A stretch of DNA of 43,903 nucleotides from Pelagibacteraceae bacterium AG-470-G21 (GTDB lineage Bacteria; Pseudomonadota; Alphaproteobacteria; Pelagibacterales; Pelagibacteraceae), in NCBI GenBank assembly GCA_003211555.1, contig QCSH01000008.1, forward strand, positions 1 to 43,903, written 5' to 3'. The first letter of the stretch is position 1. Every line of letters starts with the position of its first letter. Made by a program: the position numbers and the translations under genes. Shown here piece after piece: positions 1 to 43,903 of the stretch. The notes beneath the pieces are model-generated. The model saw nothing but the letters and a program-made list of their open reading frames with translations. It had not been told where the DNA came from and made no database searches.

Positions 1-236
1 AAGCAAATCATGGTGATTGTGTTCATTTAGGAAGGTCACAAATCGGAATAATTACAAGTGGATGTTTGTCTCCAACATTAAACAAAAATATTGCATTATG
101 TAGGATTGATATTGGTCATTCAGAAATTGGGTCTGATGTTGAAGTAGGTAAGATAGATGGCCATCAAAAAAGAATTCCAGCAAAAATTGTTGGATTTCCA
201 CATTACGATCCTAAAAAAACACGTGTAAGATCTTAA
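1..236 (+). CDS. GcvT-like aminomethyltransferase, C-terminal fragment
   Basis: This is the 3' end of a gene that begins before the window; the reading frame is open from base 3 to the TAA at 234-236 (77 residues). The fragment has the glycine-cleavage T-protein C-terminal barrel signature: a run reading IGIITSGCLSPTLNKNIAL, followed by a short beta-rich tail with IPAKIVGFPHYDPKK. Members of this family move a one-carbon group from a methylated or aminomethyl substrate to tetrahydrofolate. The stop overlaps the next start by one base (TAATG), so the two are probably co-transcribed. A stand-alone FAD oxidoreductase lies a little further on, so this protein could be its folate-transfer partner, but that is inference. 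Whether it is true GcvT or a specialised demethylase cannot be told from the tail alone. Confidence 0.75.
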   Translation, partial: ANHGDCVHLGRSQIGIITSGCLSPTLNKNIALCRIDIGHSEIGSDVEVGKIDGHQKRIPAKIVGFPHYDPKKTRVRS

Positions 237-586
237 TGCCAAAATCATCGAAAGATTTATTAGAATTTTGGGAAGATCAAATGAAATTGTCTCACACATC
301 AAGTAATTATTTTTTTAGAAAATCTCCATCACATTATCATATGATGCTAATTGTAATGCATTCTTATAAGTTAAATGAGAATTTATCTGTTGAGGAACTT
401 AAAACTAGACTTTTCAAAACCTCAAGACCAAAGTCAGCACTCATGATCAAAGAAGCTTGTGATAAGGAATTTTTTTATCTTAAAAGGACTGGGAGCGATA
501 ATAGAAAAAAACACGTCTTACCTACTCAAAATTTTATAAACGAATTTAATGAGTATTTGAAAACTCTAAAGAATTTAAGTTTCTAA
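236..586 (+). CDS. Small MarR-like winged-helix protein (putative regulator)
   Basis: A 116-residue protein whose C-terminal half reads like a MarR-type winged helix: a helix with LSVEELKTRL, a recognition-helix-like segment PKSALMIKEACDKEFF, then a wing with the pattern KRTGSDNRKKHVLPT, matching the family's 'R..s..DrR...v.LT' hairpin, and a final dimerisation-like helix. No enzyme motif is visible. The start at 236 overlaps the stop of the GcvT-like gene by one base. It sits just ahead of the FAD oxidoreductase/GMAS/Mgs/Amt run, so it is a candidate regulator of methylamine or glycine-type one-carbon genes; the position suggests this but does not prove it. The assignment rests on motif shape only. 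Confidence 0.6.
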   Translation: MPKSSKDLLEFWEDQMKLSHTSSNYFFRKSPSHYHMMLIVMHSYKLNENLSVEELKTRLFKTSRPKSALMIKEACDKEFFYLKRTGSDNRKKHVLPTQNFINEFNEYLKTLKNLSF

Positions 587-674
587 ATTGATAGTTTTTC
601 GAATATTTAAATTTATATAATTTATATATAAAAATTATTATATTCTTTTCTTCATATATAATTAAAGTTTACTT
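587..674 (+). promoter_or_regulatory. AT-rich leader before the FAD oxidoreductase
   Basis: These 88 bases are almost entirely A and T and contain several possible -10 elements (TATAAT at 616-621 and again at 657-662) and a TTGATA at 588-593. No pair has good 16-18 bp spacing, so a promoter is likely here but its exact position cannot be chosen by eye. Confidence 0.3.
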
Positions 675-2003
675 ATGTCGTTACCGACAAAAGCAAAAGT
701 AGTTATAATTGGTGGGGGAATCCACGGATTAAGCACGGCTTGGAAACTTTCAGAAAAATATAAAAATCCTAATGATGTAGTTGTTTTAGAAAAAAAAGAC
801 ACTGCTGCTGGCGCAAGTGGAATTGCTTGTGGCGTTGTGCGAAATAATTATTTTCAACCAGCGATGAGGGAACTAATGGCACATTCGGTTAGTGTTTGGG
901 AAAGTGATCCTGAAGCATTTAAATATAATGCTGTTGGATATATGCAAATTTCTCCAGAGGTTATGCATAAGGATGTTTCAAGTATTTATGAACAGCAAAA
1001 AGCTATTGGATATGAGTCTGAATTTATAGAAGGTGAAAAAGATTGCATGAAATATATGCAAGGAATTTTTAGTGATTGGCAAGCAAAAGGTATAACGTCA
1101 GTATTGCACGAAAAAAAAGGTGGTTATGCATTTAATAAAGATTCTATAAAAGCTTTAGAAAAGAAAGCAAATTCAAACGGAGTAAACGTACACAAGGGAA
1201 TAAAAGTTACAGGTTTTAAAAGAGGAAGTAACAGTAATGCAATTACAGGGGTTATTACCGATAAAGGTACTATTGATTGTGATCAAGTAGTAATTGGTGC
1301 AGGACCATGGGTTAGAGATTTTTGGAACATGCTTGAGTTGCCAAAAACTGCAAATATTAAAGACGCGAATGATGGAAAAATGCACGAAGTTGAAATGTGG
1401 AAATATTGGTTTCTACAGGAAGGTATATTAGGTGTTGATGCTGATTATTTAAAAACTAATGATGGCAAATCTCCTCCAGTAATCCATGTCGATACTGATG
1501 CACCTTTATATTCTGATACAGATGGAAAGTTACTAACAGATGAGCTTTGGGGAATTTATTACAAACCTGATATTGAGGGTTTGGGAGTTCAGGGAGGAAC
1601 TTCTCCTTACATAGTTCAAAAACATTTTGATGATGTTAATGTTGATCCTTACGGAATAGATTCACCTGAATATCAAACAACAGACAAATTTTCAGATATG
1701 TGGACATCAGCACTAGCACACATACAAAAGCGTTTCGTTGGTAAGTCTCACTTATATAGAAGAGGACCATCTGGAGGTCTAGGCTGTTTAACCCCAGACT
1801 CTTTTCCAATTTTTGATAAATTTTTTGAAAATGTTTATATGATTGCTGATGCAAATCACGGTTATAAAATGATAGGTGTTGGGCACCTAGTAGCACAAGA
1901 AATTTTAGGTCATGAAAGTGAATTATTAAAACCGTTTAGGTTCGATAGATACGAAAAAGGCAAACTACATCCGACATCGAACAGTCCATTTCCTTGGAGT
2001 TAA
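675..2003 (+). CDS. FAD-dependent oxidoreductase, DAO family (sarcosine/N-methylglutamate dehydrogenase-like)
   Basis: A 442-residue flavoprotein with an N-terminal Rossmann FAD site (VVIIGGGIHGLSTAWKL, residues ~9-25), an acidic strand end VVVLEK, a second dinucleotide motif VVIGAGPWVRDF near 200 and a C-terminal FAD-contact segment GPSGGLGCLTPDSFPIFD. This is the D-amino-acid-oxidase/SoxB fold, whose members oxidise N-methyl or secondary amines such as sarcosine, dimethylglycine or N-methylglutamate. No fused GcvT domain is present (dimethylglycine dehydrogenases carry one), but a separate GcvT-like gene lies two genes upstream. The next gene is GMAS-like and MgsABC-like genes follow, so N-methylglutamate is an attractive substrate. 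The canonical four-subunit MgdABCD enzyme is not in the window, so the substrate stays open. Confidence 0.8.
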   Translation: MSLPTKAKVVIIGGGIHGLSTAWKLSEKYKNPNDVVVLEKKDTAAGASGIACGVVRNNYFQPAMRELMAHSVSVWESDPEAFKYNAVGYMQISPEVMHKDVSSIYEQQKAIGYESEFIEGEKDCMKYMQGIFSDWQAKGITSVLHEKKGGYAFNKDSIKALEKKANSNGVNVHKGIKVTGFKRGSNSNAITGVITDKGTIDCDQVVIGAGPWVRDFWNMLELPKTANIKDANDGKMHEVEMWKYWFLQEGILGVDADYLKTNDGKSPPVIHVDTDAPLYSDTDGKLLTDELWGIYYKPDIEGLGVQGGTSPYIVQKHFDDVNVDPYGIDSPEYQTTDKFSDMWTSALAHIQKRFVGKSHLYRRGPSGGLGCLTPDSFPIFDKFFENVYMIADANHGYKMIGVGHLVAQEILGHESELLKPFRFDRYEKGKLHPTSNSPFPWS

Positions 2004-2069
2004 TTTATCTAAGTAGACAAACGTTTTTTTTTCAGTTAACTTTTGATCTGAAAATTCAAAGGGGGAAGA

Positions 2070-3539
2070 ATGACGGATCTAGAAAAACATGTAAATCAAC
2101 CAGGTAGAGCCAAACTCGTCAAAAAAGTTAGAGAAAAAATTAATGAATTAGGAATAACCTACATTTATTATCAATTTATATCAGTTACAGGAAGAGTTGT
2201 TGGAAAAGGAATTCCAGCAGATCACTGGGAAAGAACCGCTGAAAAAGGTTTTCAATTAGTTTACGGTGCAACTGCAAACTTATTTTTAGATCGTCATAAT
2301 AATTATATCGGGTATGGTCCTGAGGCTATGGAGTTAGTTGGAATACCTGATCCAGAAACTTTTGTTCAGTTACCATGGGATAAAAGAGTTGGAAGAGTTT
2401 TTGTAACTTGTTTCAGAAATAGAGAGGAAAGAAAAAATCCAGGAGGTCATTTAACTAGTGACTGTAGAGGTAATTTAAGAATTTTCATGAATGAATTTAA
2501 AAAGAAACATGGGCTTGAGCTAAGAGTTGGAACAGAACCAGAAATGATGTGGTTAACAAAAAATTCTGATGGAACACCTACTGGAGAGGGTTTCTCAAAA
2601 CCATTTTGTTATCATATTGATCAATTTGAATCTTTAAGACCTGTATTCATGAAAGTTATTGAATATGCAAAAGCAATGGGACTAGATATGATACAGGGAG
2701 ATCACGAAGATGCACCTGGTCAATTAGAACTAAACTGGACTTTTGATAACGTCTTAAGAAATGCGGATAGATTGTCAACTTACAGACAAATTTGTGCTCA
2801 AGTTGCAAGAGAACACAATCTCATAGCTTGTTTTATGACGAAACCATTTATGGGAGTATCTGCTAGTGGTTGTCATACAAACATGTCCTTATGGAAAGGC
2901 GGCAAGGTTTCAGTAAATAAATTAGGGAACAAGAAACTTCCAGGCGTAGAAGAAGTATTTAGTTACGTTTCTGGTGGAACAAATACATTTATGCCCGATA
3001 CTAAAGATATGCAATTGCCAGGAAAAATTGGATTACAATCAATAGCAGGGATAATGAAACATTTACCTGCTTTAACAGCAATTGGATCTTCAACAGTAAA
3101 CTCATATAGAAGATTATGGGATCAAGGTTTTTGGGCACCTGTATATGCTGACTGGGGTTATCAAAACAGAACATGTGGATTGAGAGTCTCTGCTCCAGGA
3201 AGATTTGAGTATAGATCTGTAGACTCTATGCACAATCCTTATTTATTAGGCTCAGCATTATTAAAAGCTTGCGACGAAGGTATTTCAAAAAAAATGAAGC
3301 CTGCAAAACCAGAGTCTAGAAATATTTATGAAGCTCAAAAAGCTGGAAAGGATGTAAAAAAACTTCCTTTAAGTCTGGGTGAAGCATTAGATAGATTGGC
3401 TGAAGATGAACTCATTAAATCATCGATGCCTGACGAAATGTATAAAGTATTTAACTGGTACAAACGAGATGAGTGGGAAAAATTCCTTGGAGCAACAACT
3501 CAGTGGGATCTTGATACTTATCTTGATTGTCTACCATAA
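2070..3539 (+). CDS. gmaS: Gamma-glutamylmethylamide synthetase-like glutamine synthetase homologue
   Basis: A 489-residue glutamine-synthetase-fold ligase. Visible GS elements are the metal/glutamate segment ELRVGTEPEMMWL, the strand GDHEDAPGQLELNW, the ATP/His loop ASGCHTNMSLW, the NSYRRL loop and the C-terminal GRFEYRSVDSMHNPYLL. There is no adenylylation-tyrosine region as in GlnA, and the protein groups by eye with the GlnT/GMAS branch. GMAS joins glutamate and methylamine using ATP; other members use ammonia or other amines. It starts after a good Shine-Dalgarno (GGGGG, 2061-2065) and precedes three split glutamate-synthase subunits, the arrangement known for the N-methylglutamate pathway. 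Context makes GMAS the best call; GlnT (ammonia) is the alternative. A second, shorter homologue lies at 12050-13375. Confidence 0.75.
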   Translation: MTDLEKHVNQPGRAKLVKKVREKINELGITYIYYQFISVTGRVVGKGIPADHWERTAEKGFQLVYGATANLFLDRHNNYIGYGPEAMELVGIPDPETFVQLPWDKRVGRVFVTCFRNREERKNPGGHLTSDCRGNLRIFMNEFKKKHGLELRVGTEPEMMWLTKNSDGTPTGEGFSKPFCYHIDQFESLRPVFMKVIEYAKAMGLDMIQGDHEDAPGQLELNWTFDNVLRNADRLSTYRQICAQVAREHNLIACFMTKPFMGVSASGCHTNMSLWKGGKVSVNKLGNKKLPGVEEVFSYVSGGTNTFMPDTKDMQLPGKIGLQSIAGIMKHLPALTAIGSSTVNSYRRLWDQGFWAPVYADWGYQNRTCGLRVSAPGRFEYRSVDSMHNPYLLGSALLKACDEGISKKMKPAKPESRNIYEAQKAGKDVKKLPLSLGEALDRLAEDELIKSSMPDEMYKVFNWYKRDEWEKFLGATTQWDLDTYLDCLP

Positions 3540-3557
3540 ATTTAAAAAGGAAATAAA

Positions 3558-4499
3558 ATGTGCGGAATAGCAGGACTAATTCATAGAGGAAGTACATCTA
3601 AAGTAGGTTTTGAACTTCAAGGCATGCTTCAAGCGTTAAAGCATAGAGGTGAAGACTCAACTGGTTATGCTTTATATGGAAAAACAGATGGTCAAAACTT
3701 TATCATGAGATTTAAAGTGGGTGAAAACGTAGGTGAAGGAAGCACATCAATCATGGAAGATGTCTCTGTTTACGATGAAAGAAAAAAAATTGTTGATGGA
3801 TATCTGGCTGATCTTGGTGCTAAAATATTAAAAGAAGAAAGAATACTTCCATATTCGTTAAGATATGAAATTGAATACGATAAAGATCTTATGGAATTTT
3901 CACAGAAAATTGAAAGTGTTCAAGGTGTTGAAATTCTTTCAATGGGTAAATCATTGGAAGTAATTAAAGATTTAGGAAATGCTGAGGCCGTGTGCAAAAG
4001 ATATAGTCTTGATAAGGTAATTGGCACTCATGCAATTGGGCATGCAAGAATGGCTACTGAGTCTGGAGTAGATATAAAATCTGCTCACCCATTCTGGGGA
4101 TATCCATTTAGCGATGTATCAGTTGTTCACAATGGTCAGTTAACAAATTACTGGAATAACAGAAGAGTATTAGAAAATAAAGGAATGAGGTTCATGTCAG
4201 AATGTGACTCAGAACTTATAGCGGTTTATTTAGCAGAAAAAATGAGAAATGGTGCGTCTCTTGAAGAGGGGATGAAAGAGTCTCTTACAGGATTAGATGG
4301 TGTATTTACATATTTTGTCGCTACAAAAGATAGTTTGGGTATGGCAAAAGATACAATGGCAGCAAAACCTCTTGTTCTTTATGAGTCTGACAATCTAGTT
4401 GCTATGGGTTCAGAAGAAATAGCGATTAGATCAGTTCTGCCCCAAGAAATTGATACTTATGACCCATTCGATGGTGAGGTTAAAGTATGGCAAATATAA
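3558..4499 (+). CDS. mgsA: N-methylglutamate synthase subunit A / GlxB-type class II glutamine amidotransferase
   Basis: A 313-residue class II (Ntn) glutamine amidotransferase. After removal of Met1 the catalytic Cys2 of MCGIAG is exposed. Further family landmarks are RGEDSTGYALYG (~30-41), IGHARMATES, the oxyanion loop VVHNGQLTNYWNNR and the FMSECDSELIAVYL segment. It corresponds to the N-terminal domain of the glutamate synthase large chain, here a free subunit as in Mgs/Glx systems, where it releases ammonia or methylamine from a gamma-glutamyl amide. An extra block (about residues 55-120) separates the first two motifs; the second copy at 9120 has a comparable insert. Its last 13 bases overlap the next gene, indicating translational coupling. 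Confidence 0.82.
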   Translation: MCGIAGLIHRGSTSKVGFELQGMLQALKHRGEDSTGYALYGKTDGQNFIMRFKVGENVGEGSTSIMEDVSVYDERKKIVDGYLADLGAKILKEERILPYSLRYEIEYDKDLMEFSQKIESVQGVEILSMGKSLEVIKDLGNAEAVCKRYSLDKVIGTHAIGHARMATESGVDIKSAHPFWGYPFSDVSVVHNGQLTNYWNNRRVLENKGMRFMSECDSELIAVYLAEKMRNGASLEEGMKESLTGLDGVFTYFVATKDSLGMAKDTMAAKPLVLYESDNLVAMGSEEIAIRSVLPQEIDTYDPFDGEVKVWQI

Positions 4500-5341
4500 A
4501 AACATCTGAAAAAAAAACAAAAGCACAATCGATGGGACTTCACTCAGAGGTTCTAACAGGCAAAACTCAACAAAAATTTTTTAATCCAGATGAAGCAGAG
4601 AATTTTTATTATTTTGGTACTTATGATGTAGATTTTAATAAAAGAACAGAAATTGACGTAAAAAATATGGAGTGTAGAGAAGCCAACAAAAAAATTGATG
4701 AACTGATGAAAGAGGGATACGGAACAATAGTTATTAAAAATCCTCAAGGTAAACATAGTTTAGGAGTAGGGATTTTAAATAAATTAAATTTGATTTTTGA
4801 AGGAAGTCTTGGTTACTTTGGATGTGGATCAATGGATGGACCAATAGTAAGAATTAATGGAAGAGTTGGTTGGTCTTGTGCAGAAAATATGATGGCTGGT
4901 AAAGTTGTTATTGAAAAGAATGCGGGATCTTGTTTTGGAGCAGCTATAAGAGGTGGTGACCTGATATGCAAAGGGAGCGTAGGTGCAAGAACTGGTATTG
5001 ATCAAAAAGGTGGAACTATAATAATCGGTGGAGATGCTGGTGCTTTTACAGGTTTTATGATGCAAAGAGGTAGAATTATTATACTTGGTGATGTTGGTAT
5101 AAACCTTGGAGACTCCATGTATGATGGGACAATTTTTGTAGGTGGAAAAATTGGATCATTTGGTAGTGATGCTGTAGAAGCTGAATTATTAGAGTCAGAT
5201 CAAGATTGGCTTAAAAGAAAATTAAAGGTTGCGGAGATCGGAGAAAATTTCGACGTTTCTAAGATGACCAAAGTGGTCTCAGGAAAAAAACTTTGGAACT
5301 ACGATGCTCTTGAACCAACAGAAAAAAAAGGAGCAATTTAA
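4487..5341 (+). CDS. mgsB: N-methylglutamate synthase subunit B / GlxC (GXGXG domain)
   Basis: A 284-residue protein made largely of the right-handed beta-helix of the glutamate synthase C-terminal (GXGXG) domain, with repeated glycine turns: GYFGCGSMDGP, GRVGWSCAENMMAGK, GSCFGAAIRGGD, GSVGARTGIDQKGG, GDAGAFTGFMMQRG, GDVGINLGDSMYDG. In the split enzyme this subunit is the structural spacer between amidotransferase and FMN barrel. An N-terminal segment of roughly 60 residues precedes the helix; the second GlxC at 10001 has a shorter one. The ATG at 4487 lies inside the end of mgsA and the stop abuts the mgsC start, so A, B and C form one tightly coupled unit. Confidence 0.82.
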   Translation: MANIKTSEKKTKAQSMGLHSEVLTGKTQQKFFNPDEAENFYYFGTYDVDFNKRTEIDVKNMECREANKKIDELMKEGYGTIVIKNPQGKHSLGVGILNKLNLIFEGSLGYFGCGSMDGPIVRINGRVGWSCAENMMAGKVVIEKNAGSCFGAAIRGGDLICKGSVGARTGIDQKGGTIIIGGDAGAFTGFMMQRGRIIILGDVGINLGDSMYDGTIFVGGKIGSFGSDAVEAELLESDQDWLKRKLKVAEIGENFDVSKMTKVVSGKKLWNYDALEPTEKKGAI

Positions 5342-6733
5342 ATGGCAAAGAAAAAAAACGGTAATGGAAAGTCTAACGGACATTCTAACGGGAATGGAGT
5401 GGCATCTAGGAACAAAAGTCTATTAGGTCATAACGCAATTTTCACTCCTGAAGTAATGGATGACATCCATATTAAATCAGAGTTAGGTAGATACAGAATG
5501 CGTGGTATGGCTTTGATGAAAAAGATACCAACGTTTGATGATTTAGTTTTCTTGCCAGGAACTTTAACAAGATTTGTTATTGAGGGATACAGAGAAAAGT
5601 GCGAGACTAAAACTATAATTGGGCCAAGATGTGAAAATCCAATTGAACTAGATATACCAGTTTATATTACTGGAATGAGTTTTGGTGCTCTTTCTTATGA
5701 AGCAAAAACAGCATTAGCTAGGGGAGCGACAATGGCCGGCAGCGCTACATGTTCAGGAGAAGGTGGAATGATACCAGATGAAAGAAGATATTCTGAAAAA
5801 TGGTTTTACCAATGTATCCAATCAAGATATGGTTTTAATCCTCATCACGCTCAGTTGGCAGATGGGATAGAAGTATTTATTGGACAAGGTCAAAAAGTAG
5901 GAATGGGAGGTCACTTAATGGGTCAAAAAGTTACTGACCAAGTTGCTGAAATGAGATCTTTGCCTGCAGGAATAGATCAAAGATCTCCTGCTAGACACCC
6001 TGATTGGTTAGGTCCAGATGATTTAGCATTAAAAGTTGAGGAACTTAGAGAATTAACAAAAAATAAAGTTCCAATTCAGTTGAAGCTCGGTGCAGCAAAA
6101 GTTTATGATGATGTTAGAATGGCTGCAAAATGTGATCCAGATTCAATTTATTTAGATGGTATGGAAGGCTCAACTGGAGCAGGGCCGCATATAGCTGCAG
6201 CTAATACTGGTATACCAGGAATTGCAGGTATTAGAGAGGCAAGAAGAGCATTAGATGATGTTGGAAAAACTGGGAAAGTTACTTTAATTTACGCAGGCGG
6301 AGTAAGAGATGGAGCAGATATGGCAAAAGCTTTAGCGCTTGGAGCTGATGCAATCGCAATTGGAACCGGTGCAATGGTTGCTTTAAATTGTAACAAAGAA
6401 ATACCGGAAGCTAACTTTGAAAAAGAAATGGGTGTTCCAGCAGGTCATTGTTACCACTGTCACACAGGAAGATGTCCTGTCGGAGTTGCTACGCAAGATC
6501 CAAAATTAAGAAAAAGATTAAACCCTGATGATGCGGCGCTAAGAGTTTATAATTACTTACATGCAATGACACTTGAAGCTCAGTTATTAGCTAGAGCTTG
6601 TGGTAAAACTAATATTCATTCTTTAGAGCCTGAAGATATGGCAGCATTAACAATGGAAGCTTCAGCGCTTGCAAAAGTCCCATTAGCTGGAACGAATCAT
6701 ACTGTAGGAGTTAAAGATTTCCATAAAATCTAG
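5342..6733 (+). CDS. mgsC: N-methylglutamate synthase subunit C / GlxD (FMN glutamate synthase domain)
   Basis: A 463-residue FMN-binding glutamate synthase central domain. The TIM-barrel landmarks are present: ITGMSFGALSYEAKTAL, the GEGGMIPDER loop, PIQLKLGAAKVYDDV, the GMEGSTGAGP phosphate region, IYAGGVRDGADMAKALALGA and AIGTGAMVAL. A cysteine motif follows at C370, C373 and C378 (GHCYHCHTGRCPVG), in the position of the 3Fe-4S ligands of glutamate synthase. The first ~30 residues are a low-complexity Lys/Gly/Asn/Ser leader. It begins on the base after the mgsB stop. In the Mgs system this subunit makes N-methylglutamate; an ordinary glutamate-synthase-like role cannot be excluded. The paralogue at 10687 keeps the barrel but loses these cysteines. 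Confidence 0.82.
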   Translation: MAKKKNGNGKSNGHSNGNGVASRNKSLLGHNAIFTPEVMDDIHIKSELGRYRMRGMALMKKIPTFDDLVFLPGTLTRFVIEGYREKCETKTIIGPRCENPIELDIPVYITGMSFGALSYEAKTALARGATMAGSATCSGEGGMIPDERRYSEKWFYQCIQSRYGFNPHHAQLADGIEVFIGQGQKVGMGGHLMGQKVTDQVAEMRSLPAGIDQRSPARHPDWLGPDDLALKVEELRELTKNKVPIQLKLGAAKVYDDVRMAAKCDPDSIYLDGMEGSTGAGPHIAAANTGIPGIAGIREARRALDDVGKTGKVTLIYAGGVRDGADMAKALALGADAIAIGTGAMVALNCNKEIPEANFEKEMGVPAGHCYHCHTGRCPVGVATQDPKLRKRLNPDDAALRVYNYLHAMTLEAQLLARACGKTNIHSLEPEDMAALTMEASALAKVPLAGTNHTVGVKDFHKI

Positions 6734-6741
6734 TTTTTAGT

Positions 6742-7152
6742 ATGCCAAAAAAAATAATTAAAAATAAGTCTAAGTCAAAACAGATTAAAGGTCAGCTAGG
6801 TAAAAAAAAAGAAACAGCTAGAGAGAAAATGATTGGCCAAACAATTGGCTACAGGTATGATGTAAATCTTTTACCAGACTATAATCGTCTTACTCCATTT
6901 TTAAAAAAATATATTGAAGCAATGGGTTGGGATGATCTTAATTGGTTAGAGGACGTTCATATGGGATATGAGGAAAATAGACCCGCAGTTTTTGACAGAA
7001 ATGCAAACGGATGGGTGACTATACCAGGTAAAATTAAACTACCTAATAATCAGCAAGATAGAGATATGATTGCAAGAGAGCTATTAGTTAAATTTCAAAT
7101 GTCACCGAATCACCCGTTGGTTGATTTAAAAAAAGCTTACTTAAAATTCTAA
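6742..7152 (+). CDS. Unknown protein between mgsC and amt
   Basis: A 136-residue soluble protein that I do not recognise. The first ~30 residues are very lysine-rich; the rest is a compact mixed sequence with many aromatics (YRYDVNLLPDYNRL, EAMGWDDLNWLEDVHMGY, NGWVTIPGKIKLP). No signal peptide, membrane segment, cysteine motif or nucleotide-binding loop is visible. It begins 8 bases after mgsC and ends 117 bases before amt, on the same strand, so it is probably transcribed with the Mgs genes. No counterpart follows the second GlxD. A role as accessory or assembly factor of the Mgs complex is possible but only inferred from position. Confidence 0.65.
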   Translation: MPKKIIKNKSKSKQIKGQLGKKKETAREKMIGQTIGYRYDVNLLPDYNRLTPFLKKYIEAMGWDDLNWLEDVHMGYEENRPAVFDRNANGWVTIPGKIKLPNNQQDRDMIARELLVKFQMSPNHPLVDLKKAYLKF

Positions 7153-7212
7153 TTTTCAATTTCAAGTTGATAAAATAATTATTAACATCTACTTTTTATA
7201 ACTAAATTAAAA

Positions 7213-7241
7213 TTGTCAGTCTAAAAAAAATTTCATAGAGT
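7213..7241 (+). promoter_or_regulatory. Candidate promoter for amt
   Basis: TTGTCA at 7213-7218 is followed after 17 bases by TAGAGT at 7236-7241, a reasonable sigma-70 match with correct spacing. Transcription would begin near 7248, leaving a leader of about 22 bases that contains the Shine-Dalgarno AGGAGAG before the amt ATG. The match is by eye, and the surrounding sequence is so AT-rich that chance elements are common. Confidence 0.35.
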
Positions 7242-7269
7242 AAATCAACTATTAATAGGAGAGAGAAAT

Positions 7270-8670
7270 ATGACTGATCAATTAGGTGCTCTCACAACAT
7301 TATTTACAGAGTTTTACTATTGGGTAACAGTGGTTCTTATGTTTTTGATCCACGTAGGATTCTGTATGTACGAAGTTGGAGCATCTCGTTACAAACATCA
7401 CCAACATACTCTTATGAAAAATACTATGCTGATACCTTTAGTAACAATCACATGGTTTTTCTTTGGTTGGTGGATATACTGGGCATTTCCAACAGGACCT
7501 GGTTTTGCTCCCTCAATTATGACTGAAAGCACTGGTCTTGTTCTTGGAGGTGGATTTGGTGGAAATGATCTTGCTAATCCAACTAATGCATTGATGGCAG
7601 TTAATCTTAATGATCATATAATGGGTGTCTTTTGGGCAGCCTTTTTATTATTTTCATGGACAGCAGCCTCAATTGTATCTGGTGCAGTAATTGAAAGGAT
7701 AACAACATTTGCTTTTGGAATACTTGCAATTGCAATTGGATCTGTTTTCTGGACAATTGATGCTTCGTGGGGATGGCATTTTGATGGATGGATGTTAAAA
7801 ATATTAGGATATCATGATGCTTATGCTTCTGGAGTAATTCACGCAATTGCTGGAGGTTTTGCTTTAGGTGTTCTTGTTGTATTAGGACCAAGAATTGGAA
7901 AATTTTCATCCAGCGGAGAACCAAGAAACATAGGACCAAGAAATCCTTGGTTAGTTACTGTAGGATTATTTTTAATCTATACAGGTTTTTGGGGTTTTTA
8001 CGCAGCTTGTAATGTTCCAATTTATGATCTTGGACCTGAGTATGGTATGGAAGGTGTAACTTTCTTTACCGCAACTAATATCTACCTAACACCAACAACA
8101 CTTAGTGGAATAACGATGAACTTTTTAATGTCGTTATCTGGAGGACTGTTGGCAGGATATGTTATATCTAAGGGAGATCCGTTTTGGACTTATTCATCAG
8201 GCCTTGCAGGAATAATATGTGCATCTGCAGGGAATGATTTATATCATCCAATTCAATCAATGATAATCGGTATGATAGGTGTAGTTATAGCTTACAAAAT
8301 GCATTACTGGGTTGAGAAAAAATATAAAATCGACGATGCAGTTGGAGCAGTAGCTGTTCACGGTTATGCTGGATTTGTTGGTCTTGTAATATGTGGTTTT
8401 GTTTTAAATGGTTATCCTTCATCTGGATACAGTGTTGGAGCAATGTGGGACGGAACTAATTATGCAGCAATTAATCCTCTGGGAATGTTTATCGGGGCAA
8501 TAATAATGTTTTTTGTTTTAGGTATGCTACCTGGATATATAATTGCAAAAGTTCTTCATGGAATGGGTAAACTGAGAATTCCAAGAGAAGTAGAGCTTGC
8601 AGGACTAGACTATACAATAATGGAGGAGGCTAAAGAAGATGAAAAAGCTGTAGTCTCTGCCAGTAGATAA
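7270..8670 (+). CDS. amt: Ammonium/methylammonium transporter, Amt family
   Basis: A 466-residue integral membrane protein with about eleven hydrophobic segments. The Amt pore signature is visible: Asp183 lies eight residues before His191 in DAYASGVIH, the spacing of D160 and H168 in E. coli AmtB, and the second twin histidine is His364 in VAVHGYAGFVG. SGLAGIICASAGND matches the conserved Amt helix 9 region. No cleavable signal peptide is obvious, and a short acidic tail (EEAKEDEKA) ends the protein. Amt proteins conduct NH4+ and usually methylammonium; the setting beside GMAS/Mgs genes makes methylammonium uptake a real possibility. No GlnK gene is adjacent, but a small membrane protein follows. 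Confidence 0.88.
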   Translation: MTDQLGALTTLFTEFYYWVTVVLMFLIHVGFCMYEVGASRYKHHQHTLMKNTMLIPLVTITWFFFGWWIYWAFPTGPGFAPSIMTESTGLVLGGGFGGNDLANPTNALMAVNLNDHIMGVFWAAFLLFSWTAASIVSGAVIERITTFAFGILAIAIGSVFWTIDASWGWHFDGWMLKILGYHDAYASGVIHAIAGGFALGVLVVLGPRIGKFSSSGEPRNIGPRNPWLVTVGLFLIYTGFWGFYAACNVPIYDLGPEYGMEGVTFFTATNIYLTPTTLSGITMNFLMSLSGGLLAGYVISKGDPFWTYSSGLAGIICASAGNDLYHPIQSMIIGMIGVVIAYKMHYWVEKKYKIDDAVGAVAVHGYAGFVGLVICGFVLNGYPSSGYSVGAMWDGTNYAAINPLGMFIGAIIMFFVLGMLPGYIIAKVLHGMGKLRIPREVELAGLDYTIMEEAKEDEKAVVSASR

Positions 8671-8677
8671 AGGAGGT
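8670..8677 (+). promoter_or_regulatory. Consensus Shine-Dalgarno for the amt-linked small protein
   Basis: AAGGAGGT is a full match to the anti-Shine-Dalgarno. It overlaps the last base of the amt stop codon and lies six bases before the ATG at 8684. Most genes in this window have weak sites or none, so this small protein is probably translated efficiently. Confidence 0.7.
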
Positions 8678-8683
8678 ATGTAA

Positions 8684-8905
8684 ATGGCAACAGTATCAAA
8701 TTGGATAGATCATTTAAGTGCCTCTGAGGTACAAGGATCTGTCTATCCAGGTGTTGGTTCAGAAGGAGTGCTTGTAATAATAGCAATTCTTATTTGGGTT
8801 GGCTGGCATGTTATTTCATCTAAACAAGAAGATGGAAAGATGAATGCAATTGCTAGAAAGAAACCAAACGCTAACGACTGGAAAAGCAACATAACAGACG
8901 GTTAA
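8684..8905 (+). CDS. Small single-span membrane protein linked to amt
   Basis: A 73-residue protein of unknown function. One hydrophobic segment (GVLVIIAILIWVGWHVI, about residues 28-45) is flanked by an N-terminal polar part and a C-terminal basic tail (SSKQEDGKMNAIARKKPN), which suggests a single-pass inner membrane protein with the tail in the cytoplasm. It follows amt by 13 bases, has a consensus ribosome site, and is the last gene before a strong terminator. Translation efficiency and position suggest it serves the Amt protein, for instance as an accessory subunit, but there is no direct evidence. Confidence 0.65.
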   Translation: MATVSNWIDHLSASEVQGSVYPGVGSEGVLVIIAILIWVGWHVISSKQEDGKMNAIARKKPNANDWKSNITDG

Positions 8906-8913
8906 AACTTTAG

Positions 8914-8947
8914 AGAGGGCACATATAAAATTGTGCCCTCTTTTCTT
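8914..8947 (+). terminator. Rho-independent terminator of the first module
   Basis: A perfect 9-bp stem AGAGGGCAC / GTGCCCTCT (8914-8922 with 8933-8941), a 10-base loop and a following TTTTCTT tract (the first T is also the last stem base). It is one of only two GC-rich hairpins seen in the intergenic sequence. It lies just downstream of the amt-linked small gene and marks the end of the first GMAS/Mgs/Amt transcription unit. Confidence 0.85.
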
Positions 8948-8949
8948 AA

Positions 8950-9111
8950 ATGGAAAATCCTGAAAAAAAAAATCAAGAAGAAAACAAAACACCTAGTAAA
9001 ATGGCAAGACTCGCATGGCCTAAAGCAAAGTACGGTTTCTATGCCGCAATTATCATTATTGTATTAGTAAATCTCGTTTACTATAAAGATTTTTTATTAT
9101 CTTTAATTTAA
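8950..9111 (+). CDS. Small membrane protein (53 aa) ahead of the second Glx module
   Basis: A short open frame from ATG 8950 to TAA 9109-9111. The N-terminal half is polar and charged (MENPEKKNQEENKTPSKMAR) and the C-terminal half is one hydrophobic span (YAAIIIIVLVNLVYY). It starts three bases after the terminator T-tract and ends eight bases before the second glxB. No Shine-Dalgarno is visible, so expression would need a start site within or just after the terminator, or read-through. Its layout, basic head followed by one span, resembles other tiny SAR11-type membrane proteins and the 45-aa peptide at 26958-27095. Function unknown. Confidence 0.5.
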   Translation: MENPEKKNQEENKTPSKMARLAWPKAKYGFYAAIIIIVLVNLVYYKDFLLSLI

Positions 9112-9119
9112 TTAATTTT

Positions 9120-10001
9120 ATGTGCGGAATAGTTGGAATATATCTAAAATCAAGAAAGTTTGAGAAAGATTTAGGTAAATTTCTTTCAGGAATGTTGGTA
9201 AATATGGAATCTAGAGGGCCTGATAGTGCTGGTTTTGCTATTTACAAAAAAGAAAAAAAAGAGGAATTTAAATATTCAATATGTATTAACAATTTAGCAT
9301 TTGAAAAATTTAAAAAAGATATTTCTATAAAAATGAAATTTTCAACAATATTAAAAAATTCAGATCACGTAATTTTAAGCTCCAAAGAAAAACCAAAAAA
9401 AATTTTGAGTATTTTGAATGAATTTAAAGGAGTTTCCTTAATTGGTTATGGTAAATCTATTGAAATATTTAAGCAAATTGGAAATCCTAGGGATATAGTA
9501 AAAAAGTTTAATTTAGAAAATTTTAGTGGAACTCATGGCATAGGTCACACTAGAATGGCTACAGAAAGTGCTATAACAACTGACGGATCTCATCCATACT
9601 CTACAGGCTCTGATGAATGTTTGGTCCATAATGGATCGTTATCAAATCACAATAACTTAAGGAGAGATTTAACAAAAAAAGGGGTGTATTTTAAGTCTGA
9701 AAACGATACTGAAGTTGCGGCTGGATATATTTCAAACCATTTGTCAAATAAAAAAAATTTAAAAGATACTCTTAAGAGTGGTTTGAGTGACTTAGATGGA
9801 TTTTACACTTTTATAACAGGTACAAGAAAAGGATTTGCTATAGTTAGAGACGAAATTGCATGCAAACCTGCTGTTGTTGCTGAAACTAAAGACTATGTTG
9901 CTATCGCTTCTGAATTTCAAGCAATGGCACATTTGCCTGGTGTTAATATGGCAAAAATTTTCGAACCTGAACCTGGTATTGTATATTCTTGGGGCAATTA
10001 A
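9120..10001 (+). CDS. glxB: GlxB-like class II glutamine amidotransferase, second copy
   Basis: A 293-residue Ntn amidotransferase with catalytic Cys2 (MCGIVGIY), SRGPDSAGFAIYKK, GIGHTRMATESAITTDGSHP, the VHNGSLSNHNNLRR loop and SENDTEVAAGYI. It is a clear paralogue of the protein at 3558 but much more lysine-rich, especially in the insert between the first two motifs (about residues 55-105). It opens a second GlxB-GlxC-GlxD-GS module and overlaps glxC by one base (TAATG). A glutamine- or gamma-glutamylamide-hydrolysing role follows from the family; the amine released is unknown. Confidence 0.78.
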   Translation: MCGIVGIYLKSRKFEKDLGKFLSGMLVNMESRGPDSAGFAIYKKEKKEEFKYSICINNLAFEKFKKDISIKMKFSTILKNSDHVILSSKEKPKKILSILNEFKGVSLIGYGKSIEIFKQIGNPRDIVKKFNLENFSGTHGIGHTRMATESAITTDGSHPYSTGSDECLVHNGSLSNHNNLRRDLTKKGVYFKSENDTEVAAGYISNHLSNKKNLKDTLKSGLSDLDGFYTFITGTRKGFAIVRDEIACKPAVVAETKDYVAIASEFQAMAHLPGVNMAKIFEPEPGIVYSWGN

Positions 10002-10684
10002 TGAAATTAGATTTGAAAAAATTAAAACTTAGAAAAGTAAATGAAACATTGCAATCTATCGATCCAAAAAGAAATAATAAAAATTACACAATTTTAAATC
10101 CTGAAGGAAATCATGCAATTTGTGCAGGCTTAACTGATGACATTGATATAACGGTAAAAGGTCATGTAGGATATTATTGTGGTGGAATGAATCAGAATGC
10201 AAACATAACGGTTGAGGGAAATGTTGGAACTGGTGTGGCTGAAAATATGATGTCTGGAAAAATTCATGTAAAAGGAAATGCTTCTCAATCTGCAGGTGCT
10301 ACTGCGCACGGAGGTTTTTTAATTATTGATGGAGATGCAAGTTCTAGATGTGGGATTTCAATGAAAGGAATTGATATAGTTGTAAAAGGTTCTGTGGGTC
10401 ACATGTCTGCTTTTATGGCACAGTCAGGTAATTTAATTGTTTGTGGTAATGCAGGTGAGGCATTAGGTGATAGTTTATATGAAACAGATATCTATATTAA
10501 GGGAAAAGTTAAATCCTTAGGTGCTGATTGCATAGAAAAAAAAATGGACAATAAACATTTAAAAAAATTAGATAAACTTTTAAAAAAAGCAAAGTTAGAT
10601 AAGGTGAAACCTAAAGATTTTAAAAGATATGGTTCAGCTAGAAAACTTTATAATTTTAAAATAGATAATGTATCAAGTTATTAA
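10001..10684 (+). CDS. glxC: GlxC-like GXGXG-domain protein, second copy
   Basis: A beta-helix protein of the glutamate synthase C-terminal type, about 227 residues from the ATG at 10001. The glycine-turn repeats are present: GHVGYYCGGMNQNAN, GNVGTGVAENMMSGK, GNASQSAGATAHGG, GDASSRCGISMKG, GSVGHMSAFMAQSG, GNAGEALGDSLYETD. An upstream TTG at 9989 would add four residues but the ATG overlapping the glxB stop (TAATG) is the better start. Compared with the first copy the N-terminal segment is shorter and the C-terminus is rich in lysine. It should link the amidotransferase and FMN subunits of the second complex. Confidence 0.77.
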   Translation: MKLDLKKLKLRKVNETLQSIDPKRNNKNYTILNPEGNHAICAGLTDDIDITVKGHVGYYCGGMNQNANITVEGNVGTGVAENMMSGKIHVKGNASQSAGATAHGGFLIIDGDASSRCGISMKGIDIVVKGSVGHMSAFMAQSGNLIVCGNAGEALGDSLYETDIYIKGKVKSLGADCIEKKMDNKHLKKLDKLLKKAKLDKVKPKDFKRYGSARKLYNFKIDNVSSY

Positions 10685-10686
10685 TT

Positions 10687-12012
10687 ATGAAAAAAAATAA
10701 TAAAACACTTCCTAGACAGTCTTGGACTTTTGATGAGTATACAAATTCTGAAATTAGAAGAGCAGCTGAAACTGGAATTTATGATATAAGAGGAGGAGGA
10801 TCTAAAAGAAGATTACCTCATTTTGATGATCTTTTATTTTTAGGCGCATCGATGTCAAGATATCCTCTAGAAGGATATCGAGAAAAATGTACAACTAATG
10901 TTACGTTAGGTACTAGATATGCAAAAAAACCATTAGAACTTGATATACCAATAACAATTGCAGGAATGAGTTTTGGTGCATTATCGGGGTCTGCTAAAGA
11001 AGCGTTAGGACGTGGAGCTAGTATTGCAGGAACATCAACAACAACCGGTGATGGAGGCATGACACCTGAAGAAAGAGGACAGTCAAAAAATCTAATTTAC
11101 CAACTTTTACCTTCTAGGTATGGAATGAATCCGAGTGATTTAAGAAAAGCAGATGCAATAGAAGTCGTTATTGGACAAGGTGCAAAGCCTGGTGGAGGTG
11201 GAATGCTTTTAGGACAAAAAATTAGTGATCGTGTTGCTGAAATGAGAACTTTACCAAAAGGTGTTGATCAACGATCTGCATGTAGGCATCCAGATTGGAC
11301 CGGACCTGACGATTTGAAGATTAAAATTTTAGAATTAAGAGAAATTACTAAATGGAAAGTCCCAATATTTGTTAAAATTGCAGGAGCAAGACCTTACTAT
11401 GATACTGCATTAGCGATTAAAGCTGGTGCAGATGTAGTTGTTTTAGATGGTATGCAAGGTGGAACTGCAGCAACACAAGAAGTATTTATTGAAAACGTAG
11501 GTCAACCAACATTGGGTTGTATAAGACCAGCTGTTGATGCACTACAAGATCTTGATATGCATAGAAAAGTTCAATTAATTATCTCTGGTGGAATTAGAAA
11601 CGGAGCAGATGTAGCTAAAGCTTTGGCCCTTGGGGCTGATGCAGTTTCAATAGGTAGTGCAGCAATGATTGCTATCGGAGATAACGATCCTAAATGGGAA
11701 AAAGACTATAATAAACTTGGAACTACTGCTGGTGCGTATGATGATTGGCATGAAGGAAATGATCCCGCAGGTATTTCCACTCAAGATCCAAAATTGATGA
11801 AAAGATTAGATCCGATAAAAGCAGGAAGAAAACTTTCAAACTATTTAAAGGTTATGACGTTAGAGGCTCAAACGTTAGCTAGGGCGTGTGGAAAAAATAG
11901 CCTTCATAATTTGGAGCCTGAGGATATGTGCGCCCTAACAGTTGAAGCTGCAGCAATGGCAAGAGTTCCTTTGGCTGGTACTTCTTGGATACCAGGTATA
12001 AACAATAAATAA
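10687..12012 (+). CDS. glxD: GlxD-like FMN glutamate-synthase domain protein lacking Fe-S cysteines
   Basis: A 441-residue FMN barrel paralogous to the protein at 5342: IAGMSFGALSGSAKEAL, GDGGMTPEERG, GQGAKPGGGGMLLGQK, PIFVKIAGARPYYDT, GMQGGTAATQ, IISGGIRNGADVAKALALGA and SIGSAAMIAI are all in place. The region that carries C370/C373/C378 in the first copy aligns without gaps here, but reads AGAYDDWHEGNDPAGIS; the three positions are Tyr351, Trp354 and Asp359. The subunit therefore cannot bind a cluster in the usual way, while the FMN site looks intact. The reaction may be a transamidation or N-methylglutamate-type exchange that needs no electron input, or the subunit may work on another amine. 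Confidence 0.78.
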   Translation: MKKNNKTLPRQSWTFDEYTNSEIRRAAETGIYDIRGGGSKRRLPHFDDLLFLGASMSRYPLEGYREKCTTNVTLGTRYAKKPLELDIPITIAGMSFGALSGSAKEALGRGASIAGTSTTTGDGGMTPEERGQSKNLIYQLLPSRYGMNPSDLRKADAIEVVIGQGAKPGGGGMLLGQKISDRVAEMRTLPKGVDQRSACRHPDWTGPDDLKIKILELREITKWKVPIFVKIAGARPYYDTALAIKAGADVVVLDGMQGGTAATQEVFIENVGQPTLGCIRPAVDALQDLDMHRKVQLIISGGIRNGADVAKALALGADAVSIGSAAMIAIGDNDPKWEKDYNKLGTTAGAYDDWHEGNDPAGISTQDPKLMKRLDPIKAGRKLSNYLKVMTLEAQTLARACGKNSLHNLEPEDMCALTVEAAAMARVPLAGTSWIPGINNK

Positions 12013-12049
12013 ATATTGATACTAAGTAATTTAATTCATATTATAATCA

Positions 12050-13375
12050 ATGCCTAAAAATTTATCTCAAATAGCTAGATCTAAAAAAATTAAATATTTC
12101 CTCATCAGTTTTGTTGATTTGTTTGGAGTATTGAGATCAAAGTTAGTGCCGGCACAAGCAATTGCTGAAATGCAAAAAAATGGAGCTGGTTTTGCAGGAT
12201 TTGCAACTTGGCTAGATATGTCACCGGCAGATAGTGATATGTTTGCGATACCTGATCCAAATAGTTTAATTCAGTTACCTTGGAACAAAGAGATTGGATG
12301 GTTAGCTTCAGATTTGTACATGGATGGAGGGCCTGTGGATGCATCTCCAAGAGTAATGTTGAAAAATCAGATAAAAAAATTGAGTGAAAAAAAACTACAA
12401 ATGAAGTCAGGTGTTGAATGTGAATACTTTTTAATTTCTGAAGATGGTTCGTCTATTGCAGATCAAAGAGATATACAATCAAAACCTTGTTATGATCAAT
12501 CGGCCCTAATGAGAAGATATGATTTAATTAAAGAGATATGTGACAGTATGATTGAATTGGGATGGAAACCGTATCAAAATGACCATGAGGATGCGAATGG
12601 TCAATTTGAAATGAATTGGGATTACTCTGATTGTTTAGTAACTGCAGATAGACACACTTTTTTCAAATTTATGGTTAAAAATTTAGCTGAAAAACATGGC
12701 CTAAGAGCAACATTTATGCCAAAACCATTCAATAATTTAACAGGTAATGGTTGCCATGCACATGTTTCTGTTTGGGGCAAAGGAAAAAATCAATTTTTAG
12801 ATAAAAAGGACAGATTGGGTTTAAGCAAATTGGCTTATAATTTTTTAGGTGGAGTTATAAAGAATGCTCAACCTTTATCAGCTTTCTTTAATCCGACTAT
12901 TAACAGTTATAGAAGAATAAATGCTCCGCCAACAAAATCAGGGGCTACTTGGTCACCAAGCAGCATATCTTATACGGGAAATAATAGAACACACATGATT
13001 AGAATTCCCGACCAAGGAAGATTTGAACTTAGATTAATGGATGGATCAGCTAACCCGTATTTATTACAGGCAGGAGTTCTTGCGGCTGGTTTAGAAGGCA
13101 TTAATAAAAAAATAAATCCAGGTAAACCTTTGTTCTGTAACATGTATAAGGATTATAAAAAATATCCTAACTTACCTAAACTACCTAATGATGTTGCTGA
13201 GGCATTAAACATGTTAGGTAATAGTAAAGTTCTTAATAAAGCATTTGGAAAAAAAGTTATTGATAGCTATTTAAAACTAAAAAGTAATGAAATAGATAAT
13301 TTCAAAAAACAAGAAGTATTTGATAAGAAAAAAATAGTTACTAAGTGGGAAAAAGATAACACGTTAGATTGTTAA
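12050..13375 (+). CDS. glnT: GlnT/GMAS-like glutamine synthetase homologue, second copy
   Basis: A 441-residue GS-fold ligase with MKSGVECEYFLISEDG, NDHEDANGQFEMNWDYSD, LTGNGCHAHVSVW, NPTINSYRRINAP, IRIPDQGRFELRLMDGSANPYLL. The His of GNGCHAHVSVW and the ANPYLL motif are closer to ordinary GlnT/GlnIII proteins than the first copy, where these read SGCHTNMSLW and MHNPYLL, so the two enzymes may use different amines. It lies 37 bases after the cysteine-less GlxD and just ahead of the PLP lyase, all on one strand. A glutamate-amine ligase feeding the second Glx complex is the simplest reading; the amine is not known. Confidence 0.75.
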   Translation: MPKNLSQIARSKKIKYFLISFVDLFGVLRSKLVPAQAIAEMQKNGAGFAGFATWLDMSPADSDMFAIPDPNSLIQLPWNKEIGWLASDLYMDGGPVDASPRVMLKNQIKKLSEKKLQMKSGVECEYFLISEDGSSIADQRDIQSKPCYDQSALMRRYDLIKEICDSMIELGWKPYQNDHEDANGQFEMNWDYSDCLVTADRHTFFKFMVKNLAEKHGLRATFMPKPFNNLTGNGCHAHVSVWGKGKNQFLDKKDRLGLSKLAYNFLGGVIKNAQPLSAFFNPTINSYRRINAPPTKSGATWSPSSISYTGNNRTHMIRIPDQGRFELRLMDGSANPYLLQAGVLAAGLEGINKKINPGKPLFCNMYKDYKKYPNLPKLPNDVAEALNMLGNSKVLNKAFGKKVIDSYLKLKSNEIDNFKKQEVFDKKKIVTKWEKDNTLDC

Positions 13376-13377
13376 GA

Positions 13378-14508
13378 ATGAAATTATCTAATATTTCTAG
13401 ATGGAAATATTCTAATTTATTTATCAATTCCTCTTATAACTTTAATCGTAAAAGAATTCTAAAACTTATTCCTTCAAACTTACTATTAAATTCTAATAAA
13501 ACAATATCAAAATGGAAAAATTATAAAAAAACACCTTTAATTAATTTAGAGAAATTAAATCAAATATTGAGATTAAATAAAATCTTTTACAAGGATGAGT
13601 CAAAAAGATTCCATTTAAAATCGTTTAAAGCATTAGGTGGGGCATACGCTGTAGAAAAAATATCTAAGGGAAAAAAAAATATAGTTATATCATCTGCGAC
13701 AGCTGGAAATCATGGTAGATCAGTTGCTTGGGGAGCCCAAAGATTAGGTTTGAAATGTAAAATTTTTGTTAGTCAACATGTTAGCGAAACAAGAGTAAAA
13801 GAAATTGAAAAATTTGGAGCTGATGTAATTAGGGTGAGTGGTAATTACGAAAACTCAATAAGTGAGTGTAAAAAATTATCAAAAAAAAATAATTGGGTTA
13901 TAGTTCAAGATGTATCGACAAAGAATTATAACTATGTCCCCCTACTTACTATGGCTGGATATTCAATTATGATCAAGGAAATTTCAAAACAAACCACACA
14001 TTATATTACACACATATTCCTTCAAGCTGGAGTTGGTGGTATGGCAGCAGGTGTGGTTGCTGGAGTTGCAAAATATTTTAAAAGAATTCCTAAAATAATA
14101 ATAGTTGAGCCTGATGGAGCTGATTGTGTACTACAAAGCATAAAAAATAAACAATTAAAAAAAATTATAATAAAAAAAGAGAGTATAATGGGTGGTATGT
14201 CATGCAATGAAATGTCTCTCATACCATGGCATGTATTGAAAAAGGCTAGTGATTGTTGTGTTACAGTAAGTGATTCAAAAGTTTCAAAAACTGTAGCAAT
14301 GCTAAAAGATAAGAAACTCAGTAAAACATCAATAATAGGTGGTGAATGTGCCACCCCAGGAATTATCAGCCTTATTAGTATCTGTAATAATACTAAAACA
14401 AAAAAGTTATTAGATCTCAACGAAAAATCTAATGTTTTAATTATTGGATGCGAAGGTAATGCAGATGTAAAACTTTACAAACAATTGCTATTTAAAGGCA
14501 GAAAGTAA
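13378..14508 (+). CDS. dpaL: Diaminopropionate ammonia-lyase-like PLP enzyme
   Basis: A PLP fold-type II enzyme of 376 residues from the ATG at 13378 (a TTG at 13369 inside the previous gene is unlikely). YKDESKRFHLKSFKALGGAY carries the probable Schiff-base Lys84, SSATAGNHGRSVAW is the substrate loop, and AGVGGMAAGVVAG is the phosphate-binding loop. The SFKALGGAYAV block is typical of 2,3-diaminopropionate ammonia-lyase (DpaL), which releases two ammonia molecules to give pyruvate; threonine dehydratase-like enzymes are the alternative. Protein length is close to the ~400 residues of DpaL. It follows the GS homologue by two bases, so its product ammonia may be part of the same nitrogen-salvage scheme. 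Confidence 0.68.
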   Translation: MKLSNISRWKYSNLFINSSYNFNRKRILKLIPSNLLLNSNKTISKWKNYKKTPLINLEKLNQILRLNKIFYKDESKRFHLKSFKALGGAYAVEKISKGKKNIVISSATAGNHGRSVAWGAQRLGLKCKIFVSQHVSETRVKEIEKFGADVIRVSGNYENSISECKKLSKKNNWVIVQDVSTKNYNYVPLLTMAGYSIMIKEISKQTTHYITHIFLQAGVGGMAAGVVAGVAKYFKRIPKIIIVEPDGADCVLQSIKNKQLKKIIIKKESIMGGMSCNEMSLIPWHVLKKASDCCVTVSDSKVSKTVAMLKDKKLSKTSIIGGECATPGIISLISICNNTKTKKLLDLNEKSNVLIIGCEGNADVKLYKQLLFKGRK

Positions 14509-14513
14509 ATTAT

Positions 14514-15932
14514 ATGTCAAAAAAAGCTGTTGTTTGGATAAGAGATGATTTTAGAATAAAAAATAATCCTGCATTATCTTATGCAACAAACAATTATGAT
14601 AGTATCTCTGCATTATATATTTATAATAAAGATAATTTTGATGATGTTAGAGAAGCGCAGAAATGGTGGGTAAGTAAATCTTTAATTAACTTTAAAGCTG
14701 AATTAATTAAATATAATATTGAATTAGAATTAGTATTTTCTGATGAGATAACTTTTTTTAGTAAAATTAAAGGCAATGAAGAAATTTCAATATTTTGGAA
14801 TAAAATATACGAACCATCTCAACTAAAATTAGACAAAGAAATTATAAAAACTTTCGATAAAAATAAAATAAATTCAAAATGTTTTAAAGGAAATGTTCTT
14901 AACGAATACAGTAAAGTTACAAAAGATGATGGAAGCCCTTATAAAGTTTATAGTCCATTTTGGAGAGTTGGAGAACAAATTTATCTGGATAGCATTCCAA
15001 TTAAATCAGTAAATATAAAAAAAGTTAAGAAAAAAATAAAATTATTTAAAAACAATAATCTACCAGATCAAATTTTGCCAAAAAAAAATTGGTATAAAAA
15101 ATTTGAAAAATATTGGGATCCATCTGAAACGCAATCTGAAAAATATTTAAATGAGTTTGTTGAAAATAGAATGATAAAATATGGAGTTGATAGAGACTAT
15201 CCTGCTATAAATGGTTCATCAAAACTTTCTCCGTTTATAAGAAATGGTCAGATACATGTAAGCAATATTTGGGACAAATGCTATAAATATAAATCTAAAA
15301 ATGTTAGTGTTAAAAAATATCTTAATGAATTAGGTTGGAGAGAATTTTCTCATAGTTTAATTAATTACTTTCCAGAAATGCTAAAAGGCAACTTACGAAA
15401 AGAATTTGACAAATTTCCTTGGGATAAAAATATAAAAAATTTGAAAGCATGGAAAAAAGGTATGACTGGATATCCTATAGTTGATGCTGGAATGAGACAG
15501 CTTTATGAGACAGGTTGGATGCATAATAGAATTAGAATGGTAGTTGGCTCTTTTCTTGTAAAACATTTAAGAATTAATTGGAAAGAGGGTGAAAAACATT
15601 TTAGAAATTGTTTGTTAGATTTTAATGAAGCAAATAATGTTGCGCAGTGGCAATGGGTTGCTGGTTGTGGTGCAGATGCAGCTCCTTATTTTAGAATTTT
15701 TAATCCAATATTGCAGGGTGAAAAATTTGATAAACAAGGTTTGTATGTAAAAAAATGGGTACCCGAACTTGAGAGAGTTCCAAGTAAATTTATTCATAAA
15801 CCATGGGAAATGGAAACAAAGATCCAGGAAGCTATAAAAACTAAAATTGGTTCAGATTACCCTTCCCCTATAGTTGTGCATGAAGAAGCTAGAAATTCAG
15901 CTCTCAAGGCTTTTCAAACACTAAAAAATTAA
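14514..15932 (+). CDS. phrB: Deoxyribodipyrimidine photolyase
   Basis: A 472-residue class I photolyase, the same length as E. coli PhrB. The N-terminal Rossmann-like antenna domain opens with AVVWIRDDFRIKNNPAL; the FAD domain contains GWREFSHSLINYFPEM, the TGYPIVDAGMRQLYETGWMH block and WQWVAGCGADAAPYFRIFNP, all diagnostic. It repairs cyclobutane pyrimidine dimers using blue light, which fits surface seawater. It starts five bases after the PLP lyase, so it is likely at the end of that operon. Its TAA abuts the yjbQ stop from the other strand, leaving no room for a terminator. A cryptochrome-like signalling role is less likely given the intact repair-type motifs. Confidence 0.92.
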   Translation: MSKKAVVWIRDDFRIKNNPALSYATNNYDSISALYIYNKDNFDDVREAQKWWVSKSLINFKAELIKYNIELELVFSDEITFFSKIKGNEEISIFWNKIYEPSQLKLDKEIIKTFDKNKINSKCFKGNVLNEYSKVTKDDGSPYKVYSPFWRVGEQIYLDSIPIKSVNIKKVKKKIKLFKNNNLPDQILPKKNWYKKFEKYWDPSETQSEKYLNEFVENRMIKYGVDRDYPAINGSSKLSPFIRNGQIHVSNIWDKCYKYKSKNVSVKKYLNELGWREFSHSLINYFPEMLKGNLRKEFDKFPWDKNIKNLKAWKKGMTGYPIVDAGMRQLYETGWMHNRIRMVVGSFLVKHLRINWKEGEKHFRNCLLDFNEANNVAQWQWVAGCGADAAPYFRIFNPILQGEKFDKQGLYVKKWVPELERVPSKFIHKPWEMETKIQEAIKTKIGSDYPSPIVVHEEARNSALKAFQTLKN

Positions 15933-16352
15933 TCAATCTCCAATAAAGTGATGAATAATTAGCCTATTTGTAGGTGCCAACCTGTGTTCAAAAAGGTAAA
16001 TACCTTGCCAGGTTCCAAGTAAAAGTTGTTTATTTTTAATACTAAGGGATATCTGATTATTTGTTAAAGCTGACTTGATATGAGCTGGCATATCATCCTT
16101 ACCTTCTGTTGTGTGAATATATAGTTTATTATCCATTGGAGCAATTTTATCAAAATAATTAATTAAATCTGATTGAACATCGGGATCAGCATTTTCTTGA
16201 ACAATTAATGATGCGCTGGTGTGCTGTATGGTTAAATTTAAAATACCATTATTAAAATTACTTTTGTTTATCCAATCTATAGTTTGATCAGTAAATTCAT
16301 ATAATTTTTGACCAACTGTTTTAATTTCAAGGTTAAAAAATTCTTGCCTCAT
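15933..16352 (-). CDS. yjbQ: YjbQ family protein (UPF0047)
   Basis: A 139-residue protein of the UPF0047/YjbQ family: LTIQHTSASLIVQENADPDV, then EGKDDMPAHIKSAL and the C-terminal LLLGTWQGIYLFEHR. These include the conserved His and Asp/Glu residues that probably bind metal. YjbQ has been linked to a secondary thiamine-phosphate synthase activity, but its physiological role is poorly defined. It is the last gene of a minus-strand run and overlaps zapE by four bases (ATGA). Its stop codon abuts the photolyase stop. Confidence 0.85.
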   Translation of the reverse strand: MRQEFFNLEIKTVGQKLYEFTDQTIDWINKSNFNNGILNLTIQHTSASLIVQENADPDVQSDLINYFDKIAPMDNKLYIHTTEGKDDMPAHIKSALTNNQISLSIKNKQLLLGTWQGIYLFEHRLAPTNRLIIHHFIGD

Positions 16353-17404
16353 GAATACTTTTTAGAAGTTAGCTCATATAACCGACTAATTGTACGCTTA
16401 AATGGTTTTTCCAATAATCTTGATGATGAGAGTTTATCAATTTTTTGTTCTGCGCTAATAGCCATTGGTATATTTTGATCATAAACTATATCTAAAAAAG
16501 TAATAAATCTTTGTTGTTGATTAGCATTTAAATCATTAAACACTGGTACATTTTCCATGACTATAAAATTACAATTTCTGACTAGTTTAATATAATCTTC
16601 AGATCCTAAATTTTTATCACATATCTCTTTAAAAGTTAATCGAACTATTCCATCATAAAAATTTTTTAGATATAACTTTCTACCCTTAACGTTTAAAATC
16701 TTTTCTTTTAAAACTTTATTTTTGGTCATAACCCTAAATAATTTGTTTATTTTAAAATTATTTTCTTGATTCAAAGGTGAATAATACCTTTGAATTTTAT
16801 TATTTTTAGATTTTCGATAATCATCATCTATGTTTAATTCGTGTTCAAACGATTGCTTTTGCATTATTTTTATAAAAGGTTTGAATTGATCTCTTTGCAA
16901 TCCATCCTTATATAAATTTTCTATTTTTGTATTAGAGGTTACTATAATTTTTAAATCTTCCTTAAATATTTCATCAAATAGTTTTCCAAGTATCATGGCA
17001 TCTACTATATTTGTAACTTGGAATTCATCAAAATATATTAACTTTGCTTTAGATTTTAATTTTTTTACAAATTTATTTATTTTATTGTCATTATTCTTAG
17101 CTTTTGATTGATGTGCAAAATCATGAAAATTAAGCATAAACTCATTGAAATGAAGTTTTAATTTTTTACCTTTAACAAAATTAAAAAAAAAATCTAATAT
17201 CATAGTTTTACCAACTCCAACATCGCCGTATAGATAAAAACCTCTTTTATAATTTTTTTTTGATAAAATTTTAGAGATAAAAGACTTAAAATTTAATTTA
17301 AAATATTCTTCAATTTTTTTAATGAGTTTTATTTGCTTTGAATTAACATCCAAATTTTGTTTATTACAGTAAATTATAAATTCTTTTTCTAGGCTTTTTT
17401 GCAT
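16349..17404 (-). CDS. zapE: ZapE/AFG1-family ATPase
   Basis: An AAA-like ATPase of 351 residues. GFYLYGDVGVGKT (about 55-67) is the Walker A, KLIYFDEFQV (about 121-130) the Walker B, and IIVTSNTKIENLYKDGLQR the sensor region; SRLLEKPFKRTISRLYELTS is the typical C-terminal arginine segment. ZapE acts at the division ring in E. coli, and AFG1 homologues act in mitochondrial protein quality control. The start is the ATG at 17402-17404, which overlaps the upstream stop (TGATG); a TTG just upstream is not needed. It is strongly lysine-rich, as is usual in this genome. Confidence 0.85.
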   Translation of the reverse strand: MQKSLEKEFIIYCNKQNLDVNSKQIKLIKKIEEYFKLNFKSFISKILSKKNYKRGFYLYGDVGVGKTMILDFFFNFVKGKKLKLHFNEFMLNFHDFAHQSKAKNNDNKINKFVKKLKSKAKLIYFDEFQVTNIVDAMILGKLFDEIFKEDLKIIVTSNTKIENLYKDGLQRDQFKPFIKIMQKQSFEHELNIDDDYRKSKNNKIQRYYSPLNQENNFKINKLFRVMTKNKVLKEKILNVKGRKLYLKNFYDGIVRLTFKEICDKNLGSEDYIKLVRNCNFIVMENVPVFNDLNANQQQRFITFLDIVYDQNIPMAISAEQKIDKLSSSRLLEKPFKRTISRLYELTSKKYS

Positions 17405-17835
17405 CAATTTTTTTTCGAATTAAAATCAATGCCGTAATCTGATCTTGGTCCTTTTCTTAATCCATATGGTCCTGAAATAAAAATTGTCATTGGTCTAGTT
17501 CCGGGTTTTAAGTCTACTCTGTGATAATGGTTAGCCGATCTAAATCCTATATAGCCAGGTTTTCTCCAAAATTTTCCCTTTTTTGTTGTTTCCCAATAAC
17601 CACCTCTAATTATTATTGTAATATAAGGAAATAAATGATTATGCACTCCATCTCCGTGATCATCATCTAACATTTCATGAATTAAAATGTTAAATGGGAA
17701 CCATTTAGGTCTATGTCTAAATAATAAATAATACCTATTCATCCAAGGCTTGGCTTCATTATATTTTGGATGTGACGGACCCCTATCTAAAACTACTTTT
17801 TTTCTTCCTATTTTTTCTAAAAAATTTAAAAACAT
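17404..17835 (-). CDS. Cupin-like protein of unknown function
   Basis: A 143-residue protein that I do not recognise by name. The middle reads as a cupin barrel: GVHNHLFPYITIIIRGGYWE supplies H65, H67 and E82 in the HxH...E pattern, and ANHYHRVDL supplies H103/H105 for the second motif, a likely metal site. No signal peptide or membrane segment is present. It overlaps bamB and zapE by one base on either side, so it is translated in a chain with them. Family knowledge allows dioxygenase, isomerase or sugar-binding functions; nothing here chooses between them. Confidence 0.6.
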   Translation of the reverse strand: MFLNFLEKIGRKKVVLDRGPSHPKYNEAKPWMNRYYLLFRHRPKWFPFNILIHEMLDDDHGDGVHNHLFPYITIIIRGGYWETTKKGKFWRKPGYIGFRSANHYHRVDLKPGTRPMTIFISGPYGLRKGPRSDYGIDFNSKKN

Positions 17836-19103
17836 TAATTTGATCTTATAATCGCATTATTTTTAATTAAGAAAAAATGCCCATTGTTAATAAATGGTCT
17901 AGAGATTTTTTCATTATTAAATTTAATTATATCTTCAATCTCAGAATTAACTACATTCACTTTAACTATTCTGCCATTATTTGTTGATAAATAAATTTTG
18001 TTTTTTGCGACAACAAATCCTACAGGATAAATTTTTTCTCTTTTTTTAAAATTTAAAAAAACGTCTGTAACTCTAATTATATTTCCAGTGTCTTTATCAA
18101 TGATAAATAAATATCCTTTTTCCGAAATATTAAAAATAAAATTTTCGGAAATTGTTGATTTTAAACTTGAATTAACAGTTTGCTTCCATTTAACTATTCC
18201 TGTTCTTGCATCTATTGAAAATAAGTCATTTTTGTTATTCGAAAAATATATTGTTTCATTCATTAAAATCATTTCTGAATTTTTAAGACTGAAAGCATTT
18301 AAGAATATTTCATTACTTTGTGTTGGAGTTTGCCAGACTAAACTTCCATCGTTTATATTTAAAGCAGTCAAATCTCCTAGATTATTAAGTGAATAAACTA
18401 TATCGTCTTTTATAATTATTGATAATTTTTTTTGTGACTTAATAAAAGTATTTTCAGTTTTAAAATTCCATAACTCATTTCCATCAATTACAGAAAAGCA
18501 CCTGATAACATTATCAAAATCAATAGTTATAAATTTATCTTTTTGAATGGCAACATTTGAATTAAAAGGTGAGAAACTTTCTTTTTTCCAAATTAATTCA
18601 CCATTATCTAAATTTATAGAGAAAACATTTGATAAAGTGTCTACGATTATAATTCTATTATTTATATAATTAAAATATAATATTGGATTGAGTTTCTTCT
18701 CTTTTTTTGAATAATGATTTGCTTTCCACACTGTATCAAAATTTTCATTAATTCTAAATATTGTTCCTCTATTATCAAAATATATTAAATCATTATTTTT
18801 TATAAATAAGATGTCCGTATCAATAGAATTGAATTGTTTGATCTTTGAAAATTTATATGTCTTCTTTTTTTCAAACAATGGTTCAAAATTAATGTTTCCA
18901 TTATTATTAGAGTTATTATTAATAAAACTGTTGTTTTTTATAAATTTAGATAACTTGATTTGAATGTTTGAATTTAAATTTTCTTGAATTGGTTTAATTT
19001 CTTCAAATAAAATTTTGGTGTTAGAATTCTCTATAGATTTATTATTTTGGCCACAACTTGAAAATAAAAATAGTAAAACGAGATATAGTATTGTCCTATT
19101 CAC
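17835..19103 (-). CDS. bamB: BamB-like outer membrane beta-propeller lipoprotein
   Basis: A 422-residue protein with an N-terminal lipoprotein signal (hydrophobic LYLVLLFLFSSC, Cys17 as the probable lipidation site) and a series of PQQ-type propeller repeats such as NRIIIVDTLSNVFSINLDNG, DIVYSLNNLGDLTALNINDG and GYLFIIDKDTGNIIRV. BamB helps the BAM complex insert outer membrane proteins. The lipobox is slightly off consensus (F at -3). The neighbouring upstream gene is yfgM-like, the same pairing as in other proteobacteria, which supports the call. The two genes overlap by eight bases. Confidence 0.82.
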   Translation of the reverse strand: MNRTILYLVLLFLFSSCGQNNKSIENSNTKILFEEIKPIQENLNSNIQIKLSKFIKNNSFINNNSNNNGNINFEPLFEKKKTYKFSKIKQFNSIDTDILFIKNNDLIYFDNRGTIFRINENFDTVWKANHYSKKEKKLNPILYFNYINNRIIIVDTLSNVFSINLDNGELIWKKESFSPFNSNVAIQKDKFITIDFDNVIRCFSVIDGNELWNFKTENTFIKSQKKLSIIIKDDIVYSLNNLGDLTALNINDGSLVWQTPTQSNEIFLNAFSLKNSEMILMNETIYFSNNKNDLFSIDARTGIVKWKQTVNSSLKSTISENFIFNISEKGYLFIIDKDTGNIIRVTDVFLNFKKREKIYPVGFVVAKNKIYLSTNNGRIVKVNVVNSEIEDIIKFNNEKISRPFINNGHFFLIKNNAIIRSN

Positions 19104-19740
19104 TGAAACTAGATCTTAACCTTTTTTGAGCTTTAGCTTTAATTTTTGGATTATTATTTTCAAGGCTAACGATTTGTTCAAAGAATTCCTTGGATTTCTG
19201 CATTTGGTTTTTTGATAAGTAATATTCAGCCATAATATAAAGACTATGAGGTTTCCATATACTTTCTGTTTTTATTAGAGGATTAAAAATAGCTAAAAGA
19301 TCGTTTTCATCAGAAAAATCAGAGTTATATAAGCCTTTTTTAAAAATTGTTAGTTCTTTGAATTTTTGGTCTAACCCAATATCGTTTATTAAAATATCAA
19401 AAAAATTATTAATCTCATCTTTTGAGTTAATCAAATCATTATCTAATAAAAAATAAAACGCTAAAGGAGAATATGTTTTGTCTTTTGCATTAATTACTTC
19501 CTTAAGATCTGGTATTACATTATATTTGTTATCTGCTTCATATCTTATTACAGCTAAATCATATTTATCAGCTAATCTTTCTCTTTTGCTTGATTGATAT
19601 TCTTCAAATGAAAAGTATCCAATTAATGCCACAATGATCAGCACTAAAAATGATATTAAATAGTTTTTATTATTTATAAAAAAATTTTTAATTTTTTCAT
19701 TACGTGTTTGTGTATTTATAATTTCAATATCTTGGTCCAT
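19096..19740 (-). CDS. YfgM-like membrane-anchored TPR protein
   Basis: A 214-residue protein with a charged cytoplasmic N-terminus, one transmembrane segment (LISFLVLIIVALIGYFSF, about 28-45) and a helical periplasmic domain ending in a TPR-like repeat (PHSLYIMAEYYLSKNQMQKS). This matches YfgM, an ancillary partner of the Sec translocon, and the position directly upstream of bamB is the conserved one. The start codon overlaps the aconitase stop by one base, so the cell-envelope pair is coupled to a TCA-cycle gene. Confidence 0.75.
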   Translation of the reverse strand: MDQDIEIINTQTRNEKIKNFFINNKNYLISFLVLIIVALIGYFSFEEYQSSKRERLADKYDLAVIRYEADNKYNVIPDLKEVINAKDKTYSPLAFYFLLDNDLINSKDEINNFFDILINDIGLDQKFKELTIFKKGLYNSDFSDENDLLAIFNPLIKTESIWKPHSLYIMAEYYLSKNQMQKSKEFFEQIVSLENNNPKIKAKAQKRLRSSFSE

Positions 19741-22409
19741 TAGATCATATTTCTTAGCACATACTGTAAAATTCCACCATTTTTGTAATACTCCAATTCA
19801 TTCTTTGTATCTATTCTACATAGCATTTTTATTTTTTTGACATCTCCTGTGGTATATTTAATTTCGACATTTACTTCATCTCTAGGGTCTATACCTTTTT
19901 CTATATCAATAATTGAGAAAAGCTCTGAACCATTTAATTTTAGATTGGTTCTATTAATCCCATCTTTAAATTGTAATGGAAGTATGCCCATTCCAATAAG
20001 ATTGGATCTATGAATTCGTTCAAAACTTTCTGCAAAAACAGCCTTGATACCTAAAAGCTTAGTACCTTTGGCAGCCCAATCTCTAGAAGATCCAGTGCCA
20101 TACTCTTTGCCACCAATTACTACTAAATCAGTTCCTCTTTTTTTATATTCAACTACAGCATCATAAACTGGCATGACTTTCTCTTCAGGATATAATTTAG
20201 TAAAACCACCTTCTGTTCCTGGTGCAATTTCATTCCTAATTCTTATATTTGCAAATGTTCCTCTCATCATTACTTCATGATTTCCCCTTCTCGCACCATA
20301 AGAATTATAATCTTTGGGGAGTATCTGGTGTTTCATAAAATATTCTCCAGTTGGACTATCCTTTTGTATAGATCCAGCAGGTGAAATATGATCTGTGGTA
20401 ATGCTATCTCCTAATATAAGCAAAGGTCTTGCGTCTTTAATCTCTTTAAATCCCTCTGGTTCATCTGGTAAGTTTTCAAAAAATGGAGGTTTTTTTACAT
20501 ATGTTGAATTATCTTCCCAATTATAAATACTAGTTTCATCAGTTTTAATTTTCTGCCATTGTTCTGGTCCTTCAGATACATTTGAATATCTTTTAATAAA
20601 CATTTCAGCATTTAATGACTCTCTTAATGTATCCTCAATTTCCTTGTTAGATGGCCAAATATCTTTTAAAAATATATCTTTACCATTAATATCTTTACCT
20701 AAAGGATCGTTATACAAATCAAATCTCATCGTTCCTGCTATTGCATAAGCAACGACTAAAGGTGGCGATGCTAAATAATTTGCTTTAATCAAAGGAGAAA
20801 TTCTTCCCTCAAAATTTCTATTCCCTGATAAAACCGAGACTGCATAAATATTATTTTGTTTTATGGACTCTGAAATATTTTCAGCTAACGGACCAGAATT
20901 TCCAATACAAGTCGTGCATCCATAACCAACTAAGTTAAAACCAAGCTTGTCTAAATATATATTTAGGCCTGCTTTTTCGAGATAATCTGTTACTACCTGA
21001 GATCCAGGAGCTAATGATGTTTTTACCCACGGTTTTGACATCAAGCCTTTTTCAATCGCTTTTTTTGCAAGCAAACCTGCTCCAATAAGTACACTTGGAT
21101 TAGATGTGTTTGTGCAAGATGTAATCGCTGCAATTAAAATATCGCCATCTGTTATTTTAAATTCTTCATTTTCTATTTTATAAATATCTGGCTCAACTTT
21201 TTTTGCAATTTCAGAAAATATTTTTTTAAAATTTGAGGATGCATCTGTTAATAAAACTTTGTCTTGAGGTCGTTTAGGTCCTGAAATAGTTGGTACAATA
21301 GTAGACATATCCAAAGATAATTTATCAGTAAACTCAACTTCTTGGCTAGCCCACAGGCCTTGCTCTTTAGCATATCTTTTAACAATTTCTACACTATGAT
21401 CATTTCTCCCGGAGAATTTTAAGTATTTTAAAGTTTCATCGTCAATTGGAAAGAAACCACAAGTTGCTCCGTATTCTGGTGCCATGTTTGCGATTGTAGC
21501 TCTATCTGCTAATGTTAAATTTTTAAGTCCTTCGCCATAAAATTCAACAAATTTTCCAACAACACCTTTGTCTCTGAGCATTTTAACTACCGTTAAAACT
21601 AGATCAGTTGCTGTGGTACCTTCAGGCATTTTTGATTTCATTTCAAATCCAACTACTTCTGGAATTAACATTGAAATAGGTTGGCCTAACATTCCTGCTT
21701 CAGCTTCAATACCTCCTACTCCCCAACCCAAAACTGAAAGGCCATTTACCATTGTGGTATGACTGTCTGTTCCAACTAAAGTATCCGGAAATATATACTC
21801 TTCATTTTTGTATTTTTCATTCCAAACAACTTTTGATAGATATTCAAGATTTACTTGGTGACATATTCCAGTTCCTGGAGGAACTATTCTAAAATTATTA
21901 AATGCTTGTTGTCCCCATTTAAGGAAAGAATACCTCTCAGCATTTCTATTAAATTCAATATCAACATTTTCTTTTAAAGAATTTTTATTTGCAAATTTAT
22001 CTACTTGAACAGAGTGATCGATTACCAAATCTACCGAAGAAAGCGGATTAATAGTATTTGGATCTTTATTTTTTTCTTTTACAGCTTCTCTCATTGCAGC
22101 AAGATCCGCGACAGCTGGTATACCAGTATAATCTTGGAGTAATACTCTAGCAGGTCTATATGCGATTTCTGTTTTGGAACTTTTAGATTTTAACCAATCT
22201 TTAATAGATTCAATTTGTTTTCTGTTTACAGTTATATCATCCTCAAATCTCAATAAATTTTCAAGTAAGACTTTTAGAGACTTTGGAAGTTTTGAAATAC
22301 CATCTAAGCCATTTTTTTCAGCTTCTTTAAGAGAATAAAAATTATAACTTTTACCGTTAACTGAAATTTTAGTTAACGAGTTAAAAGAATTTTTTTTTCC
22401 TGGTTTCAT
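19740..22409 (-). CDS. acnA: Aconitate hydratase A
   Basis: An 889-residue aconitase of the AcnA/IRP type (E. coli AcnA has 891). The 4Fe-4S ligands are recognisable: a first Cys in ITSCTNTSNPSVLIGAG and the pair in GYGCTTCIGNSGPL. Substrate-binding residues lie in GTDSHTTMVNGLSVLGWGVGGIEAE and, near the C-terminus, in GGKEYGTGSSRDWAAKG. It interconverts citrate and isocitrate. The ATG at 22407-22409 (MKPGKKNSF) gives the correct length; an upstream in-frame start would add 21 hydrophobic residues overlapping lysE and is rejected. The start is three bases from the LysE stop. Confidence 0.95.
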   Translation of the reverse strand: MKPGKKNSFNSLTKISVNGKSYNFYSLKEAEKNGLDGISKLPKSLKVLLENLLRFEDDITVNRKQIESIKDWLKSKSSKTEIAYRPARVLLQDYTGIPAVADLAAMREAVKEKNKDPNTINPLSSVDLVIDHSVQVDKFANKNSLKENVDIEFNRNAERYSFLKWGQQAFNNFRIVPPGTGICHQVNLEYLSKVVWNEKYKNEEYIFPDTLVGTDSHTTMVNGLSVLGWGVGGIEAEAGMLGQPISMLIPEVVGFEMKSKMPEGTTATDLVLTVVKMLRDKGVVGKFVEFYGEGLKNLTLADRATIANMAPEYGATCGFFPIDDETLKYLKFSGRNDHSVEIVKRYAKEQGLWASQEVEFTDKLSLDMSTIVPTISGPKRPQDKVLLTDASSNFKKIFSEIAKKVEPDIYKIENEEFKITDGDILIAAITSCTNTSNPSVLIGAGLLAKKAIEKGLMSKPWVKTSLAPGSQVVTDYLEKAGLNIYLDKLGFNLVGYGCTTCIGNSGPLAENISESIKQNNIYAVSVLSGNRNFEGRISPLIKANYLASPPLVVAYAIAGTMRFDLYNDPLGKDINGKDIFLKDIWPSNKEIEDTLRESLNAEMFIKRYSNVSEGPEQWQKIKTDETSIYNWEDNSTYVKKPPFFENLPDEPEGFKEIKDARPLLILGDSITTDHISPAGSIQKDSPTGEYFMKHQILPKDYNSYGARRGNHEVMMRGTFANIRIRNEIAPGTEGGFTKLYPEEKVMPVYDAVVEYKKRGTDLVVIGGKEYGTGSSRDWAAKGTKLLGIKAVFAESFERIHRSNLIGMGILPLQFKDGINRTNLKLNGSELFSIIDIEKGIDPRDEVNVEIKYTTGDVKKIKMLCRIDTKNELEYYKNGGILQYVLRNMI

Positions 22410-22411
22410 AT

Positions 22412-23002
22412 TTAATAATAAAAAGTAGCAATACAGCCTAATAAAAGCGCTGACATAACATAATTGAACCATTTAATAAATTTCTCATTTGTCGCGAATT
22501 TCCTCATAAATTTACCAATTAAAGTCCAAAATAAGATACTAAATATAGCAAAGAAAAAGGCAGAAGTTAGGAGCCAGAAAGAATAAGTAAAATAATTATC
22601 TCCAGATTCGATGTAAGTTGATACAGCAATAATTGCAACAATTACACCTTTGGGATTTAAAAATTGGAAAAGAAACGTTTCAATAAACTTTACTGGCTCT
22701 AATTTCTCTTTTTGTTTTGAAGACTTTGAAAAAGAAATTCTGTAAGCCAAATATACTAAAAATGCTGATCCAGTAAAAACTAAAATCTTTTGTATTATTG
22801 GATATAATTTAAAAACATTAATTAATCCAAAATTAATTAATGATAGCATTGATGTAAAACCAAAAATCACACCTAACATTAATGGTATTGTTTTTTTTAC
22901 TCCATGATTAAATCCTGAATGAGAAGCAACAATATTATTTGGACCAGGTGAACAACTGGTAACGAAAAAAAATAGACTTAGTGATAAAAGTTCTGGATGC
23001 AT
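22412..23002 (-). CDS. LysE/RhtB-family translocator
   Basis: A 196-residue, six-span membrane protein of the LysE exporter family. The N-terminal segment SPGPNNIVASHSGFNHGVKK is the family signature, and FQFLNPKGVIVAIIAVSTYI is the usual second conserved block. Members export amino acids or related small molecules; the substrate cannot be read from sequence. It begins on the base after the csaA stop and ends two bases before the aconitase start. Confidence 0.85.
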   Translation of the reverse strand: MHPELLSLSLFFFVTSCSPGPNNIVASHSGFNHGVKKTIPLMLGVIFGFTSMLSLINFGLINVFKLYPIIQKILVFTGSAFLVYLAYRISFSKSSKQKEKLEPVKFIETFLFQFLNPKGVIVAIIAVSTYIESGDNYFTYSFWLLTSAFFFAIFSILFWTLIGKFMRKFATNEKFIKWFNYVMSALLLGCIATFYY

Positions 23003-23344
23003 TTATGCAATCGATAATCCATTTTCTGCTTCTTGAGATGGATGTACTAAAGTTACTTTACCCTCTGCATCTATAGCGCCGAGTATTAGTACTTGCGAAA
23101 CGACTCCAGCAATATTTTTTTCAGCAAAATTGCAAACACCGATCACTTGTTTTCCTTTAAGATTCTCTTCATTATAATAATGAGTAATTTGAGCTGAGGA
23201 TTGTTTTATTCCTATCTTTTCTCCAAAATCCACTTCTACTACTAAAGATGGTTTTCTAGCTTTTTCATTTTTTCTTACAGATATAACAGTCCCCAATCTA
23301 ATATCTACTTTATCAAAGTCCTCATACGTAATTTGTTCTTTCAT
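23003..23344 (-). CDS. csaA: CsaA-like tRNA-binding domain protein
   Basis: A 113-residue OB-fold protein of the CsaA type: FDKVDIRLGTVISV at the N-terminus, GIKQSSAQITHYY, KGKQVIGVCNF and the final ILGAIDAEGKVTLVHPSQ, the same fold as the C-terminal tRNA-binding domain of MetRS. CsaA is a dimeric protein credited with chaperone activity; the real role is unclear. It is the first gene of the minus-strand run and its ATG is only 25 bases from that of the divergent argE. Confidence 0.88.
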   Translation of the reverse strand: MKEQITYEDFDKVDIRLGTVISVRKNEKARKPSLVVEVDFGEKIGIKQSSAQITHYYNEENLKGKQVIGVCNFAEKNIAGVVSQVLILGAIDAEGKVTLVHPSQEAENGLSIA

Positions 23345-23369
23345 AAATTTAATATATAATGATTTCTAT
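23345..23369. promoter_or_regulatory. 25-bp divergent promoter between csaA and argE
   Basis: The whole gap between two divergent ATG codons is 25 bases. It holds TATAAT at 23355-23360 on the plus strand, nine bases before the argE ATG, and a TATATT-like element on the minus strand. The -35 boxes must lie inside the opposite coding regions, and mRNA leaders would be only a few bases. No Shine-Dalgarno fits, so near-leaderless transcripts are likely. Confidence 0.45.
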
Positions 23370-24557
23370 ATGAGTACAGAAAATAATCTTGATAAAGTTT
23401 ATAAAGAATCAATTAGAATACTGACAGATTTAATTGCTTTCAAAACTATTTCTGGAAACGATAATAATAGCCTGATTAATTATTGTGATGATATTTTAAA
23501 AAATTTAGGAGCAACTTCATTTAGGATTTTTGATGGTGATAAAAAAAGAGTTAATCTTTTTGCTTCTTTAAAAGCTAAAAATGGGAATGGTAAAAAACCG
23601 ATTATTCTTTCAGGTCACACAGATGTAGTTCCAGTTTCAAAAGGCTGGTCTACTGATCCATTTGTTGCAACTATAAAAAATGAAAAATTATTTGGAAGGG
23701 GATCTTGCGATATGAAAGGTTTTATTGCATGTGCTTTAGCATATGCCCCTGTTTTTAAAGAAAACAATTTAGATAGAGATATTCACTTTTCATTTACATT
23801 TGATGAAGAAACCGCATGCATAGGTGCACCATTGCTAATAAAAGAATTAAAGAAAAGAGATATTAAAGATGGAATTTGCATTATTGGTGAACCAACTAAT
23901 ATGAAAATCATTGATGCACATAAAGGTATGAATGAATATACTGTTCACTTTGGAGGATTGGCTGGTCATAGTTCTAAGCCAAGCCAAGGTGTCAACGCAG
24001 TTGAATATGCATCGAGATATATAAATAAATTACTAGAAATTAGATCAAAATTAAAAGATAGAGCTCCTAAAGATTGCATATTTAATCCACCTTATTCGAC
24101 TTTATCGGTTGGTGGGGTATCAGGTGGTATTGCTCATAATGTTATTGCTGATAAATGTAAAGTTGAATGGGAAACTAGACCAGTTATTAGAGAAGATGGA
24201 GATTATGTAAATCAAATAATAGATGATTACGCAGATAAAGAATTATTGCCTGAAATGAAAAAAGTTTTTTCAGATGCTTATATTAAAAAAGAAATTATTG
24301 GTGAAGTAGTTGGATTTAATAGATTGAATAATTCTGAGGCTTGTGAATTTGTTTCTAGTATAACTGGAGATAATTCTAGAGAAGCAGTTTCATTTGGAAC
24401 TGAGGCTGGATTATTTCAAGAAGTTGGTATAAGCACAGTAGTTTGTGGGCCAGGCTCGATTGAACAAGCTCACAAAATTGATGAATATATAGAACTAGGC
24501 GAATTAAAGAAATGTTTAGAATTTTTAAAAGGTGTGAAAGATAAATCTATAAATTAA
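23370..24557 (+). CDS. argE: Acetylornithine deacetylase (M20 family)
   Basis: A 395-residue M20 zinc hydrolase. The metal-binding motifs are visible: LSGHTDVVPVS (first His/Asp), GRGSCDMKGFIAC (bridging Asp), FTFDEETACIGA (catalytic and metal Glu), IGEPTNMKIIDAHKG and the C-terminal AHKIDEYI with the last His. The GEPTNM and SCDMKG forms are typical of ArgE, which removes the acetyl group from N-acetylornithine to give ornithine; other M20 deacylases are a less likely alternative. The gene stands alone between two divergent/convergent neighbours and overlaps the ALDH stop by four bases. Confidence 0.82.
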   Translation: MSTENNLDKVYKESIRILTDLIAFKTISGNDNNSLINYCDDILKNLGATSFRIFDGDKKRVNLFASLKAKNGNGKKPIILSGHTDVVPVSKGWSTDPFVATIKNEKLFGRGSCDMKGFIACALAYAPVFKENNLDRDIHFSFTFDEETACIGAPLLIKELKKRDIKDGICIIGEPTNMKIIDAHKGMNEYTVHFGGLAGHSSKPSQGVNAVEYASRYINKLLEIRSKLKDRAPKDCIFNPPYSTLSVGGVSGGIAHNVIADKCKVEWETRPVIREDGDYVNQIIDDYADKELLPEMKKVFSDAYIKKEIIGEVVGFNRLNNSEACEFVSSITGDNSREAVSFGTEAGLFQEVGISTVVCGPGSIEQAHKIDEYIELGELKKCLEFLKGVKDKSIN

Positions 24558-25987
24558 TTCCATCCACCTACAGATTTTACTTCTAAAAATTCAAGCAATC
24601 CTTCTTTTCCTGCTTCTCTACCAATTCCAGAATGTTTAAATCCTCCAAAAGGTGCATCGACCGCAATACCAGCACCATTTACATCAACCATCCCAGATCT
24701 AAGTTTTCTAGCAACTCTTTTTACTTTTTCTGTATCTTGAGTTTGAATGTAGTTTGTTAAACCATAATCAGTATCATTTGCAATTTTAATTGCTTCTTCC
24801 TCATTTTCAAATGGAATAACAGATAAAACAGGACCAAATATTTCAGTTCTAGCAATTTCCATTTCATTATTCACATCTGCAAAAACAGTTGGTTTTACGT
24901 AATAACCATCTTTCAATCCATCTGGTTTTCCAATTCCGCCTGCAACTAATTTTGCTCCTTCATCTATTCCTTTTTGAATTAAACCTTGAATTCTATTAAA
25001 TTGAGTTTCAGAAATCACAGGACCGATATGCTCTCCATTTTTGTTTGGGTCATCTACTTTAAATTTACTTGCATATTTTCTAAGTCTTTCAATCGATTCA
25101 TCATAAATAGATTGTTCAACTAACATTCTTGTGGGCGCGTTGCATGATTGTCCTGAATTTCTAAAACATCTAAAAGCTCCTCTCTCAATTGCTTCGGTAT
25201 CAGCATCTTTAAATATGATATTTGCTCCCTTTCCACCTAATTCAAGACTTAATCTCTTAAAGTCTTTTGCTGCATTTTGGGAAATTAAAGCACCTGCTCT
25301 TGTAGAACCAGTAAAAGAAATCATATTTACATCGGGATGACTTGTTAATGCATCTCCTGTTGTGGCACCATCTCCATTTACTAAATTAAATACGCCTTTT
25401 GGAAATTTTGCTTCATCTATTAACTCAGCAATGATCATTGCCGATAAAGGTGCTAATTCTGAGGGTTTTAAAATCATTGTGCAACCAGAGGCTAATGCAG
25501 GAATGACTTTTAAAGTAACTTGATTAATTGGCCAGTTCCATGGTGTTATTAATGCACATACACCTTTGGGCTCGTATATTATTCTTTGATTTTTTGCGTG
25601 ATCTCCTAGTGGTTTTTCAAATTCAAATTCTTTTAAATAACGAATAAACGATTTTGTATGACTAGCTCCAGTTCCTGTTTGAAGTTTTGATGCAAAATCT
25701 TTTGGTGCTCCCATCTCTTTAATTATTGCATCTGTAATATCATTCCATCTTTTTTTATATAATGCATAGAATACCTCTAATAAAGACAATCTCTCTTCTT
25801 TAGAGGTAAATCCCCAAGTTTTAAAAGCATCTTTGGCTGCTAAAACTGCATCATTGATATCTTCTTTACCTCCTAAAGAGATAACTGCACAACTTTTTTC
25901 AGTAGCAGGATTTATAACTTCAATTTCTTTTGAGTTTTTTGGAGCAACCCATGAACCATTTATGTAAAAATTTCTCTTTTCGATCAT
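24554..25987 (-). CDS. NAD(P)-dependent aldehyde dehydrogenase
   Basis: A 477-residue ALDH. LITPWNWPINQVTLKVIPAL and ILKPSELAPL form the cofactor-binding region, FTGSTRAGALI the glycine loop, LELGGKGANIIF supplies the general-base Glu and NSGQSCNAPTR the catalytic Cys; TEIFGPVLSVIPF is the C-terminal signature. The subfamily (betaine, succinate semialdehyde, aminobutyraldehyde) cannot be set by eye. It lies 20 bases downstream of an agmatinase-type gene, so it might oxidise an aminoaldehyde or guanidinoaldehyde in polyamine/arginine breakdown; it might equally serve the alpha-hydroxy-acid/ThDP pathway elsewhere in the window. A Shine-Dalgarno-like AAAGGAT precedes the ATG. Confidence 0.87.
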   Translation of the reverse strand: MIEKRNFYINGSWVAPKNSKEIEVINPATEKSCAVISLGGKEDINDAVLAAKDAFKTWGFTSKEERLSLLEVFYALYKKRWNDITDAIIKEMGAPKDFASKLQTGTGASHTKSFIRYLKEFEFEKPLGDHAKNQRIIYEPKGVCALITPWNWPINQVTLKVIPALASGCTMILKPSELAPLSAMIIAELIDEAKFPKGVFNLVNGDGATTGDALTSHPDVNMISFTGSTRAGALISQNAAKDFKRLSLELGGKGANIIFKDADTEAIERGAFRCFRNSGQSCNAPTRMLVEQSIYDESIERLRKYASKFKVDDPNKNGEHIGPVISETQFNRIQGLIQKGIDEGAKLVAGGIGKPDGLKDGYYVKPTVFADVNNEMEIARTEIFGPVLSVIPFENEEEAIKIANDTDYGLTNYIQTQDTEKVKRVARKLRSGMVDVNGAGIAVDAPFGGFKHSGIGREAGKEGLLEFLEVKSVGGWN

Positions 25988-26007
25988 GCGCGCAAATTAT
26001 CCTTTCT

Positions 26008-26961
26008 TTAAGATTTTGCAAATAAATTTGTTAATTCGTAAACAATTGTTGCAGCTGCAAGAGAGGTAACTTCTGCATGGTCATAAGCAGGTGCAACCTC
26101 AACCACATCTGCAGAAATCAAGTTTAAACCTGACAGACCTCTAAGAACATTTACCATTTCTCTTGTAGTCATTCCTGCAATTTCAGGTGTTCCTGTTCCT
26201 GGTGCAAAGGCTGGGTCTAATACATCAATATCAATGGATAAATATAATGCATTGTCTCCTACTCTTTTTTTTATTCTATCAACAATTTTATCAATTCCCT
26301 CTGTTTGAAATTCGTCACAATGAATAATTTTAAATCCAAAACTTTCATCATTTTTTATATCATCTCTGCTATAAAGAGGACCTCTTATACCAACATGCAT
26401 TGAGGCATTATCCAAAAATAAATTTTCTTCTCGCGCTCTTCTAAAAGGTGTGCCATGTGTATATGGTGCTCCAAAATACGTATCCCAGGTATCTAAATGG
26501 GCATCAAAATGAACTAAAGATACAGGCCCATTATTCTTTTTATTTGCTGCTCTAAGTAAAGGTACAGCAATTGTATGATCTCCCCCTAGACTTATTATAC
26601 CTCCTACTTTATTTAATAAATCAGTTGCACCAACTTCGATTTGCTTAATGGCTTCATCAATATTAAAAGGATTACAAGTGATATCGCCTGCATCTGCAAC
26701 TTGTTGTACTTTAAATGGTTCAACATCATAATTTGGATGATAATTAGTCCTTAAATGTCTAGATGCTTGTCTAATACTTTGAGGGCCAAATCTTGCTCCT
26801 GGTCTATAACTCGTACCTGAATCGAACGGAACTCCAACAATAGCAACATCACAACTTTCTACATCTCTTAGCTCTGGTAGTCTTGCAAATGTAGAGGGTC
26901 CTGCATATCTAGGAACTTTAGTTCCACTAACAGGTTGAATAGGTTTTTCATTCTTTGTCAT
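26008..26961 (-). CDS. speB: Agmatinase-family ureohydrolase
   Basis: A 317-residue arginase-fold enzyme with the complete two-manganese site: H129 in GGDHT, D153/H155/D157 in FDAHLDTWD, D244/D246 in SIDIDVLDP. SYRPGARFGPQSIRQASRHLR and FAPGTGTPE are typical of agmatinase and guanidinobutyrase. The reaction releases urea from a guanidino compound (agmatine to putrescine being the common one); related enzymes use guanidinobutyrate or guanidine, so the substrate is not certain. The start ATG overlaps the stop of a 45-codon upstream frame by ATGA. An ALDH follows. Confidence 0.85.
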   Translation of the reverse strand: MTKNEKPIQPVSGTKVPRYAGPSTFARLPELRDVESCDVAIVGVPFDSGTSYRPGARFGPQSIRQASRHLRTNYHPNYDVEPFKVQQVADAGDITCNPFNIDEAIKQIEVGATDLLNKVGGIISLGGDHTIAVPLLRAANKKNNGPVSLVHFDAHLDTWDTYFGAPYTHGTPFRRAREENLFLDNASMHVGIRGPLYSRDDIKNDESFGFKIIHCDEFQTEGIDKIVDRIKKRVGDNALYLSIDIDVLDPAFAPGTGTPEIAGMTTREMVNVLRGLSGLNLISADVVEVAPAYDHAEVTSLAAATIVYELTNLFAKS

Positions 26962-27095
26962 TTTAGTAATAAGAATATTATTAGAATGATCCAGAAAAAA
27001 GGGTAATAAAAAAATATATATTTTTTGGCAAACATCTTGGGAACAGACTCATAGTCTCTATTTGTATTTTTTTTTCTTTTTGTTTTTTTTTTCAT
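26958..27095 (-). CDS. 45-aa membrane peptide overlapping speB
   Basis: An open frame from ATG (27093-27095) to TGA (26958-26960), just upstream of speB and joined to it by a four-base ATGA overlap. It has a basic N-terminus (MKKKTKRKKNTNRDYESVPK) and a single hydrophobic, aromatic-rich span ending in IILIIFLLLK. The weak AGGA about 10 bases before the start and the classic translational-coupling overlap support it as a real gene. The long A/T homopolymers would make chance frames possible, so confidence is moderate. Function unknown; an anchor or leader for the enzyme is conceivable. Confidence 0.5.
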   Translation of the reverse strand: MKKKTKRKKNTNRDYESVPKMFAKKYIFFYYPFFWIILIIFLLLK

Positions 27096-27148
27096 TAAAT
27101 AAATCCTATCACATTCACATTATATCTAATATCATCAAAATTAATAAA

Positions 27149-27880
27149 ATGAGGTACATAATATTAATTTTCCTATTGTTTTTTAATTTTTCTTATGTGA
27201 ATGCCGATGCAATATACAATTTAATTAAAATTCCTAATTTAGAGCTTCATAAAGTTGATAATAAAAATGATATTAAATATTTAGTATCAAAAAAAGGTTT
27301 TGTAATAGGTGATACAAATAATATTAAGTGTAATGGTGTAAATAAAAATGATTTGGATGATACTTTTAACAAAGTTCAAAATAATCTAAGAGATTATAGT
27401 TCTAATTTCTTAAAGAAAATAAATTTAAAATTTGTAGTTCTTTGTAAAAACTTAGAAATTTCAGGCATTAATACGGGTGGTATACCAGATAATAAATTCA
27501 GGACTTTAATTTTGGACTTAAAATTTAATCAAAAATATTTTGAAAGAATGATTCATCATGAAATATTTCATATGATTGATAATAGCTATCCTGAGCTCTT
27601 TAAGAAAAATAAATGGAGAGAGCTTAATAATAAAGACTTTTCCTACGCTGCTTGTTCTACATGCACAGATTTACTAGGTTTAAATTTAGAAATTATAAAT
27701 GGCTTTTTAACAGAGTATTCTATGAGTACAGCAGAAGAAGATATGGCAGAAATTTACTCGTTATTAAAAACTAATCATAAAGAAACAAGCCAATTAATTA
27801 AAAAAGATAAAATTTTAATTAAAAAAAAAAATTTCTTAGTCAATAGTCTTCAAAAGATTGATGAGAAATTTATTTTTTAA
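27149..27880 (+). CDS. Secreted HExxH protein, putative zinc metallopeptidase
   Basis: A 243-residue protein from the ATG at 27149, chosen because it gives a clean signal peptide (MRYIILIFLLFFNFSYVNA, cut before DAIYN); an earlier non-ATG start would add 29 unlikely residues. The central helix IHHEIFHMID places a zincin-type HExxH at 137-141, and a distal AEEDMAEIYSLL (E197 or E201) about 55-60 residues later is a candidate third ligand. A CSTC pair (C169, C172) may form a disulfide or bind metal. Together these suggest a periplasmic gluzincin, not a family I can name. It is directly followed by a cyclophilin-like gene, so a periplasmic protein-processing role is reasonable. Confidence 0.6.
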   Translation: MRYIILIFLLFFNFSYVNADAIYNLIKIPNLELHKVDNKNDIKYLVSKKGFVIGDTNNIKCNGVNKNDLDDTFNKVQNNLRDYSSNFLKKINLKFVVLCKNLEISGINTGGIPDNKFRTLILDLKFNQKYFERMIHHEIFHMIDNSYPELFKKNKWRELNNKDFSYAACSTCTDLLGLNLEIINGFLTEYSMSTAEEDMAEIYSLLKTNHKETSQLIKKDKILIKKKNFLVNSLQKIDEKFIF

Positions 27881-28528
27881 ATGATAAAAAAAATTAAACC
27901 AACGCTTTCTGAAAAAATATTATTTGTTTTTCTAATTTTGCTTTTAATTTTTACTTTAGGATCATTTTATATATTAAATAATAAGTGTCTTTTTGTTAAA
28001 AAAATTGATTTAGACAATATTAATTATAAAGACAAAAAAAATATTGCAATTATGGAAGTTGAATGTGGTAAAGTTTTAATAGAGTTAAACCCTAATATTT
28101 CACCAAAAGCCGTAAACCGATTTAAGAAGTTAATAAATAAAGGTTCCTATAATGGTTCAGCTTTTTACCGTGTAATTGAGGATACTTTGATACAAGCAGG
28201 AGATATAGAATATGGAAATATTTCTAATCTAAATTATTCTAAAGTAGGAACTGGTAAATCTGATTTGGGAATGATTAAATCCGAACTTAGTAATAGTTTT
28301 TTATTTAATGCTGGTTCTGTAGCTTTTGCTAGAAAAGATAAGTTCGATACAGAGGATAGTGAATTTTTTATTACATTGATAGATATACCTATATATCAAG
28401 GTGAATATACTCCTATTGGAATGGTAATTGCTGGTATGGACGCTTTAAGAAAAATTAAAGTGGGAAATAAATCAACTTATGTATTAAAACCTGATTATAT
28501 TAAAAGTTTAAAATTATTAGTTAACTAA
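27881..28528 (+). CDS. Membrane-anchored cyclophilin-type peptidyl-prolyl isomerase
   Basis: A 215-residue protein with a hydrophobic anchor (LFVFLILLLIFTLGSFYIL, about 15-33) followed by a cyclophilin domain. Recognisable pieces are ISPKAVNRFKKLINKGSYNG, AFYRVIEDTLIQAGD and SVAFARKDKFDTEDSEFFITL, corresponding to the FHRVI, QGGD and SQFFI signatures but diverged from them. The catalytic Arg of FxRV is kept. It would fold proteins on the periplasmic face. It starts on the base after the metallopeptidase stop. Its last four codons, including the stop, form a palindrome shared with the opposite gene. Confidence 0.75.
   Translation: MIKKIKPTLSEKILFVFLILLLIFTLGSFYILNNKCLFVKKIDLDNINYKDKKNIAIMEVECGKVLIELNPNISPKAVNRFKKLINKGSYNGSAFYRVIEDTLIQAGDIEYGNISNLNYSKVGTGKSDLGMIKSELSNSFLFNAGSVAFARKDKFDTEDSEFFITLIDIPIYQGEYTPIGMVIAGMDALRKIKVGNKSTYVLKPDYIKSLKLLVN
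28517..28528. other. 12-bp palindrome encoding both C-termini and stops
   Basis: TTAGTTAACTAA is a perfect palindrome. Read on either strand in the gene's frame it encodes Leu-Val-Asn-stop, so the cyclophilin and the FadN-like protein end with the same three residues from the same 12 base pairs. Confidence 0.95.
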
Positions 28529-30739
28529 TGGTTTTCCAGTAGATAATGTATGTTTAATTCTTTCTTGAGTTTTGGTCGTCTCAATTAACTTCATAAAAGC
28601 ATCCAACTCTAATTTAAACAACTGATCTTCTGTAAGGGTTTTATCTATTGTTGTATCTCCACCACTTAACACATTTGCTAGTTCTGTTCCAACTATCATT
28701 CCGTGGTCTAATATTATTTTATCGTTGTATAGTTTTTCTAACATACCAACCATTTTGTCTTTTAAAGGTTTGCCAGATAAATTAAATGTACATTCTTTTG
28801 GAATATTAAATTCTTTATTTTCATTCAAAATTTTTCTTGCTTCACTTAGTAAACTATTTCTACTCATAATTTTCTTATTTTCGGGTATTAAATACATGAG
28901 GGGTTCAGCTTCTATTGGTGATGTTGCGGTTTTTGCGTAACCAATAATATCAAAAACTTTTAAAGGTGCAAAATCTGGATCATTTTTTGCTTCATCGGTT
29001 TGAGACCATCTCCATAACATCTCTTTACACCCTCCTCCAGCTGGAACTAAACCAACCAATGTTTCAACAAGTCCAACAACAATATTTGTATGTGAAGCAA
29101 CAAAGTTACTTTGAACTAATACTTCAAAACCTCCCCCGAGTGTAAGACCTGACGGTGCTGAAACAACAGGAAATTTAGAGTATTTTAAGTGTTTACAGGT
29201 TTCTTGGAAATATCTGACAAATTTTTCAATAGACTTAAAGTCACCTTTATCTGCAAAATTCATAGTATAAGTTAAATTAACACCAGCAGAAAACTGCATG
29301 CTTTCATTAATAATTATCAATGGTTTATCTGTAGCATTTTTTAAAGAGTCCATTGAGTCGTAATCTAAAGCGTTTGCTTTAGTTGTAAATTCAACAATAT
29401 TAAATTCAGGAAATCTATAAATTTCAGCTGATTTATTTTTATCAAGTTTTAGAGCTCTTGATTTTATTTTGCCTAGTGTTTGAATTTCAGTATATTGTTG
29501 TCTCTCACCATAAAAGTTTTCATTTTTAGACTTTGATAAATTTTCTAAAAATATATTTCCTTCAAAATTGTCAATTTTCTCAAAAAAATTATTTACTCCA
29601 ATTTCTTTCAGCATTTCGAAAGGTCCTCTTGACCAATTGAAACCAAGTCTCATTGCCTCATCAATATCGTTAAACTTATCTGTAATACCTGGAACTAGAG
29701 AAGATGAATATTTTATTATTTTAGAAATTACTGACCATGCGTAATCACCATATTTATCTCCACGATTTATTAATTTCTGTAGATCAACTTTTTCAGATTT
29801 AATATCTATTTTTTTTGATGGAGCATATTCTCCAGTTTCAAGATTAATGGCTTCTAAAATTTTCTTACCGCCATCTTTATTCATTCTGTAAAATCCACCT
29901 TTTCCTTTTCGCCCGGTATAACCAGTTTCTATTAATTTTTTTACAAGTGGCATTTCTTTTGCAACAGGTTGAAATGGATCACTCTCTGGTAATTCTTTAA
30001 TAAAACTTTTTAAAACATCGGCCATAAGATCAATACCAATTAAATCGTACAAACCAAAAACTCCTGTTTTTGGTATTCCCATTGGTCTGCCAAAAACAGC
30101 GTCGGCTTCTTCTACGCTTAACTTCATGTTAAAAGCTTCTGTCATTGCAATTTGCATAGCATAAACGCCAATTCTATTTCCTAAAAAACCTGGGGTATCA
30201 TTGCAGATAATCGCTCCTTTACCCATTTCTATTTCACAAAAACTTTTTAAAAGTTTAACTTTATCTAAGTCGCTATCTTTACTTTTTACAATTTCTAACA
30301 AATCCATATACCTAACTGGATTAAAGAAGTGAGTAATACAAAAGTCTTTTTTATCTTCAGTAGATAATTTTTCAGACAAAACACTTATAGGTATTGAAGA
30401 TGTATTGGAGCTTACAACAGACTCTTTTTTTCTATTTTTAAAAATTTTCTCATATATATTATGTTTGATGTCAATTCTTTCTACAACTGCTTCTACAATC
30501 CAGTCTGCTTTTGATACAACATCAAAATTATCTTCAATATTTCCAACAAGAATATTATTTAATTTCGACTTATCAATTAAAAGAGGTGGTCTTGATTTGC
30601 CTATTCTCTCTTTAGCTTTCTGGCTAATTTCAGTTGTTAGATCTAGTAATGTCACTGGAATATTAGCATTACATAAATGAGCAGCAATACCACTACCCAT
30701 TGTTCCTGAACCAATCACAACTACATTGTTTATTTTCAT
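28517..30739 (-). CDS. FadN-type 3-hydroxyacyl-CoA dehydrogenase / enoyl-CoA hydratase fusion
   Basis: A 740-residue two-function beta-oxidation enzyme. The N-terminal half is a 3-hydroxyacyl-CoA dehydrogenase: NAD site VVVIGSGTMGSGIAAHL (7-22), catalytic His137 in THFFNPVRYMDLLEIV, C-terminal HAD domain with GRKGKGGFYR. From about residue 430 there is a crotonase domain, with FSAGVNL as oxyanion hole and GLVETLVGLVPAGGG as the acid/base region. The domain order (dehydrogenase first) is that of FadN, opposite to E. coli FadB. It lies 53 bases after the ABC ATPase gene on the same strand, so it may be the last gene of the dpp operon. The frameshifted thiolase at 42707 could complete the cycle. 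Confidence 0.85.
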   Translation of the reverse strand: MKINNVVVIGSGTMGSGIAAHLCNANIPVTLLDLTTEISQKAKERIGKSRPPLLIDKSKLNNILVGNIEDNFDVVSKADWIVEAVVERIDIKHNIYEKIFKNRKKESVVSSNTSSIPISVLSEKLSTEDKKDFCITHFFNPVRYMDLLEIVKSKDSDLDKVKLLKSFCEIEMGKGAIICNDTPGFLGNRIGVYAMQIAMTEAFNMKLSVEEADAVFGRPMGIPKTGVFGLYDLIGIDLMADVLKSFIKELPESDPFQPVAKEMPLVKKLIETGYTGRKGKGGFYRMNKDGGKKILEAINLETGEYAPSKKIDIKSEKVDLQKLINRGDKYGDYAWSVISKIIKYSSSLVPGITDKFNDIDEAMRLGFNWSRGPFEMLKEIGVNNFFEKIDNFEGNIFLENLSKSKNENFYGERQQYTEIQTLGKIKSRALKLDKNKSAEIYRFPEFNIVEFTTKANALDYDSMDSLKNATDKPLIIINESMQFSAGVNLTYTMNFADKGDFKSIEKFVRYFQETCKHLKYSKFPVVSAPSGLTLGGGFEVLVQSNFVASHTNIVVGLVETLVGLVPAGGGCKEMLWRWSQTDEAKNDPDFAPLKVFDIIGYAKTATSPIEAEPLMYLIPENKKIMSRNSLLSEARKILNENKEFNIPKECTFNLSGKPLKDKMVGMLEKLYNDKIILDHGMIVGTELANVLSGGDTTIDKTLTEDQLFKLELDAFMKLIETTKTQERIKHTLSTGKPLVN

Positions 30740-30792
30740 AAATGAGATCTGTTATAGTAAATTAAGCGATTGTATGAAATAAAATAAATAAC

Positions 30793-32823
30793 TCATACAT
30801 TCTGTAAATTTTTCAATTCGTTTATTTTTATATGACATCTGATAGCATTTCCATTCTCACCTATCTGCCAGGGAGGGACCTCTTTGTTACATATGTCTCC
30901 AAGTTTTCTTGGACATCTTCCCTGAAAAGAACAGCCTTTTTCTGGTGGTTTTTCCTCCACTATATCTTCTGCGACTAATTTAGGCTTTATGTCTGGGTCT
31001 GGTTCTAGAACTGCTCCCAACAATACTTCAGTATATGGATGGGATGGGTAGTTGTAAACATTTTGTGATGGGCCTATTTCACATAATCTTCCTTGGTAAA
31101 GAACTGCAACTCTATCACTTATAGCTCTAACAACTGCTAAATCATGAGATACAAAAATGTATGTTGTTCCTAAATCTTCTTTAAGCTTTTGGAGTAAATT
31201 TAATACTGCAGCCTGAACGGAGACATCCAATGCAGATGTAACTTCATCGCATAAAATTATATCTGGTTTTGCTGCAAACGCTCTTGCAACAGCAACTCGT
31301 TGTTTTTCCCCACCAGATAATTGTCTTGGATATCGTGACATGTAGAATTCACCTAATCTAACCTTTTTTAAAAGATCGATTATATTTTTCTTCAATTCAT
31401 TACCTGTCAAATTAAAATAAAGTTTAAGTGGTTGGGTTAAAATCTGCTCAACCGTATGATTGGGGTTTAAAGACTCATCTGGATTTTGAAATATTAATTG
31501 TATTGCTCTAAGATCATTTGGATCTCTCAGCTTCAAATCAGAAGATAAAATACGTTCATTAATAAATTTTATCTGACCATCTTTAGTTTTTAATAGCCCA
31601 GCAATTGATTTAAGTATTGTAGATTTACCACTACCCGACTCACCAACCAATGCAATAGTTTCTCCTTTATTAATATCTAAATTTATGTCTTTAACAGTTG
31701 GGTTTTCATCAGAAATTTTATTTAATAATTGATCAAAAAATTTTTGCTTAGCATAAGTGATCGAAACATCTTTTAAATTTAAAACATTATTATTTTTCTG
31801 AACAGTATCCTTTCTAGTAATAGTAGAGTGATGTAATTTATTTTCTTGTATTAGATCCTTATGATTAAAACATCTCACACTTGTATCTAAATTGTTCAAA
31901 TATTCTAATTCTGGAGAGTTATTCTTACATTTATCGCTAGCAAGATTGCATCTTTCATAAAAACTACAACCATCACTAATACTCCCAGGTTGAGGTTGGC
32001 TTCCAGGCATTGAATCAGGCAAACCTGTAAGGGATAGTTTTGGAATAGATTTTAATAAACCAAATGTATAAGGATGAATTGGTTCTTTTAATATTTTCCT
32101 TGCTGGTCCTTCTAAAACTATTTCCCCTGCGTACATTACAACTATTCTATCACTTACTTGGGCGATAGCTCCAAGGTCATGACTAACATAAATCATCGAC
32201 GTTCCAGTATCTTTTGCAATAAATCTTAAGAGTTCTAACACGTGGGCCTGGGTTGTTACATCAAGACCTGTTGTAGGTTCGTCTAATAAAAGCAAGTCTG
32301 GTTTCCCAGCTAAAGCCATTGCTACAGCAACTCTTTGTTGTTGGCCTCCAGATAGTTCGTGTGGATAACGAAATGCCATTGTCTCTGGTGATGGCAATCT
32401 AACTTTATTTAATAATTCAGAAATTTTATTATCTCTCTCATTTTTATTTAAATCAGTATGTAATTTAAGTGCTTCATCTATTTGATATCCAATTTTTAAA
32501 TTTGGCGTAAGTGCCTGACCTGCATTTTGAGGTATCATCGCAATCTTTCTGCCTCTAATTTTTTCCAACTGACGACTATTCATCTTTAACAAGTCTTCAG
32601 ATTTAAAAATACACTCTCCTTCAAGAGCAAATAGCCCTTGTTTTATATAGCCCATCATAGCTAAAGCTAAGGTGCTTTTACCTGAACCAGACTCCCCTAC
32701 AATACCAACAGTTTCTCCTTTTTTTATATTAGTGGTTACATTTCTAAGAATAGAAATTTGTTTACCTGTTTGGCTATTAAATCCAATCGATAAATTTTTT
32801 ACACTTTCTATTATTTCATTCAT
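30793..32823 (-). CDS. Fused oligopeptide/dipeptide ABC transporter ATPase (DppD-DppF)
   Basis: A 676-residue protein with two full ABC ATPase domains. First: GESGSGKSTLALAMMG Walker A, LSGGQQQRVAVAMAL signature, LLLDEPTTGLD Walker B. Second: GESGSGKSTILKSIAG, LSGGEKQRVAVARAF, IILCDEVTSALD. Each half ends in the cysteine-containing oligopeptide-transporter tail (CSFYERCNLASDKC... and CSFQGRCPRKLGDIC...), which in this family can hold an Fe-S cluster. The fusion corresponds to separate DppD and DppF elsewhere. It begins on the base after the dppC stop. It powers import of the ligand bound by the protein encoded at 34761. Confidence 0.93.
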   Translation of the reverse strand: MNEIIESVKNLSIGFNSQTGKQISILRNVTTNIKKGETVGIVGESGSGKSTLALAMMGYIKQGLFALEGECIFKSEDLLKMNSRQLEKIRGRKIAMIPQNAGQALTPNLKIGYQIDEALKLHTDLNKNERDNKISELLNKVRLPSPETMAFRYPHELSGGQQQRVAVAMALAGKPDLLLLDEPTTGLDVTTQAHVLELLRFIAKDTGTSMIYVSHDLGAIAQVSDRIVVMYAGEIVLEGPARKILKEPIHPYTFGLLKSIPKLSLTGLPDSMPGSQPQPGSISDGCSFYERCNLASDKCKNNSPELEYLNNLDTSVRCFNHKDLIQENKLHHSTITRKDTVQKNNNVLNLKDVSITYAKQKFFDQLLNKISDENPTVKDINLDINKGETIALVGESGSGKSTILKSIAGLLKTKDGQIKFINERILSSDLKLRDPNDLRAIQLIFQNPDESLNPNHTVEQILTQPLKLYFNLTGNELKKNIIDLLKKVRLGEFYMSRYPRQLSGGEKQRVAVARAFAAKPDIILCDEVTSALDVSVQAAVLNLLQKLKEDLGTTYIFVSHDLAVVRAISDRVAVLYQGRLCEIGPSQNVYNYPSHPYTEVLLGAVLEPDPDIKPKLVAEDIVEEKPPEKGCSFQGRCPRKLGDICNKEVPPWQIGENGNAIRCHIKINELKNLQNV

Positions 32824-33717
32824 TTATACAGGTGCTTTAGTTGATCGATCAATTCCTAATGCCTTTGCAAATGCATCAGCAGTTAAATTGATGCCAATAA
32901 TTAAAGAGCTTAATCCTACAATTGGAGCTATTACTGACCAATATGCAAATGACATTAGTCCTCTCGCATTCGATATCATCAAACCCCAGTCTGGCGTTGG
33001 AGGGCTAACACCAAAACCCAAAAAAGATAATGAACTAAAACCTAATAACATCCATGACCATCTCATTGCCCCTTCAACTAATATTGCATCTCTAACATTT
33101 GGGATAATTTCATTCCATATAATAGACATATTACTATGACCTCTAGCTCTAGCTGAAACTATAAAATCTTTAGCAATAACATCATGTGTGGCTGCTCTTG
33201 CGACTCTAACAATTCCTTTACCATAAAAAAAACCTAGAGCAGGTATTAATACTTGGGTAGATGTTCCTAAAAGAGAAACAATTAACAACATTGCAAGTAT
33301 CCATGGAATTGATAGGAATGCATCTACAACTCTCATAACTACATCGTCAATTTTTCCTCCAACTAATCCACAAAAGATACCTAATAGACCTCCCCATAAA
33401 AGAGCAATTAGCGAACCAAAGAAAGTAACAGTAAGTGCAGTTCTGCCACCTAGTATGGTTCTTGTAAAAACATCTCTCCCCAAGCTATCTGTCCCAAACC
33501 AGTGTTCAGCTGAAGGTGCAAGCAGCATTGTATTTGGACTAATCGCTTTGTAATCATAAGGTGCAATATATGGACTCATTAATGCTAATAATATATGAAA
33601 TATAAGAATTGAAAGTCCAATAAAACCTGAAGGCTTTAAAGCCATAGTTTTTAAAATTTCTAAAACTTTTTCAAAGTTATTTTTTTGTTTATTATTTGTT
33701 GCTAAATCACTTTGCAT
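32824..33717 (-). CDS. ABC transporter permease, DppC type
   Basis: A 297-residue permease with a cytoplasmic N-terminus, a first span (FIGLSILIFHILLALMSPYIAP) and five more in the C-terminal half. HWFGTDSLGRDVFTRTILGGRTAL is the DppC/OppC signature, and SARARGHSNMSIIWNEIIPN is the EAA loop that contacts the ATPase. It is one base downstream of dppB. Substrate identity is not encoded here. Confidence 0.92.
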   Translation of the reverse strand: MQSDLATNNKQKNNFEKVLEILKTMALKPSGFIGLSILIFHILLALMSPYIAPYDYKAISPNTMLLAPSAEHWFGTDSLGRDVFTRTILGGRTALTVTFFGSLIALLWGGLLGIFCGLVGGKIDDVVMRVVDAFLSIPWILAMLLIVSLLGTSTQVLIPALGFFYGKGIVRVARAATHDVIAKDFIVSARARGHSNMSIIWNEIIPNVRDAILVEGAMRWSWMLLGFSSLSFLGFGVSPPTPDWGLMISNARGLMSFAYWSVIAPIVGLSSLIIGINLTADAFAKALGIDRSTKAPV

Positions 33718-33718
33718 A

Positions 33719-34675
33719 TTATTTTTTTATTTGTAAACTTTTTAGTCTTGGGTTGAGCATTAATGTCATTAAATCTGCAATTAAATTGATGCCAACATAG
33801 ATTGACGCAAGTATTATTGCTAACGCTTGAACAACTGGTAAATCTCTATTAGAAATAGATTCTATTACCAATCTTCCTAGTCCAGGGTAATTAAAAACAA
33901 CCTCAGTCACTACTACACCACCTAATAACCATGCTATAGTTAACGCCACAACATTTATTGCTGGTAATAATGCATTTGGTAAAACATGTCTGAAAACCAT
34001 TTTCCAATAAGGGACACCTTTTAAAATCGCCATTTGCACATAATCACTTGCCATTACTTGAATGACGCTTGAACGAACCATTCTTGCCATGTGTGCTGTC
34101 ATTATCATTGATATAGCAACAACAGGGAGAATAATGTTTGAAAGTAATTCATAAAATGTTGCATCAGATGGAATAATCACAATTCCAGGCAACCATCCAA
34201 GCCAAATAGCAACGATTAAAATCAACAATGTAGCACTAATAAATTCTGGAATAGTCATTGAAAATATTGTTATTGTTGAAATTATAATATCTGGAAGCTT
34301 ATCTCTCCAAAGAGCAGTGATAATCCCCAATACTATGGCTAGTGGAATTCCAATAAGTATTGAAACAGAGGCTAAAACTAGTGAATTTTTTACTCTAGGT
34401 CCAAGTACCTCATTTATAGGCATTTCTCCACTAAGAGAATATCCAAAATCACCTCTGACAACATTAGCAGCCCAATCTAAATACCTTTGATATGATGGAA
34501 TATCTAATCCAAGTCTTTTTATACATGCATCAAGAGCAGGGCCATATGCTTCTCTCTCTAAATAAGTAGTACAAGCGTCGCCTGGTAAAACTTCAACACC
34601 AACAAACGTAATTAATGAAACTATAAATAATGTGATAAGTCCTAGTCCAATTCTCTTTAAAATTAATAAAAGCAT
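33719..34675 (-). CDS. ABC transporter permease, DppB type
   Basis: A 318-residue permease with six predicted spans. LLLILKRIGLGLITLFIVSLITF is the first; GDFGYSLSGEMPINEVLGPRV is the DppB periplasmic signature; YVQMAILKGVPYWKMVFRHVLPNAL is the EAA loop. A YLEREAYGPALDACIKRLGLD insert takes the place of the usual periplasmic helix. It is separated from the binding protein gene by 85 bases holding a strong hairpin, which should lower its expression relative to the binding protein. Confidence 0.92.
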   Translation of the reverse strand: MLLLILKRIGLGLITLFIVSLITFVGVEVLPGDACTTYLEREAYGPALDACIKRLGLDIPSYQRYLDWAANVVRGDFGYSLSGEMPINEVLGPRVKNSLVLASVSILIGIPLAIVLGIITALWRDKLPDIIISTITIFSMTIPEFISATLLILIVAIWLGWLPGIVIIPSDATFYELLSNIILPVVAISMIMTAHMARMVRSSVIQVMASDYVQMAILKGVPYWKMVFRHVLPNALLPAINVVALTIAWLLGGVVVTEVVFNYPGLGRLVIESISNRDLPVVQALAIILASIYVGINLIADLMTLMLNPRLKSLQIKK

Positions 34676-34720
34676 AAGATTAACTAAAACTTTTTAACAA
34701 AAATCAATTAAATAGAAATA

Positions 34721-34752
34721 AAATAAAGGCCGCTTGTATGCGGCCTTTATTT
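34721..34752 (-). terminator. Intercistronic hairpin after the binding-protein gene
   Basis: A perfect 13-bp stem AAATAAAGGCCGC / GCGGCCTTTATTT with a 6-base loop. On the minus strand (the coding direction) it begins eight bases after the binding protein stop and runs into TTTATTTTATTTC, so it can act as a partial terminator or as 3' protection for the upstream message. DppB begins 45 bases further on with no clear promoter of its own. Confidence 0.8.
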
Positions 34753-34760
34753 AAATACTT

Positions 34761-36248
34761 TTAGTCAACTTTGACTTTGTGCCATTGTATAGAAAAGTGG
34801 TCTACAGCATCAAGATTTTTAACTTTTGATGATGTTACAACAAGTCTTGATACATGATATGGGATCATAGTTCCACTTTGTTCCCATAAAGTCATTTGAG
34901 CATTTTGATAAGCTTTCTTTCGTTTATTGAAATCTAACTCACTTCTAGCATCAGCTAAATTTTTATCAAAGTCAGAATTTTTGAAATAAGATTCATTCCA
35001 TTTTGCTCCACTGTGATATGCTTCATGCAAGATTGTATCTGCAGGTCTTTGATTCCAACGTGTCATTGAAACTGGTTTTTTCATCCAGACTTCATTCCAA
35101 TAACCTTTTGATGGAACCATTTCAATGTTAACTTTTATTCCTGCTTTAGCAACTTGTTGTTGAACTACTTCTGCAATTGTAGGCCAAGTTGGTTCTAATG
35201 TTGCAGGGTAAACTGTTAGTTCAACTCCGTTTGGATATCCCGCTTCTCTTAGTAGATTTTTTGCTTTACTAATATTTTGAGGACAATCCATATTTAAACG
35301 GTATTGATCTGATGGCATAACAGGAGTATCACAAGATACAGTGGCTGCACCACCCATTACTAAATCAACTAGTTCTTGTCTATCAACTGCTAACCTTACT
35401 GCTTTTCTTACTTTAGGATTATCAAACGGAGCAGTATCGGTTCTCATAACCATTCCTCTCCAGTTTCCTGTAGGAATTACAGTTGTTTTAAATTTAGAGT
35501 TACTATCAAAAATCTTCTTTTGATTGAAAGGAACATATCTGTTCATGTCAATCTGGCCAGTTAAAAGAGCTTGAATTCTAGCTTGGGCGTCTGGAATTGC
35601 AATTACATGTACTTCTGCTACTCCCGGTGCGCCTTCCCAATATTCTGGGTTAGCTTTAAGAATTGTCGTCCCCTCTGGGTCAAACTTATCAACCATGAAC
35701 GGTCCTGTTCCTACTCCAGTTTGACCTATAGTATCACCTGATCCTTCAGGTATCATTCTTAATCTGTAATCAGTTAATAATAATGGAAAATCTGCAAATG
35801 AAGTAGATAACTTCATTTTAACTGTATGTTGATTAACCACCTCAATATCTTCTACAACATTTAAACTTTTTCTTACCGGAGATCCAATATCTGGATCTTT
35901 TGCTCTCATTAAAGAATATTTTACATCAGGAGCATCAAATGCTGATCCATCATGGAAGTATATTCCTTTTCTTAAATTAAATGTCCACTCAGTTGCATCA
36001 GAATTTGCACTCCAATCAGTTGATAATGAAGGTGATGGAACACCATTCATATCAGGTCTAACTAATCGATTTTGTGTTTTGATGACAACTTGAAATAAAC
36101 GCCCTTTAGTTATGGCATCTAAGTTAGTATCTTTTCCAAACCCAAGATCATGTGACACTTTAAATACTCCACTTGATGCATTGGCAATAGAAAAAGATAA
36201 AATCAGAGACATAAATGTCGCTGAAAAAACTTTAAGTATGTATTTCAT
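34761..36248 (-). CDS. Family 5 extracellular solute-binding protein
   Basis: A 495-residue periplasmic protein with a signal peptide (MKYILKVFSATFMSLILSFSIANA). It has the family 5 (peptide/nickel/opine) landmarks: TEWTFNLRKGIYFHDGSAFDAPDVKYSL, a GTGPFMVDKFDPEGTTILKAN segment and, in the second lobe, AVRLAVDRQELVDLV and AKNLLREAGYPNG. The ligand is unknown; proteins of this family also bind non-peptide compounds such as opines, glutathione and amino-sugar conjugates. A GAGGGAA Shine-Dalgarno precedes the ATG. It is the first gene of the transport operon and is divergent from the GcvT-like gene, which hints that the imported compound may be a substrate of that cluster. Confidence 0.9.
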   Translation of the reverse strand: MKYILKVFSATFMSLILSFSIANASSGVFKVSHDLGFGKDTNLDAITKGRLFQVVIKTQNRLVRPDMNGVPSPSLSTDWSANSDATEWTFNLRKGIYFHDGSAFDAPDVKYSLMRAKDPDIGSPVRKSLNVVEDIEVVNQHTVKMKLSTSFADFPLLLTDYRLRMIPEGSGDTIGQTGVGTGPFMVDKFDPEGTTILKANPEYWEGAPGVAEVHVIAIPDAQARIQALLTGQIDMNRYVPFNQKKIFDSNSKFKTTVIPTGNWRGMVMRTDTAPFDNPKVRKAVRLAVDRQELVDLVMGGAATVSCDTPVMPSDQYRLNMDCPQNISKAKNLLREAGYPNGVELTVYPATLEPTWPTIAEVVQQQVAKAGIKVNIEMVPSKGYWNEVWMKKPVSMTRWNQRPADTILHEAYHSGAKWNESYFKNSDFDKNLADARSELDFNKRKKAYQNAQMTLWEQSGTMIPYHVSRLVVTSSKVKNLDAVDHFSIQWHKVKVD

Positions 36249-36388
36249 AAGTTCCCTCTTTTTCTTAAGTTGTTTAAATAATTAAAAAGATAACAATTCC
36301 AGAACTAGATAACAACATGCAAAATGTAGTGATTCATCTACTAATTGAATAGATATTTTAATTAATATACACTTTTTTATATATATAA
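36249..36388. promoter_or_regulatory. Divergent control region between the transporter and the GcvT-like cluster
   Basis: A 140-base gap between two divergent genes. The right side is a run of TATATA-like sequence (36371-36386) just before the plus-strand ATG; the left side holds the Shine-Dalgarno of the binding protein. A weak dyad GTAG...CTAC (36326-36341) lies near the middle. No defined operator or riboswitch is visible. It is the second-longest run without a gene inside the window proper and would coordinate the two operons if they are one system. Confidence 0.45.
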
Positions 36389-37615
36389 ATGCAAAACGAT
36401 TTAAACAAAGTCAGATTTTCGGTCAAACCTTTAAAAGTAAATAACAACAAAGTTGTTGAGCTTGCTAGAACTGTTGGGATACATCCATTAGCTTACCAAG
36501 AACTTCCTTATGATCCTGAGTATTCTTTTTATGCAGGAAGATTAAATCCTGAAGTATTATCAAATGCTTCTGCAGATGAAATGTACTGGAAAGTTCGGCA
36601 AGAAGTTATATTTCGTCATACTGGAGAACATCCTTATGAAATTTCAGGTCCAGATGCTGAAAAACTTTTACAAAAGATATTCACTCGAGACATTTCTAAA
36701 GTAAAAGTAGGAAGATGCTCTTATCAATTTGCTTGTTATAGTGATGGAGGGATGATTACAGATGGAGTTTTACTCAGACTCGAAGAAAACAAATTTTGGT
36801 TTGCACAAGCAGATGGTGATCTATTTTCGTGGTACAAGGCTCATTCTGATAATCTTAGAGTGAAAATATCCGATCCAGATGTTTGGGTTAGTCAAGTTCA
36901 AGGTCCAAATTCTATGAAGCTTCTAAAAATATTAACAAAAGAAACTTATCCTGAAAAATGGAAATATTTTGACTGGAAAGAAGTAACAATATTAAATGAA
37001 GAAGTAATTATAAGTAGATCTGGTTTTAGCAATGAACTTGGATGGGAAATTTATTTTAGAAAAAGTAATAATACTGAAAAAATTGGTGATTATATATTTG
37101 AGGAAGGAAAAAAAATGGGGATGATACTTACGGGTACGCCTGGTTTTAGATGTAAAAGAATTGAATCAGGATTGTTGTCAGCTGGTCAAGATTTTACATA
37201 TCACACAAATCCTTACGATGTAGGTTTAGGAAAATATGTTGATTTAAAAAAAAATTATTTTATTGGAAAATCAGCTTTAGAAACGGCCGATAAAGACAAA
37301 AGGTGCTGGGGAATAAGAGTAGAAAATGGAACGGCTTTAAAAGGATCTTATATAAAATTAAATAGTGAAATAATAGGTAAGGTTACTTCAAGTACCTGGT
37401 CTCCTTTTCAAAAATGTGGTGTTGGTATAGTTTTATTGAATAACACAAAACATAAGCCAGGAATAATTGTAGATGTTGATTGCAATGACAACAAGACTCA
37501 TAAAAGTGAAATATGTACGCTACCAATGTATGATTTTAAAAACGAAATTGTACGAGGTCTAAAAACTGATATTCCAAAAGGTCCTTCCCCGTGGTCAGGA
37601 ATAAAAAAAAAATAG
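36389..37615 (+). CDS. GcvT/DmdA-like folate-dependent demethylase or aminomethyltransferase
   Basis: A 408-residue member of the GcvT superfamily. Landmarks are FRHTGEHPYEISGPDAEKLLQKIFTRDISKVKVGRCSY (split here from the family's 'l.D.s....i.GpDa..fLq' block), GGMITDGVLLRL, VSQVQGPNSMKLL, SRSGFSNELGWEIYF and FRCKRIESGLLSAGQDF. These proteins transfer a methyl or methylene group to tetrahydrofolate. The long N-terminal arm (about 50 residues) and the phrase YDPEYSFYAGRLNP do not belong to glycine-cleavage GcvT, so a specialised demethylase is likely. It opens a seven-gene same-strand run and is divergent from a solute-binding protein gene. Substrate unknown. Confidence 0.75.
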   Translation: MQNDLNKVRFSVKPLKVNNNKVVELARTVGIHPLAYQELPYDPEYSFYAGRLNPEVLSNASADEMYWKVRQEVIFRHTGEHPYEISGPDAEKLLQKIFTRDISKVKVGRCSYQFACYSDGGMITDGVLLRLEENKFWFAQADGDLFSWYKAHSDNLRVKISDPDVWVSQVQGPNSMKLLKILTKETYPEKWKYFDWKEVTILNEEVIISRSGFSNELGWEIYFRKSNNTEKIGDYIFEEGKKMGMILTGTPGFRCKRIESGLLSAGQDFTYHTNPYDVGLGKYVDLKKNYFIGKSALETADKDKRCWGIRVENGTALKGSYIKLNSEIIGKVTSSTWSPFQKCGVGIVLLNNTKHKPGIIVDVDCNDNKTHKSEICTLPMYDFKNEIVRGLKTDIPKGPSPWSGIKKK

Positions 37616-38286
37616 TAGTAGTAGGTGGTGGTGGATTTACACATAAGTCTGACAAAGATTTAGACGATTTTGTATTAAATCAGGTTAATAAATCAGACAT
37701 AGAAATTGGTTTTTTACCCACAGCTAGTGATGATGATATTGAAAAAACTGATCTTTTTTACCAAAGATTTCAATCTAAGAATTTAAAATTATCTCATTTT
37801 AATCTTTGTTCAGGTGTAAATGGATTTGATGAATGGATATTAAAAAAAGATTTAATTTATATTGGCGGTGGCAACACATTCAAAATGATAGAGTTGTGGA
37901 AAAGATATAATCTTGTTGAAATATTTAAAAAAGCATACGAAAAAGGAATAATTTTAGGTGGCGTAAGTGCAGGTGGAGCTTGTTGGTTTGATTGGATACT
38001 GTCAGACTCTTTGAACAAAAGTTTAAGTCCCCTAAGAGGTATAAGTTTATTATCGGGTAGTTGTACCCCACATGCTTCGGATAATAATAGACTTGAGCAA
38101 TTTGTTATTGATATTAAAAATGAAAATTTACCTGAAGGATTAGCTATAGATGATGGTGTAGCTGTGCTTTTTATTGACGGAATACCTTCTGAGGTTTATT
38201 CTTCAAGAATTAATCATGATGCTTATTATGTAAACAAACATGATAAGTTTAGCTTAAAAACGCATATAAAAAATTTAAATGGATAA
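37591..38286 (+). CDS. Peptidase E (S51)-like protein
   Basis: A 231-residue S51-type protein: YIGGGNTFKMIELW, then GGVSAGGACWFDW with probable nucleophile Ser126, and a conserved SGSCTPHASDNNR with His161. Peptidase E cleaves Asp-X dipeptides; cyanophycinase is a relative. The only sensible start is GTG 37591, inside the end of the GcvT-like gene (25-base overlap), with AAAGG upstream. It ends inside the next gene's start (8-base overlap). Its position inside a catabolic run suggests that it may hydrolyse an amide or peptide-like precursor of the pathway substrate; this is inference. Confidence 0.75.
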   Translation: MVRNKKKIVVVGGGGFTHKSDKDLDDFVLNQVNKSDIEIGFLPTASDDDIEKTDLFYQRFQSKNLKLSHFNLCSGVNGFDEWILKKDLIYIGGGNTFKMIELWKRYNLVEIFKKAYEKGIILGGVSAGGACWFDWILSDSLNKSLSPLRGISLLSGSCTPHASDNNRLEQFVIDIKNENLPEGLAIDDGVAVLFIDGIPSEVYSSRINHDAYYVNKHDKFSLKTHIKNLNG

Positions 38287-39439
38287 AATTACAGCAAGTA
38301 AAAAAATTTTTAGCATTGAGGATGCCAAGAAGCTATCAAGAAAAAGACTGCCTAAATTAGTCTACGATTTTATAGATGGTGCATCTGGTGATGAAAAATT
38401 ATCTGAAATAAACAGTAATGCTCTAGATCAAATACGATTAGAACCTAGAGTTTTAAGAAATGTTGAAGAAAGAAAATTAAAAAAAAGTATTCTAGGATTT
38501 GATTATGATTATCCTTTTGGATTTGCTCCCATGGGAATGACAAATCTCTCATGGCCAGGTGCTGACTCTATGTTAGCAAAAGAAAGTGCAAGAAATAATA
38601 TACCAACATGTGTATCAATGGCGTCGACGACTACTCTAGAAAAAATGTATGAACTTTCAGAAGGTCATTCATGGTTACAGCTTTATATTTTTCAAGACGA
38701 AAGTTTTGTAATGGAGCTACTTGAAAGAGCTGAAAAAACTGGTTATGAGGTTGCTATTCTTACTGTCGATGTTCCAGTTTTATCAAGAAGAACAAGAGAT
38801 GATAAGAATGGTTTTTCATATCCTTTTAAAATTGGGCCTAAACAATTTTTTGATTTTGCAACCCACCCTCTTTGGTCAATTTCAACATTACTGAAAGGAA
38901 TACCAAAACCAATGAACTATGTAACATCAAAAAGTGGAAGTGGTATTTTTAAGAGAAAAGAAAGTAGAGGCAAAACAGATTGGGAAACTTTAAAAAGAGT
39001 TAGAAATAAATGGAAGGGTAAGTTAATCATTAAAGGAGTAATGTCTTCGGATGATGCTGTTAAAATTAAAGAAATGGGTGCTGATGCAATTCAAGTTTCA
39101 AATCACGGAGGTAGACAGCTAGATAGTGCATCTGCAGCAATAAATATTTTACCATTTATTAGAGAAGCTGTAGGAAATAGTTTTCCTATTATATTTGATA
39201 GTGGAATAAGAAGTGGAAGTGATATTGTGAGATCATTAGCCTTGGGTGCAGATTTTTCAATGATTGGAAGACCTGTTATGTATGCAATGGGTGCTGATGG
39301 TGCAAATGGATTGAGAAGAATAGTTGATATAATTAAAGAAGAAACCAGTACAACGCTAGGATTGGTTGGATTAAACGATATTAATGAAGTTTCTTCTGAT
39401 ATAATTGAGCAGAAACTTTTTATGAATACAACTTATTAA
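38279..39439 (+). CDS. FMN-dependent alpha-hydroxy-acid dehydrogenase (lactate/mandelate/glycolate type)
   Basis: A 386-residue flavin enzyme of the LldD/glycolate oxidase family. LPKLVYDFIDGASGDE, FGFAPMGMTNLSWPGAD, LQLYIFQDESF and LTVDVPVLSRRTRDDKNGF are in order; the active-site VSNHGGRQLD supplies the catalytic His and the Arg that holds the carboxylate; FDSGIRSGSDIVRSLALGA binds the FMN phosphate. The enzyme oxidises an L-2-hydroxy acid to a 2-oxo acid. Immediately downstream, one base away, is a ThDP enzyme of the type that acts on 2-oxo acids. Whether the substrate is lactate, glycolate, mandelate or a methylated hydroxy acid cannot be read from the sequence. Confidence 0.9.
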   Translation: MDKITASKKIFSIEDAKKLSRKRLPKLVYDFIDGASGDEKLSEINSNALDQIRLEPRVLRNVEERKLKKSILGFDYDYPFGFAPMGMTNLSWPGADSMLAKESARNNIPTCVSMASTTTLEKMYELSEGHSWLQLYIFQDESFVMELLERAEKTGYEVAILTVDVPVLSRRTRDDKNGFSYPFKIGPKQFFDFATHPLWSISTLLKGIPKPMNYVTSKSGSGIFKRKESRGKTDWETLKRVRNKWKGKLIIKGVMSSDDAVKIKEMGADAIQVSNHGGRQLDSASAAINILPFIREAVGNSFPIIFDSGIRSGSDIVRSLALGADFSMIGRPVMYAMGADGANGLRRIVDIIKEETSTTLGLVGLNDINEVSSDIIEQKLFMNTTY

Positions 39440-39440
39440 A

Positions 39441-41180
39441 ATGGAAAAAAAAATTAGAGGTGGAGCATTAATAGCAAGAGCTTTAAAAGATAAAGGTATT
39501 GATAAAGTTTTTACTTTATCTGGTGGATTTTGTAACCCTGCAATAGAAGGTTTCATGGAATGCCAAATAGATGTTATTAACTGTCCTCATGAGCAAATAG
39601 CTGGGCACTTTGCTGATGGTCATACAAGGATTACAAGGAAACCATCTGTATGTTTGGTTGGCCCAGAAGGATTTGCAAATGCAGTTCCATCGATGATGGA
39701 GGCTTGGGGGGAAAGAACACCAATAATTTATATCACTGGATCAAGTAGTTTAAAAAGACAAGGCTCAGGTGGCTTTAAAGAAATCGATGATGTTGCAATA
39801 GCAGCTCCTCTTACAAAATATAGCGCAAGTATTACTGATGGAACAAGAATTAGAGAATTTGTGGACAAAGCTTACAGAATTGCAACAAATGGATATCCAG
39901 GTGCTGTGCATTTAAGTTTACCAGTTGACATAATGTTTTCCTCTTTTGAGGAAAACGCAGGACTCGAAGAAAGGCCATTTTCACATAAGCCAAAACCAAT
40001 TTTAAAAGCTTGGCCAGATCCCACTGATCTTTCAAAAATATTAGAGCTAGCACGCACTGCAAAAAAACCTGTTATTATTGGTGGACATGGGGTTTGGTGG
40101 TCTAAATCTGAGAAAAACTTAGAAGCTGCAGGAAAAAATTTATTGATACCCATATTTAATGTTCCTTATCATCAAAAACTTCTTGGTGAAGAAGTGGATG
40201 CGTATATGGGCTTAGCAGATATACATCAATATCCTCCTTCAGAGTTTGCGTTGCATAATTCTGATTTAGTATTAATGATTGGAGCAAGATTAGATAACCA
40301 AATGAATTTTGGTAATCCTCCCTTTATACCAAAAACGACAACCTTAGTTTGTATTAATGGTTCTCATGAAGAGGTTGAATTTAATAGAGCTGCAGATCAC
40401 AATCTCTTATGTGATCCAGGAGTTTTTTTAGATACTTTGAGTAATTTAAAAAAGAACAACAAATGGTTTTTAGGAAATGCATGGTTTGATGAAAATAAAA
40501 ACAAAAAAAATAGTTGGGTAGAAAAATACTTAAACGATCTAAAAGTTGAAGCTGAAGCAACAAAAAAAAATGGTGGCAAAATTCACCCATTACAACTTGC
40601 TTTAGATGTTCAAAGTGTAATGGATGAAAAAGATTGGCTGGTTATTGATGGTGGTAATACACATTTTTGGTCAGAGATAGCTATAAACTTGGCAGGAGCT
40701 CAAGGTAAAAAGTTAGGTGGAATTTTACATCCAGGTACATTTAGTATGCTTGGAGTTGGAGTATCTTTTGCTTTATCAGCAAAAAATAATAATCCAAATT
40801 CAAATGTAGTTTTAATTAGTGGAGACGGTGCTTTTTTGTCTGGAGGCATGTCAATAGAAACGGCATTTTTTGAAAAAAAACCCATTGTTGTGGTAATTGA
40901 TAATAATGGTGGATTAGCATCAATTGGTCAACAACAAGAAAGATTATTTGAAAGTGGAAAAAGAGTAGCAACCGATTTTAGAGATATTCCTTTTCATACA
41001 ATATTTGAGGGCTTTGGAGGTTTTGGAGAATTAGTAACTAAAAGAGAAGAATTGGGCCCCGCTTTGAAAAGAGCCATTGCAAGTGGTAAAACTGCGTGTG
41101 TTAATGTGAAAGCTAAACCAGTATTAAGTCCAATTGTTGCGGCAGTTGCTAGTAAAAGAGAGAAATCATCAATAGAATAA
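39441..41180 (+). CDS. Thiamine-diphosphate enzyme (acetolactate synthase-like; 2-oxo-acid decarboxylase/lyase)
   Basis: A 579-residue ThDP enzyme with the three usual domains. Pyr domain: FTLSGGFCNPAIEG and NCPHEQIAGHFADG, with activating Glu51, which rules out glyoxylate carboligase (that enzyme has Val here). Central domain: RTAKKPVIIGGHGVWWS. PP domain: VLISGDGAFLSGGMSIETA followed by VVVIDNNGG, the GDG...NN magnesium-ThDP motif. The family includes acetolactate synthase, benzoylformate decarboxylase, oxalyl-CoA decarboxylase and sulfoacetaldehyde acetyltransferase. No small regulatory subunit lies nearby, so a catabolic role is more likely than valine biosynthesis. The FMN dehydrogenase just before it could supply the 2-oxo-acid substrate. 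Confidence 0.88.
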   Translation: MEKKIRGGALIARALKDKGIDKVFTLSGGFCNPAIEGFMECQIDVINCPHEQIAGHFADGHTRITRKPSVCLVGPEGFANAVPSMMEAWGERTPIIYITGSSSLKRQGSGGFKEIDDVAIAAPLTKYSASITDGTRIREFVDKAYRIATNGYPGAVHLSLPVDIMFSSFEENAGLEERPFSHKPKPILKAWPDPTDLSKILELARTAKKPVIIGGHGVWWSKSEKNLEAAGKNLLIPIFNVPYHQKLLGEEVDAYMGLADIHQYPPSEFALHNSDLVLMIGARLDNQMNFGNPPFIPKTTTLVCINGSHEEVEFNRAADHNLLCDPGVFLDTLSNLKKNNKWFLGNAWFDENKNKKNSWVEKYLNDLKVEAEATKKNGGKIHPLQLALDVQSVMDEKDWLVIDGGNTHFWSEIAINLAGAQGKKLGGILHPGTFSMLGVGVSFALSAKNNNPNSNVVLISGDGAFLSGGMSIETAFFEKKPIVVVIDNNGGLASIGQQQERLFESGKRVATDFRDIPFHTIFEGFGGFGELVTKREELGPALKRAIASGKTACVNVKAKPVLSPIVAAVASKREKSSIE

Positions 41181-41516
41181 ATGGCAAAATTTTCCTCACA
41201 TATACTTAATGGTTCAGATGGAAGTCATGCCAGCAACATCAAAATAAAAATTTATCAGATAATTTCATCTAAATCAAAAAAACTTTTTTTGAATACAAAG
41301 ACAGACATAAATGGTAGAATAAACGAAATTTTTAATCTTAGTAAAAAAGATTGTAAATGTAATTATGAAATGGTTTGTGAGATAGGAGAATACTTTAAAA
41401 AGAAAAGGGTTGTTAGTGAAATAGTTATAAAATTTAAAATGATAAATAATAAAAGAAATTACCATCTGCCTATTATAATTTCTCCGAACAGCTATACAGT
41501 TTGGTGGTCTAAATAA
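41181..41516 (+). CDS. Transthyretin/5-hydroxyisourate hydrolase-like protein with altered C-terminus
   Basis: A 111-residue protein of the transthyretin-like fold. FSSHILNGSDGS keeps the first active-site His (H7), KTDINGRINE keeps the Arg (R46), and NYHLPIIISPNSY keeps the second His (H95). The C-terminal YRGS tetrapeptide that defines 5-hydroxyisourate hydrolase is missing; the chain ends with TVWWSK. There is no uricase, OHCU decarboxylase or allantoin gene nearby. It begins on the base after the ThDP gene and ends three bases before the DmdA-like gene. A hydrolase of another cyclic or lactone-like intermediate is a reasonable guess. The name HIUase should not be transferred without test. 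Confidence 0.72.
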   Translation: MAKFSSHILNGSDGSHASNIKIKIYQIISSKSKKLFLNTKTDINGRINEIFNLSKKDCKCNYEMVCEIGEYFKKKRVVSEIVIKFKMINNKRNYHLPIIISPNSYTVWWSK

Positions 41517-41519
41517 ATT

Positions 41520-42683
41520 ATGGCTTCTTTAGTTCATAGTAAAATTAAGACTAAACTAAATATGTCTAGAAGAATTAGAAGAACCCCTTATACAAAAAGA
41601 GTTGAAGAGTGTGGTGTTACTGATTTTACAGTTGTGAATCATATGCTTTTGCCCAAGGGATTTCAAAAATCTGTTGAAGATGATTATTGGCATTTAAATG
41701 AATACGTTCAATTGTGGGATGTTTCATGTCAAAGACAAGTTCAAATTTCGGGACCTGATGCAAGTTTATTAGTTCAAAAAATGACACCAAGATCATTAAA
41801 AAATATGGAAACAGGTAAATGCTTTTATATACCGATGATTGATGAAAATGCTGGAATGATTAATGACCCAGTTTTATTAAAATTAGATGATGATATGTTT
41901 TGGATTTCAATTGCAGACTCAGATATACTGTTGTGGGCAAAAGGTATTGCGGTAGGTTTAAACTTAAATGTTAATATAAAAGAACCAGATGTATATCCAC
42001 TTGCTGTTCAAGGACCTAAGGCTGAAGATTTAATGGCTTCAATATTTGGCGAAGATATCAGGAAATTGAAATTTTTTAATTTTAAAGTATTTGATTTTTT
42101 GGGAACTAAACAGATAATCGCAAGATCAGGTTATAGCAATCAAGATGGTTTTGAAATTTATTTTAAATGCTTTGAAGAATATTTTGATAAAAATGAAATG
42201 GGAGAAAAAATCTGGGATATAATATGGAAAGCTGGGAAAGAATTTAATATAGCACCAGGATGTCCAAATTTAATTGATAGAATTGAAGCGGGTCTCTTAT
42301 CCTATGGAAATGATTTTACTAAAGACAACAATCCATTTGAATGTAATTTGGAAAAATACTGTAAAAAAGAGTCAGAACACGACTATATTGGTAAGAAGGC
42401 ATTAAAAAAAATAAAAATAAACGGTGTTCAACAAAGATTGAAAGGTATTATGTTTGAGGGAAATAATTGTCCGCCATGCTCAATACCTTTTCCAGTTTAT
42501 TCAAAAAATAAAAAAATAATTGGTAAAGTTACCTCAGGTATCTATTCACCAAAATTCAAAAAAAATATTGGATTATCTATGATTTTAAATGAGTTTTGTG
42601 AAACAGGAACTGAAGTTATAGTTCACACTCCAGACAGCAAGCTTAGAAAAGGTATTGTGTCTTCTTTACCATTTAAAAAATAA
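41520..42683 (+). CDS. DmdA-like demethylase (GcvT superfamily)
   Basis: A 387-residue protein that resembles dimethylsulfoniopropionate demethylase more than glycine-cleavage GcvT: SRRIRRTPYTKRVEECGV, NHMLLPKGF, VQLWDVSCQRQVQISGPDA, GMINDPVLLKL, FWISIADSDILLW, PLAVQGPKAEDLMASIFG, IARSGYSNQDGFEIYF, GCPNLIDRIEAGLLSYGND. DmdA transfers a methyl from DMSP to tetrahydrofolate. SAR11 carries several diverged relatives whose substrates are unknown, so dmdA is likely but not secure. The ATG at 41520 is used; an internal ATG at 41562 (MSRRIRR) is a possible alternative start. It is 22 bases upstream of a thiolase. Confidence 0.78.
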   Translation: MASLVHSKIKTKLNMSRRIRRTPYTKRVEECGVTDFTVVNHMLLPKGFQKSVEDDYWHLNEYVQLWDVSCQRQVQISGPDASLLVQKMTPRSLKNMETGKCFYIPMIDENAGMINDPVLLKLDDDMFWISIADSDILLWAKGIAVGLNLNVNIKEPDVYPLAVQGPKAEDLMASIFGEDIRKLKFFNFKVFDFLGTKQIIARSGYSNQDGFEIYFKCFEEYFDKNEMGEKIWDIIWKAGKEFNIAPGCPNLIDRIEAGLLSYGNDFTKDNNPFECNLEKYCKKESEHDYIGKKALKKIKINGVQQRLKGIMFEGNNCPPCSIPFPVYSKNKKIIGKVTSGIYSPKFKKNIGLSMILNEFCETGTEVIVHTPDSKLRKGIVSSLPFKK

Positions 42684-42706
42684 TAATTAATAGGTATAAA
42701 ATATTT

Positions 42707-43832
42707 ATGAATAAAGCGGTTATTGCAGGATATTCAAGATCCCCTTTTACAATGGCAAGAAAAGGAGCACTAATTGATGTCAAGCCAGTAAATATGTTTG
42801 CTGAGGTAGTAAAGAGCTTAATTTCAAAATCAAAAATTAATCCAGCTGATATTGAAGATATTGTTGTTGGATGTGCTTTTCAAGTTGGAGAGCAAAGTTT
42901 TAATATTGGTAAACTTACAACTTTTTTATCTGGTATGGAGATACATACTTCAGGTATGACTGTTGATAGATGGTGTGGTTCATCAATGGAGGCTATACAT
43001 GTAGCTGTAGGAAAAATAGCTATGGGAGCAGGAAAAGCATTTGTTTGCGGAGGTGTTGAAAGTATGACAAGAGTGACAACTGGTTTTGAGCCTATACCCT
43101 ATCCGTACACAGAAAAAGAAAATCCAAATGTTTATTTTTCAATGGGAATCACTGCAGAAAATATTGCCAAAAGATATAATATTTCTAGAACAGAACAGCA
43201 AGAGTTTGCAATTCAAAGCCATCAAAAAGCAAATAATGCTCAACTTAATGGCAAATTTAAAAATGAAATTGTTGCAATTTCTGGATGTGCTGAAGATGGA
43301 AATATTCGTCCTAAAAGTAGTCAAGAAACTTTAGATGGATTAAAACTTGCGTTTGATCAAGAAGGAACTGTCACAGCAGCAACATCATCACCACTTACAG
43401 ATGGAGCAGCTGCAACTCTAATATGTGAAGAAAATTTTGCTAAAGAAAATAATTTAGATATTTTAGGTAGAATTATTGCAACAGGAGTTAAAGGATGTGA
43501 GCCGGATGTAATGGGGCTTGGACCAATTGGGGCAACAAAAAAAAGCATTAGAAAGAGCAAATTTATCAATTAATGATATTGATATAGTTGAAATTAACGA
43601 AGCGTTCGCATCTCAGTCAATTGCATGCGTTAAAGATCTTGGTATTGACCAAAATAAAATAAACTTAGATGGTGGTGCATTAGCATTAGGTCATCCACTC
43701 GGTGCTACAGGGGCAAGAATTACTGGGAAAGCTGCCGATTTACTTAGACGTGAAGATAAAAAATATGCTCTATCTACTCAATGTATAGGCTTGGGAATGG
43801 GTATAGCAACTATTATAGAATCAGTTAATTAA
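42707..43832 (+). CDS. Acetyl-CoA acyltransferase (thiolase), reading frame interrupted at an A8 tract
   Basis: The first frame (42707-43573) encodes the N-terminal thiolase half: [13 protein letters not shown] with nucleophilic Cys90, [21 protein letters not shown] and [10 protein letters not shown]. It then runs into an out-of-frame tail. The second frame continues with [36 protein letters not shown] (catalytic His) and QCIGLGMG (second catalytic Cys). Eight A residues stand at 43537-43544; seven would restore one 374-residue protein reading [11 protein letters not shown]. This is either a base-call error, a recent mutation or transcript slippage at the A-tract. Thiolases cleave or make 3-ketoacyl-CoA; this one could work with the FadN-type enzyme. 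Confidence 0.85.
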
Positions 43833-43903
43833 TTATCTATTAATTCCTCTTAAACGTTCCGATCTTCTTCTCAATAATTCAGCACTTATAAGTATTAACG
43901 TTG
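43833..43903 (-). CDS. Partial C-terminus of an unidentified gene
   Basis: A minus-strand frame is open from the window edge to TAA at 43833-43835, giving 22 residues: a short hydrophobic TLILISAELL and then a basic tail RRRSERLRGINR. A hydrophobic helix with an Arg-rich end is common for the last segment of ABC permeases and other inner-membrane proteins. Too little is present for a family call. Its stop codon abuts the thiolase stop as a TAATTA palindrome. Confidence 0.5.
   Translation of the reverse strand, partial: TLILISAELLRRRSERLRGINR

Follow-up and report, generated by a model that had tools for sequence, protein, structure and literature searches.

A conserved FMN-ThDP-TTR-DmdA gene core in a candidate catabolic island for methylated onium compounds in SAR11 and other Proteobacteria

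Six genes of the SAR11 member Pelagibacteraceae bacterium AG-470-G21, encoding GcvT/DmdA-like protein 1, an S51-family hydrolase, an FMN-dependent dehydrogenase, a ThDP enzyme, a TTR-like hydrolase and DmdA-like protein 2, form one island together with a divergent SBP5-Opp transporter. The order and conservation of the genes, their co-occurrence, sites free of the island, and the families and motifs of the proteins are observed; from these we infer the reactions, their order and the substrate. We give even chances to the reading that the island moves horizontally and serves the catabolism of a methylated onium compound, either a quaternary ammonium or a sulfonium, which contains a 2-hydroxy acid or gives rise to one.

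Results

The window analysed here is the whole stretch from position 1 to 43,903 of the forward strand of contig QCSH01000008.1 (assembly GCA_003211555.1), 43,903 nucleotides long. The relevant features are:

28517..30739, minus strand: FadB-like 3-hydroxyacyl-CoA dehydrogenase/crotonase, a host gene bordering the opposite side of the island (family profile match)
30793..36248, minus strand: divergent transporter operon (ORFs), made up of the following four genes
30793-32823, minus strand: OppDF-type ATPase (named by sequence likeness only)
32824-33717, minus strand: OppC (named by sequence likeness only)
33719-34675, minus strand: OppB (named by sequence likeness only)
34761-36248, minus strand: SBP5 solute-binding protein (Pfam)
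36389..37615, plus strand: GcvT/DmdA-like protein 1 (gcvT1), THF-type methyltransferase (Pfam GCV_T, 141.6 bits)
37591..38286, plus strand: Peptidase S51-family hydrolase with a GVSAG nucleophile motif (Pfam S51, 110.1 bits)
38279..39439, plus strand: FMN-dependent 2-hydroxy-acid dehydrogenase family enzyme (Pfam FMN_dh, 396.2 bits)
39441..41180, plus strand: ThDP enzyme of the oxalyl-CoA decarboxylase / 2-hydroxyacyl-CoA lyase / acetolactate synthase group (Pfam, NCBIfam)
41181..41516, plus strand: TTR/HIUase-fold small hydrolase (Pfam PF00576, 71.7 bits)
41520..42683, plus strand: DmdA-like protein 2, cassette clade with Y32V and A39K (NCBIfam DmdA, 537.8 bits)
42707..43832, plus strand: frameshifted thiolase (ORFs 42707-43573 and 43518-43832), host gene flanking the island

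The seven plus-strand genes that the original prediction assigned to one pathway are arranged as it described, with overlaps of 25 and 8 bases from gcvT1 onward and then gaps of 1, 0, 3 and 23, inside its limits of 25 for overlaps and 23 for gaps. Each family it named found a match in Pfam, and the divergent solute-binding protein operon is present.

The core order FMN-ThDP-TTR-DmdA recurs in SAR11, SAR116-like, Rhodobacteraceae-like, Hyphomicrobiales and Gammaproteobacteria loci, the carriers in the last two groups being MAGs. Among loci with enough flank, the TTR gene directly follows the ThDP gene in 94 of 94, a DmdA-like gene comes right after TTR in 89 of 90 and the FMN gene lies immediately upstream of ThDP in 86 of 90, counts in which many rows are close relatives and 28 rows are non-SAR11. 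Four loci (L081, L083, L172 and L175) have no adjacent FMN gene, and L175 is also without the DmdA-like gene. Scattered, unlinked genes in relatives, which the original prediction had named as the observation that would speak against it, were not seen for the core. Within the Pelagibacteraceae, the genes for the ThDP enzyme, GcvT-like 1 and SBP5 are present in an identical set of 10 of the 147 genomes, and the grouping of the operon genes exceeds chance. The idea that the genes are inherited as one unit together with the divergent transporter thus holds for them, but not for the thiolase. Of the 28 non-SAR11 loci, 10 include SBP5 in the stretch that was fetched, and some other core loci have a TRAP transporter (DctP in L129). 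The accessory neighbours of the core vary widely, and every family obtained by clustering the unlabelled neighbour ORFs (at least 110 aa) was confined to three loci or fewer. No description of the gene set, and nothing pairing DmdA with transthyretin, was found in an open-access library that lacks most subscription papers; PMC10746254, on SAR92, came up for a DmdA-like gene cluster and gave no match to residue terms.

Thiolysis had been predicted as the final step, and this part of the prediction is not supported. The thiolase and the FadB-like gene are host genes on either side of the island. In the island-free relatives G063 and G088 some 105 bp separate the thiolase from the divergent FadB-like gene, and the outer neighbours of this pair match those of the island carrier. 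Both genes were therefore removed from the list of pathway members, although G063 and G088 may have had the island and lost it. G063, G069 and G088 all have the thiolase but no ThDP gene; in G069, a possible third island-free site, the contig ends at the thiolase (L192). Across the family the thiolase occurs in 13 and the FadB-like gene in 77 of 147 genomes. In the window a frameshift at eight consecutive A splits the thiolase into two overlapping ORFs; only the source genome has an internal stop, which is absent in 12 of the 13 thiolase-carrying genomes, and the gene of L028 is intact (374 aa). A ureohydrolase and an aldehyde dehydrogenase (24554-26961) were not adopted as pathway members either, since they also flank an island-free site (L190).

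DmdA-like 2 has the GCV_T and GCV_T_C domains and the RIE and GFEIY segments of P. ubique DmdA (3TFH), is about 50% identical to SAR11 DmdA and, with 537.8 bits, passes the NCBIfam model for DMSP demethylase (NF009133, cut-off 410). Four other cassette enzymes also score above the cut-off (535.7-633.9 bits), and two unlinked DmdA reach 538 and 566.6 bits. In contrast to these likenesses, the operon partners of DmdA-like 2 are FMN, ThDP and TTR genes, and in the tree the 15 cassette rows form a single clade (100/99), separate from the 27 unlinked DmdA rows. Position 32 (3TFH numbering) is V in 15 of 15 cassette rows and Y in all 27 unlinked rows, while position 39 is K in 15 of 15 and A, T, S or G in 27 of 27; both positions may line the DMSP site. 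DmdA-like 2 thus passes a DMSP-demethylase model and yet may have another activity. Text of PMC7487153 names a Trp (W171 in its alignment), equated here with W197 of 3TFH, as key to DMSP binding. All 18 linked rows have Tyr at this position, whereas the 27 unlinked rows have W in 17 cases and Y in 10; W197Y was dropped as proof of a non-DMSP substrate because unlinked DmdA shows W and Y alike. The source genome has a separate canonical-type DmdA, next to what by eye appears to be an acyl-CoA ligase.

GcvT-like 1 scores 201.2 bits with the NCBIfam DmdA model, under the cut-off of 410, and among 31 non-SAR11 stretches an orthologue of gcvT1 was found only in L127 of G306 (63%). In L128 an MttB gene lies between S51 and LysR; its product matches Pfam PF06253 with 386.2 bits and stays below the cut-off of the pyrrolysine-type model TIGR02369 (329.2 against 525). 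In 10 of the 28 non-SAR11 loci the fetched stretch includes MttB. At genome level, 16 of 18 SAR116-like/Rhodobacteraceae-like carriers have an MttB match, in 14 of them at 48% identity or more, and 15 of 18 have the corrinoid module PF02607, compared with none for either in the five other carriers (four SAR11 and G306). PF02607 is also found in ordinary methionine synthase in control genomes, and a 943-aa ORF of G1167 with this module may be such an enzyme; the search showed no such module in G935, G1072 or G1157, all of which have MttB. Five of the 14 close MttBs (G814, G936, G974, G1157 and G1100) lie on contigs other than that of the core, and the carrier genomes commonly have MttB paralogues at 36-41%. 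G907 and G1167 have no MttB match, so MttB is not obligatory.

SAR11 is not known to have corrinoid enzymes, and the absence of MttB there is therefore expected. These distributions suggest that GcvT-like 1 is a non-homologous replacement of an MttB-type demethylase in SAR11. In having both MttB and a corrinoid module, most of the carriers that are neither SAR11 nor G306 resemble the system for glycine betaine demethylation by MtgB/MtgC as described for Ruegeria pomeroyi in sections of PMC12478193, which also report no MtgC in Pelagibacteraceae. Unlike that system, the cassette MttB often stands beside S51 and the FMN-ThDP-TTR-DmdA core, and the SAR11 carriers tested have no MttB match.

The TTR-like protein has the TTR/HIUase fold (PF00576; AF2 model with pLDDT 91.5; top Foldseek match HIUase 8uw4, E 2.2e-10) and keeps H7, G45-R46 and Y94-H95 in eight aligned rows. 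A C-terminal YRGS is the signature of HIUases. By contrast, YRGS was found in none of the 36 TTR-like proteins whose printed tails were inspected, a W-containing tail taking its place, and the score with the HIUase model TIGR02962 (71.7) is below the cut-off of 87.45. Among the neighbours looked at, no purine-pathway genes were noticed.

The ThDP enzyme shares three TPP domains, the PHEQ motif with the catalytic Glu (36 of 36) and mostly GDG-NN (33 of 36 in our own pattern search) with the oxalyl-CoA decarboxylase / 2-hydroxyacyl-CoA lyase / acetolactate synthase group. It is nevertheless distant from them (200.4 and 236.6 against cut-offs of 557 and 600 for the first two models), reaches no NCBIfam cut-off among the 25 matches listed and has its own conserved C-terminal tail, which ends in SIE in all rows seen. 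Its orthologues are 62-94% identical. The best of 19 plasmid records matching at E 1e-40 has 30.2% identity, so these records hold no orthologue. The FMN enzyme, with the FMN_dh domain and, in the window protein, the NHGGR catalytic motif of LldD and mandelate dehydrogenase, has L-lactate oxidase and mandelate dehydrogenase as nearest PDB entries, but it is under both the LldD and the lactate oxidase cut-off and its partner genes differ. NHGGR is present in 27 of the 32 best FMN matches, the remaining five being uninspected. The S51 motif G.SAG is kept in 20 of 20 proteins, and S51 is inside the fetched locus in 11 of 28 non-SAR11 loci. Ldh_2 (by Pfam in L129) is found near the core in the close relatives L129, L130 and L182 as well as in L166 and L168. 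It is a second, unrelated dehydrogenase family acting on 2-hydroxy acids.

Discussion

In the reaction sequence that we propose, SBP5-Opp, or elsewhere also a TRAP transporter, would import the methylated onium compound, and the S51 hydrolase may release the substrate from a conjugate in which it is bound as an amide or in an ester-like way. One activated methyl group would be removed by GcvT-like 1 in SAR11 and by MttB and a corrinoid protein in most SAR116-like/Rhodobacteraceae-like carriers; in G306 a homocysteine methyltransferase perhaps also takes the methyl. The FMN enzyme could then oxidize a 2-hydroxy acid to the 2-oxo acid, which the ThDP enzyme would decarboxylate or cleave, while the TTR-fold enzyme may hydrolyse a cyclic or ester intermediate and the DmdA-like enzyme would transfer a methyl group to tetrahydrofolate. 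Known MttB relatives act on quaternary amines and DmdA on a sulfonium, and a DmdA-type enzyme on its own is not expected to demethylate the neutral amine that MttB would leave behind; hence no single simple molecule yet accounts for both demethylations. Somewhat more tentatively, the system may be an undescribed aerobic marine pathway that combines a TTR-fold hydrolase outside purine metabolism with a DmdA-family enzyme on a non-DMSP substrate, spread by gene transfer and with B12- and folate-dependent first demethylases swapped by lineage. One substrate that would suit this reading is a hydroxy acid with a quaternary ammonium group, set free from a larger conjugate.

Other readings account for parts of these data. 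A sulfonium substrate, named as a hypothetical example in the original prediction, would be 4-dimethylsulfonio-2-hydroxybutyrate (DMSHB), an intermediate of DMSP synthesis, which the DmdA-like enzyme would convert to 4-methylthio-2-hydroxybutyrate, the FMN enzyme to the 2-oxo acid and the ThDP enzyme to methional or a derivative. The sulfonium demethylase DmdA is the closest known relative of DmdA-like 2, the FMN enzyme and Ldh_2 suit a 2-hydroxy acid, and in L171 a Cys/Met-metabolism PLP enzyme (all rows shown below cut-offs) lies about 30 bp after the DmdA-like gene. We nevertheless regard this pathway as unlikely: TTR and S51 are left without a role, MttB-type enzymes are known for quaternary amines and SBP5-Opp would seem an unusual choice for importing such a small molecule. 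Equally doubtful is an ordinary DMSP demethylase that stands in a catabolic operon by chance. The five cassette scores do resemble those of the two unlinked DmdA, and Tyr in place of W197 occurs in unlinked DmdA too, but the separate clade, the exchanges Y32 to V and A39 to K (15 of 15 cassette against 0 of 27 unlinked rows), the canonical-type DmdA already in the source genome and the lack of any match between FMN, ThDP or TTR and a DmdBCD step argue against it.

A pathway that breaks down an N-methylated heterocycle or a cyclic amide, with ring opening by TTR and removal of N-methyl groups by the GcvT/MttB enzymes, would explain the conserved H7, R46 and H95 of a fold whose best structural matches are HIUases, and would fit HutF (above cut-off) downstream in L174, divergent ureohydrolases in L165 and L171 and a hydantoinase-like ORF, seen by eye, nearby in L171. 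These neighbours are not common to most loci, however, the ureohydrolase is also at the SAR11 island-free site and hence part of the host region there, and FMN and ThDP stay unexplained, which makes this reading slightly less probable again. Accessory neighbours (HutF, hydantoinase-like, 5-oxoprolinase-like, Cys/Met PLP, BKACE-like) were not adopted as a substrate clue, each being in one or a few loci; a betaine-lipid head group (DGCC) and mycosporines were considered as substrates too. The wide variation of the accessory neighbours would suit unrelated catabolic genes gathered in a variable genome region with no single pathway, but this is very improbable and, for the core, contradicted by the ThDP-TTR-DmdA order in 89 of 90 loci from two proteobacterial classes, and three genes share the same 10 of 147 genomes.

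Returning to the onium-compound island, the identity of its DmdA-like enzyme matters since the presence of dmdA serves to infer which ocean bacteria demethylate DMSP and which release DMS. Passages of PMC4304780 conclude from dmdA that SAR116 strains participate in DMSP demethylation, an excerpt of PMC5015088 places IMCC1322 among the dmdA holders and portions of PMC12262181 describe dmdABC throughout the SAR116 clade except subclade Ib.III; by contrast, the corresponding part of PMC8547437 reports dmdA detected only in the LGC2 group. If the cassette enzyme uses another substrate, dmdA-based inferences weaken, at least part of the SAR116 "dmdA" count would not be DMSP demethylase, and SAR11, SAR116 and roseobacters would have in common a way of using a methylated compound that has so far gone unrecognised. 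With 5 of 12 first-look candidates scored, the cassette gene of the SAR116-like genome G357 is over the NCBI DmdA cut-off, and the two other members listed there with E<=1e-70 fall short of that cut-off.

The gene set is real and conserved, and apparently mobile, and its function can be inferred in outline only; no description of it was found in the open-access literature searched. The original prediction held that seven genes form one run: a GcvT/DmdA-like protein (gcvT1), an S51 hydrolase, an FMN dehydrogenase, a ThDP enzyme, a TTR-like hydrolase, a second DmdA-like protein (DmdA-like 2) and a thiolase. All seven were recovered as ORFs where they had been placed, and Pfam assigned each to the proposed family. 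The source genome comprises 1.11 Mb and is 84% complete, and among named organisms its closest relatives are Pelagibacteraceae (SAR11). A frameshift in a stretch of eight A (window 43518-43573) breaks the thiolase into two ORFs, and 12 of the 13 family genomes having this thiolase carry it without an internal stop. The frameshift is a sequencing error or a young mutation in a gene that is intact in relatives.

When genomes were scanned with short peptides from the ThDP protein, 67 loci emerged, 64 of them titled Pelagibacteraceae; of the other three, one is from a Hyphomicrobiales MAG (71%) and the others are from two MAGs of Gammaproteobacteria (71% and 65%). With a profile of the TTR proteins, two of the 398 genomes of the phylum gave a match of E 1e-25 or better, namely the window genome and G814, and both contain the core of FMN, ThDP, TTR-like and DmdA-like genes. 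The ThDP enzyme occurs in 12 of 248 genomes of the family of G814 and in 22 of 61 of that of G357, families that we infer to be Rhodobacteraceae-like and SAR116-like, respectively. Gene order was counted in 69 SAR11 rows, with 3, 7 and 6 of them lacking enough flank for the ThDP-TTR, TTR-DmdA and FMN-ThDP counts, and in 28 other rows, which include 11 of the 22 SAR116-like and all 12 Rhodobacteraceae-like ThDP genomes (L130 was too short for FMN-ThDP); L019-L023, copies of named contigs, were excluded. Among loci with enough flank, and with near relatives making up many of the rows, TTR follows ThDP in 94 of 94 (66 SAR11, 28 other), a DmdA-like gene follows TTR in 89 of 90 (SAR11 62/62, other 27/28), and FMN directly precedes ThDP in 86 of 90 (SAR11 63/63, other 23/27). 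The exceptions are L081, L083 and L172, in which FMN does not adjoin, and L175, which has neither FMN nor the DmdA-like gene. The ThDP-TTR pair, found on its own at L175 8900-10967, may be the true minimum of the core. Further genes accompany the core at some loci: a formimidoylglutamate deiminase above the HutF cut-off lies downstream on the same strand with one ORF between (L174 4765-6126), and two genes, one BKACE-like by eye and one HAD-like by a weak tblastn match, follow the DmdA-like gene directly 3' with gaps below 20 bp (L172 6000-7837).

At the sequence level, the FMN, ThDP and S51 proteins carry motifs for catalysis. PHEQ and the C-terminal residues SIE are present in 36/36 ThDP proteins and GDG-NN in 33/36 by pattern search, G.SAG is present in 20/20 S51 proteins, and NHGGR was found by pattern in 27/32 best FMN matches. 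For these three window proteins no NCBIfam row shown attains its cut-off (for ThDP, the best 25 of 51 rows). The TTR-like protein has the HIUase fold (Pfam; AlphaFold model with pLDDT 91.5; Foldseek match 8uw4, E 2.2e-10), and H7, R46 and H95 are conserved in 8/8 aligned rows. HIUases are marked by YRGS. This motif is absent from all 36 TTR-like tails examined, each of which has Trp there, which makes a substrate other than 5-hydroxyisourate likely.

DmdA-like 2 of the window scores 537.8 with the NCBI DMSP-demethylase model (cut-off 410), and the enzymes of four other cassettes score 535.7-633.9. The highest of these, from a SAR116-like cassette (L128 10317-11432, 633.9), exceeds the canonical-type DmdA of the window genome (L008, 538 bits), so the model fails to separate the two clades. 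In a tree of 43 rows, from which copies or near-copies (L095, L099, L128) and a distant paralogue (L005) had been dropped, all 15 cassette rows form one clade (support 100/99); gcvT1 sits on a very long branch. At the position of Y32 in the 3TFH chain, V is found in 15/15 cassette rows and Y in 27/27 unlinked DmdA rows, and at that of A39, K in 15/15 and A, T, S or G in 27/27. W197 was not diagnostic. A class search for DmdA-like proteins gave a longer list, of which 30 loci among the stronger matches were fetched: the core is present in the window and the four most similar other matches (59-66%), and neither TTR nor ThDP was found in the flanks (up to 1.5 kb) of the other 25 (46-56%). The canonical-type DmdA of the window genome adjoins an apparent acyl-CoA ligase (by eye). 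This genome also retains an uncharacterised GcvT-family paralogue (L005 1051-2406), which we take as SAR11_1265 type, as defined in PMC3160333, because a MetF-like ORF (by eye) adjoins it. In G357, 5 of 12 first-look DmdA candidates were scored; two other family members among the matches listed reach 383 and 371, below the cut-off of 410.

The first demethylase appears to differ between lineages. Among 31 non-SAR11 stretches, a gcvT1 orthologue occurs only in L127 of genome G306 (63%), with a homocysteine S-methyltransferase in the same gene run. In L128 an MttB-family protein is flanked by S51 and a LysR regulator, and 10 of the 28 non-SAR11 loci fetched include MttB. We searched the whole genomes of 23 carriers. 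The L128 MttB matched in 16 of the 18 outside SAR11 and G306 and in none of the other five (four SAR11 and G306). In 14 of the 18 the identity was at least 48%, and in five of those 14 the gene sits on a contig other than that of the core. PF02607 was present in 15/18 versus 0/5, a domain that also occurs in ordinary methionine synthases and is therefore no proof of an MtgC; G935, G1072 and G1157 have MttB without it. SAR11 is not known to have such corrinoid systems in any case, so what carries information is the presence of gcvT1 with the core in exactly that lineage. We read this as replacement of a corrinoid-dependent demethylase (MttB) by a folate-dependent one (gcvT1). The absence of MttB and PF02607 from the four SAR11 carriers searched agrees with PMC12478193, which reports Pelagibacteraceae to be without MtgC.

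The weakest point of the mechanism proposed for the set is its two demethylations taken together. The presence of MttB points to a quaternary amine, that of a DmdA-type enzyme standing alone to a sulfonium or some other activated methyl. This would require a substrate molecule with two such methyl-donor groups, or else different entry compounds for the two demethylases that converge at the 2-hydroxy acid; the joint occurrence of SBP5 and TRAP transporters in L166, L182 and L183 would fit different entry compounds.

The same 10 of 147 Pelagibacteraceae genomes contain the ThDP enzyme, gcvT1 and the SBP5 protein. Restricting the set to the 53 genomes with completeness of 90% or more and contamination of no more than 5% leaves 8 carriers. 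Of the 147, 77 have the FadB-like gene and 13 the thiolase. In the non-carriers G063 and G088 these two form a divergent pair spaced by about 105 bp (tblastn ends), flanked on the outside by the genes that also flank them in carriers. We read the SBP5-Opp genes and the run from gcvT1 to DmdA-like 2 as an island inserted between FadB-like and thiolase, the latter being a host gene that now lies downstream of the island. Secondary loss of the island from G063 and G088 is a possible alternative. The G+C content of the island, 32.7% versus 31.4% in the remaining window, gives no sign of recent arrival. Adjoining the thiolase, L028 14393-20853 holds genes whose best NCBIfam rows are DoeA and EutA, with scores below the cut-offs, and a pot-type ABC transporter (by eye), a separate host operon, probably for ectoine-type catabolism. 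Across these pot/DoeA/EutA-like genes, on their other side, the SAR11 genome G043 (L137 2018-10678) has carnitine-dehydrogenase-like, BKACE-like and gamma-butyrobetaine-dioxygenase-like genes (NCBIfam, below cut-offs), a neighbourhood of quaternary-amine type.
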